Origin: Gallaecimonas kandeliae
Lineage (GTDB): Bacteria > Pseudomonadota > Gammaproteobacteria > Enterobacterales > Gallaecimonadaceae
Length of the DNA stretch: 64,000 nucleotides
Reading direction: 5' to 3'
Assembly (NCBI RefSeq): GCF_030450055.1
Contig: NZ_CP118480.1
Location: 2,197,415 to 2,261,414 of the forward strand
Shown here piece by piece: positions 1 through 64,000 of the stretch. The position numbers were made by a program, and so were the translations under genes. The first letter of the stretch is position 1. Every line of letters begins with the position of its first letter. The notes beneath the pieces were generated by a model, which did no database searches, was not told the DNA's origin, and saw nothing but the letters and a program-made list of their open reading frames with translations.

Positions 1-528
1 CTGCCCGCCAGCTTCAACGACACCGTCAACCTGACCACGCCGGACATCTGGCAACTGGCCCTGGATCAGAAGCTGCCCAACGGCCTCTCCCTCCAGGCAT
101 CAGTATTCCACCTGGGCTGGTCCAACTTCGACAAGCTGGTGGCCAATAGCCAGCGCGGCGCCATGCTGCTCAACCAGCCGGAAAACTGGAACGACACCTG
201 GGCCTATGCCCTGGGCCTGACCTACCAGATGACCTCCGATCTGACGTTGCGCGCCGGTATCAAATACGACGAAAGTCCCACCGATACCCAGAACCGTACC
301 CTGCGTATCCCCGACAACAGCCGTACCTGGTACAGCCTGGGTCTGAGCTACAAGTTCAACGACAACTTCGACGTGGACTTCGGGTGGGCTTACCTCAGCA
401 TCAACAGCGTCACTGTCCACGAAGGCGAGTTCATCGAGAACGGTGCCCCTTCCCTGACCGGCCAGTTTGACGGTACCGGCGACGGCACCGCCAACATCGT
501 CGGCCTCCAGGCCAACTACCGCTTCTAA
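1..528 (+). CDS. fadL: FadL-like outer-membrane transport protein, C-terminal part
   Basis: The reading frame is open from the left window edge and ends at the TAA at 526-528, so only about 175 C-terminal residues are visible. They show alternating hydrophobic and polar beta-strand sequence (for example GYxLGLTYQ-like strands, and RTWYSLGLSYKFND), and the protein ends in YRF, an aromatic C-terminal residue typical of outer-membrane barrels inserted by BamA. This fits the long-chain fatty acid transporter FadL family, which imports hydrophobic compounds. The family call rests on the C-terminal barrel only. fadE lies 8 kb downstream in the window. A rho-independent terminator follows. Confidence 0.75.
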   Translation: MPASFNDTVNLTTPDIWQLALDQKLPNGLSLQASVFHLGWSNFDKLVANSQRGAMLLNQPENWNDTWAYALGLTYQMTSDLTLRAGIKYDESPTDTQNRTLRIPDNSRTWYSLGLSYKFNDNFDVDFGWAYLSINSVTVHEGEFIENGAPSLTGQFDGTGDGTANIVGLQANYRF

Positions 529-542
529 GCGCATCGCATCGA

Positions 543-567
543 AAGGGGGCCAAGGGCCCCTTTTTTA
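543..567 (+). terminator. Rho-independent terminator after the FadL-like gene
   Basis: A GC-rich hairpin (AAGGGGGCC and GGCCCCTT arms with a very short loop) is followed by a run of six T. It lies 15 bp after the stop codon of the FadL-like gene and separates it from ptsH. Confidence 0.8.
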
Positions 568-679
568 TTGCCTGGAATTTGGGCAGGGAACACCGCCGAA
601 GTGGCCCGCTTTTGCGTGCAGTTGGCGGCCAAAAGCCTTAATGGTAATCTGCGGGGGTTTCCCCTGCAGTCAGGTACAG

Positions 680-949
680 ATGGAAAGCTGTTGCATAGAG
701 ATCCTGGCCCCCTACGGCCTCCATACGCGCCCTGCGGCCCTTTTCGTGGCCCTGGCGCGCCGTTTCGACGCCGACGTCCTGGTCCGCTGCGCCGGCCTCG
801 AGGCCAATGCCAAGAGCCTCTTCGCCCTGCAGAAACTGCCGTTGGTGAGCGGTGCCACCATAGAGGTCTGCGCCAAGGGCAACGACGCCCAGGCCGCCCT
901 CCAGGAACTTCGCCAATGGCTGGAGCAATTCAATGACGGCCAGCATTAA
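680..949 (+). CDS. ptsH: Phosphocarrier protein HPr of the PTS
   Basis: HPr carries phosphate from Enzyme I to EIIA domains in the cytoplasm. The 89-residue product has the active-site sequence GLHTRPAA around the phosphorylatable histidine and the downstream AKSLFALQKL segment that corresponds to the Ser46 region. I start it at the ATG at 680 because this gives the usual HPr length; the frame is open further upstream but that sequence does not resemble HPr. The ribosome-binding site is weak. The 3' end overlaps ptsI by 17 bp, so the two genes are translationally coupled. Confidence 0.9.
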   Translation: MESCCIEILAPYGLHTRPAALFVALARRFDADVLVRCAGLEANAKSLFALQKLPLVSGATIEVCAKGNDAQAALQELRQWLEQFNDGQH

Positions 950-2582
950 GGGGATCTGTGTCAGCGCCGGCCGCATCAAGGGCCCTGCCCTGACCCTGCC
1001 CGGCCAGGATCTGCGCCTGGATTTCACCCCCTGCAAGGCCGGTGAGCGTGACGGTGAATGGCAGCGCTTCCAGGAAGCCTTGAGCCTGGCGGAAAAGCAG
1101 CTCGAAGCCCTGCACCAGCAGGCCCAGGAAAAGCTCGGTGACGACATCGCCGCCCTCTTCATGGGTCTGCACCTCTTGGTCACGGATCCCGAACTCGTCG
1201 ACGAAGTGCGGGCCCAGATCTTCGACAAGCGCGCCCGCGCCGAGGCCGCCGTCTATCAGGTGCTGAACCAGCAGGCCCGGACCCTCATCAACATCGGCAA
1301 CGACTACCTGGCCGAACGGGCCGCGGATCTACGCGAACTGGCAGGGCGCCTGGTGCACCTGTTGCAGGGGCGCATGCCCCCTGACCACATACTGCTGGAC
1401 GAGCCCGTCATACTGCTGGCCGACGAACTCTACCCGGCCCAGCTGACCCTGCTGGACAACGACAAGCTGCTGGGCATAGTCACCCGCAAGGGCGGCCGCC
1501 ACTCCCATGCCGCCATATTGGCCCGCGCCTTCGGCATACCGGCCCTGGCTGGCTGCGAGGTGCTGGACAAGGTCAGCGACGGCGACTGGGTGGCCATAGA
1601 CGGCGACAACGGCTGGCTCTTCCACGGTGAGCCCTTGCCGGATTTTCCCACCCACCGCCAGGACGCCCAGCTGGGGGACGCCGAGGTCATTCCCGCCGCC
1701 TCCCCCATAGGGTTGGCGGTGAACATCTCCACCCTGGTGGAAGCCAGGCAGATGCCCCGCACCGGCGCCGGCGCCGTCGGCCTCTGCCGCACCGAACTGC
1801 TGTTCCCCACCCGCCAGCAGGCCCCAACCCTGGAGCGCCAGACCCAGATCTACCTGCACATAGCCCGGGAATGCAGCCCGGCCCTGGTCACCTTCCGGCT
1901 GCTGGATGCCGGCGGCGACAAGCCCCTACCCTGGCTCAACAAGGGCAGCGAGCCCAATCCGGCCCTCGGTTGGCACGGCATCAGGGTGCTGCTGGACAGC
2001 CCAGAGCTGCTCGACACCCAACTCAAAGCCCTGCTGGAAGTGTCGCGCCAGTACCCGCTGCGGATCATGATCCCCATGGTCTCGGAGCTGGACGAGGTGC
2101 TGGCGGTCAAGGCGCGGCTGAAAGAGCTGGCCGATGAGATGGCGCTGCCGGTGCCGCCGCTCGGCACCATGGTGGAGACCCCTTCGGCGGCCTTGCTGGC
2201 CGACGTGCTGGCAGAAGAAGTGGACTTTTTCTCGGTGGGCTCCAACGACCTGGCCCAGTACACCCTGGCCGTGGACAGGGAGAACCCCAAGGTGGCGGAC
2301 CGGCTCAACGCCGTCTCCCCAGCCCTGGTACGGCTGATGGCGGCCGTGGTAGCCGCCGCCCAGCCCCGCAGCCTGCCAGTCACCCTCTGTGGTGAGCTGG
2401 CCGCCAACCCCTTCTACCTGCCGCTGTGGCTGGCCCTGGGCCTCTCCGACCTGTCCATGCAGGGCACGGCCCTGCCGGCCATCCGCCAGCGCCTGCTCAA
2501 CCAGATGGCCCTGCCGGACAAGGGCGAACTGCTGGCGGCTCGGACCACAGCCGAACTCAGCGCCCTTTTGCAAAAAGCATGA
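933..2582 (+). CDS. ptsI: PTS Enzyme I (phosphoenolpyruvate-protein phosphotransferase)
   Basis: Enzyme I takes phosphate from phosphoenolpyruvate and passes it to HPr. At 549 residues it is slightly shorter than the E. coli protein (575). The histidine-domain signature reads GGRHSHAAILARAFGIPALAG, with the expected phosphohistidine at residue 192; the position usually occupied by Thr two residues earlier is His here. The PEP-binding barrel is present: GLCRTELLF, DAGGDKP, GTMVETPSA, FFSVGSNDLAQYTL and the catalytic LCGELAANP cysteine motif. It overlaps ptsH and is followed by crr, the classic pts order. No sugar-specific EIIBC is nearby. Confidence 0.95.
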   Translation: MTASIKGICVSAGRIKGPALTLPGQDLRLDFTPCKAGERDGEWQRFQEALSLAEKQLEALHQQAQEKLGDDIAALFMGLHLLVTDPELVDEVRAQIFDKRARAEAAVYQVLNQQARTLINIGNDYLAERAADLRELAGRLVHLLQGRMPPDHILLDEPVILLADELYPAQLTLLDNDKLLGIVTRKGGRHSHAAILARAFGIPALAGCEVLDKVSDGDWVAIDGDNGWLFHGEPLPDFPTHRQDAQLGDAEVIPAASPIGLAVNISTLVEARQMPRTGAGAVGLCRTELLFPTRQQAPTLERQTQIYLHIARECSPALVTFRLLDAGGDKPLPWLNKGSEPNPALGWHGIRVLLDSPELLDTQLKALLEVSRQYPLRIMIPMVSELDEVLAVKARLKELADEMALPVPPLGTMVETPSAALLADVLAEEVDFFSVGSNDLAQYTLAVDRENPKVADRLNAVSPALVRLMAAVVAAAQPRSLPVTLCGELAANPFYLPLWLALGLSDLSMQGTALPAIRQRLLNQMALPDKGELLAARTTAELSALLQKA

Positions 2583-2616
2583 TAAGCTTGAAAAAAAACT
2601 GACATCGCAGGCAGCC

Positions 2617-3123
2617 ATGGGCCTTCTGGACAAGCTCAAACAACTTCTCGGCGACGGCCCCCAAGGGGACGGCATCGACATCTATGCCCCCGTCAGCGGC
2701 GAGCTGGTGGACATAGAGTCGGTACCGGATGTGGTCTTTGCCGAGAAGATCGTCGGTGACGGCATCGCCATCAAGCCCAGTTCCCATCTGGTGGTGGCGC
2801 CGGTCAACGGCACCATCGGCAAGATCTTCGAGACCAACCACGCCTTCTCCATCGAGTCCGAAGACGGCGTCGAGTTGTTCGTCCACATCGGCATCGACAC
2901 AGTGGAACTCAAGGGCGAAGGCTTCCTGCGCGTCGCCAGCGAAGGCCAGCAGGTCAGCAAGGGCGACCCCATATTGGAATGCGACCTCAAGTTCCTTGAA
3001 GGCCGGGCCCGCTCCACCCTGACCCCAGTGGTGGTGTCCAACATGGACGACTTCAAGCACATCCGTAAGAAAACCGGCAAGGTCAAAGCCGGGGAAGACA
3101 TCATCCTCACCCTGTACCGCTGA
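2617..3123 (+). CDS. crr: PTS glucose-type EIIA component (EIIA-Glc)
   Basis: The 168-residue product matches EIIA-Glc along its full length. It has the phosphorylatable His90 in ELFVHIGIDTVELKGEGF and the partner His75 in the ETNHAF stretch. In enterobacteria EIIA-Glc phosphorylates EIICB-Glc and also regulates adenylate cyclase and several permeases. The start at 2617 gives the normal length; the longer open frame upstream runs through ptsI in another phase and is not coding. A 34-bp gap separates it from ptsI. With no permease next to it, its role here may be mainly regulatory, or it may serve remote EII proteins. Confidence 0.93.
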   Translation: MGLLDKLKQLLGDGPQGDGIDIYAPVSGELVDIESVPDVVFAEKIVGDGIAIKPSSHLVVAPVNGTIGKIFETNHAFSIESEDGVELFVHIGIDTVELKGEGFLRVASEGQQVSKGDPILECDLKFLEGRARSTLTPVVVSNMDDFKHIRKKTGKVKAGEDIILTLYR

Positions 3124-3132
3124 AGGGCCGCT

Positions 3133-3160
3133 GCTGTTACCATGCCACCAAGGTAACAGC
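3133..3160. repeat. Inverted repeat between crr and yffB
   Basis: Nine-base arms GCTGTTACC and GGTAACAGC are separated by a 10-base loop. No T-run follows, so this is probably an RNA hairpin (processing or attenuation site at the end of the pts operon) and not a full terminator. The yffB start codon is 16 bp downstream. Confidence 0.5.
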
Positions 3161-3175
3161 GGACCCAAAAGCGCA

Positions 3176-5304
<2,129 letters not shown>

Positions 5305-5308
<4 letters not shown>

Positions 5309-5421
5309 GCGCCGGCTGGTGGATAGCCCTGGGAGCCCTCGCCCTTATCCTTGGCAACCTCTGGCTGCTTTGGCCCAAGAAGCCCAAGGACATGAATGAC
5401 CATAAAAAAGGCCCGCAGTAG
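5305..5421 (+). CDS. Small single-pass membrane protein (DUF2897-like)
   Basis: This 38-residue gene overlaps the end of the carboxypeptidase gene (ATGA at 5305). The product has one strongly hydrophobic segment, WWIALGALALILGNLWLLW, followed by a lysine-rich cytoplasmic tail (PKKPKDMNDHKK). Short single-helix proteins of the DUF2897 type occur at this position in related gammaproteobacteria. The stop codon lies inside the terminator hairpin. Function is unknown. Confidence 0.6.
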
Positions 5422-5431
5422 CGGGCCTTTT
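5406..5431. terminator. Bidirectional rho-independent terminator
   Basis: Arms AAAAGGCCCGC and GCGGGCCTTTT have a 4-base loop, with T-runs on both strands. It ends the dapE operon on the plus strand and the AraC gene on the minus strand, and contains the stop codon of the small membrane protein. Confidence 0.85.
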
Positions 5432-5434
5432 CGT

Positions 5435-6307
5435 TCAGGCGCTACGCCGCTCGTTGTTGGGGCTGGTCCCGAAGTAGCGCTTGTAGTCGCGGCTGAACTG
5501 GTTGACGGAGCCATAGCCCACGGCCGCTGCCGTCTGGCCGACGTTGAGACTGTCCTGGCTCAGCAGCAGCTGGGCCTTGAGCAGCCGCAGCCTTTTCAGG
5601 TATTGGAGCGGCGAGCTTTGGGTGACGTCCTTGAAGTGCTGGTGGAAGCTGGACAGGCTCATGTTGGCCTGGCCGGCCAGCTGCTCCACCTTGAATTCCT
5701 CGTCCAGCTTGTTGTTCATCAATGTCAGCACCTGGACGATGCGGGCATAATGGCCCTGGCCCTGTACCAGGGCCCGCAAAGCCGGCCCCTGCTCGCCCTT
5801 GAGGGCCTGGTAGATAAGCTCCCGCACCCGCCCCTTGCCCAGCACCCGGACGTCCCGCTCGTCTTGCAGGCATTCCAGCAGCCGGATGGCGGCCCCTTCC
5901 ATGGCCGGGGTCATGGCCACCGACGCCATGGGACTGGGGCTGCCCAAGTCCTGCACAGGGCCGCTCTCTCCCACCAGTTCGGCCAGCATCACGGGATCGA
6001 TGCGCACCGACAGCCCCAGCAGCGGCAGCTGTGGGCTGGCGAAGGTCTCGCACTCGAAGGGCAGCGGCAGCGTCTGCACCAGGTAGTTGCCTGGCCCATA
6101 GTGGATCTCCCTGTCCCCCAGGTAGCCCACCTTGTGGCCCTGGGCGATGAGGATAAGACTCGGCTGGTAGATGAGGGGCGCCCTTGGCATCTGCTGGTGG
6201 CAGCTGAACAGCACCACCTCGGGCAGGGCCGCTACAGGCATCGCCGCCATGGAGGATTGGGCACCCACCATCAGCGGCTTCATCAGTTCGACCATGGGTG
6301 ACGACAT
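5435..6307 (-). CDS. AraC-family transcriptional regulator
   Basis: The 290-residue protein has an N-terminal AraC-type cupin-like sensing region (about residues 25-180) and two C-terminal helix-turn-helix motifs: LAGQANMSLSSFHQHFKDVT, then the GYGSVNQFSRDYKRYFG region of the second motif. It belongs to the group with the AraC_N domain often found divergent from alcohol/aldehyde dehydrogenases, as here, where the shared 192-bp intergenic region includes an 8-bp-arm inverted repeat. It is a good candidate for regulator of the adjacent dehydrogenase, perhaps responding to aldehydes; that is an inference from position. Confidence 0.85.
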   Translation of the reverse strand: MSSPMVELMKPLMVGAQSSMAAMPVAALPEVVLFSCHQQMPRAPLIYQPSLILIAQGHKVGYLGDREIHYGPGNYLVQTLPLPFECETFASPQLPLLGLSVRIDPVMLAELVGESGPVQDLGSPSPMASVAMTPAMEGAAIRLLECLQDERDVRVLGKGRVRELIYQALKGEQGPALRALVQGQGHYARIVQVLTLMNNKLDEEFKVEQLAGQANMSLSSFHQHFKDVTQSSPLQYLKRLRLLKAQLLLSQDSLNVGQTAAAVGYGSVNQFSRDYKRYFGTSPNNERRSA

Positions 6308-6350
6308 GGGATACCCCAGTAAAAACGGCGGTTAAAGACAGGATTTATTA

Positions 6351-6374
6351 TGCCAGGGCGGCGCCACCCTGGCA
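6351..6374. promoter_or_regulatory. Inverted repeat in the araC-adh intergenic region
   Basis: Arms TGCCAGGG and CCCTGGCA are separated by 8 bases, between the divergently transcribed AraC regulator and alcohol dehydrogenase genes. No T-run follows, so an operator or mRNA leader element is more likely than a terminator. The AT-rich stretch just beside it (about 6340-6352) could supply the -10 element of the minus-strand promoter. Confidence 0.4.
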
Positions 6375-6499
6375 GGCTTAAACAGGCACTTTCGGAGGAA
6401 TGGACAACTAATCCGCAGAAATGGAGGTGGCCTGGATAGCCAAGCCCAACCACAATGACGGGGCAAATTTCATTCGCCGGAACAGAGGATCCCCCTACC

Positions 6500-7558
6500 A
6501 TGGCACAAGCTAAAGGTTACGCGGCCCAGTCCACCACCAGCCCCCTGGCCCCTTTCAACTTCGAGCGCCGTGAACTGCGCGCCGACGACGTGGCCATCGA
6601 CATCGACTACTGCGGCGTCTGCCATTCCGACATCCACACCGCCGAGAACGACTGGGGCGGCTCCGTCTACCCCGTGGTGCCGGGCCACGAGATCGTCGGC
6701 CACGTCACCGCCGTGGGCGACAAGGTGACCCGCTTCAAAGTCGGCGACATCGTCGGCGTCGGCTGCCTGGTGGACTCGTGCAAAGACTGCCAGGCCTGTA
6801 ACGCTGGCCTGGAGCAGTACTGCCTGAACGGTTTCGTCGGCACCTACAACGGCAAGGACAAGATTGACGGCACCATCACCTTCGGCGGCTATAGTGACAA
6901 GATTGTCGTCAATGAGCGCTTCGTGCTGTCCGTACCCAAGGCCCTGGACCCGGCCGCCGCCGCCCCCATCCTCTGCGCCGGTATCACCACCTACTCGCCC
7001 CTCAAGCATTTCGGCGTCAAGGCCGGCCACAAGGTCGGGGTGCTGGGCATGGGCGGCCTCGGCCACATGGGGGTCAAGTTCGCCAAGGCCATGGGCGCCG
7101 AGGTCACCATCTTCACCCGCTCCGAGAGCAAGGTGGCCGAGGCCCACAAGCAAGGGGCCGACCATGTGGTGATAAGCACCGATCCGGCCCAGATGGCGGC
7201 GGCCGCCGGCCAGTTCGACTTCCTGCTCGACACCATACCGGTGCAGCACGACCTCAACCCCTACCTGGCCTGCCTCAAGTACGACGGCGTGCACATACTG
7301 GTGGGCCTCATCGAGCCCATGGAGCCCCCCGTCCATGCCGCCAACCTGGTGCTCAAGCGCCGCATCATCGCCGGCTCCCTGATCGGCGGCCTGCCGGAAA
7401 CCCAGGAAGTGCTGGATTTCTGCGCCGAGCACGGCATCAGCTGTGACGTGGAGATGCTGGATATCCAGAACATCAACCAGGCCTATGAGCGGATGAAGAA
7501 AGGGGACGTCAAGTACCGCTTCGTCATCGACATGGCCAGCCTCAAGAAAGGCGCCTGA
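6500..7558 (+). CDS. Zinc-dependent NAD(P) alcohol/aldehyde dehydrogenase (YahK/Ahr-like)
   Basis: This medium-chain dehydrogenase (352 residues) interconverts alcohols and aldehydes with NAD(P). Visible motifs are the catalytic-zinc CGVCHSDIH and GHEIVGHV, the structural-zinc cysteines in SCKDCQACNAGLEQYC, and the Rossmann motif GVLGMGGLGHMGVKFAKAMG. The overall pattern, including PGHEIVG and the late GGLPETQEVLDFCAEHGI stretch, matches broad-substrate YahK/Ahr reductases. I start it at 6500 (MAQAKGYAAQ), where the family begins. It is divergent from an AraC regulator and ends at a strong terminator. Confidence 0.9.
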   Translation: MAQAKGYAAQSTTSPLAPFNFERRELRADDVAIDIDYCGVCHSDIHTAENDWGGSVYPVVPGHEIVGHVTAVGDKVTRFKVGDIVGVGCLVDSCKDCQACNAGLEQYCLNGFVGTYNGKDKIDGTITFGGYSDKIVVNERFVLSVPKALDPAAAAPILCAGITTYSPLKHFGVKAGHKVGVLGMGGLGHMGVKFAKAMGAEVTIFTRSESKVAEAHKQGADHVVISTDPAQMAAAAGQFDFLLDTIPVQHDLNPYLACLKYDGVHILVGLIEPMEPPVHAANLVLKRRIIAGSLIGGLPETQEVLDFCAEHGISCDVEMLDIQNINQAYERMKKGDVKYRFVIDMASLKKGA

Positions 7559-7561
7559 AAA

Positions 7562-7590
7562 AAAGCCCGCATCATGCGGGCTTTCTTTTT
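7562..7590. terminator. Terminator between adh and gmhA
   Basis: A hairpin with 11-base arms (AAAGCCCGCAT and ATGCGGGCTTT) is followed by a T-rich tail. It sits between two convergent genes and can serve both: the A-run on the left gives a U-tail for the minus strand gene gmhA. Confidence 0.8.
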
Positions 7591-7599
7591 GGCCGGCCT

Positions 7600-8178
7600 T
7601 CAGGCCATCAGCTTTTCCACCATCAGTATGATGGAGTGGATCACCTTGATGTGGATCTCCTGGATGCGATCGGCATAGCCGAAATGCGGCACCCGCACTT
7701 CCACGTCGGCCGCGCCGGCCAGTTTGCCGCCGTCCTTGCCGGTCAAGAGGATCACCTTCATGCCCTTGGCCCTGGCCGCCTCCACCGCCTTGATGATGTT
7801 GGCGGAATTCCCCGAGGTGGAGAGGCCGAAAAGCAGGTCCCCTTCCCGGCCCACCGCTTCGACGTAACGGGAGAAGACGAAGTCGAAGCCGTAGTCGTTG
7901 CCGACACAGGACAGGTGGCTGACATCGGAGATGGCGATGGCCGGCAGGCCCGGCCTGTTGTCGCGAAAGCGCCCGGTCAGCTCCTCGGCAAAATGCATGG
8001 CGTCACAGTGGGAGCCACCGTTGCCGCAGGAAATCACCTTGCCGCCGGCCTTGAAACTGGCCGCCAACAGTTCGGCCGCCTTGGCCACGGCGTCCAGTTG
8101 TGCCTCGTCCTGGTGGAAGGCTGCCAGCACCGCTGCCGCCTCGGTAAGCTGCTGGCGCACTATCTCTTTCAATTCCAT
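7600..8178 (-). CDS. gmhA: Phosphoheptose (sedoheptulose 7-phosphate) isomerase
   Basis: GmhA converts sedoheptulose 7-phosphate to D-glycero-D-manno-heptose 7-phosphate for the LPS inner core. The 192-residue product equals the E. coli length and carries the SIS-domain motifs [21 protein letters not shown] and STSGNSANI, plus the C-terminal HIKVIHSI segment with the catalytic histidine. I chose the start at [11 protein letters not shown] (8178) because it gives the standard N-terminus; an in-frame upstream extension is open but not conserved. It is divergent from fadE. Confidence 0.93.
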
Positions 8179-8285
8179 CTTGGCATCTCGTTCAGGGCTC
8201 TCAGGCTGGCGATTATAACCAGCCATACTGAACAAATCCTTCTTGATCCACAGAGCCGTATCCAGTACAAAGTGCTCAACAAGAC

Positions 8286-8300
8286 AGAGGTCTGACCTCT
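8286..8300. promoter_or_regulatory. Putative FadR operator upstream of fadE
   Basis: This is a perfect 15-bp palindrome, AGAGGTCTGACCTCT, whose core GGTCTGACC matches the core GGTCnGACC of the FadR binding site. It is 33 bp upstream of the fadE start codon, a position suited to repression. In Escherichia and Vibrio FadR represses fadE until long-chain acyl-CoA accumulates; applying this here is by analogy. Confidence 0.7.
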
Positions 8301-8332
8301 AAGAAATAACGAACCCGTTAAAGGAGGGAATC

Positions 8333-10795
8333 GTGTTGACTCTCATATGGACTCTGGCGGTCCTCGGCGGTGGTTGGGCTCTGGCCTACCACAGGGCCTC
8401 CCTGATGACTTTTACCGTCGCGACCTTCGCGGCCCTGATCCTTGGCAGCCTCTTCGGCGGCTTCTCCGTCTGGCTGTGGCTGCTGGCCCTGCTGGTACTG
8501 GTGCCGCTGAACATCACCAGCATTCGCCACAACTACATCTCAGGTCCCTTCCTCAAGCTCTACCGCAAGATCATGCCGGAGATGTCCAGCACCGAGCGGG
8601 AAGCCATCGAAGCCGGCACCACCTGGTGGGACGGCGAGCTGTTCCGCGGCAATCCCGACTGGAACAAGCTGCACGCCTATCCCAAGCCGCACTTGAGTGC
8701 CGAAGAGCAGGCCTTTATCGACGGCCCCGTCGAAGAAGTCTGCCGCATGGTGTCCGACTGGGAAACCACCCATGAGCGCGCCGACCTGGCCCCGGAAGTC
8801 TGGCAATACCTCAAGGACAACGGCTTCTTCGCGATGATCATCAAGAAGGAGTACGGCGGCCTGGAGTTCTCCGCCTACGCCCAATCCCTGGTGCTACAGA
8901 AGCTGACCGGGGTTTCCATGGTGCTCTCCTCCACCGTCGGCGTGCCCAACTCCCTGGGCCCGGGTGAGCTGCTGCAGCACTACGGCACCAAGGAGCAGAA
9001 GGACCACTACCTGCCCCGCCTGGCCAAGGGCCTGGAGATCCCCTGTTTCGCCCTGACCAGCCCCGAAGCGGGCTCGGACGCCGGCGCCATCCCCGACTTC
9101 GGCGTGGTCTGCAAAGGCCAGTGGGAAGGCAAGGAAGTGCTGGGCATGAAGATCACCTGGAACAAGCGCTACATCACCCTGGCCCCGGTGGCCACAGTGC
9201 TGGGCCTGGCCTTCAAACTCCGTGACCCCGACGGCCTCTTGGGCGGCGAGGAAGAATTGGGCATCACCTGTGCCCTTATCCCCACCAGCACCCCAGGCTG
9301 CGAGACCGGCCGCCGTCACTTCCCGCTGAACGTGCCCTTCCAGAACGGCCCGACCCGCGGCAATGAGGTCTTCGTCCCCATCGACTACATCATCGGTGGC
9401 CCCAAGATGGCCGGCCAGGGCTGGCGCATGCTGGTCGAGTGCCTGTCCGTCGGCCGCGGCATCACCCTGCCCTCCAACGCCACCGGCGGCATCAAGTCCC
9501 TGGCCATGGCCTCCGGCGCCTATGCCCGAGTCCGCCGCCAGTTCCGCCTGCCCATCGGCAAGATGGAAGGCATCCAAGAGCCCCTGGCCCGCCTCGGCGG
9601 CAACGCCTACCTGATGGGCGCTACCTGTGAGCTGACCACCACCGGCCTCGACCTCGGCGAGAAGCCGTCCGTCATCACCGCCATCGTCAAGTACCACCTC
9701 ACCGACCGCATGCAAAAAGGCATCATCGACGCCATGGACATCCACGGCGGCAAGGGCATCTGCATGGGTCCCGAGAACTACCTCGCCCGCGGTTACCAGG
9801 GCGCCCCCGTGGCCATCACTGTCGAAGGGGCCAACATCCTGACCCGCTCCATGATGATCTACGGCCAGGGTGCCATCCGCTGCCATCCCTTCGTGCTGGC
9901 CGAGCTGGAAGCCGCCGGCCTTGAAGATCAGAAGCAGGCGCTGCTGGCCTTCGACAAGGCCGTGTTTGGCCACATCGGCTTCGCCATGTCCAACTTCTTC
10001 CGCTCCCTGTGGCTGGGCCTGACCGGCGCGCGCTTCAGCGCAAGCCCCTTCAGGGACCAGACCAAGCGCTACTACCAGCAGATGAACCGCTTCAGCGCCA
10101 ACCTGGCCCTGCTGTCCGACGTCGCCATGGGCGTGCTGGGCGGCGAGCTCAAGCGCCGCGAGCGTGTCTCGGCCCGCCTCGGCGACCTGCTGAGCCAGCT
10201 CTACCTGGCCTCTGCCGCCCTCAAGCGCTTCAACGACGAAGGCCGCCGCAAGGAAGATCTGCCGCTGCTGCAATGGGGCGTGGAAGATGCGCTCTACAAG
10301 CTGCAGGACAGCCTGGACGAACTGCTGCGCAACTTCCCCAACAAATGGGTAGGCAAGGCGCTGCGCCTGGTGATCATGCCCTTCGGCCGCCCCGTGAGCC
10401 GCCCCAGCGACAAGCTGGACTACAAGGTCGCCACCCTGCTGCAACAGCCGTCCGACGTCCGTACCCGCCTGGGCCAAAGCCAGTACCTGACCCGCGTCGA
10501 CAACAACGTCGTGGGCATGCTGGAACAGACCCTGGAAGACGTGCTGGCCGTCGAGCCCCTGTTCAACAAGGTCGCCAAGGCCACGGATCCCAAGCGTCTC
10601 TTCTGGCGCCTGGACAAGGTAGCCGAGGAAGGCCTGGATCTGGGCCTCATCAGCGAGGAAGAAGCAGCCCTGCTCAACCGCGCCGAAGCCGGCCGCCTGC
10701 GCGCCATCAACGTCGACGACTTCGATCCCCTCTACCTGGCCGCCAACAAGGAGCTGGTCCAGAAGGAGCGCAAAGCCGCCGGCAAGGCCGCCTGA
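8333..10795 (+). CDS. fadE: Acyl-CoA dehydrogenase FadE
   Basis: FadE is the FAD-dependent enzyme that starts each beta-oxidation cycle by making trans-2-enoyl-CoA. At 820 residues it has the large FadE form (E. coli 814): two hydrophobic N-terminal segments (about residues 1-70) that tether it to the inner membrane, the acyl-CoA dehydrogenase core with [14 protein letters not shown], and the [22 protein letters not shown] stretch of the FAD domain, followed by the FadE-specific C-terminal domain. Translation starts at GTG 8333, preceded by an ideal AGGAGG. A FadR-like operator lies upstream and a terminator follows. Confidence 0.96.
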
Positions 10796-10814
10796 AGCCC
10801 CAACCCATGAAGCT

Positions 10815-10843
10815 AAAGCCCTGCTATTGCAGGGCTTTTTTTT
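10815..10843 (+). terminator. Rho-independent terminator after fadE
   Basis: Arms AAAGCCCTGC and GCAGGGCTTT with a 4-base loop are followed by a run of T. It lies 19 bp after the fadE stop codon. Confidence 0.85.
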
Positions 10844-10868
10844 ATGTTCTGATCCCAGAACGGTAAAT

Positions 10869-10882
10869 TTGACCTATAACAA
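10869..10882. promoter_or_regulatory. Possible FNR/ANR-type box upstream of azurin
   Basis: The sequence TTGACCTATAACAA matches 8 of the 10 defined bases of the FNR/ANR consensus TTGAT-N4-ATCAA. It lies 58 bp upstream of the azurin start codon, where an oxygen-responsive activator could act. Azurin genes in pseudomonads are ANR-controlled. Two mismatches keep this tentative. Confidence 0.35.
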
Positions 10883-10940
10883 GGCAAGGCCAGGTGCCAG
10901 ATGCCACCCTGCCAATGACAACACCAAACGGAGGTGAAGA

Positions 10941-11384
10941 GTGAAAAAAGCGATTCTCGGAGTACTGTTGGCCCTCGGCAGCACCGCCGCCTGGGCGGAC
11001 GATTGCGCCGCCACCATCGAAGCCAACGACGCCATGCAGTACAACCTCAAGGAAATGACGGTGCCGGCCAGCTGTAAGAGCTTCACCGTGACCCTCAAGC
11101 ACGTCGGCAAGCTGCCCAAGAACACCATGGGCCACGACTGGGTACTGTCCAAGACCGCCGACTACCAGGCCCTGGCCATGGCCGGCGCCCAGGCAGGCCT
11201 CGACAAGAATTACCTGCCCGAAGGGGACGCCAGGGTGCTGGCCGCCACCCCCATCATCGGCGGTGGTGAAGAGACCTCGGTAACAGTGGACGTCAACAAG
11301 CTGGACAAGGGCGGCGACTACAGCTTCTTCTGCTCCTTCCCCGGCCACTTCGCGGTGATGAACGGCAAGTTCATCCTCAAATAA
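10941..11384 (+). CDS. azu: Azurin (periplasmic blue copper protein)
   Basis: Azurin is a type 1 copper electron carrier of the periplasm, passing electrons to oxidases, peroxidases or denitrification enzymes. The 147-residue precursor begins with a signal peptide (MKKAILGVLLALGSTAAWA, cleavage before DDC). The copper ligands are visible: His in MGHDWV, and Cys, His and Met in FFCSFPGHFAVMNG. The disulfide-forming cysteines near the N-terminus (DDCA and PASCKS) are also kept. A good Shine-Dalgarno (GGAGGTGAAG) precedes the ATG. It is monocistronic with its own terminator; no denitrification gene is adjacent. Confidence 0.95.
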   Translation: MKKAILGVLLALGSTAAWADDCAATIEANDAMQYNLKEMTVPASCKSFTVTLKHVGKLPKNTMGHDWVLSKTADYQALAMAGAQAGLDKNYLPEGDARVLAATPIIGGGEETSVTVDVNKLDKGGDYSFFCSFPGHFAVMNGKFILK

Positions 11385-11403
11385 CGGCCGATGACGCCGC
11401 TCG

Positions 11404-11431
11404 AACCCGGCTTCAATGCCGGGTTTATTTT
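11404..11431 (+). terminator. Rho-independent terminator after azurin
   Basis: Arms AACCCGGC and GCCGGGTT with a 6-base loop are followed by a T-rich tail. It lies about 20 bp after the azurin stop. Confidence 0.8.
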
Positions 11432-11499
11432 GCCCCCGTGACGCAGGACTCCCCTTGGTTTAGGGTAGAGGCTGGCAATACCCAAGGATGCCCCCTGCG

Positions 11500-12141
11500 A
11501 TGAAATGGCTTTGGCGCCTCTTCTTCCTGACCCTTACCAGCGGCCTGTTGGCCAGTAGCCTGCTGTTCTTCGCCCTCTACCGCACCTATGACCGCCTGGG
11601 CATGGAAGTGCCGGTGGCCAGGCTGCGCTTCGAAAAGCTGGACGACCAGCTCTATCAGCTGCACCTGCGCACTCCAGGGCTCTGCCAGGAGCGCAGCTTC
11701 CCGGTGCGCGGCGACGACTGGCGCCTGGACGCCCGCTTCATCAAGTGGCCCAACTGGCTGACCGTACTGGGCCTTCAGCCCCAATACCGGCTGGAAAGGG
11801 TCGAAGGGCGCTTTCGCGATATTGAACAGGCCAACGCAACGCCGCACCAGGCTTACGCCCTGTCGCCCCAGACCTGGGTAAAACCCGCCTGGCTCGATAG
11901 CCTGCACTTTCTGGTGGACAGCGACTACGGCTCTTCTGCCTATGCCCCCATGGACAGCGACAAGGACTATGTTGTCTACCATAGCGCCAGCGGCCTCTTT
12001 GCCAGGGCAGTGCCCCAGGCAACAGGCCAGGGCCCCTTGGAACTCACCGCCGACAGTCCCTGCCTGGTGCCAGAGTCCTACTGGAGCCAGGCCGCCACTT
12101 GGTTGGATACCAGGCTGAGGGCTCTGCAGGGCGGCGCCTGA
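11500..12141 (+). CDS. Membrane-anchored protein of unknown function
   Basis: I do not recognise this protein. It has one N-terminal hydrophobic helix (about residues 1-25, LWRLFFLTLTSGLLASSLLFF) and a roughly 190-residue soluble part, probably periplasmic, with an ordered mix of charged and aromatic residues and two cysteines (LCQERSF and SPCLVPE) that could form a disulfide. I prefer the ATG at 11500 (MKWLWRL) because an AAGGA element lies upstream; an in-frame ATG at 11488 is possible. It stands alone between the azurin terminator and the efflux operon. Confidence 0.6.
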   Translation: MKWLWRLFFLTLTSGLLASSLLFFALYRTYDRLGMEVPVARLRFEKLDDQLYQLHLRTPGLCQERSFPVRGDDWRLDARFIKWPNWLTVLGLQPQYRLERVEGRFRDIEQANATPHQAYALSPQTWVKPAWLDSLHFLVDSDYGSSAYAPMDSDKDYVVYHSASGLFARAVPQATGQGPLELTADSPCLVPESYWSQAATWLDTRLRALQGGA

Positions 12142-12182
12142 GCCTTTTCGACCGGCCGGCGTAACGCACTGTAACGGTTTTT

Positions 12183-12202
12183 GGGAATGAACGTTCATTC
12201 CC
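12183..12202. promoter_or_regulatory. 20-bp perfect palindrome, probable TetR-type operator
   Basis: GGGAATGAACGTTCATTCCC is a perfect palindrome 71 bp upstream of the start codon of the efflux adaptor gene. Palindromes of this length and AT/GC layout are typical of TetR/AcrR-family repressors of RND pumps. No such regulator gene lies beside it, so the cognate repressor must be encoded elsewhere. Confidence 0.65.
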
Positions 12203-12273
12203 TACTGCTATCATGGCAGGCCTTGGAAAACGGCCCTGCCGAAGACAGTCATTTCGAACACAGAGGTTTTGTC

Positions 12274-13401
12274 ATGGGACAACACAGAAGCGCGGTATTG
12301 GCATTAGCGCTGGCCACCTTGATGGGGTGCAGCCCCGCCAAGCAGGAAGCAAAGGCGGCAAGGCCCCCCCAGCAGGTGGGTGTCATGACAGTCAAGGCCC
12401 AGCCCATTGACCTCACCACCGAGCTGCCAGGCCGCACCAGCGCCTTCCTCGAAGCCCAGATCCGCCCGCAAATAGACGGCGTTATCCAAAAACGCCTCTT
12501 CACCGAGGGCGGCACCGTGCAGGCAGGCCAGCCTCTTTACCAGATAGATCCGGCCCCCTTCGAGGCGGCCCTGGCCTCGGCCAAGGCCAGCCTGGCCCGG
12601 GCCCAGGCCAGTGCCCACAGCAAGGAGCTGACCTTCAAGCGCTACCAGAACCTGGTCAAGACCCACTACGTCAGCCAGCAGGATCTCGATGACGCCGAGG
12701 CCGCCTACAAGCTGGCCCTGGCCGACATCAAGGTCGCCGAAGCGGCGGTCAAGACCAGCGAGATCAACCTCGGCTACACCCAGGTCAAATCCCCCATCAC
12801 AGGCCACATCGGCAAGTCCTTCGTGACCGCCGGCGCCCTGGTCACCAAGAACCAGGACCAGGCCCTGGCCCTGGTGCAGCAGCTGGACCCCATCTACGTG
12901 GACCTCACCCAGTCCAGCGCCGAACTGTTGGCCCTCAAGGCCAAGCTGGCCAAGGGCGACCTCCAGCGGGCTCCCCAGGCCAAGGTGACCCTGACCCTGG
13001 AAGACGGCTCCACCTATGACCAGACAGGTACCTTGGAATTCTCCGAGGTCAACGTCGACGAGGGCACCGGCTCCGTGACGCTGCGGGCTCTCTTCCCCAA
13101 CCCGGACGGCAAGCTGCTGCCCGGCATGTTCGTGCGCGCCCAGGCCGTCACCGGCACCGACGACAAGGCGATACTGGTGCCCCAGAAAGGGGTCAGCCGC
13201 AACGCCAAGGGCGAGGCCTCTGTGCTGGTGGTGGACGCCGCCAACAAGGTCGAAGCGCGCCCCGTGGTCACCGAAGAAGCCGTCGGTAACCAATGGCGGG
13301 TAACGAGCGGCCTCAAGGCGGGCGACAAGGTCATATTGGACGGGCTGCAGAAGGTCCGTCCCGGCGCCCCCGTCACCACAGTCGAAGCCAGCGACCATTA
13401 A
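12274..13401 (+). CDS. RND efflux periplasmic adaptor (AcrA/MexA type)
   Basis: Adaptor proteins link the inner-membrane RND pump to an outer-membrane TolC channel. The 375-residue precursor has a lipoprotein signal ending in the lipobox LMGC (lipidation at that cysteine). It then has the lipoyl half-motif (PQIDGVIQKRLFTEGGTVQAGQPLYQID), a coiled-coil hairpin rich in Ala and Lys (about residues 100-165), the second lipoyl half (YTQVKSPITGHIGKSFVTAGALV) and the beta-barrel and proximal domains. I start at the ATG at 12274; the longer open frame begins inside the operator palindrome. It is coupled to the pump gene 12 bp downstream. Confidence 0.93.
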   Translation: MGQHRSAVLALALATLMGCSPAKQEAKAARPPQQVGVMTVKAQPIDLTTELPGRTSAFLEAQIRPQIDGVIQKRLFTEGGTVQAGQPLYQIDPAPFEAALASAKASLARAQASAHSKELTFKRYQNLVKTHYVSQQDLDDAEAAYKLALADIKVAEAAVKTSEINLGYTQVKSPITGHIGKSFVTAGALVTKNQDQALALVQQLDPIYVDLTQSSAELLALKAKLAKGDLQRAPQAKVTLTLEDGSTYDQTGTLEFSEVNVDEGTGSVTLRALFPNPDGKLLPGMFVRAQAVTGTDDKAILVPQKGVSRNAKGEASVLVVDAANKVEARPVVTEEAVGNQWRVTSGLKAGDKVILDGLQKVRPGAPVTTVEASDH

Positions 13402-13413
13402 GGACAAGCAGCA

Positions 13414-16400
13414 ATGCCACGTTTTTTCATAGACAGGCCCATCTTCGCCTGGGTGATAGCCCTGCTGATCATGCTGGCCGGGGCCATGGCCATTGCCCGC
13501 CTGCCGGTGGCCCAGTACCCGAGCATAGCGCCGCCGACCGTGACCATCACCGCCAACTACCCCGGAGCCTCGGCCAAGACGGTGGAAGACGGCGTGACCC
13601 AGGTCATAGAGCAGCAGATGAACGGCATCGACGGCCTCAACTACATGTCGGCCACCTCCAACTCCAACGGCCAGGCCACCATTACCCTGACCTTCAGCTC
13701 TGACACCAACCCGGACATCGCCCAGGTGCAGGTGCAGAACAAGCTGCAGCTGGCCACGGCCTTGTTGCCGGAAGAGGTGCAACGCCAGGGCATTACGGTC
13801 ACCAAGTCGGTGCGTAACTTCCTGATGGTGGTGGCTTTCGTCTCTGAAGACGGCTCCATGGACAAGAGCGACATCTCCGATTACGTCACCTCCTCCATCA
13901 AGGAGCCCCTGAGCCGGGTCCGCGGCGTCGGTGAGCTGCAGGTGTTCGGTGCCCAGTACGCCATGCGCGTCTGGCTCAACCCCTACCAGCTCAAGCAGTA
14001 CAACCTGACCAGCAGCGACGTCATCACCGCCATCCGCGCCCAGAACGCCCAGGTGTCCGCCGGCCAGTTGGGGGGCACCCCGGCCGTGGAAGGCCAGGAG
14101 CTGAACGCCACCGTCACGGCCCAGAGCCGGCTCCAGACCCCTGAGCAGTTCAGGAACATCCTGCTGCGCACCGCCCAAGGCGGTGCCAACGTCTACCTCA
14201 AGGACGTGGCCAGGGTGGAGATGGGCTCCGAGAACTACGGCTTTACCACCCACTTCAACGGCCAGCAGGCCACTGGCCTCGGTATCCGCCTGGCCACGGG
14301 CGCCAACGCCCTGGACACGGCAGAAGCCGTCAACGCCAAGATCAAGGAACTGTCCCAGTTCTTCCCCGCCGGCCTCAAGGCGGTGGTGCCCTATGACACC
14401 ACGCCTTTCGTCAAGCTCTCCATCGAAGGGGTGGTCCATACCCTCATCGAGGCGGTGGCCCTGGTGTTCCTCATCATGTACCTGTTCCTGCAGAACCTGA
14501 GGGCGACCCTGATCCCCACCATAGCGGTGCCCGTGGTGCTGCTGGGCACCTTCGCCGTGCTGTCCGCCTTCGGTTACTCCATCAACACCCTGACCATGTT
14601 CGCCATGGTGCTGGCCATAGGCCTGCTGGTGGACGACGCCATAGTGGTGGTGGAAAACGTGGAGCGGGTGATGAGCGAGGAAGGGCTCTCGCCCCTGGAA
14701 GCAGCGAGGCGCTCCATGGACCAGATCACCGGCGCCCTGGTGGCCATAGGCCTGGTGCTGTCGGCCGTGTTCGTGCCCATGGCCTTCATGACCGGCTCCA
14801 CCGGGGTCATCTACCGCCAGTTCTCGGTGACCATCGTCTCGGCCATGGCCCTGTCGGTGCTGGTGGCCCTGGTGCTGACCCCGGCGCTGTGCGCCACCCT
14901 GCTCAAGCCCATCGAAAAGGGCCACATGATCAGCGAGAAGGGCTTCTTCGGCTGGTTCAACCGCTGGTTCGAGCGCCGTACCCAGAACTACCGCAGTAGC
15001 GTCGCCGCCATCCTCAAGCGCGGCTTCCGCTTCATGCTGGTCTACGGCGTGATAGTGGCCACTGTAGGCTGGCTCTTCACCCGCACCCCCAGCTCCTTCC
15101 TGCCCGACGAGGACCAGGGCGTGCTCTTCGTGCAGGTGCAGTTGCCGGAAGGCTCCACCCAGCAGCAGACGGCCAAGGTCTTCAAGCAGGTGGAGGACTA
15201 CTTCCAGACCAAGGAGAAGGACAACGTCTACTCTGTGCTGACCGTCGGCGGCTTCAGCTTCGCCGGCCAGGGCCAGAACATGGGTATCGCCTTCGTCAAG
15301 CTCAAAGACTGGAGCGAGCGCACGGCCCCGGGCAGCGACGTCAAGTCCGTCGCCGGCCGGGCCATGGGCGCCTTCTCCCAAATAAAAGGCGCCATGGTGT
15401 TCGCCTTCGTGCCCCCGGCCGTGCTGGAGCTGGGCACCGCCAACGGCTTCGACATGTACCTGCAGGACCGCAACGCCCAGGGCCATGACAAGTTGATGGC
15501 GGCCCGCAACCAACTGCTGGGCATGGCCTCCCAGGAGCCCGGCCTGGTGGCGGTGCGCCCCAACGGCCAGGGTGACAAGAGCGAGTACAAGGTCGACATC
15601 GACCACGCCAAGGCCGGTGCCCTGGGGGTCAGCGTCGCCGACATCAACTCGGTGCTGACCACCGCCTGGGGCGGCACCTACGTCAACGATTTCATCGACC
15701 GCGGCCGCGTCAAGAAGGTCTATGTCCAGGGCGACGCCCCCTACCGGATGCAGCCCGAGGACATCAACCGCTGGTACGTGCGCAACAACCAGGGTGAGAT
15801 GGTGCCCTTTGGCGCCTTCAGCCAGGGCCACTGGAGCTACGGCTCGCCGCAGCTGCAGCGCTACAACGGCCTGCCGGCCGTGGAGATCCAGGGCGCCGCT
15901 GCCCCTGGCCGCAGTTCGGGCGAAGCCATGGCCAAGATGGAAGAGCTGGTCAAGAAGCTGCCCACCGGCTTCGGCCTGGAGTGGACAGGCCTGTCCTTCC
16001 AGGAAAAGGAAGCGGGCAACCAGGCCCCCATGCTCTACAGCCTGTCTATCCTGGTGGTCTTCCTCTGCCTGGCGGCCCTCTATGAGAGCTGGTCCATCCC
16101 CTTCGCCATACTGCTGGTGATACCGCTGGGCGTACTCGGCACCCTGGTGGCCACCGATATCCGCGGCCTGACCAACGACATCTACTTCCAGGTGGCGCTG
16201 CTGACCATCATAGGCCTCGGCGCCAAGAACGCCATCCTGATAGTGGAGTTCGCCAAGAACATGTTCGAGGAAGGCAAGGGCCTGGTGGAGGCGACCCTGG
16301 AGGCGGTGCGGATGCGTTTGAGGCCCATCCTGATGACCTCCTTCGCCTTTGGCCTGGGGGTGTTGCCGCTCGCCATCAGCAACGGCGCCGGCTCCGGCAG

Positions 16401-16536
16401 CCAGAACGCCGTCGGCACAGGGGTGCTGGGGGGCATGGTGGCTTCCACGGCGCTGGGGATCTTCTTCGCCCCGCTCTTCTTCGTGCTGGTGGAGCGCCTT
16501 GCCCACCGCCTGCAGAAGAAGGACTACAAGCCCTGA
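13414..16536 (+). CDS. RND multidrug efflux transporter (AcrB/HAE1 family)
   Basis: This is a proton-driven inner-membrane pump that exports drugs, bile salts or other amphiphiles through a tripartite complex. The 1040-residue length and the 12-helix layout with two large periplasmic loops match AcrB. The proton-relay Asp pair is visible in [21 protein letters not shown] in helix 4, and the N-terminus [23 protein letters not shown] is typical of the HAE1 group. The outer-membrane TolC partner is not encoded here. The operon ends in a terminator shared with the opposing acp gene. Confidence 0.95.
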
Positions 16537-16552
16537 GGCAAAGCGCCTCGCT

Positions 16553-16580
16553 AAAAAAGCGCCCCCAGGGGCGCTTTTTT
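16553..16580. terminator. Bidirectional terminator between efflux operon and hydrogenase/ATPase cluster
   Basis: A near-perfect hairpin with 13-base arms (AAAAAAGCGCCCC and GGGGCGCTTTTTT) and a 2-base loop carries poly-T on both strands. It directly abuts the acp stop codon on the minus strand and follows the RND pump gene on the plus strand. Confidence 0.9.
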
Positions 16581-16828
16581 CATGGCTGGTGGGCGGCGAG
16601 GTAGTCCACCATCTTGGCGAGGGTGGTGACCTTGGCGTAGTCCGCCTCGGGGATGGCCACCCCCACCGATTTCGACAGGGCTTCGAGCAGCCGCAGGAAG
16701 TCCATGGAGTCGAGATCCAGCTCGTCGCGCATGTCCTGGTCCGGGCCCAGTTCGTCCGGCTCCACGTCCGGGGCTATGTGCTTGAGCTGGCGGCGCACTT
16801 CCTCGGCCAGGGCGGCTTTGTCTTTCAT
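16580..16828 (-). CDS. Acyl carrier protein in a 2-oxoacid dehydrogenase operon
   Basis: The 82-residue acidic four-helix protein has the phosphopantetheine-attachment motif ELDLDSMDFLRLLEAL, with the modified serine in DSM. The usual fatty-acid AcpP has DSLDTVE, so this is a dedicated paralogue. Its ATG overlaps the E2 stop (TGATG), and it is the last gene of the long minus-strand cluster. An ACP coupled to E1/E2 suggests that an acyl group made by the complex is handed to a phosphopantetheine thiol, or that the ACP carries an intermediate; this is an inference. Confidence 0.85.
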   Translation of the reverse strand: MKDKAALAEEVRRQLKHIAPDVEPDELGPDQDMRDELDLDSMDFLRLLEALSKSVGVAIPEADYAKVTTLAKMVDYLAAHQP

Positions 16829-17937
16829 CACAATAGCTCCGGTTGTTGCAGCAGTTTGTCGATGTGGGCCAGCAGCCGGCTGCCGTCATGGCCGTCGCTG
16901 ACCCTGTGGTCGGCGGCCAGGCTCAAGGTCACCACCGGCATCACCACCAGCTTGCCTTCCGACGCCCAGGGCACCTGGCGCAGCCGGCCCAGGCCCAGCA
17001 GCGCCACCTGGGGCGGGAATATGATGCCCTGGAAGCGGTCGGCGCCCCTGTCCCCCAGGTTGGAGACGCTCAAGGTGGCGTCCTGCATCTCCGAGCCCTT
17101 GAGGCCCCCTTCCCTGGCCCTTTGCACCTGATCCTTGAGCCGGGCCATCATCTCGGCCGGGCCCAGGCTGGGGGCGTCGTGGATGGCGGCCACCAAGAGG
17201 CCGCCCTGGCGCAGGCTGATGATGTTGCCAAGGTGCACCTTGGCGGCCGGCTCGAAGGCGCCGTCCCTGAAGAAGCCGTTGAACTGGGGGTACTCGGCGA
17301 CGGCCCTGGCCAGGGCGCAGTAGATGAGGGCGTTGGCCAGGATGCGCTGCTCTGGGCCCTTGTCCTGGTTGTAGGCCGCCAGCCACAGCTGGGCCTTTTC
17401 CAGGGGGATGTCCTGCTCCAGGTAGTAGTGGGGGATCTCGCGCTTGGAACGGCTGACCACGGCGGCGATGGCCTGGCGCATCTGCTGGCCAGGCTCTGCC
17501 CCTGGCGCCCCTTGTCGTGGCGCCGCCTCTATGTCCTCCAGCACCAGGGCCCCTTCTGGGCCGCTGCCGGGCCCAAGCTTCTGCCAGTCGATGCCCAGTT
17601 CCTCGGCCCTGTGCCTGGCCGCCGGGGAGATCCTGGGCCTGGCTTCCGGGGTTTCGGCCGGCCTTTTCGTTTCGGCCTGCGCTTCGGCCTCGGCCGCCTC
17701 CCCTGTCAGCCGCAGCTCGGCGATGGGCTCCCCCACGGCCAGTTGGGTTCCTTCCGGCACCAGCAGTTTGTGGAGGATGCCGTCGTCGAACACCTCCATG
17801 TCGATGAGGCCCTTCATGGTGTCTATGGTGGCGATGACGTCGCCGCGCTCGATCTGATCTCCTTCCTTGACCAGCCACTGGGCCACAGTGCCCTTGGCCA
17901 TGTCTGAGCCGAAGGACGGCATCTTGATGGTCTTCAT
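16828..17937 (-). CDS. Dihydrolipoyl acyltransferase (E2) of a 2-oxoacid dehydrogenase-like complex
   Basis: E2 takes the acyl group from E1 on a lipoyl arm and transfers it to CoA. The 369-residue protein has one lipoyl domain (residues 1-75, with the putative lipoyl lysine in [13 protein letters not shown] instead of the common TDKA), a Glu/Ala-rich linker, a peripheral subunit-binding domain ([23 protein letters not shown]) and a catalytic domain ending with [14 protein letters not shown], which keeps the active His and Asp. Starts at the ATGA overlap with E1beta. No dihydrolipoamide dehydrogenase (E3) gene is present in the cluster. Confidence 0.9.
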
Positions 17938-18920
17938 CTGGCCTCCAGCATGGCGGCGGCCGCCGCCACTATCTGCTCTACCTGGGGAGTCGCCGCCAGC
18001 TCCAGGTGCTTGGGATAGGGAATGGGCACTTCCTGGCTGCAGAGCCGCTGGGGCGGCGCGTCCAGGGACCAGAAGCAGTGCTCGGCCACCTGGGCGCAGA
18101 TCTCCCCGGCCAGGCTGCCGGTGCGCCAACCCTCGTCCACCACCAGCAACCGCTTGGTCTTCTTCACCGAGGTGAAGATGGTCTGGGTGTCCAAGGGCCT
18201 CAGGCAGCGAAGGTCGATGACCTCCACGTCCAGGCCGCGGCCGGCCAGGATCTCGGCCGCCTGCATTGCCTTGGGCAGGGAGCCGCCGTAGGTGACCAGG
18301 CTCAGCTGGCTGCCCGGCCTTCGCACCAGGGCCTTGTGCATGTCGGGGCAGTCTTCGGCCTTGGGCAGGGGCCCCGTCTCGTTGTAGAGCAGCACATGCT
18401 CGAAGATCAGCACGGGGTCCGGGTCGGCCAGGGCCTGGGCCAGCAGGTAGCGGGCGTCGGCCAGGGTGGCGGGGGCCAGCACCTTGAGGCCGGGCACATG
18501 GGCGTACCAATTCTCCAGGCTGTGGGAATGCTGGGCCGCCAGCTGCTTGCCGGCGCCTGTGGCCATGCGGATCACCAGCGGCACCCCCACCTGGTTGCCT
18601 GACATGTGGCGCAGGGTCGCGGCGTTGTTGACGATCTGGTCAGAGGCCAACAGGCTGAAGTTGACCGTCATCACCTCCACTATGGGCCTCATGCCGCCCA
18701 GGGCCGCCCCTATGCCGGCCCCCACGAAGCCGGACTCGGACAGGGGGGTGTCCCTGACCCTGGCCTCGCCGAATTCCTGCAACAGGCCCTTGGTGACGGC
18801 GTAGCAGCCGCCGTAATGGCCCACGTCCTCCCCCATCAGGAAGACCCTGTCGTCATTGCGGATAGCCTCGCGGATGGCCTCCCGCACCGCCTCGCGGTAG
18901 CTGATGCTGTCGCCGTTCAT
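17934..18920 (-). CDS. 2-oxoacid (pyruvate/acetoin-type) dehydrogenase E1 beta subunit
   Basis: The 328-residue protein matches the E1beta transketolase family: [27 protein letters not shown] at the N-terminus, [26 protein letters not shown], and the C-terminal transketolase domain with [16 protein letters not shown] and [11 protein letters not shown]. With E1alpha it forms a thiamine diphosphate enzyme that decarboxylates a 2-oxoacid and loads the acyl group onto E2. It overlaps E1alpha and E2 by 4 bp each. The substrate (pyruvate, acetoin or branched-chain oxoacid) cannot be told from sequence alone. Confidence 0.92.
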
Positions 18921-19897
18921 GACGCCCCCTCCTGGTAGACACCCCAGGTCAGCTTTTCAACGGGCTCCAGGGCGGCCTGCTCGGCAAAGGCCACCGCCTC
19001 GTTGAGTTCCTGGCGCAGTTCGTCCTCGAGTTGCTGCCACTTGGCCTCGTCCAAGGCGCCCGCCGCCTCCAGCTTGCGCCGCAGCCGCACTATGGGGCCC
19101 TTCTCCTGCCAGGCCGCCACCTCGTCCTGGCTGCGGTAGAGCTGGGTGTCGAACATGGAGTGGCCGCGGAAACGGTAGGTGTGGCATTCAAGGAAGCGCG
19201 GCCCCTTGCCCTGCTTGATGGCGTCCACGCATTCCCGGGCCGCCGCCTCCACCGCCAGCACGTCCATGCCGTCCACCTCCCGGGCTACCATGCCGTAGCC
19301 CTCGGCCTTGTGGCTGATCCGCTGCTCGGATTCGGAGATGGCCAGGGCCGTGCCCATGGCGTAGCCGTTGTTCTCGCACACCAGCAGCAGCGGCAGCTGC
19401 CAGAGCTGGGCCAGGTTGAGGCTCTCGTGGAACTCCCCTTCCGCCGCCGCCCCTTCGCCGAAGAAGCAGCAGGTGACCCTGCTCAGCCCCTTGAGCTTGT
19501 CGGCCAGGGCCAGGCCCACGGCCATGGGCAGGGCGCCGGCCACTATGGCGTTGCCGCCGAAAAAGCGCCTGGGGCCGTCGAAGATGTGCATGGAGCCTCC
19601 CCGCCCCCTGCTGCAGCCGCTGGCCTTGCCGAACATCTCGGCCATCACCGCCTTGATGTCCAGGCCCCTGGCCAGGGCATGGCCGTGCTCGCGGTAGGTG
19701 GCCACCACGGCATCGTCCGGCGCCAGGGCCTGCATCATCCCCACCGCCACCCCTTCCTCACCGATGTAGAGGTGCAGGAAGCCGCGGATCTTCTCCGCCA
19801 TGTAGAGCTCGGCGCAGCGCTCCTCGAAACGGCGGATGCGCAGCATCTCCCTGAGCAGCGTCAGTTGGTGATCCAGCTCCTCAGCCTTGGCTTTCAT
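18917..19897 (-). CDS. 2-oxoacid (pyruvate/acetoin-type) dehydrogenase E1 alpha subunit
   Basis: The 326-residue protein carries the thiamine diphosphate motif starting [15 protein letters not shown] and ending in CENNGYAMG, and the phosphorylation-loop-like region [18 protein letters not shown]. Other family hallmarks are [26 protein letters not shown] and [12 protein letters not shown] chose the ATG at 19897, directly after GGAGG; an upstream in-frame ATG lies in a duplicated leader. The ending overlaps E1beta by 4 bp. Confidence 0.92.
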
Positions 19898-19959
19898 GGC
19901 GGCCTCCTTCGTCACTTCCAGCAGCGGATGAGATGTCTCCCTCGGGTGGGAGCCGCTTT

Positions 19960-21732
<1,773 letters not shown>

Positions 21733-21759
21733 GTCTTGCCTTCCCTTATCTGGTGAATG

Positions 21760-23061
21760 TCAGGCGCCGAGGCGCCTTATCCGAAAATCCAGGAAATGGG
21801 TGGAGCAGGAGATGCAGGGATCGTAGTTGCGAATGAGCCGCTCGCAGAAAAACTTGAGCTCTTCGTCGCTCCTGTCGAAGCCGAAGCGGGGCACGCAGTG
21901 ATGCAGGTCCTGTTCTATCCTGGCCTGGTTCTGGCTGGTGGGGGGGATTATGGTGCAGCTCTGTACCCTGCCCTGCCCGTCCAGCCGGTAGCTGTGGTAG
22001 ATGAGGCCCCTCGGCGCCTCTGTGGCGAAGCAGCAGTCCCCTGCCCTCGGCTCGGCCGGCAGATTGGCCGGGCCAGCCGGCAGGCCAAGGGCCATCAGCC
22101 TTCTGACCTCCACCAGGGCGCCGTGGATCTCCAGGGCCCTCGCCTGGATGCTCTGGAACATGTTGCGGCTGGGAAAGCCAAGGCCGCAGTCCGTCGCCAA
22201 GGCCCTTGTCTCCTCGGGCAGCACGGGGAAGTTGTTGTTGACTCTGGCAAGGGGCCCCACCAGATAGTCCTTGCCGTCCAGCAGCGAGTAGAGGGCCGTG
22301 GAATGGGGCACCTGGTGTTCATGGAAATGCTGCCGATAGTCGCCGTAGCCCAGTTCCAGGCCGTTTGAGCAGGCGATGGCGCCGCCGTTGATGGGGTACT
22401 GGTTTTCGTCCTTGAGGCTGACCCAGATGAAATCCTGGCCATAGTCGGGCAGCTCCAGTGCCGCCGTCCAACGCACCAGGGCTGTCGCTGCCGGCAGGGC
22501 CTTGTCCACCAGCTCCTGGGCCTGCCGCCAGGCATCAAGGTCCGGCAGCCGGCCAAAGCCCCCCACCACCAGCCCCACTGGGTGTACGGAGCGCCCCCCC
22601 AGCAGGGCCATCAACGCATTGCCCGCGGCCTGCAGCTGCATGCCGCGCGCCAGCACATCAGGGTACACCTTGGCCATGGCCATGGCGTGGTCGAAACCCA
22701 GGAAATCCGGGGCTGCCAGGAAGTGGATATGCAGGGCGTGGCTCTGCACCCATTCCCCCAGGTTCATGATGCGCCGCAGCCGCACCAGGGGCTCGGGCAG
22801 CTCAAGACCGAAGAGGCTCTCCATGGCCTGGATGGCGGTGAGCTGGTAGGCCATGGGGCAGATCCCGCAGATCCGGGCCGCCAGATCCGGTACCTCGTGA
22901 AAGGCGCGGCCCTCAAGGAACTTCTCGAAGAGCCGCGGCGGCTCGAAGATGGCCAGATGCAGCGCCTCTATCTTGTCGCCCCTGGCGGACAGCTCCAGGG
23001 CCCCTTCCCCTTCCAGGCGGGTGACGAAGGGCACCTTGAGCTGGATGCGGCGCTTCTTCAT
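21760..23061 (-). CDS. hydA: [NiFe] hydrogenase large (catalytic) subunit, group 3b-like
   Basis: The 433-residue subunit holds the NiFe(CN)2CO centre where H2 is split or formed. The N-terminal cysteine pair is in AARICGICPMAYQ and the C-terminal pair in DPCISCSTHFLDF. After the C-terminal histidine motif an 11-residue tail (FLDFRIRRLGA) remains, the kind of extension removed by a HycI-like protease once nickel is inserted; a candidate protease gene is in the same cluster. The four-subunit order B-G-D-A matches the soluble NADP-linked hydrogenase (sulfhydrogenase) type. Overlaps hydD by 4 bp. Confidence 0.93.
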   Translation of the reverse strand: MKKRRIQLKVPFVTRLEGEGALELSARGDKIEALHLAIFEPPRLFEKFLEGRAFHEVPDLAARICGICPMAYQLTAIQAMESLFGLELPEPLVRLRRIMNLGEWVQSHALHIHFLAAPDFLGFDHAMAMAKVYPDVLARGMQLQAAGNALMALLGGRSVHPVGLVVGGFGRLPDLDAWRQAQELVDKALPAATALVRWTAALELPDYGQDFIWVSLKDENQYPINGGAIACSNGLELGYGDYRQHFHEHQVPHSTALYSLLDGKDYLVGPLARVNNNFPVLPEETRALATDCGLGFPSRNMFQSIQARALEIHGALVEVRRLMALGLPAGPANLPAEPRAGDCCFATEAPRGLIYHSYRLDGQGRVQSCTIIPPTSQNQARIEQDLHHCVPRFGFDRSDEELKFFCERLIRNYDPCISCSTHFLDFRIRRLGA

Positions 23062-23849
23062 TCCAGCTCCCTGACGTCGATGCCCTGCCAGCGCCGGTAT
23101 TGCGCATTGAAGGCAGGGTTGTGGCTATGGATGGCCGCGAAGCGCTTGGCCACCTCTTCTGGCAGCAGGCCAAGGCCGGCGAAGCGGTTGGCGAGGCTGT
23201 CGCCGTTGGGCTGCTCCGAGGGGCCGAAGCAGCCGTAGCAGGGCCTGCCGAAGGCCGGGCAGAGGGCGCCACAGCCGGTGCGCACCACAGGCCCCAGGCA
23301 AGGGGCCCCTTGTGTCACCACCACGCACACCTGCTGGCGGCGCTTGCAGTCCATGCACAGCTTCTCGGCGTCGTCACGGGCCAGGGTGCCGAGGCGCAGC
23401 AGCCGGACGAAATGGTTGAGCTGCTGGGCCGTGATGGGGCAGCCCCAGAGTTCGAAGTCCACCTTGACGTGCTCGGCGACGGGGGTGGAGCTGGCCAGGG
23501 TGGCGATGAAGTCGGGCCTGGCGTAGACGGCGGCCATCCAATCCTTGGCGTCCGCCAGGTTGCGAAGGGCCTGGACGCCGCCGCTGGTGGCGCAGGCCCC
23601 CATGGTCACCAGCAGCTTGCTGTTGCTCCTGATGCGCTTGAGCCGTTCGAGGTCGGCCGGGGTGGAGACGCTGCCCTCCACCAGGGCCAAGTCCACCTGG
23701 GCGTCGGGATCCTCGGCCCCCGCCTCGATGAAATGGAGGATCTCCACCTCCTCCAGCAGCGCCAACAGCCCGGGGCCCTGGTTCAGCAGCGCCAACTGGC
23801 AGCCGGAGCAGGAGGTGAGCTTATGGACGGCCAGGCGCAGCTTGGTCAT
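23058..23849 (-). CDS. hydD: [NiFe] hydrogenase small subunit, group 3b-like
   Basis: The 263-residue small subunit carries the iron-sulfur relay from the NiFe site. It starts [18 protein letters not shown], the proximal-cluster CxxC, followed by GACATSGG, and a cysteine-rich C-terminal part (PCLGPVVRTGCGALCPAFGRPCYGC) that can ligate further [4Fe-4S] clusters. No Tat signal peptide is seen, so the enzyme is cytoplasmic, as expected for group 3. The chosen ATG overlaps the hydG stop by 4 bp. Confidence 0.92.
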   Translation of the reverse strand: MTKLRLAVHKLTSCSGCQLALLNQGPGLLALLEEVEILHFIEAGAEDPDAQVDLALVEGSVSTPADLERLKRIRSNSKLLVTMGACATSGGVQALRNLADAKDWMAAVYARPDFIATLASSTPVAEHVKVDFELWGCPITAQQLNHFVRLLRLGTLARDDAEKLCMDCKRRQQVCVVVTQGAPCLGPVVRTGCGALCPAFGRPCYGCFGPSEQPNGDSLANRFAGLGLLPEEVAKRFAAIHSHNPAFNAQYRRWQGIDVRELE

Positions 23850-24655
23850 ATCCCCTCCCGGCCGAACCAGTTTTTGATGACGGGGTAGTGGAAGACGGGG
23901 CCGTCCTTGCAGACGAAATAGGGGCCCAGTTGGCAATGGCCGCAGGAGCCGATGCCGCATTGGAAGTTGCGCTCCAGGCTCAAATAGAGGGCCTCATCCG
24001 GCATTCCCATGGCCGCCAGGGTCTTGATGGCCGCATGCATCATGATCTCGGGGCCGCACATCAGCACGGCGCAGTTGGCGACGTCCAGCTGAGCCTGGTC
24101 CAGCAGCTCTGTGACCATGCCGAGCTTCCAGTGGTGGCGGCGCTTCTTTTCCTCGCTGGCCGCCAGCAACACCTGGCAGCCCTGGCGCTGCCAGGCCTCG
24201 TACTGGGGCTGCCAGAGCAGATCCTGGTGGTGCTTGACCCCTTGAAGTATGCAGATCCGGCCAAACTGCTGCCTGTGGCTGACGGCGTGACGGATGGCCG
24301 CCACTACAGGGGCGCAGCCGAGGCCTGCGGTGATAAAGAGCAGTTCCTTGCCCCTAAGTTTGGCCAGGGGCCAGCCTTGGCCATAGGGGCCGCGCAGCCC
24401 CAGCTGGCTTCCGGGTTTTAGTGCCAGCAGCGGCTTGGTGACCAGGCCCTGGGCCCGCACCGTATGCAGCAGCAGTTCGTCCTGCCAGCCCATGATGGAG
24501 ATGGGCACCTCCCCCACCCCCAGGAGGTAGAGCATGTTGAACTGGCCGAAGTGGAAGTCGAAGGGGTGGCCCGGCGGCAAGGCCAGGTGCAGGGTGTGGG
24601 TGCCGGGGATCTCCTCGACGTTCTTGACCAGGGTCACGGCCAGGGGCTCAGTCAT
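23846..24655 (-). CDS. hydG: Hydrogenase diaphorase subunit, FAD/NAD(P)-binding (HydG-like)
   Basis: The 269-residue protein belongs to the ferredoxin-NADP reductase/dihydroorotate dehydrogenase electron-transfer family. It has an FAD-binding barrel ([23 protein letters not shown]), a nucleotide-binding domain ([19 protein letters not shown]), and a C-terminal [2Fe-2S] motif [20 protein letters not shown]. It links the hydrogenase to NAD(P)H. The ATG at 24655 lies within the last codons of hydB, an 8-bp overlap. Confidence 0.92.
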
Positions 24656-25745
24656 GGCCGCCCTCCAAGATGGCCTTGGCCTCTTCCACCAGGTCGATGG
24701 CCACGGGGCACCAGGCGATGCAGCGGCCGCAGCCCACGCAGCCGCTGCGGCCGAACTGCTGCTGCCAGGTGGCGAGCTTATGCACCAGCCACTGGCGGTA
24801 GCGGTGCTTGATATCGAACCGCACCACCTTGCCGGCCACATAGCTGTGCTGCACCGAGAAGCAGGAGTCCCAGAGCCGCTGCTGCTGTGCCTCCAGGCCA
24901 TGGATGTCTCCCAGGCTCTGCTGCTTGGAGCAGAAACAGGTGGGGCAGACGGAGGTGCAGTTGCCGCAAGCGAGGCAGCGCTCGGCCACCTGTTGCCAGC
25001 GCTCATGGTCCAGGGCGTCAACCAGTTTGGCCAGTTCGGCCTGGGCCGGCATGACCCGCTGCTGCTTTCTGGCCCCTTGCAGCTGCTTCTCCGCCGCCTG
25101 GAACCGGGCGGGGCTGGCTTTTTCTAAGGGCAGGCTTGCGGCGATGGCCCTGCCCCTTGGTGAGCCCGCCTCGACCAAAAAGCCCGCTTCCAACTCGTCC
25201 AGCACCAGATCGAAGCCGGTGCTCGCCTGGGGGCCGTCGCCGGTGGAGACACAGAAGCAGGTGGCGGCGCTCCTGGCACAATTGACGGCGACGATGAAGA
25301 TGCCCTGGCGCCGGGCCTGGTAATGGGCGTCGGGTTCCAGGCCTTCAAGGAAATGCCGGTCCTGGATGGCAAGGGCCGCCAGGTCGCAGCCCCTGACGCC
25401 GATAAAGGCCTTGGGGCTCTGCTGGGGTTGCTCCTGGCGAAAGACGATACCGTCCGCTGTTTTGTGGGCCCGCCACAGCACCTCTTCCGGCTTGAACAGG
25501 AAAGGCTTTAACCCCTGGGGGCCCGTGTTCCAGGCAAAGCAGCGCTGACTGGCCGTCTTTTCCAGGCGGTAGCTGCCCGCCTCCGCCTTTTCCTGCCAGC
25601 CGCTCGGCAGTTCCTCCGGGCCTTCGAGGGGGGCCAGCACTATGGCGCCGTCCTTGACCTTGGGCCCTATCACCTCGAAACCGGCCGTCTTCAAGGCTTC
25701 GAAGAGGGCTGCCAGCCTTTCCCTCGGCAACCAGGCCTTAGCCAT
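24648..25745 (-). CDS. hydB: Hydrogenase iron-sulfur subunit HydB-like
   Basis: The 365-residue protein has a large N-terminal domain with [14 protein letters not shown] and conserved cysteines ([13 protein letters not shown]), and two ferredoxin-type [4Fe-4S] motifs: [14 protein letters not shown] and [13 protein letters not shown]. This is the arrangement of the beta subunit of group 3b hydrogenases (sulfhydrogenase HydB/AsrA type), which passes electrons between HydD and HydG. The start at [11 protein letters not shown] (25745) overlaps hypB by 8 bp; upstream sequence in frame is not conserved. Confidence 0.9.
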
Positions 25746-26475
25746 GGCGGCCCTCCGCCAGCCAGGCAAACCAGGCGTCCAGGCCCTGGCCAGTCCTGGC
25801 GGACAGTTGCAGCAAGCGGGTCCTGGGGTTGAGGCGGTCGAGGCCTTGCTTGACCTTGTCAAGGTCGAAATCCAGATGGGGCAGCAGATCGCACTTGTTG
25901 AGGATCACCAGCTCGCAGCTGGCAAAGAGATGGGGGTACTTCTCGGGTTTGTCCTCGCCGTCGGTGACCGCCATCATGGCCACCCGCCGCGTCTCGCCGA
26001 GATCGAAGAGGGCCGGGCAGACCAGGTTGCCGACATTCTCCACGAACAGCAGCGAACCTGGCTTGGGGGCCAGGGTATCGAGGCCGGCCTTTATCATCTC
26101 GGCATCCAGGTGGCAGCCGGTGCCGGTGTTGATCTGCAGCGCCTGGCCGCCGGCGGCATGGATGCGCCTGGCGTCATTCTGGGTCTGCTGGTCCCCTTCC
26201 AGTACCGCCATGTGCGGCCAGTCTTGGGGAGCGCCCTTGAAGGTGGCTTCCAGCAGCGTCGTCTTGCCGGCCCCTGGGGTGCCCATCAGGTTGACGCAGT
26301 GGATCCGGTGCTCGGCCAGCCAGCGCCTGTTGTCGGCGGCCAGGGCGTCGTTGCCCGAGAGCAGGGCCTGGTGCAGCTTGAGGCTGCCTTCATCGAGCTT
26401 GAGTTCGAGGGCAGGTGGTGCCCAGGGGGCAGAGAGCCTGGCTTTATCGCTGGAACATCCGCAGTGGCCGCACAT
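25738..26475 (-). CDS. hypB: Hydrogenase nickel-incorporation GTPase HypB
   Basis: HypB is the GTPase that with HypA delivers nickel to the hydrogenase large subunit. The 245-residue protein begins with the metal-binding CGHCGC motif, then has the P-loop MGTPGAGKTTLLEA, and the switch/guanine-specificity regions ENVGNLVCPALFDLGE and LNKCDLLPHL. The Cys in ENVGNLVCP is a known metal ligand at the dimer interface. It lies between hypA and hydB with short overlaps. Confidence 0.95.
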   Translation of the reverse strand: MCGHCGCSSDKARLSAPWAPPALELKLDEGSLKLHQALLSGNDALAADNRRWLAEHRIHCVNLMGTPGAGKTTLLEATFKGAPQDWPHMAVLEGDQQTQNDARRIHAAGGQALQINTGTGCHLDAEMIKAGLDTLAPKPGSLLFVENVGNLVCPALFDLGETRRVAMMAVTDGEDKPEKYPHLFASCELVILNKCDLLPHLDFDLDKVKQGLDRLNPRTRLLQLSARTGQGLDAWFAWLAEGRHG

Positions 26476-26801
26476 CAGGAAAATCCTATTTCGGTGAGGA
26501 GCAGTTGCCGTCCTGTGAGCAGAGTATAGTCATGGCTGCCGCAGGGGCAGGGACTGCCAAGGGCAACGACTTCAAAGACTTGGCCGCAACACTGGCAACG
26601 GGCCTCGGCCTGGGCCCTGTCTATGTGGAGTTCGGCATCCGCCAGCCCCGCCTCGTCCTTGACCATCTCGAAACAAAAACCAAGGCGCTCGGCGTCGACG
26701 CAGGAAAGGGCCCCCATTTCTATACGGATGCTGGCGATGGCCCTGTCCCTGTAGGGCGTCAACTGGTCCAGCAAGGCCCGCACCACAGACAGCTCGTGCA
26801 T
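26475..26801 (-). CDS. hypA: Hydrogenase nickel-insertion protein HypA
   Basis: The 108-residue protein starts MHELSVV, where His2 is the nickel ligand, and has the zinc-binding cysteine pairs CQCC and CPCG in its C-terminal half. It works with HypB in nickel insertion. Its ATG overlaps the hypE stop by one base (TGATG) and its stop coincides with the hypB start. Confidence 0.94.
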   Translation of the reverse strand: MHELSVVRALLDQLTPYRDRAIASIRIEMGALSCVDAERLGFCFEMVKDEAGLADAELHIDRAQAEARCQCCGQVFEVVALGSPCPCGSHDYTLLTGRQLLLTEIGFS

Positions 26802-27820
26802 CAGCAGATCCTCGGCAGCTGCAGGCCATAGGGCAGCTCAAGGAGCCGCTGGCCGCCATAGGCGGTGCCCAGCCAGAGCCTGCCAGGCATCTCTGCCCTC
26901 ACCCCCCCCACCAGGGCCGCCTGCCGGCCAAGGGGATGCTCGCGCAGCAATGCCAGGGCCAATTCAGCCTGTTCGGGGGCGACGACCAGTGCCGCCATGC
27001 CTTCGTTCGCCAGCAGCAGCGGCTCCAGGCCCAAAAGCTCGCACAGCGCCTTGACCTGGGACCGCACCGGCAGGGCGCTTTCTTCCAAGGCTATGCCGAC
27101 CTGGCTGGCCGCGGCCATCTCGGTCAAGACGGCGGCCAGGCCGCCGCGGGTGGCGTCCCTGATGGCGCGCACCCCAGGGCATTGAGCCAGCACAGGGGCC
27201 AGCAGCGGATAGAGGTTGGCGCAGTCGCTCTCGAGATCCCCGGCCAGGCCCAGCTCTTCCCTTGCCAGCATCACGGCGGCGCCGTGATCCCCTATGGGGC
27301 CCGTCACCAGCACCTTGTCCCCCGGCCGCGCCGAAGCTATGGACAGCGCCAGGCCCTTGGGGATGACGCCTATGCCGGTGGTGGTGATGAAGAGCTTGTC
27401 GGCCTGGCCCCTCTCCACCACCTTGGTGTCCCCCGTCACTATGCTGACCCCGGCCTCCCTTGCCGCCTGGGCCATGGAGGCTACTTGGGCATGGAGCTCT
27501 TCCAGGGCCAGGCCTTCTTCGAGGATGAAGGCGGCGCTCAGGTACAGAGGCCTGGCGCCCCCGACGGCCAGGTCGTTGAGGGTGCCGCAGACGGCCAGCT
27601 TGCCGATGTCACCGCCCGGAAAGCGCAGCGGGCTGACCACGAAGCTGTCGGTGGTGAAGGCCAGCTCCCCGCCCTGGGCGCCGAGTTCGGCGAGGTTGAA
27701 CCTGGCCTGGTCCTCCTTTTCCTCGAGCGGCAGATCGCCGAAGGCCTTCAGGAAGCATTCCTCGATGAGCTCTTGCATGGCGCCGCCGCCGGCGCCGTGG
27801 GCCAGGGTCACCTCAGCCAT
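26801..27820 (-). CDS. hypE: Hydrogenase maturation protein HypE
   Basis: HypE makes the cyanide ligands of the NiFe site: carbamoyl moved from HypF to its C-terminal cysteine is dehydrated to thiocyanate using ATP. The 339-residue protein begins with the AHGAGGGAMQELI glycine-rich ATP loop and ends exactly in PRIC, so the essential C-terminal cysteine is present. It is a PurM-like protein of usual length and overlaps hypD by 8 bp. Confidence 0.95.
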   Translation of the reverse strand: MAEVTLAHGAGGGAMQELIEECFLKAFGDLPLEEKEDQARFNLAELGAQGGELAFTTDSFVVSPLRFPGGDIGKLAVCGTLNDLAVGGARPLYLSAAFILEEGLALEELHAQVASMAQAAREAGVSIVTGDTKVVERGQADKLFITTTGIGVIPKGLALSIASARPGDKVLVTGPIGDHGAAVMLAREELGLAGDLESDCANLYPLLAPVLAQCPGVRAIRDATRGGLAAVLTEMAAASQVGIALEESALPVRSQVKALCELLGLEPLLLANEGMAALVVAPEQAELALALLREHPLGRQAALVGGVRAEMPGRLWLGTAYGGQRLLELPYGLQLPRIC

Positions 27821-28925
27821 GGATGGCCTCCTTGTACTGGTGGTAGGCGGCGCAGGCCCCCTCGGTGGACACCATCAGGGCGCCGAGGGGATGCTGGGGG
27901 CTGCAGCCCTTGCCGAAGTGGGGGCACTGGTTGGGCTTGAGCCTGCCGATCAGCACCTGGCTGCACTGGCAGGGCTCGGGCCGGCGCTGGGGCAAGGTAT
28001 CAAAAGCCAGCAGCGGCGCCGCGTCCCAGTCCCTGAAGGCCTCGCGGACCCTGACGCCGGAGCCCGGCACCAGGCCAAGGCCGCGCCATTCGGCATCGAC
28101 GCCCTCCTCGAAGGCCTGGGCTATGGCGGCCTGGGCGGCCAGGTTGCCCGCCTCGCTCACCACCCGGCCATAGGCGTTTTCTATGGCGCAGCGCCCTTCC
28201 TTGAGCTGCAACAGCAGCTGGTAGAGGGCCTGGAGGAAATCCACCGGCTCGAAGCCGGCGATGACCAGCGGTTTGCCATGGCGCGCCGCCACTGGTGCGA
28301 AGGCCCCGGCACCGATGACGGTGGCCACATGGCCTGGGCCGACGAAGCCGTCGAGCCTCAGCTCCCCTGCCGTCAGCAGGGCTTCCAGGGTCGGCATCAA
28401 CCGGATGTGGTGGCAGAGGAAGCGAAGGTTGCCAAGGCCCTCCCTGGCGGCGGCCAACAGCGAGCAGGCGGCGGCCGGCATGGTGGTGTCGAAGCCGATG
28501 GAGAAGAAGACGAACTGGCGTCCAGGCTCCTTCCTGGCCAGGGCCAGGGCGTCGAGGGGCGAATAGAGGATGCGCACGTCCATCCCTTTGGCCTTGGCCT
28601 CCAAGAGGCTCATATGGGTGCCCGGCACCCGCATGGGGTCGCCGAAGCTGGCAAGGACCAGGCCCCTTTCGGCCAGGGCCAGGGCCTGGTCGACGGCCGC
28701 CACCGGCAGCACGCAGACGGGGCAGCCGGGGCCGTGGATGAATTCGATGCTCTTTGGCAGCAGTTGGTCGAGGCCGAAGCGGAAGATGGCGTGGGTATGA
28801 CCGCCGCACACCTCCATGATCTGCAGCGGCCGGCCAAGGCGCTGGGCCAAGGGCTCGGCCTCCTGGCGGATGGCCCCCAGCAGCACCCTGACCCGGCCGG
28901 GGTCGCGAAAGTCTTCCAACGTCAC
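27813..28925 (-). CDS. hypD: Hydrogenase maturation protein HypD
   Basis: HypD is the iron-sulfur scaffold on which, with HypC, Fe(CN)2CO is assembled. The 370-residue protein has the family motifs MEVCGGHTHAIFRFG, IHGPGCPVCVLP, and the C-terminal cysteine cluster region (ECQC-like PCQCSQVL, then FGKGCSPQHPLG). Length matches the family. It overlaps hypC by 4 bp and hypE by 8 bp. Confidence 0.95.
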   Translation of the reverse strand: MTLEDFRDPGRVRVLLGAIRQEAEPLAQRLGRPLQIMEVCGGHTHAIFRFGLDQLLPKSIEFIHGPGCPVCVLPVAAVDQALALAERGLVLASFGDPMRVPGTHMSLLEAKAKGMDVRILYSPLDALALARKEPGRQFVFFSIGFDTTMPAAACSLLAAAREGLGNLRFLCHHIRLMPTLEALLTAGELRLDGFVGPGHVATVIGAGAFAPVAARHGKPLVIAGFEPVDFLQALYQLLLQLKEGRCAIENAYGRVVSEAGNLAAQAAIAQAFEEGVDAEWRGLGLVPGSGVRVREAFRDWDAAPLLAFDTLPQRRPEPCQCSQVLIGRLKPNQCPHFGKGCSPQHPLGALMVSTEGACAAYHQYKEAIHG

Positions 28926-29167
28926 AGCTCCCCCTCCTGCCCCATCTTGGCCAGCAGCGCCAGGGTTTGCCTGGCCTCTCGCTCGTCAATCCTTGCCAGG
29001 GCGAAGCCGACGTGCAGCAACACCCACTGCCCCACCAGGGCCTCCAATCCCTCGCCGGCCAGCAGCGCCAGGCTGACGGGGCGGCGCACCCCGCCGCTGT
29101 CGGCCAGGGCCAGGGCCTGATCGCTATCCAAGATGGCCACCACTTGGGCCGGTACTCCCAGGCACAT
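28922..29167 (-). CDS. hypC: Hydrogenase maturation chaperone HypC
   Basis: The 81-residue protein starts MCLGVPAQV, the HypC/HybG signature whose Cys2 binds the iron unit and the large-subunit precursor. I start it at 29167 for this reason. The gene begins inside the 3' end of atpG (44-bp overlap, different frame), which ties the ATPase genes to the hyp genes. Confidence 0.93.
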   Translation of the reverse strand: MCLGVPAQVVAILDSDQALALADSGGVRRPVSLALLAGEGLEALVGQWVLLHVGFALARIDEREARQTLALLAKMGQEGEL

Positions 29168-30020
29168 GGGCGCCCTCCTCTGCCGGTTTTTCTCTTCCAA
29201 CCATAGCTTCCTCCAGGCTGGCCGCGCTCAAGAGGATCACCTCTATCTCCTCGATGATCTCCTCCTGGCGCAAGGCGTTGCAGCGCCGCCCCAGCTCCTC
29301 GGCCCGCTGATCCAGGAAACGCACGGCCCCGTCCAGGTGGGTGACGCGGTTGTGGTTCTCCGCCATCAGCCCCTGGTACAGCAGGGCGTTGAGGGCCGCG
29401 AAGAGGTACTGCTCTGTGAGTTCCAGCAGGAACTGGGGCGGCGGCACCTGCAATATGGGCGGGTAGGCGAAGGCGGCCTTGGCCCCGCGCAGGGCCTCGA
29501 AGGGAGGCAACAAGGCCAGCGGCGCCTCGCAGCCGGGAAAAAGGGCCGTCAAGGCCAGGGGGCCGCGCTCCATCTGCAAGGCGGCCAGGGCCGGCACCAG
29601 CTTTTCCAGCACGACAGGCACTTCTTCGGCGACGCTGGCGCCATCCAGGGCGACCAGCAGCTCGGGCCGGCCCGCCACCAAACCTTTGAGGCGGCGCCCC
29701 ACCGCCACCAGCAGCGGCGGCGGTGCCAGCGTTTCCAGCCGGCGCACCAGGGCCTGGTTGAGGTCGCCACAGAAGCCGCGCTCCGTGCCCAGCAGCAACA
29801 GCACCGGGGTGGTTCCCTTGGCAAGGGGCAGGCAGTCCGAATGGAAGCCCAGGAAGTCCGCCGCCACCTGCGTGATGGCGGCCAGCTGCGCCTCCTGGGC
29901 GGCCAGCAGCGGCACCAGTTTGTGGCTTTCCATCTGCGCCAAGGTCTTCATGGCGCTCATGATCTCGCGGATATCGGCGAGGCCCTGGCGGTGGCGTTCC
30001 AGCTCCTGGCGGCGGGTCAT
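29124..30020 (-). CDS. atpG: F-type ATPase gamma subunit
   Basis: The 298-residue protein is the central-stalk gamma subunit: N-terminal coiled coil ([25 protein letters not shown]), Rossmann-like middle part with [18 protein letters not shown], and C-terminal helix ([36 protein letters not shown]) that forms the other half of the rotor coiled coil. Starts at the ATGA overlap with atpA. The last residues (proline/glycine rich) overlap hypC and may be a recent extension. It is the last gene of the ATPase set. Confidence 0.9.
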
Positions 30021-31546
30021 GGCGATGCCAGCCAGGCCGCCAGGGCCTGGTGCCAGGCCTCCCTGGGGCTGTCCAGGGTCAGGCTGCCCTGGGCCGTCCA
30101 CCCCCTCAGCCTGTCCAGCAGCGCCGTCACCGCTTTGGGCTCAAGGCCGTCGAAGAGGCCGTCGTTGAAGGCCACCAGCCAGGCCAGCTGGAAGCGGGCC
30201 GACTCCGGCGCCAACCGTTCCTGCTTCAGCAGTTCGCGCAAGATGCGGCCGCGCCTGATGGCCGCTTCCATGCTGGCCTCCAGCTTGGCACCGAAGCGGG
30301 TGAAGACCTCCAGCTCCAGGAACTGCAGGTAGTCCAGCTTCATGCGCCCCGCTTCCGCCTTGATGGCGACGTGCTGGGCCTGGCCGCCGATGCGCGACAC
30401 GGAGCGGCCTATGTCCACGGCCGGCTTGAAGCCGCCGGCGAAGAGGGTCCTGTCCAGATAGATCTGGCCGTCGGTGATGGAGATGAGGTTGGTGGGGATA
30501 TAGGCCGCTATCTCCCCCTGCAAGGTCTCCACTATGGGCAGGGCCGTGATGCTGCCGCCGCCAAGCTCGGGGCTGAGGCAGGTGGCCCGCTCCAGCAGCC
30601 TGGCGTGCACCGAGAAGATGTCCCCTGGGTAGGCTTCGCGGCCCGGGGGGCGGCGCAGCAGCAAGGACAGCTCGCGGTAAGTGCGGGCATGGGTGGCCAG
30701 ATCGTCATAGATCACCAGGGCGTGCTGGCCCCTGGCCATCCAGTATTCGGCCAGGGTGCAGCCGGCGAAGGGGGCCAGGTGTTGCAGGCCGGGCAGGCTG
30801 CTGGCCTCGGCCACCACCAGGGTGCTGTATTCCAGGGCGCCGTAGCGGCGCAGCGTCTCTATGGTGTTGACGACGGTGGAGCGCTTCTGGCCGATCAGCA
30901 CATAGATGCAGTAGACCCCCTTGCCCTTCTGGTTGATGACGGCGTCCAGGGCCAGGGCGCTGCGGCCAAGGCCGTCGTCCCCCACCAGCAACTGGCGCTG
31001 GCCGCGGCCTATGGGGATCAGGGTGTCGATGATCTTGGTGCCGGTATAGAGGGGCGACTGGACGGGGCCCCTTTCGATGATGGGCGGCGAAGGCCGCTCC
31101 AGCGGCAGCCAGCCGTCCGGCTCGGGGGCCGGGAGATCGTCAAGGGGAGTGCCAAGGGGGTCGATGACGCGGCCGAGGAAACCCTCCCCCACCGGCATGC
31201 TGAGCCGGCGGCCGGTGCGCATGGCCAGGGTGCCGGCGTTGAGGCTGTCGGTCTGGTGCAGTAGCACGGCGCCGAGGCGATCCTGGTTGAGGTCGAAGAC
31301 CATGGCGCTGCTGCCGTCCTCGAAGCTCAGGACGTCATCCATGGCCGCCGACGGCAGGCCGGACAGCCAGGCGATGCCGTCTCCCACCGACTGTACCTTG
31401 CCCTGCTCGCGAAAGCGCAGGGCCGGCTGGTAGGCCGCCAGCCATTCGGCCTGCTGCGCCAGGGGCCCCTTGCCCTGGGCTGCTTCAGTGGGCCTAGCCG
31501 GGGGCGCCTTAGCCGGGGGCGCCTTAGCCCGGGGCACCCTAGCCAT
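30017..31546 (-). CDS. atpA: F-type ATPase alpha subunit (alternative N-type-like set)
   Basis: The 509-residue protein is the non-catalytic nucleotide-binding subunit of F1. It keeps [76 protein letters not shown] and the arginine finger in [11 protein letters not shown]. The P-loop reads GDDGLGRS, with Arg where GDRQTGKT has Lys. The N-terminus is an Ala/Pro/Lys-rich repeat ([12 protein letters not shown]) instead of the usual membrane-binding helix. Start at 31546 overlaps atpF by 8 bp. Confidence 0.92.
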
Positions 31547-32267
31547 GGTCCAGCTCCGCCAGGCCGCGCAGCTCCTCACGCAGGTTGGCCTCCAGCAGCC
31601 AGTCCCCCAACTTGAGCTCGAAGCCGGCCAGCAGCTCGGGCTGCTCCCGGTAGTTAAGCGCCGGCTTTTGGCCAAGGAGCCGGGCCAGCTCGGCCTCCAG
31701 CCTGGCCCTTGCCGCCTCGGGCAGCGGATAGGCGCTGGCCAGCTGCACAGCTCCCTGGCCGGCCAGGGCGGCCTGCTGCTGCTCATCGAGCCCCGCCAGG
31801 CCGGCCAGCAGCAGTTCGAAGAGCCTCGCTTCCAGCTCGGGCCCTGCGGCCTTGGCCAGCAGCCGGCTGGCAAAGGTTGCCCCCTGGGCAAGGGCCTGGA
31901 GTTCCTGTTGGCGCCGGCGCTGGGCCTCCTGGCGGGCATCAGCAGCCTGGGCCTGGGCCCGGCTTGCTGCCAGCTCCTCTTCGAGGGCAGCCTGGTGCCT
32001 TTGCTTCTGGGCATCCAGCTCCAGGGCCAAGGCTGCCTTCAACCGCTGCCGCTCCTTCTCCCAGTCGGCCAGGCGCCCCTGGTACTGGACGCTCATGGCC
32101 TCGGCCTGCTGCTGGCGGGACTGGGCCTCGGCCAGCTGGGCCTCTATGGCGGCGCGGCGCCTGGCCATGACCGCCAGCACGGGGCCGTAGAGGAAGCGTT
32201 TCAGGATCCAGATCAGTACCAGGAAGTTGATGCCTTCCAGCAGGAAAGTCGACCAGCTCAGTTCCAA
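31539..32267 (-). CDS. atpF: F-type ATPase b subunit with delta-like C-terminal domain
   Basis: The 242-residue protein begins with one membrane helix ([20 protein letters not shown]), continues as a long Gln/Ala/Arg-rich coiled coil (about residues 35-135), and ends in a domain resembling the C-terminal part of the delta/OSCP subunit: [22 protein letters not shown] followed by [22 protein letters not shown], like the delta sequence with AYPL and the GDxxxDxSxRxxL motif. The operon has no separate delta gene, so this fusion probably covers the stator connection to F1, as in N-type ATPases. Confidence 0.88.
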
Positions 32268-32275
32268 GTTGCCCC

Positions 32276-32542
<267 letters not shown>

Positions 32543-33217
32543 CTATTCCTCCCGCGCTTGGCGCTCTTGTTGTGATTCCAGGCCGCCGGCGACGTAGATC
32601 AGCGCCAGCATGCCGAAAATATAGGCCTGAACCAGGGCCTCGACGATGTGCAGCATCAAGATGGGCACGGGGGCCAGGAAGCCGGCCACCAGCAGGATCA
32701 GCAGCGCCGCCATCTCCAGGCTCATGATGTTGCCGAACAGCCGCACCGCCAGGGCCAGGGTGCGGCTGACCTCGCTGATGAGATGGAAGGGCAACAAAAT
32801 GGGGCTGGGGGCCAGGTAGTGGCGGAAGTAGGCCCTGGGGCCCTGGAGGCGGATGCCGTACCAGTGGCTGGCCAGGAACACCAGCAATGCCAGGGCGCCG
32901 GTGGCTGACAGATCCCGGGTCGGTGAATGCAGGCCAGGCACCAGGCCGCAGAGGTTGGCCAGCACCAGGAACACCCAGAGGCTGGCCACGAAAGGCAGGA
33001 TCTGCTTGCCGAAACGGGGGGTGACGGCCAGCACCGCCTCCTCCATGGTGGCCACCACCGCCTCCAGGGCTGTCTGCCAGAGGCCGGGGCTGTCGGCAAG
33101 GCGCCGGCTGGCCAGCCAGGCCAGCAGCCAGAGCAGCGCCATGATGCCCCAGGTGGTCACCACCGTATCTGTGATGGCCAGGGGGCCCAGGGTCAGCAGG
33201 ACGGATTCGGGTTCCAT
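32543..33217 (-). CDS. atpB: F-type ATPase a subunit
   Basis: The 224-residue membrane protein forms the ion half-channels beside the c ring. The essential arginine is in SRTLALAVRLFGNIMS (helix 5), and the C-terminal helix ALVQAYIFGMLALIYVAGGL holds the conserved Gln-Ala-x-I-F pattern. I start it at MEPESVLLTLGPLAITDTVV (33217), two bases after the atpQ stop, which leaves no room for an atpR gene. The stop abuts atpE. Confidence 0.92.
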   Translation of the reverse strand: MEPESVLLTLGPLAITDTVVTTWGIMALLWLLAWLASRRLADSPGLWQTALEAVVATMEEAVLAVTPRFGKQILPFVASLWVFLVLANLCGLVPGLHSPTRDLSATGALALLVFLASHWYGIRLQGPRAYFRHYLAPSPILLPFHLISEVSRTLALAVRLFGNIMSLEMAALLILLVAGFLAPVPILMLHIVEALVQAYIFGMLALIYVAGGLESQQERQAREE

Positions 33218-33219
33218 GC

Positions 33220-33488
33220 TCAGTCCCTCACGAACAAGTAGACGTTGACGGCGCCGACAAAGACCCCCAACAGGATCAGGCTCAGGGTCCAACGCACCGA
33301 GTAGCCCGCCACCAGGCCGTCCAGCCAGTGCCCCAGGTAGGCGCCGGCCACCACCGGCAGCACGAAGATGAGCCCCAGGGTGCCGATGTAGACGGTCTGG
33401 CCGATAAGGCCGGAGCGCTCCTGCTCTGCCTTCTTCATGCGCTTTGCCTGGCGCTCCACCTGGCGGCGCAGGCTTTCCTTGTCCGTCA

Positions 33489-33489
<1 letters not shown>
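33220..33489 (-). CDS. atpQ: AtpQ/AtpI-like small membrane protein of the alternative F-ATPase
   Basis: The 89-residue protein has a basic N-terminal helix (LRRQVERQAKRMKKAEQER) and two hydrophobic segments (about residues 30-52 and 65-86). It occupies the place of the ATPase gene-1 type protein (AtpQ) found between epsilon and a in alternative F1Fo operons, and is thought to help ring assembly or ion supply. Its ATG overlaps the atpC stop and its own stop is two bases before atpB. Confidence 0.82.
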
Positions 33490-37584
<4,095 letters not shown>

Positions 37585-37592
37585 GCCGCCTC

Positions 37593-38042
37593 CTAGAAGC
37601 CCGTTAGGTAGTGATAAAGGTAATGGCAAAGCCCCGGCAGCGCGGCCGCCACTTCGGGGCTCAGACCAGGGCTATAGGGCTTGAAGCGCTTGCCCATCAC
37701 CACCACCAGATCCACCTGGGGCGGCGCCTGCTGCAAGGCCAGCAGCGCCAGCAGCTCGGCGGCGCCACCACCGTGGTCCAGGCAGCCGGCGTCCCCCAAG
37801 GCCCAGGGCCGCAAGCGCCGGTAGTGGCGCACAGTCCCAGGCTTGCCCCCCCGGCCCACATCCAGCAGCACCAGCCGTTGGCAGCCCTTGAGCCTTGGCA
37901 ACAAGGTGACGCCGCCGGTGCCGCCGTCCAGCAGTTGGGTGTCTTCCGGCCAGGGGTAGGCGGCCAGTTGGGCCAGGGCCTCCTGGCCGAAGCCGTCATC
38001 TCCATGGAGGGGATTGCCAATGCCGAGGATACAGAGACTCAT
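37593..38042 (-). CDS. Hydrogenase maturation protease (HyaD/HycI family)
   Basis: The 149-residue protein starts with the family signature LGIGNPLHGDDGFG (nickel-binding Asp) and contains LLDGGTGG and DVGRGGKPGTV with the second Asp. Such proteases remove the C-terminal tail of the large subunit after nickel insertion, so the substrate is most likely the hydA product of this cluster. The start at 38042 overlaps the ribonucleotide reductase stop by 4 bp. Confidence 0.87.
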   Translation of the reverse strand: MSLCILGIGNPLHGDDGFGQEALAQLAAYPWPEDTQLLDGGTGGVTLLPRLKGCQRLVLLDVGRGGKPGTVRHYRRLRPWALGDAGCLDHGGGAAELLALLALQQAPPQVDLVVVMGKRFKPYSPGLSPEVAAALPGLCHYLYHYLTGF

Positions 38043-39736
38043 GGCGCCTCCAGCTGACAGCAGGGCTCGCTGTCGGTGCTGAGTACGGCGCTGGTAACGG
38101 CATTGGGCCTGAAGCAGGTGCAGCCCTTGAGGCCAAGACGGTAGGCGTCCTGGTAGAGGGCGGCAAAATCGGCAAAGGGGTAGTCGGCGGGGATGTTCAC
38201 CGTCTTGGAAATGCTGTTGTCCACGAAGGGCTGCAGGGCCGCCACCATGGCCAGGTGCGCCCTGGGGCTGAGTTGGCGGGCGGTGACGAAGTGCCCGGGC
38301 AGGGCCTTGGCGCCGCCCTGGCGCCAAAGGGCGTGGGCCCAGTCCTCCACCTCGAAGCAGATGCCGCCCCCTGGCGTTAGCACCTGCCGCCGGTGGTGGA
38401 AGTCGAAGACCGGCTCTATGCCGCTGGAGAGGTTGCCGGCCAGCAGGCTGATGCTGCCGGTCGGAGCCATGGCCAGGAGATGGCTGTTGCGAATGCCCTG
38501 CTTCGCTATGCCCGCTTTCAGGGCCTCTGGCAGCCTGGCCACGAAGGGGCTGGCGAGATAGGGCCCGGCTTCGAAGAGGGGGAAAGGCCCCTTCTCGGCG
38601 GCAAGGTCGATGGAGGCCTGGTAGGCGGCATCGCGAATACGCCGCAGCAGGGCCGCCGCCCAGTCCCTCGCCGCCTCGCTGTCATAGCGCAGCCCCAGCA
38701 TCAGCAGGACGTCGCCAAGGCCGGTGACACCGAGGCCGATGCGCCGCGAGGCCTTGGCCTGCGCCTCCTGGGCCGGCAAGGGGTAGTGGGAGAGGTCAAT
38801 GACGTCGTCCAGCATCCGCACCGCCAGGGCCACCGCCTTTTCCAAGGCCGGCCAGTCCAGGTGGGCCTGGGGGCCGAAGGGGGTCTGGATAAAGGCGGTG
38901 AGGTTGAGCGAACCCAGATCGCAGGCGCCATAGGGCGGCAAAGGGATCTCGCCGCAGGGGTTGGTGGCCGAGATGGCCTCGCAGTAGCGGAGGTTGTCCT
39001 CGCTGTTGATGCGGTCGATGAAAAGCACCCCGGGCTCGGCGCTGTCATAGCAGGCCTGCATCAAGCGTTGCCAGAGTTCGCGGGCAGGCAGCCTGACCAG
39101 CTCCTCACCTTGGGCCGGAAAGCGCAGCGGCCAGTCGGCGCCCTCTGCCAAGGCGGCCATGAAGGCGTCTGTGACCTGCACCGAGAGGTTGAAGTGGCGC
39201 AGGGCTGCCGGATCGCGCTTGGCGTCGATGAAGGCCAGGATGTCGGGATGGTCGCAGCGCAGTGTGGCCATCATGGCGCCGCGGCGGCTGCCGGTGGACT
39301 GCAAGGTGGCGCACATGGCGTCCCACACCTTCATGAAGGAGATGGGTCCAGAGGCGACGGTGCCACAGGCGCCGCCGGCGCTGCCCGCCGGCCTCAGGGT
39401 GGAAAAATCCAGGCCTATGCCACCGCCCTGTTGCAGCGTCAGGGCCCCTTCCTTGAGGTGCTCGAAGATGGCCGCCATCTCGTCCTCGATGAGTCCCATC
39501 ACGAAGCAGTTGCAGAGGGTGACACGCCTGGCCGTGCCGGCGCCTGCCAAGATGCGGCCACCGGGCAGGAAGTGAAAGCCGGCCAGGATCTCATAAAAAC
39601 GTTCGGCCCAGCCTGGCTGATCATGGGGCTCGATCGAGGCAAGGGCCCTGGCGACCCGCCACCAACTGTCCTCTATGCCCTTTTCTCCTGGCTGGCGGTA
39701 TTTGCTTTCCCAGACGAAGCGGGCCAGTTCCTGCAT
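38039..39736 (-). CDS. nrdJ: Adenosylcobalamin-dependent (class II) ribonucleotide reductase
   Basis: This enzyme makes deoxyribonucleotides with a B12 radical and works with or without oxygen. The 565-residue protein has the active-site motif ATNPCGEIPLPPYGACDLGSLNL, the disulfide-forming cysteine region VTLCNCFVMG, and the APTGSISLLAGNLSSGIEPVF segment. It is a short NrdJ; the C-terminus ends DSEPCCQLEAP, so the usual CxxC redox tail appears as adjacent cysteines. No nrdB-like radical subunit is adjacent, which supports class II. It directly follows the hydrolase gene and overlaps the hydrogenase protease gene. Confidence 0.88.
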   Translation of the reverse strand: MQELARFVWESKYRQPGEKGIEDSWWRVARALASIEPHDQPGWAERFYEILAGFHFLPGGRILAGAGTARRVTLCNCFVMGLIEDEMAAIFEHLKEGALTLQQGGGIGLDFSTLRPAGSAGGACGTVASGPISFMKVWDAMCATLQSTGSRRGAMMATLRCDHPDILAFIDAKRDPAALRHFNLSVQVTDAFMAALAEGADWPLRFPAQGEELVRLPARELWQRLMQACYDSAEPGVLFIDRINSEDNLRYCEAISATNPCGEIPLPPYGACDLGSLNLTAFIQTPFGPQAHLDWPALEKAVALAVRMLDDVIDLSHYPLPAQEAQAKASRRIGLGVTGLGDVLLMLGLRYDSEAARDWAAALLRRIRDAAYQASIDLAAEKGPFPLFEAGPYLASPFVARLPEALKAGIAKQGIRNSHLLAMAPTGSISLLAGNLSSGIEPVFDFHHRRQVLTPGGGICFEVEDWAHALWRQGGAKALPGHFVTARQLSPRAHLAMVAALQPFVDNSISKTVNIPADYPFADFAALYQDAYRLGLKGCTCFRPNAVTSAVLSTDSEPCCQLEAP

Positions 39737-40399
39737 TCAGGCCTCGGCCAGCAGGTGGCGCTCAAACCAGGCGGCAGCCAGCGCCATCACTTGCTCCAAG
39801 GCGCCGGGCTCCTCGAAGAGGTGCGTGGCCCCCTCGACCACCTCCAGCTGGCAGGGGCCTGGGATCCTGGCCATGGCCTGGCGGTTGAGGGCCAGCACCT
39901 CCCTGTCCTCGCCGCCGACGATGAAGAGGCTGGGCGTTTGGACCTCGGCCAGGGCCTGGCCTGCCAGGTCGACCCTGCCTCCCCGGGACACCAGGGCGGC
40001 AACCCGCTTTGGCCGCTCGGCGGCGGCGATAAGGGCAGCGGCAGCGCCGGTGCTGGCGCCGAAGAGGCCGAGGCTAAGGGAGGCCGTCTGGGGGGTGGCC
40101 GCCAGCTGATCCAGGGTGCCCACCAGGCGGCGGGCCAGCAGCGGTATGTCGAAGCGAAACCCCCGGGTCAGCTCATCCACCCTGTGCTCTTCCTGGGTCA
40201 GGAGATCGAACAGCAGGGTGCCGAGGCCGGCCTGGTTCAGAAATTGCGCCACCTGGCGGTTGCGGGGGCTGAAGCGGCTGCTGCCACTGCCATGGGCAAA
40301 GACCACCAGGGCCCGGCTGGCCGGCACCAGCGTCAGGTTTCCCTCCAGGCGGGCTTCCCCTACCTGGAGGGTCAAAGGGCGATAAGCAAACTCCATCAT
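39737..40399 (-). CDS. Alpha/beta hydrolase (dienelactone hydrolase-like)
   Basis: The 220-residue alpha/beta hydrolase has the oxyanion region VVFAHGSGSSRFSPRN, the nucleophile elbow GLFGASTGAAAAL (Ser), an acid in VGGEDREVL and the late histidine in GATHLFEEPGALEQV. It resembles dienelactone hydrolase-like proteins that appear in stress or anaerobic survival islands; substrate unknown. It begins 46 bp after the cytochrome c gene, preceded by GGAGG, and its stop is adjacent to the nrdJ start. It is the first gene of the 26-gene cluster. Confidence 0.8.
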   Translation of the reverse strand: MMEFAYRPLTLQVGEARLEGNLTLVPASRALVVFAHGSGSSRFSPRNRQVAQFLNQAGLGTLLFDLLTQEEHRVDELTRGFRFDIPLLARRLVGTLDQLAATPQTASLSLGLFGASTGAAAALIAAAERPKRVAALVSRGGRVDLAGQALAEVQTPSLFIVGGEDREVLALNRQAMARIPGPCQLEVVEGATHLFEEPGALEQVMALAAAWFERHLLAEA

Positions 40400-40445
40400 G
40401 GCGATACCTCCGGCCGTCTCACCCTTTAGCCTAGTCAGGCGGCGC

Positions 40446-41090
40446 TCAGCCCGCTGACAGCCCCTGGATATAGGCGGCCAGGGCCTGCATCTGGTGGTCG
40501 CTGAGCTTGTGGGTCACCATCTTCATGGCCACCCCGTCGGGGCGCTGCTCGGTACCCTGGAAGATCAGCAGCTGTTTGCGCAGGTAGTCGCCATGTTGGC
40601 CGGCGATCCTGGGGATGACCCCGTTGCCCTGGCCGCTACTGCCGTGGCAGCTGTTGCAGGCAGGTACCTGCTCTTCGGGTACCCCTTTTTCGAAAATGGT
40701 CTTGCCCTCGGCGGCCAGGGCCGGATCGGCACCAGCGTCCGCGGCCCCTGGCGTCTGGGCGGCGTAATAGCTGGCGAGGCCTGCGATCTGCTCATCGGTG
40801 AGGGTCTTGCTGAGGCCCCACATGTACTGTTCACCGGCAGGATCGCTGCGGTTCTTGCCGCGAAACGCCTTGAGCTGGCCCTCCAGGTAAGGGGCCTGCT
40901 GGCCGGCCAGTTTTGGAAAGCCCGGGTTGGTGGAACGGCCGCCCTGCCCATGGCAGAGGGCGCAAGCCTGCTGCGCCATGGCCTGGGCCGGGACGGCCGG
41001 ATCATCGAGGTTACGGGAGCGCTCTGTGTTTGAGCAGGCGCCGGCTACCAGGCCAAGGGCCAGGGTCACAGCCATCTTGAGAGGCTTCAT
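40446..41090 (-). CDS. Diheme c4-type cytochrome, lipoprotein
   Basis: The 214-residue protein has a signal peptide ending in a lipobox-like GACSN and two class I cytochrome c domains with heme motifs CALCHG and CNSCHG. The axial Met candidates lie in MWGLSKTLTDEQ and MKMVTHKLSDHQMQ. This is the layout of cytochrome c4, a periplasmic, membrane-attached electron carrier. It lies 20 bp downstream of the fused cytochrome-barrel gene, suggesting that it takes electrons from or gives them to that protein. Confidence 0.9.
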   Translation of the reverse strand: MKPLKMAVTLALGLVAGACSNTERSRNLDDPAVPAQAMAQQACALCHGQGGRSTNPGFPKLAGQQAPYLEGQLKAFRGKNRSDPAGEQYMWGLSKTLTDEQIAGLASYYAAQTPGAADAGADPALAAEGKTIFEKGVPEEQVPACNSCHGSSGQGNGVIPRIAGQHGDYLRKQLLIFQGTEQRPDGVAMKMVTHKLSDHQMQALAAYIQGLSAG

Positions 41091-41110
41091 GTTTTTTCTC
41101 CTCGCGCTGC

Positions 41111-42574
41111 TCAGTAAGCCGCCCAGGCATAGAAGAACAGGGTGTTGTTGTCACTGGCATTACGGCCAAAACCGTCGTAGTTGTGGCTGGCGCCGTTGTA
41201 CTTGTTGTAGGCCGTGTACTGCAGGCCAAGGCGCAAGTACTGGATCGGCGTCCAGAACAGTTCGCCGGTAAAGCCCCGGGTTTCGGGGTCACCGCTCAGG
41301 TTACCCTCGACCCGGCTGGAGCTGATGCCGGTACCCAAGGGATCGTCCGAGGTGATCTGGCCGTTGCTGTCATAACCCGATGACTGGTTGAGGCTGTTGG
41401 TGGAGCCGGTCAGGGAGAAATAGGACAGGCTGGCCCCGTACTTGGCCTGGTAGATATAGGAGGCCTTGAGGCGCAGCACGTTGGTGGTATCGGTTCCGTC
41501 CACCGGCGCCACCGGGGTCAGGCCGTCGGCCTGGAAGTAGGGAGAGCCGTCGGCCAGGCTGTTTTGCGAGTAGTGCTGCACCTGGTGCATGTAGGAAAGC
41601 TGCACTGTCACGGCATGGGGGAACAGCAGGTACTGGTACTGGCTGTCGACGCCGGTATTGTTGGTGCGCCCCAGGTTGTTGTGATCGCTACGCTCGGCGC
41701 CGGGGTCAAAGATATGGGCGACCATGCCCGATGCCCCCACTTCCAGGCTGTTGGCCCCCCAGTCACGGGAATAGGCCAGGCGCCAGTAGGGGTTGTTGTT
41801 GCCGTCCAGGTAGGTCCTGTCTTCCCCTGTGATACCGGCCCTGAAGGGCGAGAAGATGCGGTCGGCCGAACGGTAGAAGCCCAGCTCGGCGTAGAGGCTC
41901 TGGTTCCAGAACAGGTAGGCGGTGAGGCCGGCGATGTTGCCGTCCGAGCCGAAGCCGGGATAAGGGGCTTCGCCGTCAACGAAGCGGTAGGCACTGGGGG
42001 AAGGCACGGGCACGTACTGCATCCAGGCCGCTACCGCATTCCAAGGATCGGAGATGGAGGGGTTGTTGTTGAGGCTTATCCCCCAGATCAGATCCTGGTC
42101 CCCCATGATCAAATGGTCGGCGTAGCGGATGTCCACGTTGTCGGTGGTAGTGGTGCCCTGGAAACTGCCGTCATCGGCCTGGTTGCCGTAGTTGTCGTAG
42201 GTGAACTGGCTGAACAGGCCCAGGTTGTCGGTGACCTTGCCGGCCAGGAAGACGCTGCCGGTGGCGAAGATAAGCTTGCTCCGCTTCTGGAAGTCATCGC
42301 CGGGGTCGTCGCTCTTGCTGGTGTTGTTGACACTGACCGAGCTGGCCACTGCCATCACCGACAACGGCAGGGCGCGGCGGCCCAGGGTATAGCCGGTCAT
42401 CTTGAAGAGGCGGCCGTAGGGGGTGAGCTCGGGAAACTGACCCCCGGCATGGCAGGCCTGACAGTTTTGCCCCGTCTGCCTGGCATAGGCCGGCACCGCC
42501 TGGGCCAGGCAGGGGGCCAATGCCAAGATCAGCAAGCAGAGTATCCTGGATGAAAGAGAGCCTATGGTGGTCAT
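41111..42574 (-). CDS. Fused monoheme cytochrome-outer-membrane barrel protein (Cyc2-like)
   Basis: The 487-residue precursor has a signal peptide (ending LAQAVPAYA), then one heme motif in ARQTGQNCQACHAGG followed by FPELTPYGRLFKMTGYT, and about 400 residues of beta-strand-rich sequence with alternating Tyr and aromatic residues, ending in WAAY, an outer-membrane barrel C-terminus. The ARQTGxxCxxCH...LTPxGRxFKxxGYT pattern with a porin-like barrel is that of Cyc2-type fused cytochrome-porins, used for iron oxidation or electron transfer across the outer membrane. Related proteins without that role exist, so the function is inferred. Confidence 0.75.
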   Translation of the reverse strand: MTTIGSLSSRILCLLILALAPCLAQAVPAYARQTGQNCQACHAGGQFPELTPYGRLFKMTGYTLGRRALPLSVMAVASSVSVNNTSKSDDPGDDFQKRSKLIFATGSVFLAGKVTDNLGLFSQFTYDNYGNQADDGSFQGTTTTDNVDIRYADHLIMGDQDLIWGISLNNNPSISDPWNAVAAWMQYVPVPSPSAYRFVDGEAPYPGFGSDGNIAGLTAYLFWNQSLYAELGFYRSADRIFSPFRAGITGEDRTYLDGNNNPYWRLAYSRDWGANSLEVGASGMVAHIFDPGAERSDHNNLGRTNNTGVDSQYQYLLFPHAVTVQLSYMHQVQHYSQNSLADGSPYFQADGLTPVAPVDGTDTTNVLRLKASYIYQAKYGASLSYFSLTGSTNSLNQSSGYDSNGQITSDDPLGTGISSSRVEGNLSGDPETRGFTGELFWTPIQYLRLGLQYTAYNKYNGASHNYDGFGRNASDNNTLFFYAWAAY

Positions 42575-42719
42575 TGCCTTTCCCTTTGTCGTTGTGATTC
42601 AGCCCAAGCAGCGCTGCGACAACCAAAGCGCCCTATCCTGGGCAGACAAAAAACATGTTAAGAGTAGGTCAAAAAATCCCCAGCGGCTTGATCCAGAACA
42701 AGAAAGCCGGGAACCACAG

Positions 42720-42923
42720 AGCAGAAGGCGGGACTCAAGACGCGCAGCGAGGCAAGCAACAGGCTTGTTCCCCACCGAAGACAGGCAATAAAAAAGCCCG
42801 ACCTGATGGTCGGGCTTAGGAGCTGTTGACAGAGTAGCCGGGACTCAAGGCGGCCAGCCAGGTGGGGGCGCCTAGCCCCGCGCCCCAGCAAGCCAACGGC
42901 TTGCCCCCGCCGGAGACAGGCAA
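42720..42923 (-). repeat. Decayed tRNA-Asp-like terminator units
   Basis: Two stretches share a GGGACTCAAG core (about 42730-42739 and 42840-42850), which is the reverse of the tRNA-Asp 3' end, followed by GC-rich variable sequence and then the identical terminator block (42784-42818 and 42917-42953). They look like decayed copies of the tRNA-plus-terminator unit. No coding sequence is convincing here. Confidence 0.5.
42790..42818 (-). terminator. Terminator, duplicated copy 1
   Basis: Minus-strand hairpin AAGCCCGACC / GGTCGGGCTT with a 4-base loop and a T-run. The same sequence, including its flank GACAGGCAATA, occurs again at 42924-42953. It follows a decayed tRNA-like unit. Confidence 0.8.
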
Positions 42924-42953
42924 TAAAAAAGCCCGACCTGATGGTCGGGCTTA
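42924..42953 (-). terminator. Terminator of the tRNA-Asp array, copy 2
   Basis: Minus-strand hairpin AAGCCCGACC / GGTCGGGCTT with poly-T, starting 9 bp downstream of the last tRNA-Asp gene. It is the functional end of the array. Confidence 0.85.
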
Positions 42954-42961
42954 GGGGTTGT

Positions 42962-43038
42962 TGGCGGAGTGGACGGGACTCGAACCCGCGACCCCCGGCG
43001 TGACAGGCCGGTATTCTAACCAACTGAACTACCACTCC
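42962..43038 (-). tRNA. tRNA-Asp (GTC), copy 1
   Basis: 77-nt tRNA with encoded CCA. The acceptor stem GGAGTGG pairs with CCACTCC, the anticodon loop reads CTGTCAC (GTC) and the T-arm GCGGGTTCGAGTCCCGT is canonical. It is identical to the other three copies and is last in the transcription order. Confidence 0.97.
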
Positions 43039-43116
43039 GCGCTATTCTTGTTCGTCCGGCTCAAGGCCGAACCTTATTCTTCACGCTCAGCGCCTTGGCG
43101 CTGTAAATCAAATTAG

Positions 43117-43165
43117 TGGCGGAGTGGACGGGACTCAACGTGGCCGGCTAGGCCCGCGACCCCGG
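43117..43165 (-). pseudogene. tRNA-Asp 3'-end relic 1 with enlarged T-loop
   Basis: The last 20 nt of tRNA-Asp (GAGTCCCGTCCACTCCGCCA) are intact, and the 5' side of the T-arm (GGGGTCGCGGG) is also present, but the loop sequence is replaced by a longer GC-rich palindromic insert (CCTAGCCGGCC). The D-arm and anticodon arm are absent. A hairpin GGAAAGCC/GGCTTTCC (43164-43181) lies next to it. It cannot make a functional tRNA. Confidence 0.7.
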
Positions 43166-43222
43166 AAAGCCTTGGCTTTCCTCCGCTTCGATACCGCACT
43201 GGGCCGTATCGCGTCTTGCAGC

Positions 43223-43299
43223 TGGCGGAGTGGACGGGACTCGAACCCGCGACCCCCGGCGTGACAGGCCGGTATTCTAACCAACTGAACTACCACTCC
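43223..43299 (-). tRNA. tRNA-Asp (GTC), copy 2
   Basis: 77-nt sequence identical to copy 1, with GTC anticodon and encoded CCA end. Copies are 130-190 bp apart, separated by repeated spacers. Confidence 0.97.
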
Positions 43300-43428
43300 G
43301 CACTTATTCTTTTTACCGACCGGCGTGCAACCTGGCGGTACATTGTCACTGGCAGGTCGATGGGACTTTGAAGCCCCGGAAAGCCTTGGCTTTCCCCTGC
43401 AACGCTGCTGTCTCAGCGTTTAAATTCG

Positions 43429-43505
43429 TGGCGGAGTGGACGGGACTCGAACCCGCGACCCCCGGCGTGACAGGCCGGTATTCTAACCAACTGAACTACC
43501 ACTCC
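43429..43505 (-). tRNA. tRNA-Asp (GTC), copy 3
   Basis: 77-nt sequence identical to the other copies. The spacer on its left contains the repeated hairpin GGAAAGCC/GGCTTTCC (43378-43395). Confidence 0.97.
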
Positions 43506-43557
43506 GCACTTGTTCTTTTTTACCGACCGGCGTGCGACCCATCGATACATTGTAAGT

Positions 43558-43606
43558 TGGCGGAGTGGACGGGACTCAACGCGGCCGGCTAGGCCCGCGA
43601 CCCCGG
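43558..43606 (-). pseudogene. tRNA-Asp 3'-end relic 2 with enlarged T-loop
   Basis: Nearly the same as relic 1: intact 20-nt tRNA-Asp 3' end, the GGGGTCGCGGG side of the T-arm, and the GC-rich palindromic insert in place of the T-loop, followed by the hairpin GGAAAGCC/GGCTTTCC (43605-43622). The two relics share their insert, so one derives from the other by duplication. Confidence 0.7.
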
Positions 43607-43664
43607 AAAGCCTTGGCTTTCCTCCGCGACGACACCGCCCTTAGGCCGCATCGTATCTATAAGT

Positions 43665-43741
43665 TGGCGGAGTGGACGGGACTCGAACCCGCGACCCCCG
43701 GCGTGACAGGCCGGTATTCTAACCAACTGAACTACCACTCC
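43665..43741 (-). tRNA. tRNA-Asp (GTC), copy 4
   Basis: 77-nt sequence identical to the other copies. It is the first gene transcribed from the promoter at 43786-43815. Confidence 0.97.
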
Positions 43742-43785
43742 GCACAGCACCTTGCTTGGGAGGCTGTCTCCCCGGTGCGGCGCAA

Positions 43786-43815
43786 ATACTACGGTTGGGG
43801 CCGAGCCTGCGTCAA
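43786..43815 (-). promoter_or_regulatory. Promoter of the tRNA-Asp array
   Basis: On the minus strand TTGACG (43815-43810) and TAGTAT (43791-43786) are separated by 18 bp. A GC-rich discriminator (GCGCCGC) follows, the feature associated with stringent control of stable RNA promoters. The first tRNA starts about 45 bp downstream. Confidence 0.7.
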
Positions 43816-43824
43816 CCTCTTTTC

Positions 43825-45033
43825 TTAAATTTTTTCGTCGATATCGTCCGGGCGGCTTAGATCGAGCAAAAAGCCATCATTTTCCGATGCTTGCTGCTGA
43901 ATTTCCGGCCTCTCGGGCGACTTTTCAACCACATCAACCTGGCGGCTAGGCGCCCTCATTCGCCACCAAAACATGGCAAAAACCACGGGCAGCAGGCCTA
44001 ACAGCCACCACCACGAGAAAATGGCCTTCTTGGGCTGCTCAGGGGCAGGTGCCCGGACCACGGGAGGAGGAGGCGTGGCCACCAGGATCTGGTCTGCCAG
44101 CTTGACGGTGCGCGCCTGGCCGTCACTGTCTTCGAAGTTCAGGATGCCGGTCACGCTGATGTTGTGCCCCAGGGTCTGAGGATAGCGCAGCTCCCCTACC
44201 TTGCCGGTGAGCCGCACTATGCGTTTGGCGTTTTGCCTGTTGCCAAGATGCAGCTCCAGCACGGCCCGCACCGAATCGGCCGGGATGCTGTCGTCGGTCA
44301 AGGTCAGGCGGTAGAGGTGGGGCGCCAGAGGGTCGTCCAGGGTCGGCACCTCCACCTTGATCGGCAGGCGTTTGAGCTCCACGTCCTGGCCGAAGCTCAT
44401 CTTGTCAAAGCCCGCCCTGTCCTCGACGCGCCAGTGGTAATGGCCGGCCAGCACCGGCAGGGCGAAGGTGGTGCAATAGCCCTTGCCTTGCGGCGCCAGG
44501 GCCGTCTTGGGCGTGCTGTTGAAACCGAAGTTGTCGTCTTCGCCCAGGTGGGCGCTGGTCAGGAAGGTGCTCACCTGCACCAAGCCGTGCAGTTCGTCCT
44601 GGGTGAGGGCACCGCTGGGCTCGGCCAGGGACTGGCAGAGCTGGACCTGCTCCCCCACGTAGCGGGGGCTGGGCCAACGGGGCTCGGCAAAATGGACACC
44701 GGCAAAGTCCTTGTGGTCCTGCACTTCCCCCAGGGCCTGCCAGGGGCCCGGCTTGGGATCGGGGATGCGGATGATGTCGAGATGATCGGTGCTGTACCAC
44801 TGCACCTCTTTGGGGTGGCGCTCGGCGTAGAACTTGTTGCCTTGGGGCCCCACCAGTATCACGGCATCGGTATCCGGTTCGCGGCGGAACACCTGCTGGA
44901 AAGGCCCCTGATCGATATGGAAGAGGTTACGCAGGAAGGTGGGCTCCTCCGGCGGCGCAGGCGGCGCCTCGGCCGCCCAGAGCAGGCCTGGCAGCAGGGC
45001 CAGTGCCAGCAGCCTTATTCGCGCCACAGGCAC
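43825..45033 (-). CDS. Membrane-anchored conserved protein (TIGR03503-like)
   Basis: The 402-residue protein has a signal peptide (ending LLWAAEA), a large periplasmic part with beta-rich segments and two cysteines (QLCQSL, GYCTTFAL), one C-terminal transmembrane helix (WWWLLGLLPVVFAMFWW, about residues 338-358) and a short acidic cytoplasmic tail. It resembles conserved gammaproteobacterial proteins of the TIGR03503 type, whose function is unknown; the family call is from memory of layout and gene context. It overlaps the 3' end of dnaQ by 19 bp. Confidence 0.65.
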   Translation of the reverse strand: MPVARIRLLALALLPGLLWAAEAPPAPPEEPTFLRNLFHIDQGPFQQVFRREPDTDAVILVGPQGNKFYAERHPKEVQWYSTDHLDIIRIPDPKPGPWQALGEVQDHKDFAGVHFAEPRWPSPRYVGEQVQLCQSLAEPSGALTQDELHGLVQVSTFLTSAHLGEDDNFGFNSTPKTALAPQGKGYCTTFALPVLAGHYHWRVEDRAGFDKMSFGQDVELKRLPIKVEVPTLDDPLAPHLYRLTLTDDSIPADSVRAVLELHLGNRQNAKRIVRLTGKVGELRYPQTLGHNISVTGILNFEDSDGQARTVKLADQILVATPPPPVVRAPAPEQPKKAIFSWWWLLGLLPVVFAMFWWRMRAPSRQVDVVEKSPERPEIQQQASENDGFLLDLSRPDDIDEKI

Positions 45034-45752
45034 TTGCCCCCTTTCTTCATCACCAGGTCCAGGCGCCCTTCGTGGGCCGCCAGCTCGGCTTCGCTGGCCC
45101 GCAACACCTTGAGGGCGCCGGCCTCCAAGGCCAGGCGGCGGATGCCGTCACCACCGGCGTCGGCCCCGTCACCACTGCCTGCCGCCACCAGGTTGAGCTT
45201 GGTCTGGCCGCCGGTCATGGCCAGGTAGACGTCGGCCAGGATCTCGGCATCCAGCAAGGCCCCGTGCAGGGTGCGGCTGGAGTTGTCGATGAAGTAACGG
45301 TCGCAGAGCACGTCCAGGTTGTTGCGCTTGCCCGGGAACAGCTTGCGGGCCATCACCAGGGTGTCGGTGACGGAGCAGAACTCCTGGGTGGGCTGCTGCT
45401 GCGGGTTCCACATCCGGAACTCGTGGTCCATGAAGCCGATATCGAAGGGCGCGTTGTGGATCACCAGCTCGGCGCCGCGGATGAACTCGATGAACTCCTG
45501 GGCCACCTCGGCAAAGCGGGGTTTGTCACGCAGGAACTCGTCGGTGATGCCGTGGACTTCGATGGCTTCCGGGTCCACCGGCCGGTCCGGCTGGAGGTAG
45601 ACGTGGAAGTGGCGGCCGGTCAGGCGGCGGTTGATCACCTCGACGCAACCGATCTCGATGATGCGGTGTCCCTGCCAGTGGGGACCCACGTCCTGGTTCA
45701 TACCCGTAGTTTCGGTATCCAGTACCACCTGGCGGTGAATATGCTCGCTCAT
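45015..45752 (-). CDS. dnaQ: DNA polymerase III epsilon subunit (3'-5' proofreading exonuclease)
   Basis: Epsilon proofreads for the replicative polymerase. The 245-residue protein has all exonuclease motifs: ExoI VVLDTETTGM, ExoII HNAPFDIGFMDHE, ExoIII-epsilon HGALLDAEILADVYLAM, and a C-terminal tail for contact with the alpha subunit. I chose the ATG giving MSEHIHRQVVLDTETTG (45752). It is divergent from rnhA, the usual arrangement. Confidence 0.95.
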   Translation of the reverse strand: MSEHIHRQVVLDTETTGMNQDVGPHWQGHRIIEIGCVEVINRRLTGRHFHVYLQPDRPVDPEAIEVHGITDEFLRDKPRFAEVAQEFIEFIRGAELVIHNAPFDIGFMDHEFRMWNPQQQPTQEFCSVTDTLVMARKLFPGKRNNLDVLCDRYFIDNSSRTLHGALLDAEILADVYLAMTGGQTKLNLVAAGSGDGADAGGDGIRRLALEAGALKVLRASEAELAAHEGRLDLVMKKGGKCLWRE

Positions 45753-45829
45753 GTTGTCCTTGGGTTTGCTGATGGGCGCCTGGCAGGGCACACTTGGCTC
45801 ATTAGCCGCATCTTACCAACGAAAGACCC

Positions 45830-46294
45830 GTGCAAAAACAGATCACCCTCTATACCGACGGCTCCTGCCTCGGCAACCCCGGCCCTGGCGGCTATGGGGT
45901 CCTATTGCGTTATCGGCAGCATGAGAAATGCTTGAGCCAAGGCTACCGCCTGACCACCAACAACCGCATGGAGCTGCTGGCCGCCATCGTCGGCCTGGAG
46001 GTGCTCAAGGAGCCCTGCACCATCGACATCTGGACCGACAGCCAGTACGTGCGCCAGGGCATCACCCAGTGGATGGCCGGCTGGAAGAAGAACGGCTGGC
46101 GCACCGCCGCCCGCCAACCGGTGAAAAACCAGGATCTCTGGCAGCGCCTCGACAAGGCCCAGGCCCCGCACCAAATCAGCTGGCACTGGGTCAAGGGCCA
46201 CTCTGGCCACCCGGAGAACGAAAAGGTGGACCAGTTGGCCCGGGCCGCCGCCGAGTCCAATACTTTACTGGAAGACAGCGGCTTCGAGGGCTGA
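45830..46294 (+). CDS. rnhA: Ribonuclease HI
   Basis: RNase HI degrades the RNA strand of RNA-DNA hybrids, such as R-loops and Okazaki primers. The 154-residue protein has the catalytic carboxylates in [29 protein letters not shown] and [12 protein letters not shown], and the GHSGHPENE histidine region. Length equals E. coli RnhA (155). Confidence 0.96.
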
Positions 46295-46295
46295 G

Positions 46296-47060
46296 ATGGT
46301 CAAGGGCATCCTCTGCGACTTGGACGGTGTGGTCTACCTGCAGGAAAGGCCGCTGCCTGGCGCCTTGGATGCCATCCAGGCCCTCGGCGAACTGCCGCTG
46401 GCCTTCCTCACCAACACCACCAGCCGCAGCCCGCAAGGCCTGGCCGAGCTGCTTGGCCGCCTGGGCCTCATCGTGGCGCCAGAGCAGGTGCTGACCCCCA
46501 TCAGCCTGGCGACCCTGGAGCTTCACAAGCGCGGCATCAGCCGCATCTGGCCCCTGGTGGAGCCAGAGGCCCTGGCCGCCTTTGCAGGTTTTGAACTCAG
46601 CGACGCTCGCCCCCAAGCCCTGGTGCTGGGGGACATTGGCGCGCGCTGGGACTACGAGCTGCTGAACCGCCTCTTCAACCTGCTGAAAAGCCAGCCGGAG
46701 CTGCCCATCATCAGCCTGGGGCTCAGCACTTTCTACCAGGGCCCGGCCGGCCTCAAGCTGGACGTGGGCCCCTTCAGCAAGCTGCTCTCAGGCGCTACCG
46801 GCGCCGAGCTGGTGGTCTGCGGCAAGCCCGATCCCAGGGCCTTCGTGCTGGGGGCCGAGTTGCTGGGGCTGGCGCCTTCGGAGGTGGCCATGGTGGGGGA
46901 CGATATCCACAGCGACGTGGCGGCGGCGCAACAGGCGGGGCTCAAGGGGCTGCTGGTCAAAACCGGCAAGTTCCGCCCAGAGCAGCTGGGCGGCGAGGTG
47001 GTGCCGGACGCCGTGCTCGACAACCTGGCCGCCCTGCCCGCCTGGCTGCAGCGCCACTAG
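46296..47060 (+). CDS. HAD-superfamily subfamily IIA hydrolase (LHPP/NagD-like)
   Basis: The 254-residue phosphatase-like protein has HAD motif I DLDGVVYLQ, motif II in FLTNTTSRSP, motif III lysine in VVCGKPDPRAF and motif IV MVGDDIHSDVAAAQQAG. The cap is of the C2 type. It is like the LHPP/NagD group of small-molecule or phosphohistidine phosphatases; substrate unknown. It follows rnhA by one base, so it is co-transcribed. Confidence 0.85.
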   Translation: MVKGILCDLDGVVYLQERPLPGALDAIQALGELPLAFLTNTTSRSPQGLAELLGRLGLIVAPEQVLTPISLATLELHKRGISRIWPLVEPEALAAFAGFELSDARPQALVLGDIGARWDYELLNRLFNLLKSQPELPIISLGLSTFYQGPAGLKLDVGPFSKLLSGATGAELVVCGKPDPRAFVLGAELLGLAPSEVAMVGDDIHSDVAAAQQAGLKGLLVKTGKFRPEQLGGEVVPDAVLDNLAALPAWLQRH

Positions 47061-47072
47061 CAGGGCCCTTCC

Positions 47073-47813
47073 TCAGCCCTTGGCGCCAGAAGAACCTTGC
47101 CTTGCCACCCTTCCGGTCACAGGGCCGGCGATGGGGGATACCACCCGCACCTTGCGCCTGTTCAGGGCCGGGCTGGCAATCGCCGGCAGGCTGCGCTTGC
47201 GGGCCACCAGCACATAGACGGCGCCGAGGAAGTGGGCGTAGTTCTCGCCCATGGCTTCCAGCCACTGGGGGCTCTTGGACAAGGAGGGGCCGAACAGCAG
47301 CCGCTCGTCGCTCAAGATCTCAAAGCCCAGCAGCGCCAGCCAGTCCTTGATGCGCAGCGGGTGGTAGAAGCGGCCGTCGAAGGGTGGCGTCTTCTTCCAG
47401 AAGCCGCAAAGGTTCAGCAGGGAGAGGGGGTTGAAGCCGGTCAGCACCAGGTGGCCGCCGTCCACCAGCACCCTTTGCGCTTCGCGCATCAGCTGGTGGG
47501 GATCGCTGCTGTATTCGAGGTTGTGGGACAGCACCAGCACGTCGACGCTGCGCTCCTGCAGCGGCAGCTCGGGGCCGGCATACAGTACCTGCCCTGCCCC
47601 GCCCAGTTGCCAATGGCGCTGCACCCGGGCCGCCGAGGTGTCGAAGGCGCCGGCCAGGGGCCCCAGCTTGACCAGGTAATAGCCGTAGAAACGCGGCCAC
47701 CAGAGGCTGAGCCGGCAGGCTTCCTGTTCGAGCAACCAGTCGCCGTCCTTGAGACTTTGCCAGGACTGGGGCATGGTGCCGCTGTGATCTCGGGTAACGG
47801 GTTTGAACAGCAT
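47073..47813 (-). CDS. SAM-dependent methyltransferase (YafS-like)
   Basis: The 246-residue class I methyltransferase-like protein has SVDVLVLSHNLEYSSDPHQLMREAQRVLVDGGHLVLTGFNP in the usual order: acidic motif II strand, then motif III. It resembles YafS, whose gene lies divergent from gloB in E. coli, as here; substrate is unknown. The start is uncertain: MLFKPVTRD (47813) is chosen, with alternatives at 47825 or 47774. The C-terminal 35 residues are basic and poorly conserved. Confidence 0.75.
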   Translation of the reverse strand: MLFKPVTRDHSGTMPQSWQSLKDGDWLLEQEACRLSLWWPRFYGYYLVKLGPLAGAFDTSAARVQRHWQLGGAGQVLYAGPELPLQERSVDVLVLSHNLEYSSDPHQLMREAQRVLVDGGHLVLTGFNPLSLLNLCGFWKKTPPFDGRFYHPLRIKDWLALLGFEILSDERLLFGPSLSKSPQWLEAMGENYAHFLGAVYVLVARKRSLPAIASPALNRRKVRVVSPIAGPVTGRVARQGSSGAKG

Positions 47814-47863
47814 CTTCGCTAGCATCCGCTGGGACTGATGACACAATGCCTGGGGAGGAGCCA

Positions 47864-48649
47864 ATGAACAAGACAAGCGCCAGTGGGGATCCGGTTTTTG
47901 CCATCCCTGCCTTTAAGGATAACTACATCTGGGCCATCCGCACCGGGCCGGCCGGCCTGGCGGTGGTGGACCCGGGCGACGCCGCCGCCGTGCAGGCGGT
48001 GCTGGATGCCAAGGGCTGGACCCTCGACGCCATCCTCATCACCCACCACCACTGGGACCACACCGGCGGTATCAAAGCGCTGGTGGCCCGCCACGCCGTA
48101 CCCGTCTATGGGCCGGCCAATGAGGCCATCGAGGGCATCACTGTGCCCCTCGCAGAAGGTGATCAGGTTCAACTTCAAGGGCTTGGCCCTTTGCAGGTAC
48201 TGGCCGTTCCCGGGCATACTCTGGACCACATCGCCTATTTCGGTCAGGGAATGCTTTTTTGTGGCGATACCCTGTTCAGCGGTGGTTGCGGGCGCCTGTT
48301 CGAAGGTGATGCCGCCACCCTGTACGGCTCGCTGCAGAAACTGGCAGCGCTGCCGGACCAGACCAGGGTTTATTGCACCCATGAATACACCCAGGCCAAC
48401 CTGGGGTTTGCCTTGAAGGTCGAACCGGCCAACCAGGCATTGAAAGCGTACGCGGAGGACGTCGCCGAACTGCGCCGACAAGGCCAGCCGACACTGCCCT
48501 CCACCCTGGCGAAAGAAAAGGCCATCAATCCTTTCTTGCGCGTTGAACAGACCGCCATCAAGACAGCGGCCGAGGCCTTTGCCCAGGCCCCCTGCCAGAC
48601 GGCAGTCTCGGTTTTTGCGGCCCTGAGACGTTACAAGGACGTGAGCTGA
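47864..48649 (+). CDS. gloB: Hydroxyacylglutathione hydrolase (glyoxalase II)
   Basis: GloB hydrolyses S-lactoylglutathione in methylglyoxal detoxification. The 261-residue protein has the dinuclear metal motif ITHHHWDHTGG, then PGHTLDH, FCGDTLFSGGCGRLFEG and the late TRVYCTHEYTQANL histidine, all expected. The start at 47864 (MNKTSASGDP) is preceded by GAGGAG at good spacing, which is better than the ATG at 47846. Confidence 0.95.
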   Translation: MNKTSASGDPVFAIPAFKDNYIWAIRTGPAGLAVVDPGDAAAVQAVLDAKGWTLDAILITHHHWDHTGGIKALVARHAVPVYGPANEAIEGITVPLAEGDQVQLQGLGPLQVLAVPGHTLDHIAYFGQGMLFCGDTLFSGGCGRLFEGDAATLYGSLQKLAALPDQTRVYCTHEYTQANLGFALKVEPANQALKAYAEDVAELRRQGQPTLPSTLAKEKAINPFLRVEQTAIKTAAEAFAQAPCQTAVSVFAALRRYKDVS

Positions 48650-48669
48650 GTACCGCCCCAACACCAAAA

Positions 48670-50262
48670 ATGACATTGATGAAAAAAACCTTATTAGCCT
48701 TGTTGCTGCCGGCCGTACTGGCCGGCTGCCAGATGACCAAAGGTGCCCAGGAAGAAGAGGCCGTGCCCGTTTCCCTGGCCACTGACACCCAGGAAGACAC
48801 CGGAGTGGCCGCCGCCGGCACAGACACCTTACCCGCCGAGCCCGAAAGCTCGGACGTGGACGTGCTGGCCGACGGCGACCAGGAAAGCCAGGCCCAGGTG
48901 GCCCCTTTCGACGACCTCTGGGACCAGATCAGCAACGACTTCAGCCTGAGTTACAACGCCCAGGAGCCGCGCATCCTCACCGAGAAGCGCTGGTTCGAGA
49001 AGCACCCCAAATACCTGGAGCGCGTCTCCCAGCGGGCCGAGCCCTTCCTCTACCTCATCACCAAAGAGCTGAAGGACGCCGGGGTACCGGCTGAGCTGGC
49101 GCTGCTGCCCATAGTGGAGAGCGCCTTCGACCCCTTCGCCTATTCCCGCGGCCGCGCCGCCGGCATGTGGCAGTTCATCAGCGGCACCGGCGACCGTTTC
49201 GGCCTGGAGCAGGATTACTGGTATGACGGCCGCCGCGACGTGCTGGCCTCCACCAAGGCCGCCGCCGCCTACCTCAAGTACCTCAACCAGATGTTCGACG
49301 GCGACTGGCTGAACGCCCTGGCCGCCTACAATTCCGGCGAAGGCCGGGTGCTCAAGGCCATAGCCCACAACAAGAAGAAGGGTAAAGCCACCGACTTCTG
49401 GGCCCTGGACCTGCCCCGCGAGACCCGCTCCTATGTGCCGCGCCTGCTGGCCCTGGTGGAGATCCTCAAGAGCGAGGAAGGCCGCAGCCACTTCAAGGCC
49501 GTGGCCAACGAGCAGCGCCTGGCCGAAGTGAAGGTCAAGAAGCAGCTGGACCTGTCCGTGGCCGCCGATCTGGCCGGCATCAGCGTCAAGAAACTGCATG
49601 CGTTGAACCCCGGTTTCAACCGCTGGGCCACCAGCCCGGACGCCACCCAGACGCTGTTGCTGCCCGTCGCCAAGGCCGACCAGTTCGAGACCCAGTTGGC
49701 CGCCCTGCCCGCCAAGGATCGCCTGCGCTGGGCCCGCCACAAGGTGCGCAGCGGCGACAGCCTGCTCAAGATCGCCCACGAGTACGAGACCGACGTCGCT
49801 TCCCTGCGCAAGGCCAACAACATCAAGGGCAACATGATCCGGGTCGGCCAGGAGATGATGATCCCCCTGTCCAGCCAGGCCCTGGCCGACGGCAGGCCCA
49901 GCCAGGCCGTGGCCAACCGCCGCGCCACCATCACCCACAAGGTGCAAAGCGGCGAGAGCCTCTGGACCATAGCCCACAAGTACAACGTCTCCACCGCCGA
50001 TCTGGCCAAGTGGAACGGCATGAAGAAGACCGACACCCTGTCGCTGAACCGCAAGCTGACCGTCTGGCTGACCAGCGCCCAGCCGTCCGGTGTCAGCCGC
50101 AACGTCAGCTACAAGGTGCGCCGCGGCGACTCCCTGTCCCTCATCGCCAGCAAGTTCAAGGTGTCCGTTGCCGACCTGCGCAAATGGAACCAGTTGGACG
50201 ACAACGGCTACCTGCAGCCGGGCCAGGTGCTCAAACTGCTGGTGGACGTGACCCGCAGCTGA
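48670..50262 (+). CDS. mltD: Membrane-bound lytic murein transglycosylase D with LysM repeats
   Basis: MltD cleaves peptidoglycan glycan strands, forming anhydromuramic ends. The 530-residue precursor has a lipoprotein signal with the lipobox LAGC, an SLT/lysozyme-like domain with the catalytic Glu in LLPIVESAFDPFAYSRGRAAGMWQF and NALAAYNSGEGRVLKA, and three C-terminal LysM repeats (starting HKVRSGDSLLKIA, HKVQSGESLWTIA and YKVRRGDSLSLIA) that bind peptidoglycan. The start may instead be the ATG at 48679. It lies 20 bp after gloB, the same order as in E. coli. Confidence 0.94.
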   Translation: MTLMKKTLLALLLPAVLAGCQMTKGAQEEEAVPVSLATDTQEDTGVAAAGTDTLPAEPESSDVDVLADGDQESQAQVAPFDDLWDQISNDFSLSYNAQEPRILTEKRWFEKHPKYLERVSQRAEPFLYLITKELKDAGVPAELALLPIVESAFDPFAYSRGRAAGMWQFISGTGDRFGLEQDYWYDGRRDVLASTKAAAAYLKYLNQMFDGDWLNALAAYNSGEGRVLKAIAHNKKKGKATDFWALDLPRETRSYVPRLLALVEILKSEEGRSHFKAVANEQRLAEVKVKKQLDLSVAADLAGISVKKLHALNPGFNRWATSPDATQTLLLPVAKADQFETQLAALPAKDRLRWARHKVRSGDSLLKIAHEYETDVASLRKANNIKGNMIRVGQEMMIPLSSQALADGRPSQAVANRRATITHKVQSGESLWTIAHKYNVSTADLAKWNGMKKTDTLSLNRKLTVWLTSAQPSGVSRNVSYKVRRGDSLSLIASKFKVSVADLRKWNQLDDNGYLQPGQVLKLLVDVTRS

Positions 50263-50276
50263 TTGAACCCCAAGCA

Positions 50277-50302
50277 AAAAGGCCCGCAATCGCGGGCCTT
50301 TT
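50277..50302 (+). terminator. Rho-independent terminator after mltD
   Basis: Arms AAAAGGCCCGC and GCGGGCCTTTT flank a 4-base loop. It lies 15 bp after the mltD stop codon. Confidence 0.85.
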
Positions 50303-50383
50303 ACTTTTTGTCGGATCGCCTCTTTGCAGGGCGGCCAAGGACGTCAATACTGGCCTAAATTCACAACCACAAGAGATTTGCCT

Positions 50384-51880
50384 GTGAGAACGTTGCTACT
50401 GAGCCTGGCCCTGGTGCTGACCCCGGCCCTGGCCCAAGCCGCCGACAAGGAAAAAGCCCCGGCCCCCGCGCCCCAGGTCAAGGAAGAGAAGGTCGTCACC
50501 GAACACAGCGTCCGCATCAAGGGCAGCAAGCTGAGCTACCACGCCACCACCGGCACCCTGGTGCTCAAGAACGAGGACGGCAAGCCCCGCGCCAGCTTCT
50601 TCTATGTGGCCTACACCAAGGACGACGTGGACAACCCCGCCAAGAGGCCCGTGACCTTCGCCTTCAACGGCGGCCCCGGCTCCTCTTCCGTCTGGCTGCA
50701 CCTGGGCACCTTCGGCCCGCGCCGGGTGCAGTTCCCCGACGCCCAGCAGCCCGCCAACGCCCCCTTCGATCTGGTGGATAACGACGACAGCATCCTCGAC
50801 ACCACCGACTTGGTATTCATCGATCCGGTCGGCACCGGCTTCTCCAAGGCCCAGGGCGACGCCAAGGGCAAGGATTTCTGGGGCGTCAAGGCCGACAAGG
50901 TGGCCATGGCCGACTTCATCCGCCTCTGGCTGACCAAGGCCGAGCGCTGGAACTCCCCCAAATTCCTGGCCGGTGAGTCCTACGGCACCACCCGCAGTGC
51001 CGCAGTAGTGGACGAACTGGAAGGCCGCGGCGTCTACATGAACGGCGTGATCCTGGTGTCCAGCGTGCTGGATTTCAGCACCGTCGGCTTCAACCCCGGC
51101 AACGATCTGCCCTTTGTCACCTACCTGCCGTCCTACGCCGCCACGGCCTGGTACCACGACAGGCTGCCCAACAAGCCCAAGGATCTGCCCGCCTTCTTGA
51201 AGGAAGTGCGTGAATTTGCCGGCACCGACTACGCCGCCGCCCTCTTCAAGGGCGACAAGCTGGGCGCCGAGGAAAAGGCCCGCATCGCCGACAAGCTGCA
51301 CCAGTACACCGGCCTGTCCACCGACTACCTGGAGCGCACCAACCTGCGCATCGACATCATGCGCTTCACCAAGGAGCTGATGCGTGACCAGCGCCGCACC
51401 GTGGGCCGCCTCGACAGCCGCTTCGAAGGCATAGACCACGACGCCGCCGGCGAGACCTTCGAGCACGACCCCAGCTACACCGCCATCATGGGCCCCTATA
51501 CCGCCGCCTTTAACGACTACGTGCGCCGCGAACTCAACTTCAAGGACGACGACGAGTACCAGATCCTGTCCGGCAAGGTGAACATGTCCTGGGATTGGGG
51601 CCAAGGCGGCTGGCAGGGCTACACCAACGTCGCCGAAGATCTGCGCCATGCCCTCTCCACCAACACCCACCTCAAGGTGATGGTGGCCAACGGCTACTAC
51701 GATCTGGCCACCCCCTTCTTCGCCACCGAGTACACCTTCGACCACATGGGCCTGGAACCCGAGATAGCCAAGCATGTCAGCTTCAGCTACTACCCGGCCG
51801 GCCACATGATGTACGTAAACCCCGAATCCCGCGCCAAGCTCAACCAGAGGGTGCGCGACTTCATCAAAAGCGCCTACTGA
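50384..51880 (+). CDS. Periplasmic S10-family serine carboxypeptidase
   Basis: The 498-residue precursor has a signal peptide ([19 protein letters not shown]) and the alpha/beta hydrolase fold of family S10: FNGGPGSSSVWLHLG oxyanion region, FLAGESYGTTR (catalytic Ser), the Asp in NGYYDLATPF and the His in YYPAGHMMYVN. S10 carboxypeptidases remove C-terminal residues from peptides. The GTG at 50384 follows an AAGAGA element; the ATG at 50324 lies upstream of the signal peptide and is unlikely. A strong terminator follows. Confidence 0.9.
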   Translation: MRTLLLSLALVLTPALAQAADKEKAPAPAPQVKEEKVVTEHSVRIKGSKLSYHATTGTLVLKNEDGKPRASFFYVAYTKDDVDNPAKRPVTFAFNGGPGSSSVWLHLGTFGPRRVQFPDAQQPANAPFDLVDNDDSILDTTDLVFIDPVGTGFSKAQGDAKGKDFWGVKADKVAMADFIRLWLTKAERWNSPKFLAGESYGTTRSAAVVDELEGRGVYMNGVILVSSVLDFSTVGFNPGNDLPFVTYLPSYAATAWYHDRLPNKPKDLPAFLKEVREFAGTDYAAALFKGDKLGAEEKARIADKLHQYTGLSTDYLERTNLRIDIMRFTKELMRDQRRTVGRLDSRFEGIDHDAAGETFEHDPSYTAIMGPYTAAFNDYVRRELNFKDDDEYQILSGKVNMSWDWGQGGWQGYTNVAEDLRHALSTNTHLKVMVANGYYDLATPFFATEYTFDHMGLEPEIAKHVSFSYYPAGHMMYVNPESRAKLNQRVRDFIKSAY

Positions 51881-51890
51881 GCAACCAGCA

Positions 51891-51921
51891 AAAAGCCCGG
51901 CAAAAGCCGGGCTTTTTTTTT
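51891..51921. terminator. Bidirectional terminator between S10 peptidase and yhhN
   Basis: Arms AAAAGCCCGGC and GCCGGGCTTTT with a 4-base loop and a long T-run on the plus strand; an A-run gives a U-tail on the minus strand. It lies between two convergent genes. Confidence 0.85.
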
Positions 51922-51930
51922 GCGCCGTCC

Positions 51931-52548
51931 TCAGGCCAGGGACAGCACCAGCAGGTACTGGGCTGAAAAATAGGTGGCCATCACCAGCAGCTGGGCCCCC
52001 TTGAAAGGCCGGCGGAAGCGATCCAAGGCCAGCAGGCTGTCCGACAGCATGAACACCAGGGCCCCCGCCGCCGCCAGCGCCGTACCGACATTGGGTTCCC
52101 CCAGGTAGCGCTCCCCGGCCAGCCAGGCCATCGCCACTATGGCCGCCATGTAGCCGACGACGGGCCCCTTGAGGACGCCGAGGCCGGGCCAGAGCAACCA
52201 GGCCACGGGAGCGGCCGCGAGCACCAGCAAGGCCAGCCAGGGCCAGTGCGGGGCGCCGAGGCCCGGCCAGAAGGCCGCCACATAGCAAAGGTGAGCCAGC
52301 AAAAAGGCAGAGAGCCCGGCGATGAAGCGCTCCTTGGGCAGCATCAGGAAGATGTCCCCCACAGTCGACAGCGCCAGCCCTGCCAGCAGCCAGCGCCCGT
52401 AGGGGCTGCCCAGGGCACCCAGCTGCCAGGCCAGGGCCAGCAGCGCCAGCATGGCGCCGGGCTTGGTCAGGTAGAAAAGCCAGCCCCTTTGCCTATCACA
52501 GGCCCAGAGATGAGCCAGGCCCAACACCGTAAAAATCACTTTCAGCAT
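51931..52548 (-). CDS. YhhN-family integral membrane protein
   Basis: The 205-residue protein is almost wholly hydrophobic with about seven or eight membrane helices. It has the family landmarks YLTKPGAML, ALSTVGDIFLMLP and LSAFLLAHLCYVAAFW, as in YhhN/TMEM86 proteins; the eukaryotic relatives are lysoplasmalogenases that hydrolyse vinyl-ether lipids. The bacterial role is not established. It stands alone, convergent to the S10 peptidase gene. Confidence 0.85.
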   Translation of the reverse strand: MLKVIFTVLGLAHLWACDRQRGWLFYLTKPGAMLALLALAWQLGALGSPYGRWLLAGLALSTVGDIFLMLPKERFIAGLSAFLLAHLCYVAAFWPGLGAPHWPWLALLVLAAAPVAWLLWPGLGVLKGPVVGYMAAIVAMAWLAGERYLGEPNVGTALAAAGALVFMLSDSLLALDRFRRPFKGAQLLVMATYFSAQYLLVLSLA

Positions 52549-52615
52549 CCCTACTCCTGATCTGCTTTTACATACTTGGGGGTATAAAGGTTGTCCCCGT
52601 TAACGAGAAAAACGA

Positions 52616-53194
52616 ATGGAAGTGGCTCAGTTTGTCCTCGACACCCAGCTCCTGCCCGGCGGCCGCATGCCGCTCAGGGTCTTCGAGCCGCGTTACCTGC
52701 GCATGGTGGCCGACGCCATGGCCGGGCGCCGCCCCTTCGGGATCTGCATGCCCGATCCCAAGGCCGAGCCCGACACCCCGGCCCGGCTCTGCCCCCTGGG
52801 CACCCTGGTCGAAGTGGTGGATTTTTCCTCCTTGAAGGACGGGCGCCTCGGCATCATCGTCGAAGGGCGCCAGCGCTACCATATCCTCTCCAGCGAGCAG
52901 GAGGAAGACAAGCTGCATGTGGCCCAGGTGGAGCTGCTGCCCAACTGGCCGGCCGCCCCCCTGCCCACAGGGGCCGAGCCGCTGCGCGACCTCCTGAGCC
53001 AGGTGTTTGGCGAACACCCCGAGCTGGCCGAGCTCTACCCGGCGCCGCGTTTCGACGACGCCGCCTGGCTCAGCGCCCGCTGGCTCGAACTGCTGCCCCT
53101 GTCAGGGCCCGAGCGCCAGGGCCTTATCGGCGGCCAGGACTGCCAGCAGGCCCTGCGCTTCCTCTGCGATCAGCTGCGGGCCTCCTCCTCCTGA
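52616..53194 (+). CDS. LON N-terminal (substrate-binding) domain protein
   Basis: The 192-residue soluble protein consists of a stand-alone LON substrate-binding domain: LLPGGRMPLRVFEPRYLRMVADAM, GICMPD, GTLVEVVDFSSLKDGRLGIIVEGRQRY. It has no AAA+ or protease part. Such short proteins are common in gammaproteobacteria and their role is unknown. The 3' end overlaps the convergent perM-like gene by 25 bp. Confidence 0.85.
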   Translation: MEVAQFVLDTQLLPGGRMPLRVFEPRYLRMVADAMAGRRPFGICMPDPKAEPDTPARLCPLGTLVEVVDFSSLKDGRLGIIVEGRQRYHILSSEQEEDKLHVAQVELLPNWPAAPLPTGAEPLRDLLSQVFGEHPELAELYPAPRFDDAAWLSARWLELLPLSGPERQGLIGGQDCQQALRFLCDQLRASSS

Positions 53195-54198
53195 GGCAGG
53201 GCGCCCCCCAGCAGCACCGCCAGGTGCGCGCTCTTCGGGCTCGATTCCAAGGCGATCTTGATGATCATGGTCAAGGGCACCGACAGCAGCATGCCGACGG
53301 TACCCAGCAGCCAACCCCAGAACACCAAAGACAGGAACACCACCAGGGTCGAGAGCCCCAGGCCCCGGCCCATCAGCCGCGGCTCCACCAGATTGCCCAT
53401 CAATGTGTTGACCAGCAAAAAGCCCAGGGCCGCCAGGCCGGCATGGCCCAGGCCCAGCTGCACCAGGGCCAGCAGTACCGCCGGTATGGCGGCGATGATG
53501 GAGCCGATGTTGGGGATGTAGTTGAGCAGGAAGGCGAAGACCCCCCATAGCAGCGGGAAGTCCACCCCCAGGGCCCAGAGCCAGGCCCAGATCAGCAGGC
53601 CGGTAGCCAGGCTTACCAGGGTCTTGATGCCAAGGTAATGGTTCACTGAGGCGAAGAAACGGTCTATGGCCTTGTAGACATGGACGGCGCCGCCCGTGGC
53701 CTGGTGCAGCTTGCGGGGCAGCTCCTCGGCCTCGAACAGCATGAACACCACCGTCAGCAGGATCAGGAAGAAGTTGGTCAGCAGGCCGCCGAGGCTGCTC
53801 AGGGTGTTGGCGGCCAGGTTCATGGCGGCGCCGGGGTCGAGTATGGTCTGCAGCTGGTGACGGTCGAGGTTGATGTTGTGGCTGGCCAGGGTCTCTGTCA
53901 CCCAGCTGAACTGGGTCAGCAAGCGCTCACGGTAGCCGGGAATATTGGCGGAGAACTGGGTCAGGGAGCTGCCCACCAGGCCGGTCAGCATCAGCCCCAC
54001 CAGCACGATGAGGGCGATGATCAGCACCACCGCCAGGGCCCGCGGCACCTTGTAGCGGGCCAGCCAGTTCACCAGGGGGTTGCAGCTGATGGCGATGAAA
54101 GCCGACAGCAAAAAAGGCACCAGCAGCGCCAGCGACAGCTTGATGCCGGCCAGTATCACCACCAGGGCGGCCAGCCCCAGCATCCAGGAACGGGTCAT
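53170..54198 (-). CDS. perM: AI-2E family transporter (PerM-like)
   Basis: The 342-residue membrane protein has about seven or eight helices and the family features VVLIIALIVLVGLMLTGLVG, the soluble middle segment (about residues 75-130) and the conserved FPLLWGVFAFLLNYIPNIGSIIAAIPAVLLA block. PerM/TqsA proteins include antiporters and putative autoinducer-2 exporters; the substrate cannot be told from sequence. Confidence 0.88.
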   Translation of the reverse strand: MTRSWMLGLAALVVILAGIKLSLALLVPFLLSAFIAISCNPLVNWLARYKVPRALAVVLIIALIVLVGLMLTGLVGSSLTQFSANIPGYRERLLTQFSWVTETLASHNINLDRHQLQTILDPGAAMNLAANTLSSLGGLLTNFFLILLTVVFMLFEAEELPRKLHQATGGAVHVYKAIDRFFASVNHYLGIKTLVSLATGLLIWAWLWALGVDFPLLWGVFAFLLNYIPNIGSIIAAIPAVLLALVQLGLGHAGLAALGFLLVNTLMGNLVEPRLMGRGLGLSTLVVFLSLVFWGWLLGTVGMLLSVPLTMIIKIALESSPKSAHLAVLLGGALPQEEEARS

Positions 54199-54303
54199 AT
54201 CAGATCCTTCTCTTCAAGGCCGCCGGCCCCAAGGCTGCCGGCAGGGTGAGTTTCCCGGTTTTTTCCTTAATACTCAAGGACAGGCCCAGGCTTGGAGGAA
54301 GGG

Positions 54304-55200
54304 ATGAGCAAGCCAAAACTTTTTATGACCGGCGGCACCGGCTTCATCGGCCAGGGGCTCTGCCAGGCCCTGGAAGGCCGCTTCGCGATCACAGTCCTGA
54401 CCCGTGACAAGGACAAGGCCAGGAAGCGCCTCGGCCCTGACATCAGCCTTTGCGACCGGGTGCCGGACTTAGGCGGCTTCGACGCCGTGGTCAACCTGGC
54501 CGGTGAGCCCATCGCCGACAAACGCTGGACACCCCGCCAGAAGCAGCGGATGCAGGACAGCCGCTGGCGCCTGACCGAAGAGCTGGTGGCGGCCATGGCC
54601 CAGGCCAAGGCACCGCCACGGGTCTTCATCAGCGGCTCCGCTGTCGGCTACTACGGCCCCCAGCCGCCAGAGGTGGTGGTCTCAGAGGCCTTCACCGGCG
54701 TCACCGAGGACTTCGGCCACGCCCTCTGCGCCGGCTGGGAGGCCAGGGCCCGGCAGGCCCAGGGCTTCACCCGGGTCTGCCTGCTGCGCACCGGCATGGT
54801 GCTGGGCCGCTCCGGCGGGGCCCTCAAGAAGATGCTGCCCGCCTTCCGCCTGGGCCTCGGCGGCCCCGTAGGCAAGGGGGAGCAGATCCTGAGCTGGATA
54901 GCCCATGCCGACATGGTGCGGGCCATCGTCTTCCTGCTTGACCGCGACGATCTCTCTGGCCCCTTCGACTGCACGGCCCCCAGCCCCGTTTCCAGCCGGG
55001 ACTTCGCCAAGGCCCTGGGCCGAGCCCTGCACAGGCCCGCCCTGCTGCCCCTGCCCGCCTTTGTGCCCAAGCTCTTGCTGGGGGAAGGGGCCACCCTGCT
55101 GCTGGACGGCCAGAAGGTCATTCCCAAGCGGCTGCTGGAGGCAGGATTCGAGTTCCTCTACCCAGAGCTGGACAGGGCGCTGGAGGCGATACTGGCCTGA
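54304..55200 (+). CDS. yfcH: TIGR01777-type nucleoside-diphosphate-sugar epimerase-like protein (YfcH)
   Basis: The 298-residue protein has an N-terminal Rossmann motif FMTGGTGFIGQGLC, the SDR-like SGSAVGYYGP and WEARARQAQ segments, and a C-terminal domain ending FEFLYPELDRALEAIL, as in YfcH/SulA-like proteins. Substrate unknown. A strong GGAGGAAGGG ribosome-binding site precedes the ATG at 54304. It is divergent from the perM-like gene. Confidence 0.87.
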   Translation: MSKPKLFMTGGTGFIGQGLCQALEGRFAITVLTRDKDKARKRLGPDISLCDRVPDLGGFDAVVNLAGEPIADKRWTPRQKQRMQDSRWRLTEELVAAMAQAKAPPRVFISGSAVGYYGPQPPEVVVSEAFTGVTEDFGHALCAGWEARARQAQGFTRVCLLRTGMVLGRSGGALKKMLPAFRLGLGGPVGKGEQILSWIAHADMVRAIVFLLDRDDLSGPFDCTAPSPVSSRDFAKALGRALHRPALLPLPAFVPKLLLGEGATLLLDGQKVIPKRLLEAGFEFLYPELDRALEAILA

Positions 55201-55299
55201 GCAATGCTGGACATTTTTTGTACTCAAGCCCCGGACAAGCCCTGGCCGCCCGCCCTTCCTTTTGGCTCAATGAGGAAAACCCCAAGGGAGGCGGCTCTC

Positions 55300-56217
55300 A
55301 TGACCCTGTTCAATGGCCTCAGCACGGCACAATACAACCTCTTCCGATCAGGCGAACTGCGCCAGGCTCCAGGCGGCGGCCTCATGGGCTTGCTGCGCCT
55401 CTACAAGCCGGCCCTGGCCCTGGGTTTTCAGGAAAAAACATGGTGGCTCTTCGTGCTGCTGCAATGGGCCGCCCTGCTGCTGGGCGTGCTGCTGTGGCTG
55501 CCGGCCCTGCAGCTGATGCCCACCGACAGCTGGTACAGACTCCAGGGCAACGGCGGTGGCCAGGCCCTGGCATTGTGCTGGACTTTCGTCTGCATCTGGC
55601 TGGCGGCCCTGCCCCTGTCCCTGGCCGGGGCCGGCATGAGTGCGGTGCTGCTGCTGCGTCGCACCCAGGGGCAGGCCAGCGCCTCGGCCTGCTGGCGCCT
55701 GGTGCTGCCCAGGGCCCTGCAACTCTGGGCCCTGCACTGGCTGGATGTCTGGCTCTGCGTCAAGCTGGCCGCAAGCCGCCTGCTGGCGGCCCTCGGCAGC
55801 GCCAAGGCAGCACAGGCCAGGGAACAGCAACTGGCCTGGAAGCTGGCCCTCTGCGGCCTGCCCCCTGCCCTGCTGAACGGCACGCCCCTGGTCAGGGCCG
55901 GCCGGGAGGCCGTCTTCTTCGCCAGTCGCCACACAGAGCAGCTGGCCAGGCTCAGGGCCGGCTACCGCAGCCTGAGCCGGTGGCTGGGCGTCCTCGTCTT
56001 CGTCGCCGTGCTGGTGCTCTTCCACAAACAAGGGCTGTCGCCTGCCGCAAACGGCAAGCCTTACGACGCCGTCCTGGGCGTCCTCTTCTGGGCCGGCCTG
56101 CCGTTGCTGGCGGCCGTGGCCTTCAACCTGCTGCTGCTCAAGCCTGTCTATGTGCTGGGTGTCTCTGACCTCTATTACCGTCATCTGGAGGAGCTTGGCG
56201 AAGAGACGGCTGAGTAG
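55300..56217 (+). CDS. Integral membrane protein of unknown function
   Basis: I do not recognise a family. The 305-residue protein has about five hydrophobic segments (roughly residues 40-65, 90-115, 140-165, 230-250 and 265-290) and many Trp and Leu residues, with a conserved-looking N-terminus MTLFNGLSTAQYNLFRSGELRQ. I start at the ATG at 55300, preceded by GGGAGG; an open frame extends 96 bases upstream. It is the last ordinary high-GC gene before the gene-free stretch. Confidence 0.65.
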   Translation: MTLFNGLSTAQYNLFRSGELRQAPGGGLMGLLRLYKPALALGFQEKTWWLFVLLQWAALLLGVLLWLPALQLMPTDSWYRLQGNGGGQALALCWTFVCIWLAALPLSLAGAGMSAVLLLRRTQGQASASACWRLVLPRALQLWALHWLDVWLCVKLAASRLLAALGSAKAAQAREQQLAWKLALCGLPPALLNGTPLVRAGREAVFFASRHTEQLARLRAGYRSLSRWLGVLVFVAVLVLFHKQGLSPAANGKPYDAVLGVLFWAGLPLLAAVAFNLLLLKPVYVLGVSDLYYRHLEELGEETAE

Positions 56218-56504
56218 AGTCTTTGCCTGGGTGGCCCCTTGCTGCTTCCTTAAGCTCTCTTGTTAAGAGGGGGTTATTGTGGTTTGCTTTCAGGGAATTA
56301 GGGATGTCTGCGGCGGCTATCAAGGAGGATCGGCAGGGCGGTAGCGTGGGATTTTGATGTGCCAGGGTAGCTTGCCGTAACAAACAGGTCCCGAGTTGGA
56401 AGCCGTCCATGGCGGTTCATTCCGGCTCGCCCTTCCAGAGGCGAGCGCGAAGCTGCATGAAAGCAGCGCTTTCATTTCTAGCTTGGCCCCGGCGGCGCGG
56501 CTTT

Positions 56505-56705
56505 TGTTCGCGGGGGGCGCCCCGCAGCGCCATACTTTTGGGGTCAAAAGTAGGCAAAAACCGGCCCCACGCTGCGCTTCTCCTTCGCCTCTGGTCGCTT
56601 GCCGCTGACCGCTGCATACGCGGGTCCAACCACGTATTACGCTCGCTCGGCGTCCTGCCTCACGTCAGCTCACGCTCCCGGCGGCTCAGCGCTGCGCTTA
56701 ACGGG
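56505..56705 (+). repeat. Diverged intergenic repeat, copy A
   Basis: Starts near CGCCATACTTTTGGGGTCAAAAGT and ends near CTCCCGGCGG...GCGCTTAACGGGGC. Copy B on the opposite strand (56838-57070) shares the order of landmarks: ATACTTTG hairpin, CTCTGGTCGCT, CATACGCG, CACGTATT, CTCCCGGCGG and the GCTT...GGGGC end. Its first part carries a hairpin ACTTTTG/CAAAAGT (56532-56549). Confidence 0.6.
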
Positions 56706-56837
56706 GCAAAAGCGCCATCACCATTGGCTTAAGTTTCTGGCCTGAGGTCCCGCAGCTCCGTTCGTGCTTCTGCACAACACAAGGAAGAAACAAGAGCCCA
56801 GTACAGCTAACCGAGCTGGCAGGTGAGACCCCGGAGC

Positions 56838-57070
56838 CCCTTTTAAGTGAAGCGCCTTGCCGCCGGGAGTGAAAGGCCAGCCGAGACAGGACGGCAGGGG
56901 GCCGCCCAAGTGCAGGCGAATACGTGCCGGGAGCGCGTATGAGCCGGTGGCCTCCGAGCGACCAGAGGTAAGGACATCGCGTAACGCCAGGGGCGGTGCC
57001 TTTGGATGGGCAGCCCCGCTGACTTTGTGCGAAAACAAAGTATCCCGCCCGCCGGGGCGGGACCCGGCAA
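56838..57070 (-). repeat. Diverged intergenic repeat, copy B (inverted)
   Basis: Read on the minus strand this copy contains ATACTTTG with the hairpin ACTTTGT/ACAAAGT, CTCTGGTCGCTC, CATACGCGC, CACGTATTC, CTCCCGGCGGC and ends in CACTTAAAAGGGGC, in the same order as copy A. It begins with a second hairpin TCCCGCCC/GGGCGGGA (57043-57062 on the plus strand). Confidence 0.6.
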
Positions 57071-57479
57071 GCAATAAGCCATGCCGCAGGCATATCATCC
57101 GCCCTTTTGGCTAAGTCAAGACGGTTTGAAACGGCTGGCCGTTGGGCAGAGGCCAGCTCCCTTCAGTTTTTTGGATGGGCATACAGTATGAACGGCATTG
57201 GACGCAGACAGATGCGCACCATCCTCCCCGAGCAATGCGCGTTTTACACCTCCAACCAGTAGTAAGTGGTTGATGGAGCGGGTTTTATCGTGATCCGATG
57301 AGTAGATAGTCGAGCCAGGGCTGGAATGATAACGCGCATGCTCGTTTTCATTCTTGGACATATTATGGCAGTAGAGAAATGTAATGGGAGATCAGTACCT
57401 TGCTTAAAGTTTATGGCGCTGATCTAATGAGACAAAGCGAGCATGCGCACTATTACGCTGTTATGACTAAAATTAAACT

Positions 57480-58022
57480 ATGAGAACTCTTCAAGAATTA
57501 TTAATCGAATACTGGTATGACCAATTGGATCTTGAATCAATCAAGAAATGGGCATATTCGTATATTTCTGAAAATGACGATATTCCTGAAGAACTATTTG
57601 AACTGCTGGATGCGGACAAATATCAATTTGAAAGTTTACTTTTGAAATTGTCAATGACAATAGAGAAAGATTTCTCTAGCCAATCAGTAGGAGCGGAGAT
57701 ATTGGCGGCTAAACATCTAATTAAAGTGGCTGCAAATTACCTCGAAGGCAAATTAACTCCAGTGGATGTCTGTAGAGTTGTTGGAAAAATCGATAGTGGA
57801 TTTTTGGGTGCCCCAAGAGGGTTACCAAAAAATGTTGCCTATTATCCCAATTGGTTGGGTAACCTATATGATAGTTGTGATTGGTGCGACGAAACATGGA
57901 CAAGTGACAGTGCTCCGCACCTAAAATCAGACTTAGAAGCTCAATTGGTAGTTGTAGAACAGTGGATCGAAAGTCATAACAATTCAAGCAAGAAGGACGC
58001 GGTAAACCGCGCCTCTTCTTGA
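57480..58022 (+). CDS. Hypothetical protein of a gene cassette
   Basis: I do not recognise this 180-residue acidic protein. It is rich in Leu, Asp and Glu with predicted helices in the first half (LQELLIEYWYDQLDLESIKKWAYSYISEND) and a C-terminal part with two cysteines in SCDWCDETW. Base composition is far more AT-rich than neighbouring core genes, a sign of transfer. Its 3' end runs through the attC-like site at 57975-58031, so the last residues are encoded by the recombination site. The gene starts soon after a GTTATG (57460-57465) resembling a recombination end, with a leader of only about 15 bases. Confidence 0.7.
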   Translation: MRTLQELLIEYWYDQLDLESIKKWAYSYISENDDIPEELFELLDADKYQFESLLLKLSMTIEKDFSSQSVGAEILAAKHLIKVAANYLEGKLTPVDVCRVVGKIDSGFLGAPRGLPKNVAYYPNWLGNLYDSCDWCDETWTSDSAPHLKSDLEAQLVVVEQWIESHNNSSKKDAVNRASS

Positions 58023-58031
58023 GGCGTTATG
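57975..58031 (+). other. attC-like recombination site 1
   Basis: This 57-bp site starts CATAACAATTCAAG and ends CTTGAGGCGTTATG, so the outer R boxes (CATAAC and GTTATG) and the L-box arms are complementary, with GGACGCGG / CCGCGCC in the centre. This is the standard short attC structure of integron cassettes. It includes the stop of the preceding gene. Confidence 0.85.
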
Positions 58032-58044
58032 TTTTAGAGAGAGT

Positions 58045-58359
58045 ATGGACGCACATAAAGATCAATCAATAAGGAAGAAATACTCTTCCGCATTAATGTC
58101 GAACCAAAAGTGGAACAAACTGTTTTTGGTCATGGCCGAGCACGGGAGGGATTTCTCAGGTATCGAGTATCATTTCACCGATACCCAGAATGTATTCTAT
58201 GGTCATGCCCCTTGTGAGCAGCAAGTGTGGGAAACAGCTATTGACGACCCTGTAGAGGGTATTGGCGGTCCTGTTGAGTACAAGCATATTGAATATATTT
58301 TTATACCAAGAGTATTTTCTTATAGATCCTATAATAATGCTCCTCTGAAAAATCGATAA
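58045..58359 (+). CDS. Hypothetical protein of a gene cassette
   Basis: The 104-residue product has no family I can name. It has a basic N-terminal helix (DQSIRKKYSSALMSNQKWNKLFLVMAEHG) and a beta-rich second half with DTQNVFYGHAPCEQQVWETAIDDPVEGIGGPVEYKHIEYIF. AT-rich relative to the core genome. It begins 14 bp after attC-like site 1 and is followed at once by a second tiny frame. Confidence 0.6.
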   Translation: MDAHKDQSIRKKYSSALMSNQKWNKLFLVMAEHGRDFSGIEYHFTDTQNVFYGHAPCEQQVWETAIDDPVEGIGGPVEYKHIEYIFIPRVFSYRSYNNAPLKNR

Positions 58360-58458
58360 ATGAATATAGGCCGCTTTTTAGTGGAGCTCAATAAAATAGG
58401 TAGCTTTCCCATAGAAGAAACTGATTCAGGTATATTGGTTCATGGCTATAAAACATAA
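58360..58458 (+). CDS. Small ORF in the same cassette
   Basis: A 32-residue frame (MNIGRFLVELNKIGSFPIEETDSGILVHGYKT) begins at the base after the previous stop and ends at the start of attC-like site 2, filling the cassette exactly. Either it is a second cassette gene, translationally coupled, or the C-terminal half of a protein split by a frameshift. No separate ribosome-binding site is seen. Confidence 0.4.
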   Translation: MNIGRFLVELNKIGSFPIEETDSGILVHGYKT

Positions 58459-58545
58459 CAATCTGGTCAAGTTCACTCCGCCCCATCGGGGCTGCGCGGG
58501 ACAAATTAAGCTGCGCTCAATTTGCCCCTTACCAGGGCGTTAGAC
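58453..58545 (+). other. attC-like recombination site 2
   Basis: About 93 bp from ACATAACAATCTGGTCAAG to CTTACCAGGGCGTTAGAC. The 3' end has the canonical GCGTTAGAC R' box, the inner CTGGT/ACCAG arms pair, and the centre holds GC-rich complementary stretches. The 5' box (ATAAC) is imperfectly complementary to the 3' box. Confidence 0.8.
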
Positions 58546-58558
58546 CTCACATCATCAC

Positions 58559-59233
58559 ATGGACACGCTGTTAGCCGTCGGCTTGCTGCTATCTCTGTTT
58601 GGCGCGCCATTGTTGCTGCTTTTCGCGCGTACATTGAAAGCGGATCCAATGGCTTTCCCAACCCGGATTTGCTTATGGCTCGTAGCGGGAGCTGCCTTCG
58701 CGATTGCTTCTACAGCTGGGGAAAACTGGCCCCATCTGCTCGGCTTGTCCAGCTTGTCATGGCTCGTATTCGGAAGTGGCATTGCCACTGCCCTTGCCGT
58801 CTTGGCCGGATGGCCTTTCTGTCAACTACTTCAGCGGCAAACGACCAGAACGAACACAACTGATTCCGTGCCCCTACGAGCTCTACTCAGCCGCTCACTT
58901 CGGTCAAAAGTGTTCGTTATATGCACTGCAGCCGTGACCGAAGAAGCTTTGTACCGAGGCTATGCCATTGGGGTTGGTGGCGTGCTTCTACACAGCACAC
59001 ATGCAGCGGTAGTGCTCTCGCTGATCTCGTTTACGGTCGCGCACTTTCGCTGGGGCGCCGCGCACATGCTTTCCGTCGTTTGGGCAGGTGCCTTGTTATC
59101 CGCCCTATTCGTTCTCACAGAAAACATTCTCGCTTGCATGGTCGCCCATTTGTTGATCGATGCAGTCGGTGTGCTTCTGGCGCATGCGCTATTTCGCCAC
59201 AATGCAGCTCGGCTTCTGCCAAGAAGCGAATGA
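58559..59233 (+). CDS. CPBP-family intramembrane metalloprotease, cassette-borne
   Basis: The 224-residue membrane protein (about eight helices) has the CPBP/Abi motifs EEALYRGYA (EExxxR), FTVAHFRWG (FxxxH) and MVAHLLIDAVG (HxxxD). These proteases process prenylated proteins or peptides, and in bacteria some give self-immunity to bacteriocins. Located 13 bp after attC-like site 2 and ending one base before attC-like site 3, so it is a complete cassette. Confidence 0.85.
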   Translation: MDTLLAVGLLLSLFGAPLLLLFARTLKADPMAFPTRICLWLVAGAAFAIASTAGENWPHLLGLSSLSWLVFGSGIATALAVLAGWPFCQLLQRQTTRTNTTDSVPLRALLSRSLRSKVFVICTAAVTEEALYRGYAIGVGGVLLHSTHAAVVLSLISFTVAHFRWGAAHMLSVVWAGALLSALFVLTENILACMVAHLLIDAVGVLLAHALFRHNAARLLPRSE

Positions 59234-59234
59234 T

Positions 59235-59291
59235 GTCTAACCATTCCTTCAAGCGGACGCCTAACGGCGCCGCTTAAGTCAAACGTTAAGA
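59235..59291 (+). other. attC-like recombination site 3
   Basis: 57 bp beginning GTCTAACCATTCCTTCAAGCGGACGC, a near match to many attC sites, with GGCGCCGC in the centre and ending CTTAAGTCAAACGTTAAGA. The 3' R' box (GTTAAGA) is degenerate compared with GTTAGAC, so this may be the decayed right boundary of the array. Confidence 0.75.
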
Positions 59292-59396
59292 TTCGTGATA
59301 GGGAAATCTCGCTGTTTACCTTCGCCCTCCCTGCCGCAGGCGCCATATAGAAATTGATAGTATCCTTGCATCAGCAATCCCAGCATAGAGGCACTT

Positions 59397-60482
59397 ATGA
59401 GTGAGCGAAAGAAACTACCCTTTTTAGATCGCTTTCTGACGCTCTGGATATTTCTTGCCATGTTCATAGGGGTGATGGGGGGCTATCTCTTTCCTGGCGT
59501 GAAGGACGTCATCAACGCCTTTCAGGTCGGGACTACGAACATCCCTATCGCTGTCGGCCTTATCCTGATGATGTATCCGCCGTTGGCGAAGGTCCGTTAT
59601 GAGAAGCTGCATGAAGTGTTCGGTGAATACAGGGTGTTGGCGCTTTCCCTTGTCCAGAACTGGCTTATAGGCCCCTTCCTCATGTTTGGCCTGGCCGTCG
59701 CTTTCCTGTCCGAGCACCATGAATACATGGTCGGCTTGATCCTTATCGGTTTGGCGCGATGCATTGCCATGGTTATCGTCTGGAACGATCTCGCCGCCGG
59801 TGACCGGGAGTATTGCGCCGGACTCGTCGCTTTCAATTCGATCTTCCAGGTGCTGTTCTTCTCGGTCTACGCCTGGTTCTTTATCACCAAGCTGCCCGGC
59901 TGGCTTGGTTTGGAGGGGGCTATAGTCGATATCTCCATGGGGCAAATCGCCCAGTCGGTCTTTATCTACCTTGGGATCCCGTTCCTGGCAGGAATGCTGA
60001 CCCGGTTTATCGGCCTCAAGACCAAGGGTGAAGAGTGGTATCAGAAGAAGCTGCTCCCCAAGATCAGCCCCCTGACCTTGGCCTTTCTTTTGTTCACCAT
60101 CCTGATCATGTTTTCCCTCAAAGGGGAGTACATAGTCCAGCTGCCTTTCGATGTGATCCGCATCGCCATACCGCTGTCGATCTACTTCCTCGTGATGTTC
60201 CTGGCATCCTTTTATATGTCCAGGAAGGTGGGTGCAACCTATGAGCAGGCAACCACGCTTTCTTTCACGGCGGCGTCGAACAACTTTGAATTGGCCATTG
60301 CCGTCGCCATCGCCGTCTTCGGCATCGACTCGGGGGAAGCCTTTGCGGCCGTTATCGGGCCCCTTGTCGAAGTGCCAGTCCTCATCAGCCTGGTGAACCT
60401 GGCATTTTGGTTCAAGAGAAAATATTTCCCCTATGTCGTCAAGACGGCAACAGGCACATGCCACCTCAGCTCCAAACCCTGA
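59397..60482 (+). CDS. acr3: Arsenite efflux transporter ACR3
   Basis: The 361-residue membrane protein with ten helices belongs to the ACR3 arsenite exporter family. It has the transport cysteine in [16 protein letters not shown], the [10 protein letters not shown] segment and the [13 protein letters not shown] motif of helix 9. It should export As(OH)3 or antimonite driven by the membrane potential. It lies 105 bp after the third attC-like site. No arsR or arsC gene accompanies it in the window, so its regulation is not evident. Its base composition is lower in GC than the core genes. Confidence 0.92.
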
Positions 60483-60668
60483 TTTGGTGCCAACAGGACA
60501 GCCACTTTGAGCCTGGTTAGCAACAATGCTCTTCCGGCAATGGAACAAACCGAAAGCACCTTCCATTGCCCCTGGTCCTGACGCCAGGAAAAACGCGTTA
60601 TCCAGGGCTTGCTTTCATCGCGGCCTTCTCAGAGGATGCCTCACTTGAACAGAAAAGGACTTCTCGCC

Positions 60669-60728
60669 ATGAAACTTCCTCTTTACCTGCTGTTGGCTCC
60701 CTTGCTGGGTACCTGCGCCACCATTTGA
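60669..60728 (+). pseudogene. Possible remnant of a lipoprotein gene
   Basis: A 19-residue frame MKLPLYLLLAPLLGTCATI has the form of a lipoprotein signal peptide (hydrophobic run then LLGTCA) followed immediately by a stop. No continuation is found downstream before the LysR gene, which is on the other strand. Either a decayed lipoprotein gene or chance. Confidence 0.3.
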
Positions 60729-60752
60729 CACCAAACACGGCGCTAAGGAAGC

Positions 60753-61652
60753 CTAAGCTCCCCTTTTTAGTTCTTCACGATACATATCCATGAGATGCGC
60801 CAAGAATGCCCTGACCTTCTCAAGGGGGTATTTACGGCCGGAATAAAAGGCATGGAGTACGAGATCCTCAGGCTCGTACTCGAGGTCGATTTGCACCAGG
60901 GTGCCCTTGTCTAGCTCAGCCTGGCAGGCATGAGTGGGCAAGATGGCAAAGCCAAGCCCTTTCAGTGCCGCGGCCTTGGCCATGTTCCCACTGTTGACCT
61001 TAAAGCCAGACTGCACCTGGATGCTGTGCCCCTCTTTGAACCGCCAGGGCATGCCTTGCAAGGCGGTCAGGCTGGTGATGCAGGGGCCTTTGCTCAGTTC
61101 CTCCAAGGAGCGCGGCAAGGGAACCTGGTCAAGGAGCTGCGGTGCTGCCACTACGGCACTTGGCCAACGCATCACTTCCTTGGCAACCCAGCCGGAATCG
61201 TCCAGGGACCCACGGGCAAAACGCAGGATAAGATCAAAGCCTTCCAGCAAGCCTTCAGTGGGGTTGAGCTGGGTATCGCAGCTCAGCTGGATCTGCGGAT
61301 GCCGCAGGCAAAAGTCGGCGGCCACCTCGGCCAGGAAGGGGATATCCGGCATGATGAGCTTGAGGTGGCCTGACAGGCTGTCGCCGTGCTGGGAGGCTTC
61401 TTCCAGGGCGTCATCCAGGGCTTGCGTCAATGGCGCCAGGGACAGATAAAGCTGCTTGCCCGCCGCCGTCGGGATCATCTTGCGGGTGGTGCGCTCCAGC
61501 AGTCGCAAATTAAGCTGTTGCTCCAATAAGGCCACATGGCGGCTGACGTTGGAGCTAGGCAATGACAATCGCTCTGCCGCCTTCTTGAAGCTCAGCTGTT
61601 CATAAACGGCCTGGAAGCTGAGCAGCCACTGCAGTTCGATCTTATCTATCAC
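60753..61652 (-). CDS. LysR-family transcriptional regulator
   Basis: The 299-residue regulator has the LysR winged helix-turn-helix (LLSFQAVYEQLSFKKAAERLSLPSSNVSRHVALLEQQLN) and a two-lobed substrate-binding domain. The C-terminal half (GFGHV-type region with PLEKVRAFLAHLMD) resembles the CrgA-like group. It is divergent from the adjacent flavin monooxygenase, which is its likely target. A 10-bp palindrome (61685-61694) lies in the shared intergenic region. Confidence 0.9.
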   Translation of the reverse strand: MIDKIELQWLLSFQAVYEQLSFKKAAERLSLPSSNVSRHVALLEQQLNLRLLERTTRKMIPTAAGKQLYLSLAPLTQALDDALEEASQHGDSLSGHLKLIMPDIPFLAEVAADFCLRHPQIQLSCDTQLNPTEGLLEGFDLILRFARGSLDDSGWVAKEVMRWPSAVVAAPQLLDQVPLPRSLEELSKGPCITSLTALQGMPWRFKEGHSIQVQSGFKVNSGNMAKAAALKGLGFAILPTHACQAELDKGTLVQIDLEYEPEDLVLHAFYSGRKYPLEKVRAFLAHLMDMYREELKRGA

Positions 61653-61684
61653 CCATTATCCCGCCGAATAGGATTAACAACGCA

Positions 61685-61694
61685 ATGCTAGCAT
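61685..61694. promoter_or_regulatory. Palindrome in the lysR-monooxygenase intergenic region
   Basis: ATGCTAGCAT is a perfect 10-bp palindrome 33 bp from the LysR start and 62 bp from the monooxygenase start. Position fits a LysR regulator site, but the motif is short. Confidence 0.35.
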
Positions 61695-61756
61695 CTTTAT
61701 CCCGATTAATGGTTTTGTGACTATCCCAGCCGAACTTCACTCAGAGGCAGGGACAG

Positions 61757-62887
61757 ATGAACAACAGCGGCCGCATTGCCATCATTGGCGCAGGCGTAGC
61801 GGGGATGGCGCTGGCAATACTGGCGGCGAAGCAAGGCTATCGGGTAAGCCTCTATGAGCGCGATGAGGGCGTCTCCACCATAGGGGCGGGCGTAACCTTG
61901 TGGCCTAACGCCGTCTTTGTATTGCAGCAGATGGGATTGGCACAGCAGGTAAAAGCGGTCGGCGGCACGCCCGGCTTTATGCGCCAGTTTGACCGGCATG
62001 GCGCCCTGCAAGGCGAATTCGACATTGAAAGGGTCAACGAGCTGAGCGGCTTCCCCAGCGTGACCCTGTTGCGCCGCGATCTGATGGGCATATTGGCCGC
62101 TGCGCTGGTGCCTTTAGGCGTGGAAATGCGCTTCGGATGTGCCGTCACGCCGCAGGACATCGACGACTTAAAGCAAGAGTTTGACCTGGTGGTAGGGGCG
62201 GACGGACGCATGAACTCGGCCGTACGTCAGTCCCTGTACAACGATGCCCCCTATCCTCGCTACCACGGCTTTATCAACATCATAGGTATCAGCCAGCTGC
62301 AACCAGGCGCTTTGGACGACGCCATCATGGATTTTCGCGGCCAGGGCGAGCGCTTTGGCATAGTGCCCATTAAGGCGGGTCTGTGTTTCTGGGCGGCGGC
62401 CTGGACTACAGCAGTGGACAAAGAGCGGCCCTTGCCTGGCTGGTATGAAGAGCTGCACCGGCGTTTTCAACACTGGCCAGGCAAGGTACAGGAGGTTCTG
62501 GAGGGCTATGAGGAGAGGTCACTCAACCGCATCTTCGTTCACGACCTGGACCCCCTCCCCTACTGGCATAAAGGTAATGTCTTGCTCCTCGGTGATGCGG
62601 CCCACGCACCTTTGCCGACGTCGGGCCAGGGGGCATGCCAGGCGTTGGAGGATGCCTGGCATCTTGTCCGCTTGTTAAAGACGGGCGGTGAATTGGAGGA
62701 CGTTTTGGCCGGTTTTTACCGGCAACGGATCGCCAAGACCACCGCGGCCCAGGCCAGTGGCAGGCAGGTGGCCAAGATGATTTTTGCTGGGTCATCAACG
62801 GCGGATACGAAGCCCCCCTCTTCCGCTCCGACGATCTCTGCCGAGCAGCTCAGCCAGTTCTGGATGCAGGGATTGGCTGGGCATTAG
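61757..62887 (+). CDS. FAD-dependent monooxygenase (PHBH fold)
   Basis: The 376-residue flavoprotein has the FAD Rossmann motif IIGAGVAGMALAILAAKQGYRVSLYER, the DG motif FDLVVGADGRMNSAVR and GDAAHAPLPTSGQGACQALEDAWHLV. It belongs to the class A flavin monooxygenases that hydroxylate aromatic or similar rings with NAD(P)H and O2; the substrate is not identifiable. It is divergent from a LysR regulator. Confidence 0.9.
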   Translation: MNNSGRIAIIGAGVAGMALAILAAKQGYRVSLYERDEGVSTIGAGVTLWPNAVFVLQQMGLAQQVKAVGGTPGFMRQFDRHGALQGEFDIERVNELSGFPSVTLLRRDLMGILAAALVPLGVEMRFGCAVTPQDIDDLKQEFDLVVGADGRMNSAVRQSLYNDAPYPRYHGFINIIGISQLQPGALDDAIMDFRGQGERFGIVPIKAGLCFWAAAWTTAVDKERPLPGWYEELHRRFQHWPGKVQEVLEGYEERSLNRIFVHDLDPLPYWHKGNVLLLGDAAHAPLPTSGQGACQALEDAWHLVRLLKTGGELEDVLAGFYRQRIAKTTAAQASGRQVAKMIFAGSSTADTKPPSSAPTISAEQLSQFWMQGLAGH

Positions 62888-63069
62888 CAAGATCCAGCCG
62901 CTAAAAGGGGCACGAGATGGCCTCAAACGCGGCCCTCGGTTCATCCAGGATATGTAAAAGCCTGGGTGGCGGGCCGCCCCCCTCAACGAAGGGAGTGTTG
63001 GATGCAGTCCATGACAAAACCCGCTCCTGAGAGCCTGGCCATGGCCAGCTTTAGCGGTCGCTTCCCAAA

Positions 63070-63090
63070 AAGGCGGCCACAGGCCGCCTT
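63070..63090 (-). terminator. Terminator of the right-edge gene
   Basis: Hairpin AAGGCGGCC/GGCCGCCTT with a 3-base loop. On the minus strand it is followed by T residues, and it lies 24 bp after the stop of the gene at 63114-64000. Confidence 0.7.
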
Positions 63091-63113
63091 GGTATTTGGA
63101 CTGCCCACATCGG

Positions 63114-64000
63114 CTAGCCGTTGCTGGTGGCTTCGATGATGGTATTGACGTTGAGCTTGGCGATATTGGGCAGGGTGGCCCTGGCCTGGTTGTTGTCGTT
63201 GCTGCCAAAGTCCATCCCCGCCAGTTGGCTGGCCAGGGAATCGGCCACGGCCTGGCCCAGGTCGCTGATGGGGGCAGCGGCGGTGCTGTAGATGGGCTCG
63301 CCGAGGATGTTGCTGAAGTCGCTGTCGTCGGTGACGTGGAACTGGATGGAGGCCTGGGCAAAGACGGCGCGCGGGCCAGAGGCCGTGGCCATGAAGCCCA
63401 CCATCAGGATGATGTGGTCATCAAAGCTGCCCCTTTCGAAATCCACCTTGCAGGTGACCAGCATGCCTGCGTTCTGGCGCATCACCGACAGCTCCTGGTA
63501 CCAGGTCCGGTAGTCGTAGTCGCCTTGGCGATACTCCACCCTCTGGTTGAGCGCCCCTGTTGTGCCCTGCCACTGCAGCCAGTTGCCCCCCAGCATGCGG
63601 GCAACGGCCTGGTGGTCGAAGTTGATGGGGGTGCCACCGCCGGGCTCGCTGCTCGACACCGCCAGGCTGGCCCGCACTATGGTGTGGCAGGCCACAGGTA
63701 TCATGTAGAAACGGCCGCCGTCGCTTTCGCTCAAGTTCGCGATGACCTGGCAGACCTTGTTGAAGGTCTTGCAGGCGGCGTCGAAGGTCTCGACGAACTC
63801 GTTGGCCGCCGCCTCCGAAATACCGGCGGTTTCCAGGGCGCCCACGGCCCCCAGCACTTCGGCGCCGACGTCCACCGTCTTTATGACCCAGGAGGGCACC
63901 TGATAGGCCGAGCCGGCCTGCCAGTCCTGGCTCACCTGGATAAGCTCACGGTGGGTGTTGTAGGTCAGCACCAGCTTGGTATGGTCGTCGGTGGAGGCGC
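63114..64000 (-). CDS. Unrecognised protein, N-terminus beyond the right edge
   Basis: The frame is open to the window edge: codons for ASTDDHTKLV precede the internal GTG at 63971, so the true start lies outside. The visible 295 residues do not resemble a family I know. The first part is Ala/Glu-rich and helical (LGAVGALETAGISEAAANEFVETFDAACKTFNKVCQVIANL), and the rest is beta-rich with RTWYQELSVMRQNAGMLV, VFAQASIQFHVTDDSDFSNI and an Asp/Asn-rich segment near FGSNDNNQ. No membrane helix or signal peptide is visible. GC-rich like core genes. Confidence 0.6.
   Translation of the reverse strand, partial: ASTDDHTKLVLTYNTHRELIQVSQDWQAGSAYQVPSWVIKTVDVGAEVLGAVGALETAGISEAAANEFVETFDAACKTFNKVCQVIANLSESDGGRFYMIPVACHTIVRASLAVSSSEPGGGTPINFDHQAVARMLGGNWLQWQGTTGALNQRVEYRQGDYDYRTWYQELSVMRQNAGMLVTCKVDFERGSFDDHIILMVGFMATASGPRAVFAQASIQFHVTDDSDFSNILGEPIYSTAAAPISDLGQAVADSLASQLAGMDFGSNDNNQARATLPNIAKLNVNTIIEATSNG

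Follow-up and report, generated by a model that had tools for sequence, protein, structure and literature searches.

An apparently acquired candidate electron-intake module of the Cyc2-Cyc1 type in Gallaecimonas kandeliae

In the window analysed here (the whole 64,000-nucleotide stretch of Gallaecimonas kandeliae contig NZ_CP118480.1), a gene for a fused cytochrome-porin resembling Cyc2 is followed directly by a gene for a diheme cytochrome c4, and the two are a conserved gene pair. From the sequence and a structural model we consider it moderately probable that this pair is a horizontally acquired electron-intake module of the Cyc2-Cyc1 type, with Fe(II) as the most likely donor and serving respiration at low oxygen. 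Both genes lie on the minus strand, and coordinates, open reading frames and quoted letters all agreed with the first-pass annotation; its proposal of a Cyc2-like layout with a c4 partner was likewise supported by the motif, the single heme, the 16-strand model, the tree and the recurrence of the pair. Since the cytochrome-porin has full-length relatives of up to 66% identity (among the best 80 of at least 585 relatives) and is the lone match in the window to a profile of rus-type Cyc2, the pair cannot be put down to chance.

The cyc2-like gene (41111-42574, minus strand) starts with ATG, and its translation gives a protein of 487 aa in which a monoheme cytochrome is fused to a predicted 16-stranded outer-membrane barrel. 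The Cyc2-defining features that were examined are all present, bar one conservative motif letter. The length exceeds the Cyc2 criterion of at least 365 aa, and the N-terminus, with a helix at residues 5-19 followed by AQA ahead of the motif, was read by eye as a signal peptide. The signature AVPAYARQT (codons 42473-42499, minus strand), the heme motif CQACH (residues 38-42; codons 42449-42463, minus strand) and PEL follow one another in this order, CQACH being the sole CXXCH of the protein and lying near its N-terminus. ARQTGQNCQACH and LTPYGRLFKMTGYT, the heme-region letters quoted in the earlier reading, were both located in the translation. The Cyc2 signature is defined as AXPXFAR[Q/K][T/Y] (PMC8406198); the window protein carries Y for F, so the strict pattern is unmatched while the rest conforms, and the strict form is also unmatched in three of the six rus-type rows. 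Across the family, both cysteines and the histidine of the heme motif are invariant (73 of 73 aligned rows), F or Y occupies the variant position in 72 of 73 rows, and the signature is found in 49 of 73 rows in its strict form and in 59 of 73 when F/Y is allowed. PEL stands two residues farther from CXXCH than in rus Cyc2, a two-residue insert after the heme distinguishing the window clade (CHAGGQFPEL) from rus Cyc2 (CHTSFPQL). M74 was considered as the distal heme ligand, being near-invariant in an alignment that joined the window protein to 64 named proteins out of the 79 that were readable, and was dropped because rus-type rows have F at that position. A profile HMM of rus-type Cyc2 scored the protein at 93.6 bits (E 2e-28), and no other of the 299 window ORFs of at least 70 aa gave a score. 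Pfam and NCBIfam searches at E<=10 returned no family for the barrel protein, and a PDB sequence search with it gave a chance-level match only (E 2.2).

Structure prediction of the barrel, which the first-pass annotation had proposed as a check, returned 16 strands of at least 9 residues each behind the heme segment in the AlphaFold model (pLDDT 81.4, pTM 0.81); confidence is lowest in the heme segment, with pLDDT 33-66 over residues 21-50. The fold of the model is that of general porins, with 5o78_A as the top row (Z 22.3, many rows tied) and DcaP (6eus) present in both fold listings. OprP and OprO are absent among the 50 rows listed in either, which discriminates nothing. Likeness to solute porins was weighed as an argument against Cyc2 and set aside: the published model of A. 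ferrooxidans Cyc2 likewise resembles PDB entry 5O78 (PMC10654088), and a porin-like fold therefore refutes nothing.

The partner gene (40446-41090, minus strand; 214 aa, ATG start) begins 20 bp downstream of the cyc2-like gene and encodes a Cyc1-like diheme cytochrome c4 with two CXXCH motifs and two Cytochrom_C stretches (E 9.5e-21). Its lipoprotein-like start, a lipobox-like N-terminus AGAC-S, is a direct reading of the sequence. The best PDB relative is 1h1o, which we take to be A. ferrooxidans Cyc1 (E 2.4e-40, 141.8 bits; 105.9 bits for the next c4 structure). All trees reported here came from quick searches with SH-aLRT support only. In the c4 tree, 1h1o groups with a rus-operon Cyc1 (support 99), and classical c4s together with the two paralogs of the host split off at 89; no well-supported set contains the window c4, whose position is weakly supported throughout. 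When the tree was rebuilt without PDB rows, the two host paralogs no longer stood together, and one rebuild (support 76) put the window c4 with the c4s of more distant pairs (loci L002, L081, L083 and others) and not with the partners of the nearest cyc2 relatives.

The nearest relatives of the pair among the matches listed are Betaproteobacterial pairs, at 55-66% identity. In a tree that took in 40 of the 79 readable named proteins, the window protein nests among Betaproteobacterial relatives; rus-operon Cyc2 belongs to the same wider family, and a supported split puts it on the side opposite the clade of the window protein. A diheme c4 was found just downstream in 72 of the 79 readable named relatives by a loose scan (drawn from the best 80 of at least 585, with locus L117 left out for want of a readable cyc2 ORF); a strict script found an adjoining c4 in 67 of 80 loci, none in 10, and 3 loci too short. 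Similarity to the two members of the window pair rises together across relatives (Spearman 0.75, n=72). The distribution of the family is scattered, and the cyc2-like protein had no match in 58 other genomes of the genus and order of the host. The pair was apparently acquired horizontally, and we infer Betaproteobacteria as its source.

Among known systems, the closest comparison is with the rus-operon Cyc2-Cyc1 of Acidithiobacillus, Acidiferrobacter and Acidihalobacter (PMC10654088), which has in common with the window pair the order cyc2 then diheme c4, the signature (with Y for F in the window protein), the single heme and the barrel. The heme segment is conserved between the two. In the genome used here as reference (G436), the rus operon runs cyc2, diheme c4, COX2, COX1, a CtaB-like gene of the UbiA family and then rusticyanin (200 bits against a cut-off of 146.7). 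Unlike the rus operon, for which cup, coxBACD and rus after cyc2-cyc1 served as the criterion, the window pair is followed by neither cox genes nor rusticyanin, and rusticyanin had no match in the host genome; the lipobox-like start of the c4 and an FNR/Anr-type box with one mismatch set it apart further. The published tree of 1,593 Cyc2 sequences distinguishes three clusters. Betaproteobacterial Cyc2 homologs are discussed as Cluster 2 in two papers, one dealing with the Leptothrix-Sphaerotilus group (PMC11412304) and the other with one Nitrotoga genome carrying a Cyc2 homolog (PMC10734462). Judged from these published descriptions, and with its nearest listed relatives also Betaproteobacterial, the window protein would belong to Cluster 2. 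Cyc2PV-1 of Mariprofundus (Cluster 1), which has been produced in E. coli, has by description the same fused monoheme cytochrome-porin layout (PMC8406198). MtrCAB, MtoAB and PioAB serve the same purpose, moving electrons across the outer membrane, but do so with a 26-strand barrel and a separate decaheme protein (PMC8406198), whereas the window protein combines a single heme with a predicted 16-strand barrel in one polypeptide.

Upstream of the pair, 127-114 bp before the cyc2-like ATG, lies the FNR/Anr-type box TTGTTCTGGATCAA (42688-42701, minus strand), with one mismatch to TTGATNNNNATCAA; it is one of 2 such sites in the 64 kb, where 0.5 would be expected. Such boxes precede the cyc2-like genes of the family in 14 of 77 upstreams as exact matches and in 30 of 77 with at most one mismatch; among 650 control upstreams the corresponding counts are 10 and 20. 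These 77 comprise the window and the 79 readable named loci, less 3 upstreams shorter than 250 bp, with gene starts chosen by script, and the controls were kept at least 2.5 kb from the start of the cyc2-like gene and at least 1.5 kb from its end; they superseded a looser set including the vicinity of the gene (20 exact boxes and 42 with at most one mismatch among 406 upstreams). No box at that threshold was found in 47 of the 77 family upstreams, nor in a close Ideonella plasmid pair outside the 77, where the best site had 5 mismatches. As 2 of 29 other Cyc2-like genes carry an exact box and 10 carry one with at most one mismatch, the box is not confined to genes paired with a c4. The enrichment across the cyc2-like family is strong and possibly new. 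The candidate site suggests that the pair may be switched on at low oxygen through binding of FNR.

We regard the first-pass proposal that the pair could carry electrons from outside the cell into the periplasm as a sound inference. The N-terminal monoheme segment would sit at the periplasmic mouth of the 16-stranded outer-membrane barrel, and the barrel heme would take an electron from a small reductant in solution, Fe(II) being the most likely one. The diheme c4, which a lipid probably anchors to the outer membrane on its inner face, would accept this electron and may pass it through periplasmic carriers to a heme-copper oxidase; three COX1-family oxidases are encoded in the host genome. Control of the FNR/Anr type is predicted to turn the pair on at low oxygen. 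RuBisCO-based autotrophic iron oxidation was rejected, RuBisCO having no match in the host genome in a search that was positive in 5 of 14 control genomes; the electrons would thus supplement heterotrophic respiration rather than autotrophy by the RuBisCO route.

The assignment of Fe(II) as donor meets its main competitor in a reading that keeps the architecture, the direction of electron flow and the low-oxygen setting, and replaces iron by a reduced shuttle, a Mn or Cu ion, a sulfur compound or an electrode mediator. The clade among the listed relatives spreads over Pseudomonas, Ralstonia, Paraburkholderia, Ramlibacter and several Chromobacteriaceae, many of these relatives' genera being known as heterotrophs, and the FNR/Anr-type boxes point towards oxygen limitation rather than an iron signal. 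The literature calls the function of Cyc2 outside well-tested clades uncertain (PMC8406198; PMC10734462), and the authors of two papers leave non-Fe functions of the homologs open (PMC5566968; PMC8406198). All three biochemically tested Cyc2 representatives are nevertheless iron oxidases (PMC8406198), and the heme segment shared with rus-operon Cyc2 also speaks for iron. Another donor is a serious possibility to which we give only tentative credence.

The Fe(II)-fed module, as we prefer to read the pair, lies within an island of about 26 kb (approximate limits 16590-42775, minus strand) without counterpart at this site in four congeners. All 130 island ORFs were without a match in the equivalent 20-kb stretches of these genomes; three (G001, G002, G004) show a clean pump-tRNA junction at the site, and the fourth (G003) has no pump gene. 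Four tRNA-Asp genes (42962-43741, minus strand; ARAGORN) border the island at its cyc2 end, and each of the four congeners has an array of three or four at the equivalent position. Between the tRNA-Asp genes of the window and the pair, a duplicated tRNA-Asp terminator hairpin (42794-42952, minus strand; stems 42794-42817 and 42929-42952) is likely the island junction. Besides the cyc2-c4 pair and a hydrolase-like ORF, the island holds pyruvate dehydrogenase, AcsA (acetate-CoA ligase), a hydrogenase with its maturation genes, an F-type ATPase operon and NrdJ. The neighbouring genes had been described beforehand as a hydrogenase cluster; a group-3b-type [NiFe] hydrogenase and its maturation genes are indeed there, in a block mixed with the other functions just listed. 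The alpha, delta, gamma and beta subunits of this sulfhydrogenase (21760-25862, minus strand) matched NCBIfam ShyA/HydA, HydD, HydG and HydB, all below curated cut-offs.

A single redox module of pair and hydrogenase cluster, coupling electron intake to NAD(P)H or H2 turnover, would account for the shared island and strand and for the gap of 46 bp, the figure of the first-pass annotation, between the c4 stop codon and the gene that follows (40399); a hydrolase-like ORF and then NrdJ come next. On a plasmid, pOLGA1, a 41% cyc2 relative and a 46% hydrogenase relative are about 12 kb apart, and a hydrogenase at E<=1e-60 is found in 20 of 55 other cyc2-positive genomes of the class against 93 of 368 genomes, a comparison made by eye. 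We nonetheless judge such a module improbable. The 19 named genomes of the closest cyc2 relatives show weak or no match to the window's hydrogenase, the 4 of 31 named genomes with a 50-51% match carry it on contigs that differ in length from that of the pair, and in none of the 20 class genomes do both stand on one contig less than 300 kb apart (some cases may be hidden by draft contigs). Around the pair in relatives, the c4 is the only widely recurring gene, six other island positions examined have no preceding box at up to one mismatch, and group 3b hydrogenases are cytoplasmic. A functional link was dropped, co-occurrence, neighbourhood and promoter sites giving nothing beyond the shared island; of the association suggested earlier, the common island stands, and the link is positional and needs no partnership. 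Less probable still, and hardly to be expected, is a heme-bearing porin that lost or never had an electron-intake function and serves, for instance, in the uptake of metal or heme or as a sensor in the envelope. Despite its general-porin fold and scattered distribution, the family keeps the heme motif in 73 of 73 rows and the F/Y-tolerant signature in 59, and of the 79 named relatives from the best 80 of at least 585, 72 have the diheme carrier just downstream.

The pair thus sits inside a larger energy-metabolism island that the other sampled species of the genus are without. Many Cyc2 homologs belong to organisms without known iron oxidation, and whether these oxidise iron is treated as an open question in the literature (PMC8406198; PMC5566968). 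We raise, as a speculative suggestion, that in many heterotrophic Beta- and Gammaproteobacteria the pair may be a mobile FNR/Anr-regulated intake device for any small reductant, of which growth-supporting Fe(II) oxidation would be a specialised descendant or cousin. If this is true, a Cyc1 tethered to the outer membrane would free the relay from rusticyanin-like carriers. The two-gene unit of barrel and c4, with its frequent FNR/Anr-type box, leads to the specific prediction that low oxygen induces the pair, which would apply to isolate relatives that carry it, such as Pseudomonas fluorescens FW300-N2E3.

The first-pass annotation had described a Cyc2-like cytochrome-porin with a c4 partner, and both genes were borne out: the cyc2-like gene at 41111-42574 (minus strand, 487 aa) and a diheme cytochrome c4 gene at 40446-41090 (minus strand, 214 aa), each with coding-like codon composition; the 46 bp it had given between the end of c4 and the next gene was confirmed. 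The cyc2-like protein carries a signal-like N-terminus, AVPAYARQT-GQN-CQACH-AGGQF-PEL-TPYGRLFKMTGYT, in which CQACH is the only CXXCH of the protein, and no Pfam or NCBIfam model matched it. Keffer et al. (PMC8406198) recognize a Cyc2 by a single heme motif together with its length, the signature AXPXFAR[Q/K][T/Y], a PXL and a porin barrel of 16 strands. All of these were seen in the window protein save one signature letter (F to Y), a change present in 11 of the 73 family rows. Compared with the Cyc2 of rus operons (rus-type Cyc2), its PEL sits two residues farther from the heme motif. A structure prediction of the barrel, suggested as a check in the annotation, was made by AlphaFold with 64 relatives and gave 16 strands across residues 71-486 (mean pLDDT 81.4, pTM 0.81), the heme segment being weak (pLDDT 33-66). 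The model matched general porins in fold, the first VIA row being 5o78_A (Z 22.3) with many rows tied, and this PDB entry is also the best match reported for the A. ferrooxidans Cyc2 model in section 6 of PMC10654088. When the 299 window ORFs were searched with an HMM built from six rus-type Cyc2 sequences, the cyc2-like protein was the sole match (93.6 bits, E 2e-28). The Cyc2-like layout is thus upheld by the single heme motif, the near-complete signature, the predicted strands and the HMM match.

A full rus operon in another genome (G436) served as an anchor; it comprises cyc2, a diheme c4, a 196-aa gene, COX2, COX1, a 212-aa gene, a UbiA-family gene, rusticyanin (200 bits, cut-off 146.7) and a weak CtaG match, in the Acidiferrobacter order given in PMC10654088. 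With this anchor, it is therefore well supported that the window protein belongs to the broad Cyc2 family, an assignment made at the level of the broad family and to no single published cluster. A quick maximum-likelihood analysis of 73 rows, with SH-aLRT support, placed it in a 17-row set (99) with 16 named relatives, all bearing titles at Betaproteobacteria level or narrower except L069 ('Pseudomonadota'). This set was nested in a 31-row clade (99) holding all 30 CHAGG rows and the sole CHVGG row. The phylogeny that had been proposed thus placed the protein with a Betaproteobacterial set inside a wider family, but across a supported split from rus-type Cyc2, which formed its own clade (100).

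No match to the cyc2-like gene was found in 58 other genomes of the genus and order, four congeners included, while 56 of 369 class genomes matched, the window's own counted. The scan of GTDB species genomes returned at least 585 relatives; the best 80 of these were named (L051-L130), and the first 19 showed 55-66% identity. Among 72,556 plasmid records nine matched, the best (57.6%) coming from Ideonella dechloratans, whose plasmid carries this pair too. From the tree and this patchy distribution, we infer a putative Betaproteobacterial source for the pair. At L069:7522-11428, two tandem cyc2-like genes were seen with c4 in between, an arrangement that could reflect duplication of the pair or the arrival of a second copy. 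Separately, a 28% cyc2 relative occurs with equal scores on an Acidithiobacillus ferrooxidans plasmid (L146, CP084173.1) and an Acidiphilium cryptum plasmid (NC_009469.1), suggesting recent exchange between acidophiles.

The proposed c4 partner held up as well: it lies 20 bp past the cyc2-like gene, contains two cytochrome c stretches, and the pairing recurs, with a diheme c4 whose first heme is no more than 700 bp downstream, in 72 of the 79 named loci whose cyc2-like gene could be read (67 of 80 loci by a stricter script). Under strict clustering c4 itself was found in 43 loci, and no other neighbour recurred in more than eight. The N-terminus of c4, read directly from the translation, is lipoprotein-like, with Ser after Cys. 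Its best solved relative was 1h1o (E 2.4e-40; next c4 structure E 2.3e-29), which we take to be A. ferrooxidans Cyc1, and 1h1o grouped with rus-operon Cyc1 at 99 in a c4 tree with PDB structures. Cyc1 is named as CYC41 in PMC8406198 (section 12). Similarity of cyc2 and c4 to the window's copies was correlated (Spearman 0.75, n=72), as would be seen if the two genes move as a unit. Support in the c4 trees is weak. When PDB structures were included, both c4 paralogs of the host joined the classical c4s (89) and stood apart from the others; without those structures the paralogs were separated, and the window's c4 stood beside c4s of remoter pairs (76), not those of the closest cyc2 relatives. Joint transfer of precisely these two genes is accordingly likely, though short of proof. 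At one locus (L031:8873-14182, genome G370) the pair is followed by a 1769-aa ORF with 57 CXXCH, a giant multiheme cytochrome. In 5 of 79 loci (L055, L056, L062, L063, L070) a small secreted protein, presumably of the YceI family, is encoded just downstream on the same strand.

In three congeners (G001, G002, G004) about 320-500 bp separate an efflux-pump gene (window 13414-16536) from the tRNA-Asp array (window 42962-43741); the fourth, G003, has the array and dnaQ, and the pump gene is not at that place. The 20-kb stretches of the four congeners gave no match to any of the 130 window ORFs located from 16590 to 42640, and therefore about 26 kb is extra in the window's genome. This island contains pyruvate dehydrogenase genes, AcsA, a group-3b-type hydrogenase, maturation genes, an F-type ATPase operon, HypF, a maturation protease, NrdJ, a hydrolase-like ORF and the pair; neither the hydrogenase nor the cyc2-like gene was found in any of the four congeners. 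The tRNA-Asp terminator hairpin is present twice at its cyc2 end, and there is no integrase among its annotated genes. The stretch 42794-43741 holds four tandem tRNA-Asp genes, tRNA-fragment-like repeats and the duplicated hairpin. The ATPase operon (29124-35260; alpha/beta, gamma, A and B/OSCP subunits), presumably N-type, sits within the hydrogenase/maturation block on the same strand, and the B12-dependent ribonucleotide reductase NrdJ (38039-39736, 565 aa) possibly serves anoxic DNA synthesis.

The annotation had also placed the pair next to the hydrogenase cluster. The adjacency within one island stands, but a partnership is not supported: hydrogenase matches were weak or absent in the 19 genomes with the closest cyc2 relatives, among the best 80 of at least 585. 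Four of the 31 genomes that hold named relatives (loci L074-L077; Thiobacillus/Hydrogenophilales and two others) carried a hydrogenase at 50-51%, on contigs differing in length from the pair's. Across the class, the hydrogenase was present at E <= 1e-60 in 94 of the 369 sampled genomes, and 20 of the 55 cyc2-positive genomes besides the window's had both genes, against about 14 expected if independent with relatedness ignored; in none of these 20 did the two lie within 300 kb on one contig. On plasmid pOLGA1 their relatives are about 12 kb apart. The best reading of the adjacency is shared cargo. The pOLGA1 stretch L229:12281-27826 (about 15 kb) carries a window-like hydrogenase, a cyclic-nucleotide-binding gene, a universal stress gene, c-type cytochrome genes and the cyc2 relative.

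Upstream of the cyc2-like gene, 127-114 bp before its start, a box (TTGTTCTGGATCAA) was observed with one mismatch to what we took as the FNR/Anr consensus; two such sites occur in the 64 kb against 0.5 expected. Among 77 family upstreams, the window's included, 14 had an exact site and 30 a site with at most one mismatch, compared with 10 and 20 in 650 control upstreams, taken from other ORFs of these loci (30/77 vs 20/650, Fisher p 1.8e-19, a value that ignores relatedness; no two of the 77 were more than 80% identical in ungapped comparison). Nineteen permuted half-sites gave at most 0 exact and 3 near sites, and seven other spacings gave no exact site. Positions vary widely (-32 to -200). 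The box was also present in 10 of 29 Cyc2-like genes outside the named set and therefore is not limited to c4-paired genes. In passages of the papers found to name Cyc2, iron oxidation and FNR together, FNR had another meaning or occurred only in a reference.

By analogy with the Cyc2 literature and from the gene pair, a small reductant from outside would enter the barrel and reduce the heme at its periplasmic mouth; the tethered c4 would then accept the electron, and periplasmic carriers would bring it to one of three COX1-family oxidases of the host. The topology, the tether, the donor and the direction of flow are all predicted in this way. Fe(II) is the leading candidate donor, because the three Cyc2 proteins tested are Fe(II) oxidisers according to PMC8406198 (section 13). 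Since the authors of PMC10734462 withheld the name iron oxidase from the lone Cluster 2 homolog of a Nitrotoga genome, the same caution is kept for the window protein. That it is a heme-bearing porin with no role in electron intake appears very improbable. We lean towards the pair being an acquired Cyc2-Cyc1-type electron-intake module for low oxygen, with Fe(II) the most likely donor, a confidence slightly reduced because the rebuilt c4 tree gave the window's c4 no firm place. RuBisCO had no match in the host genome, so supplementary energy, not carbon fixation, is the probable benefit to the host. Both the host and the genomic setting of the protein are unexpected, and the predicted oxygen-type regulatory box before much of the Cyc2-like family may be new and is testable.
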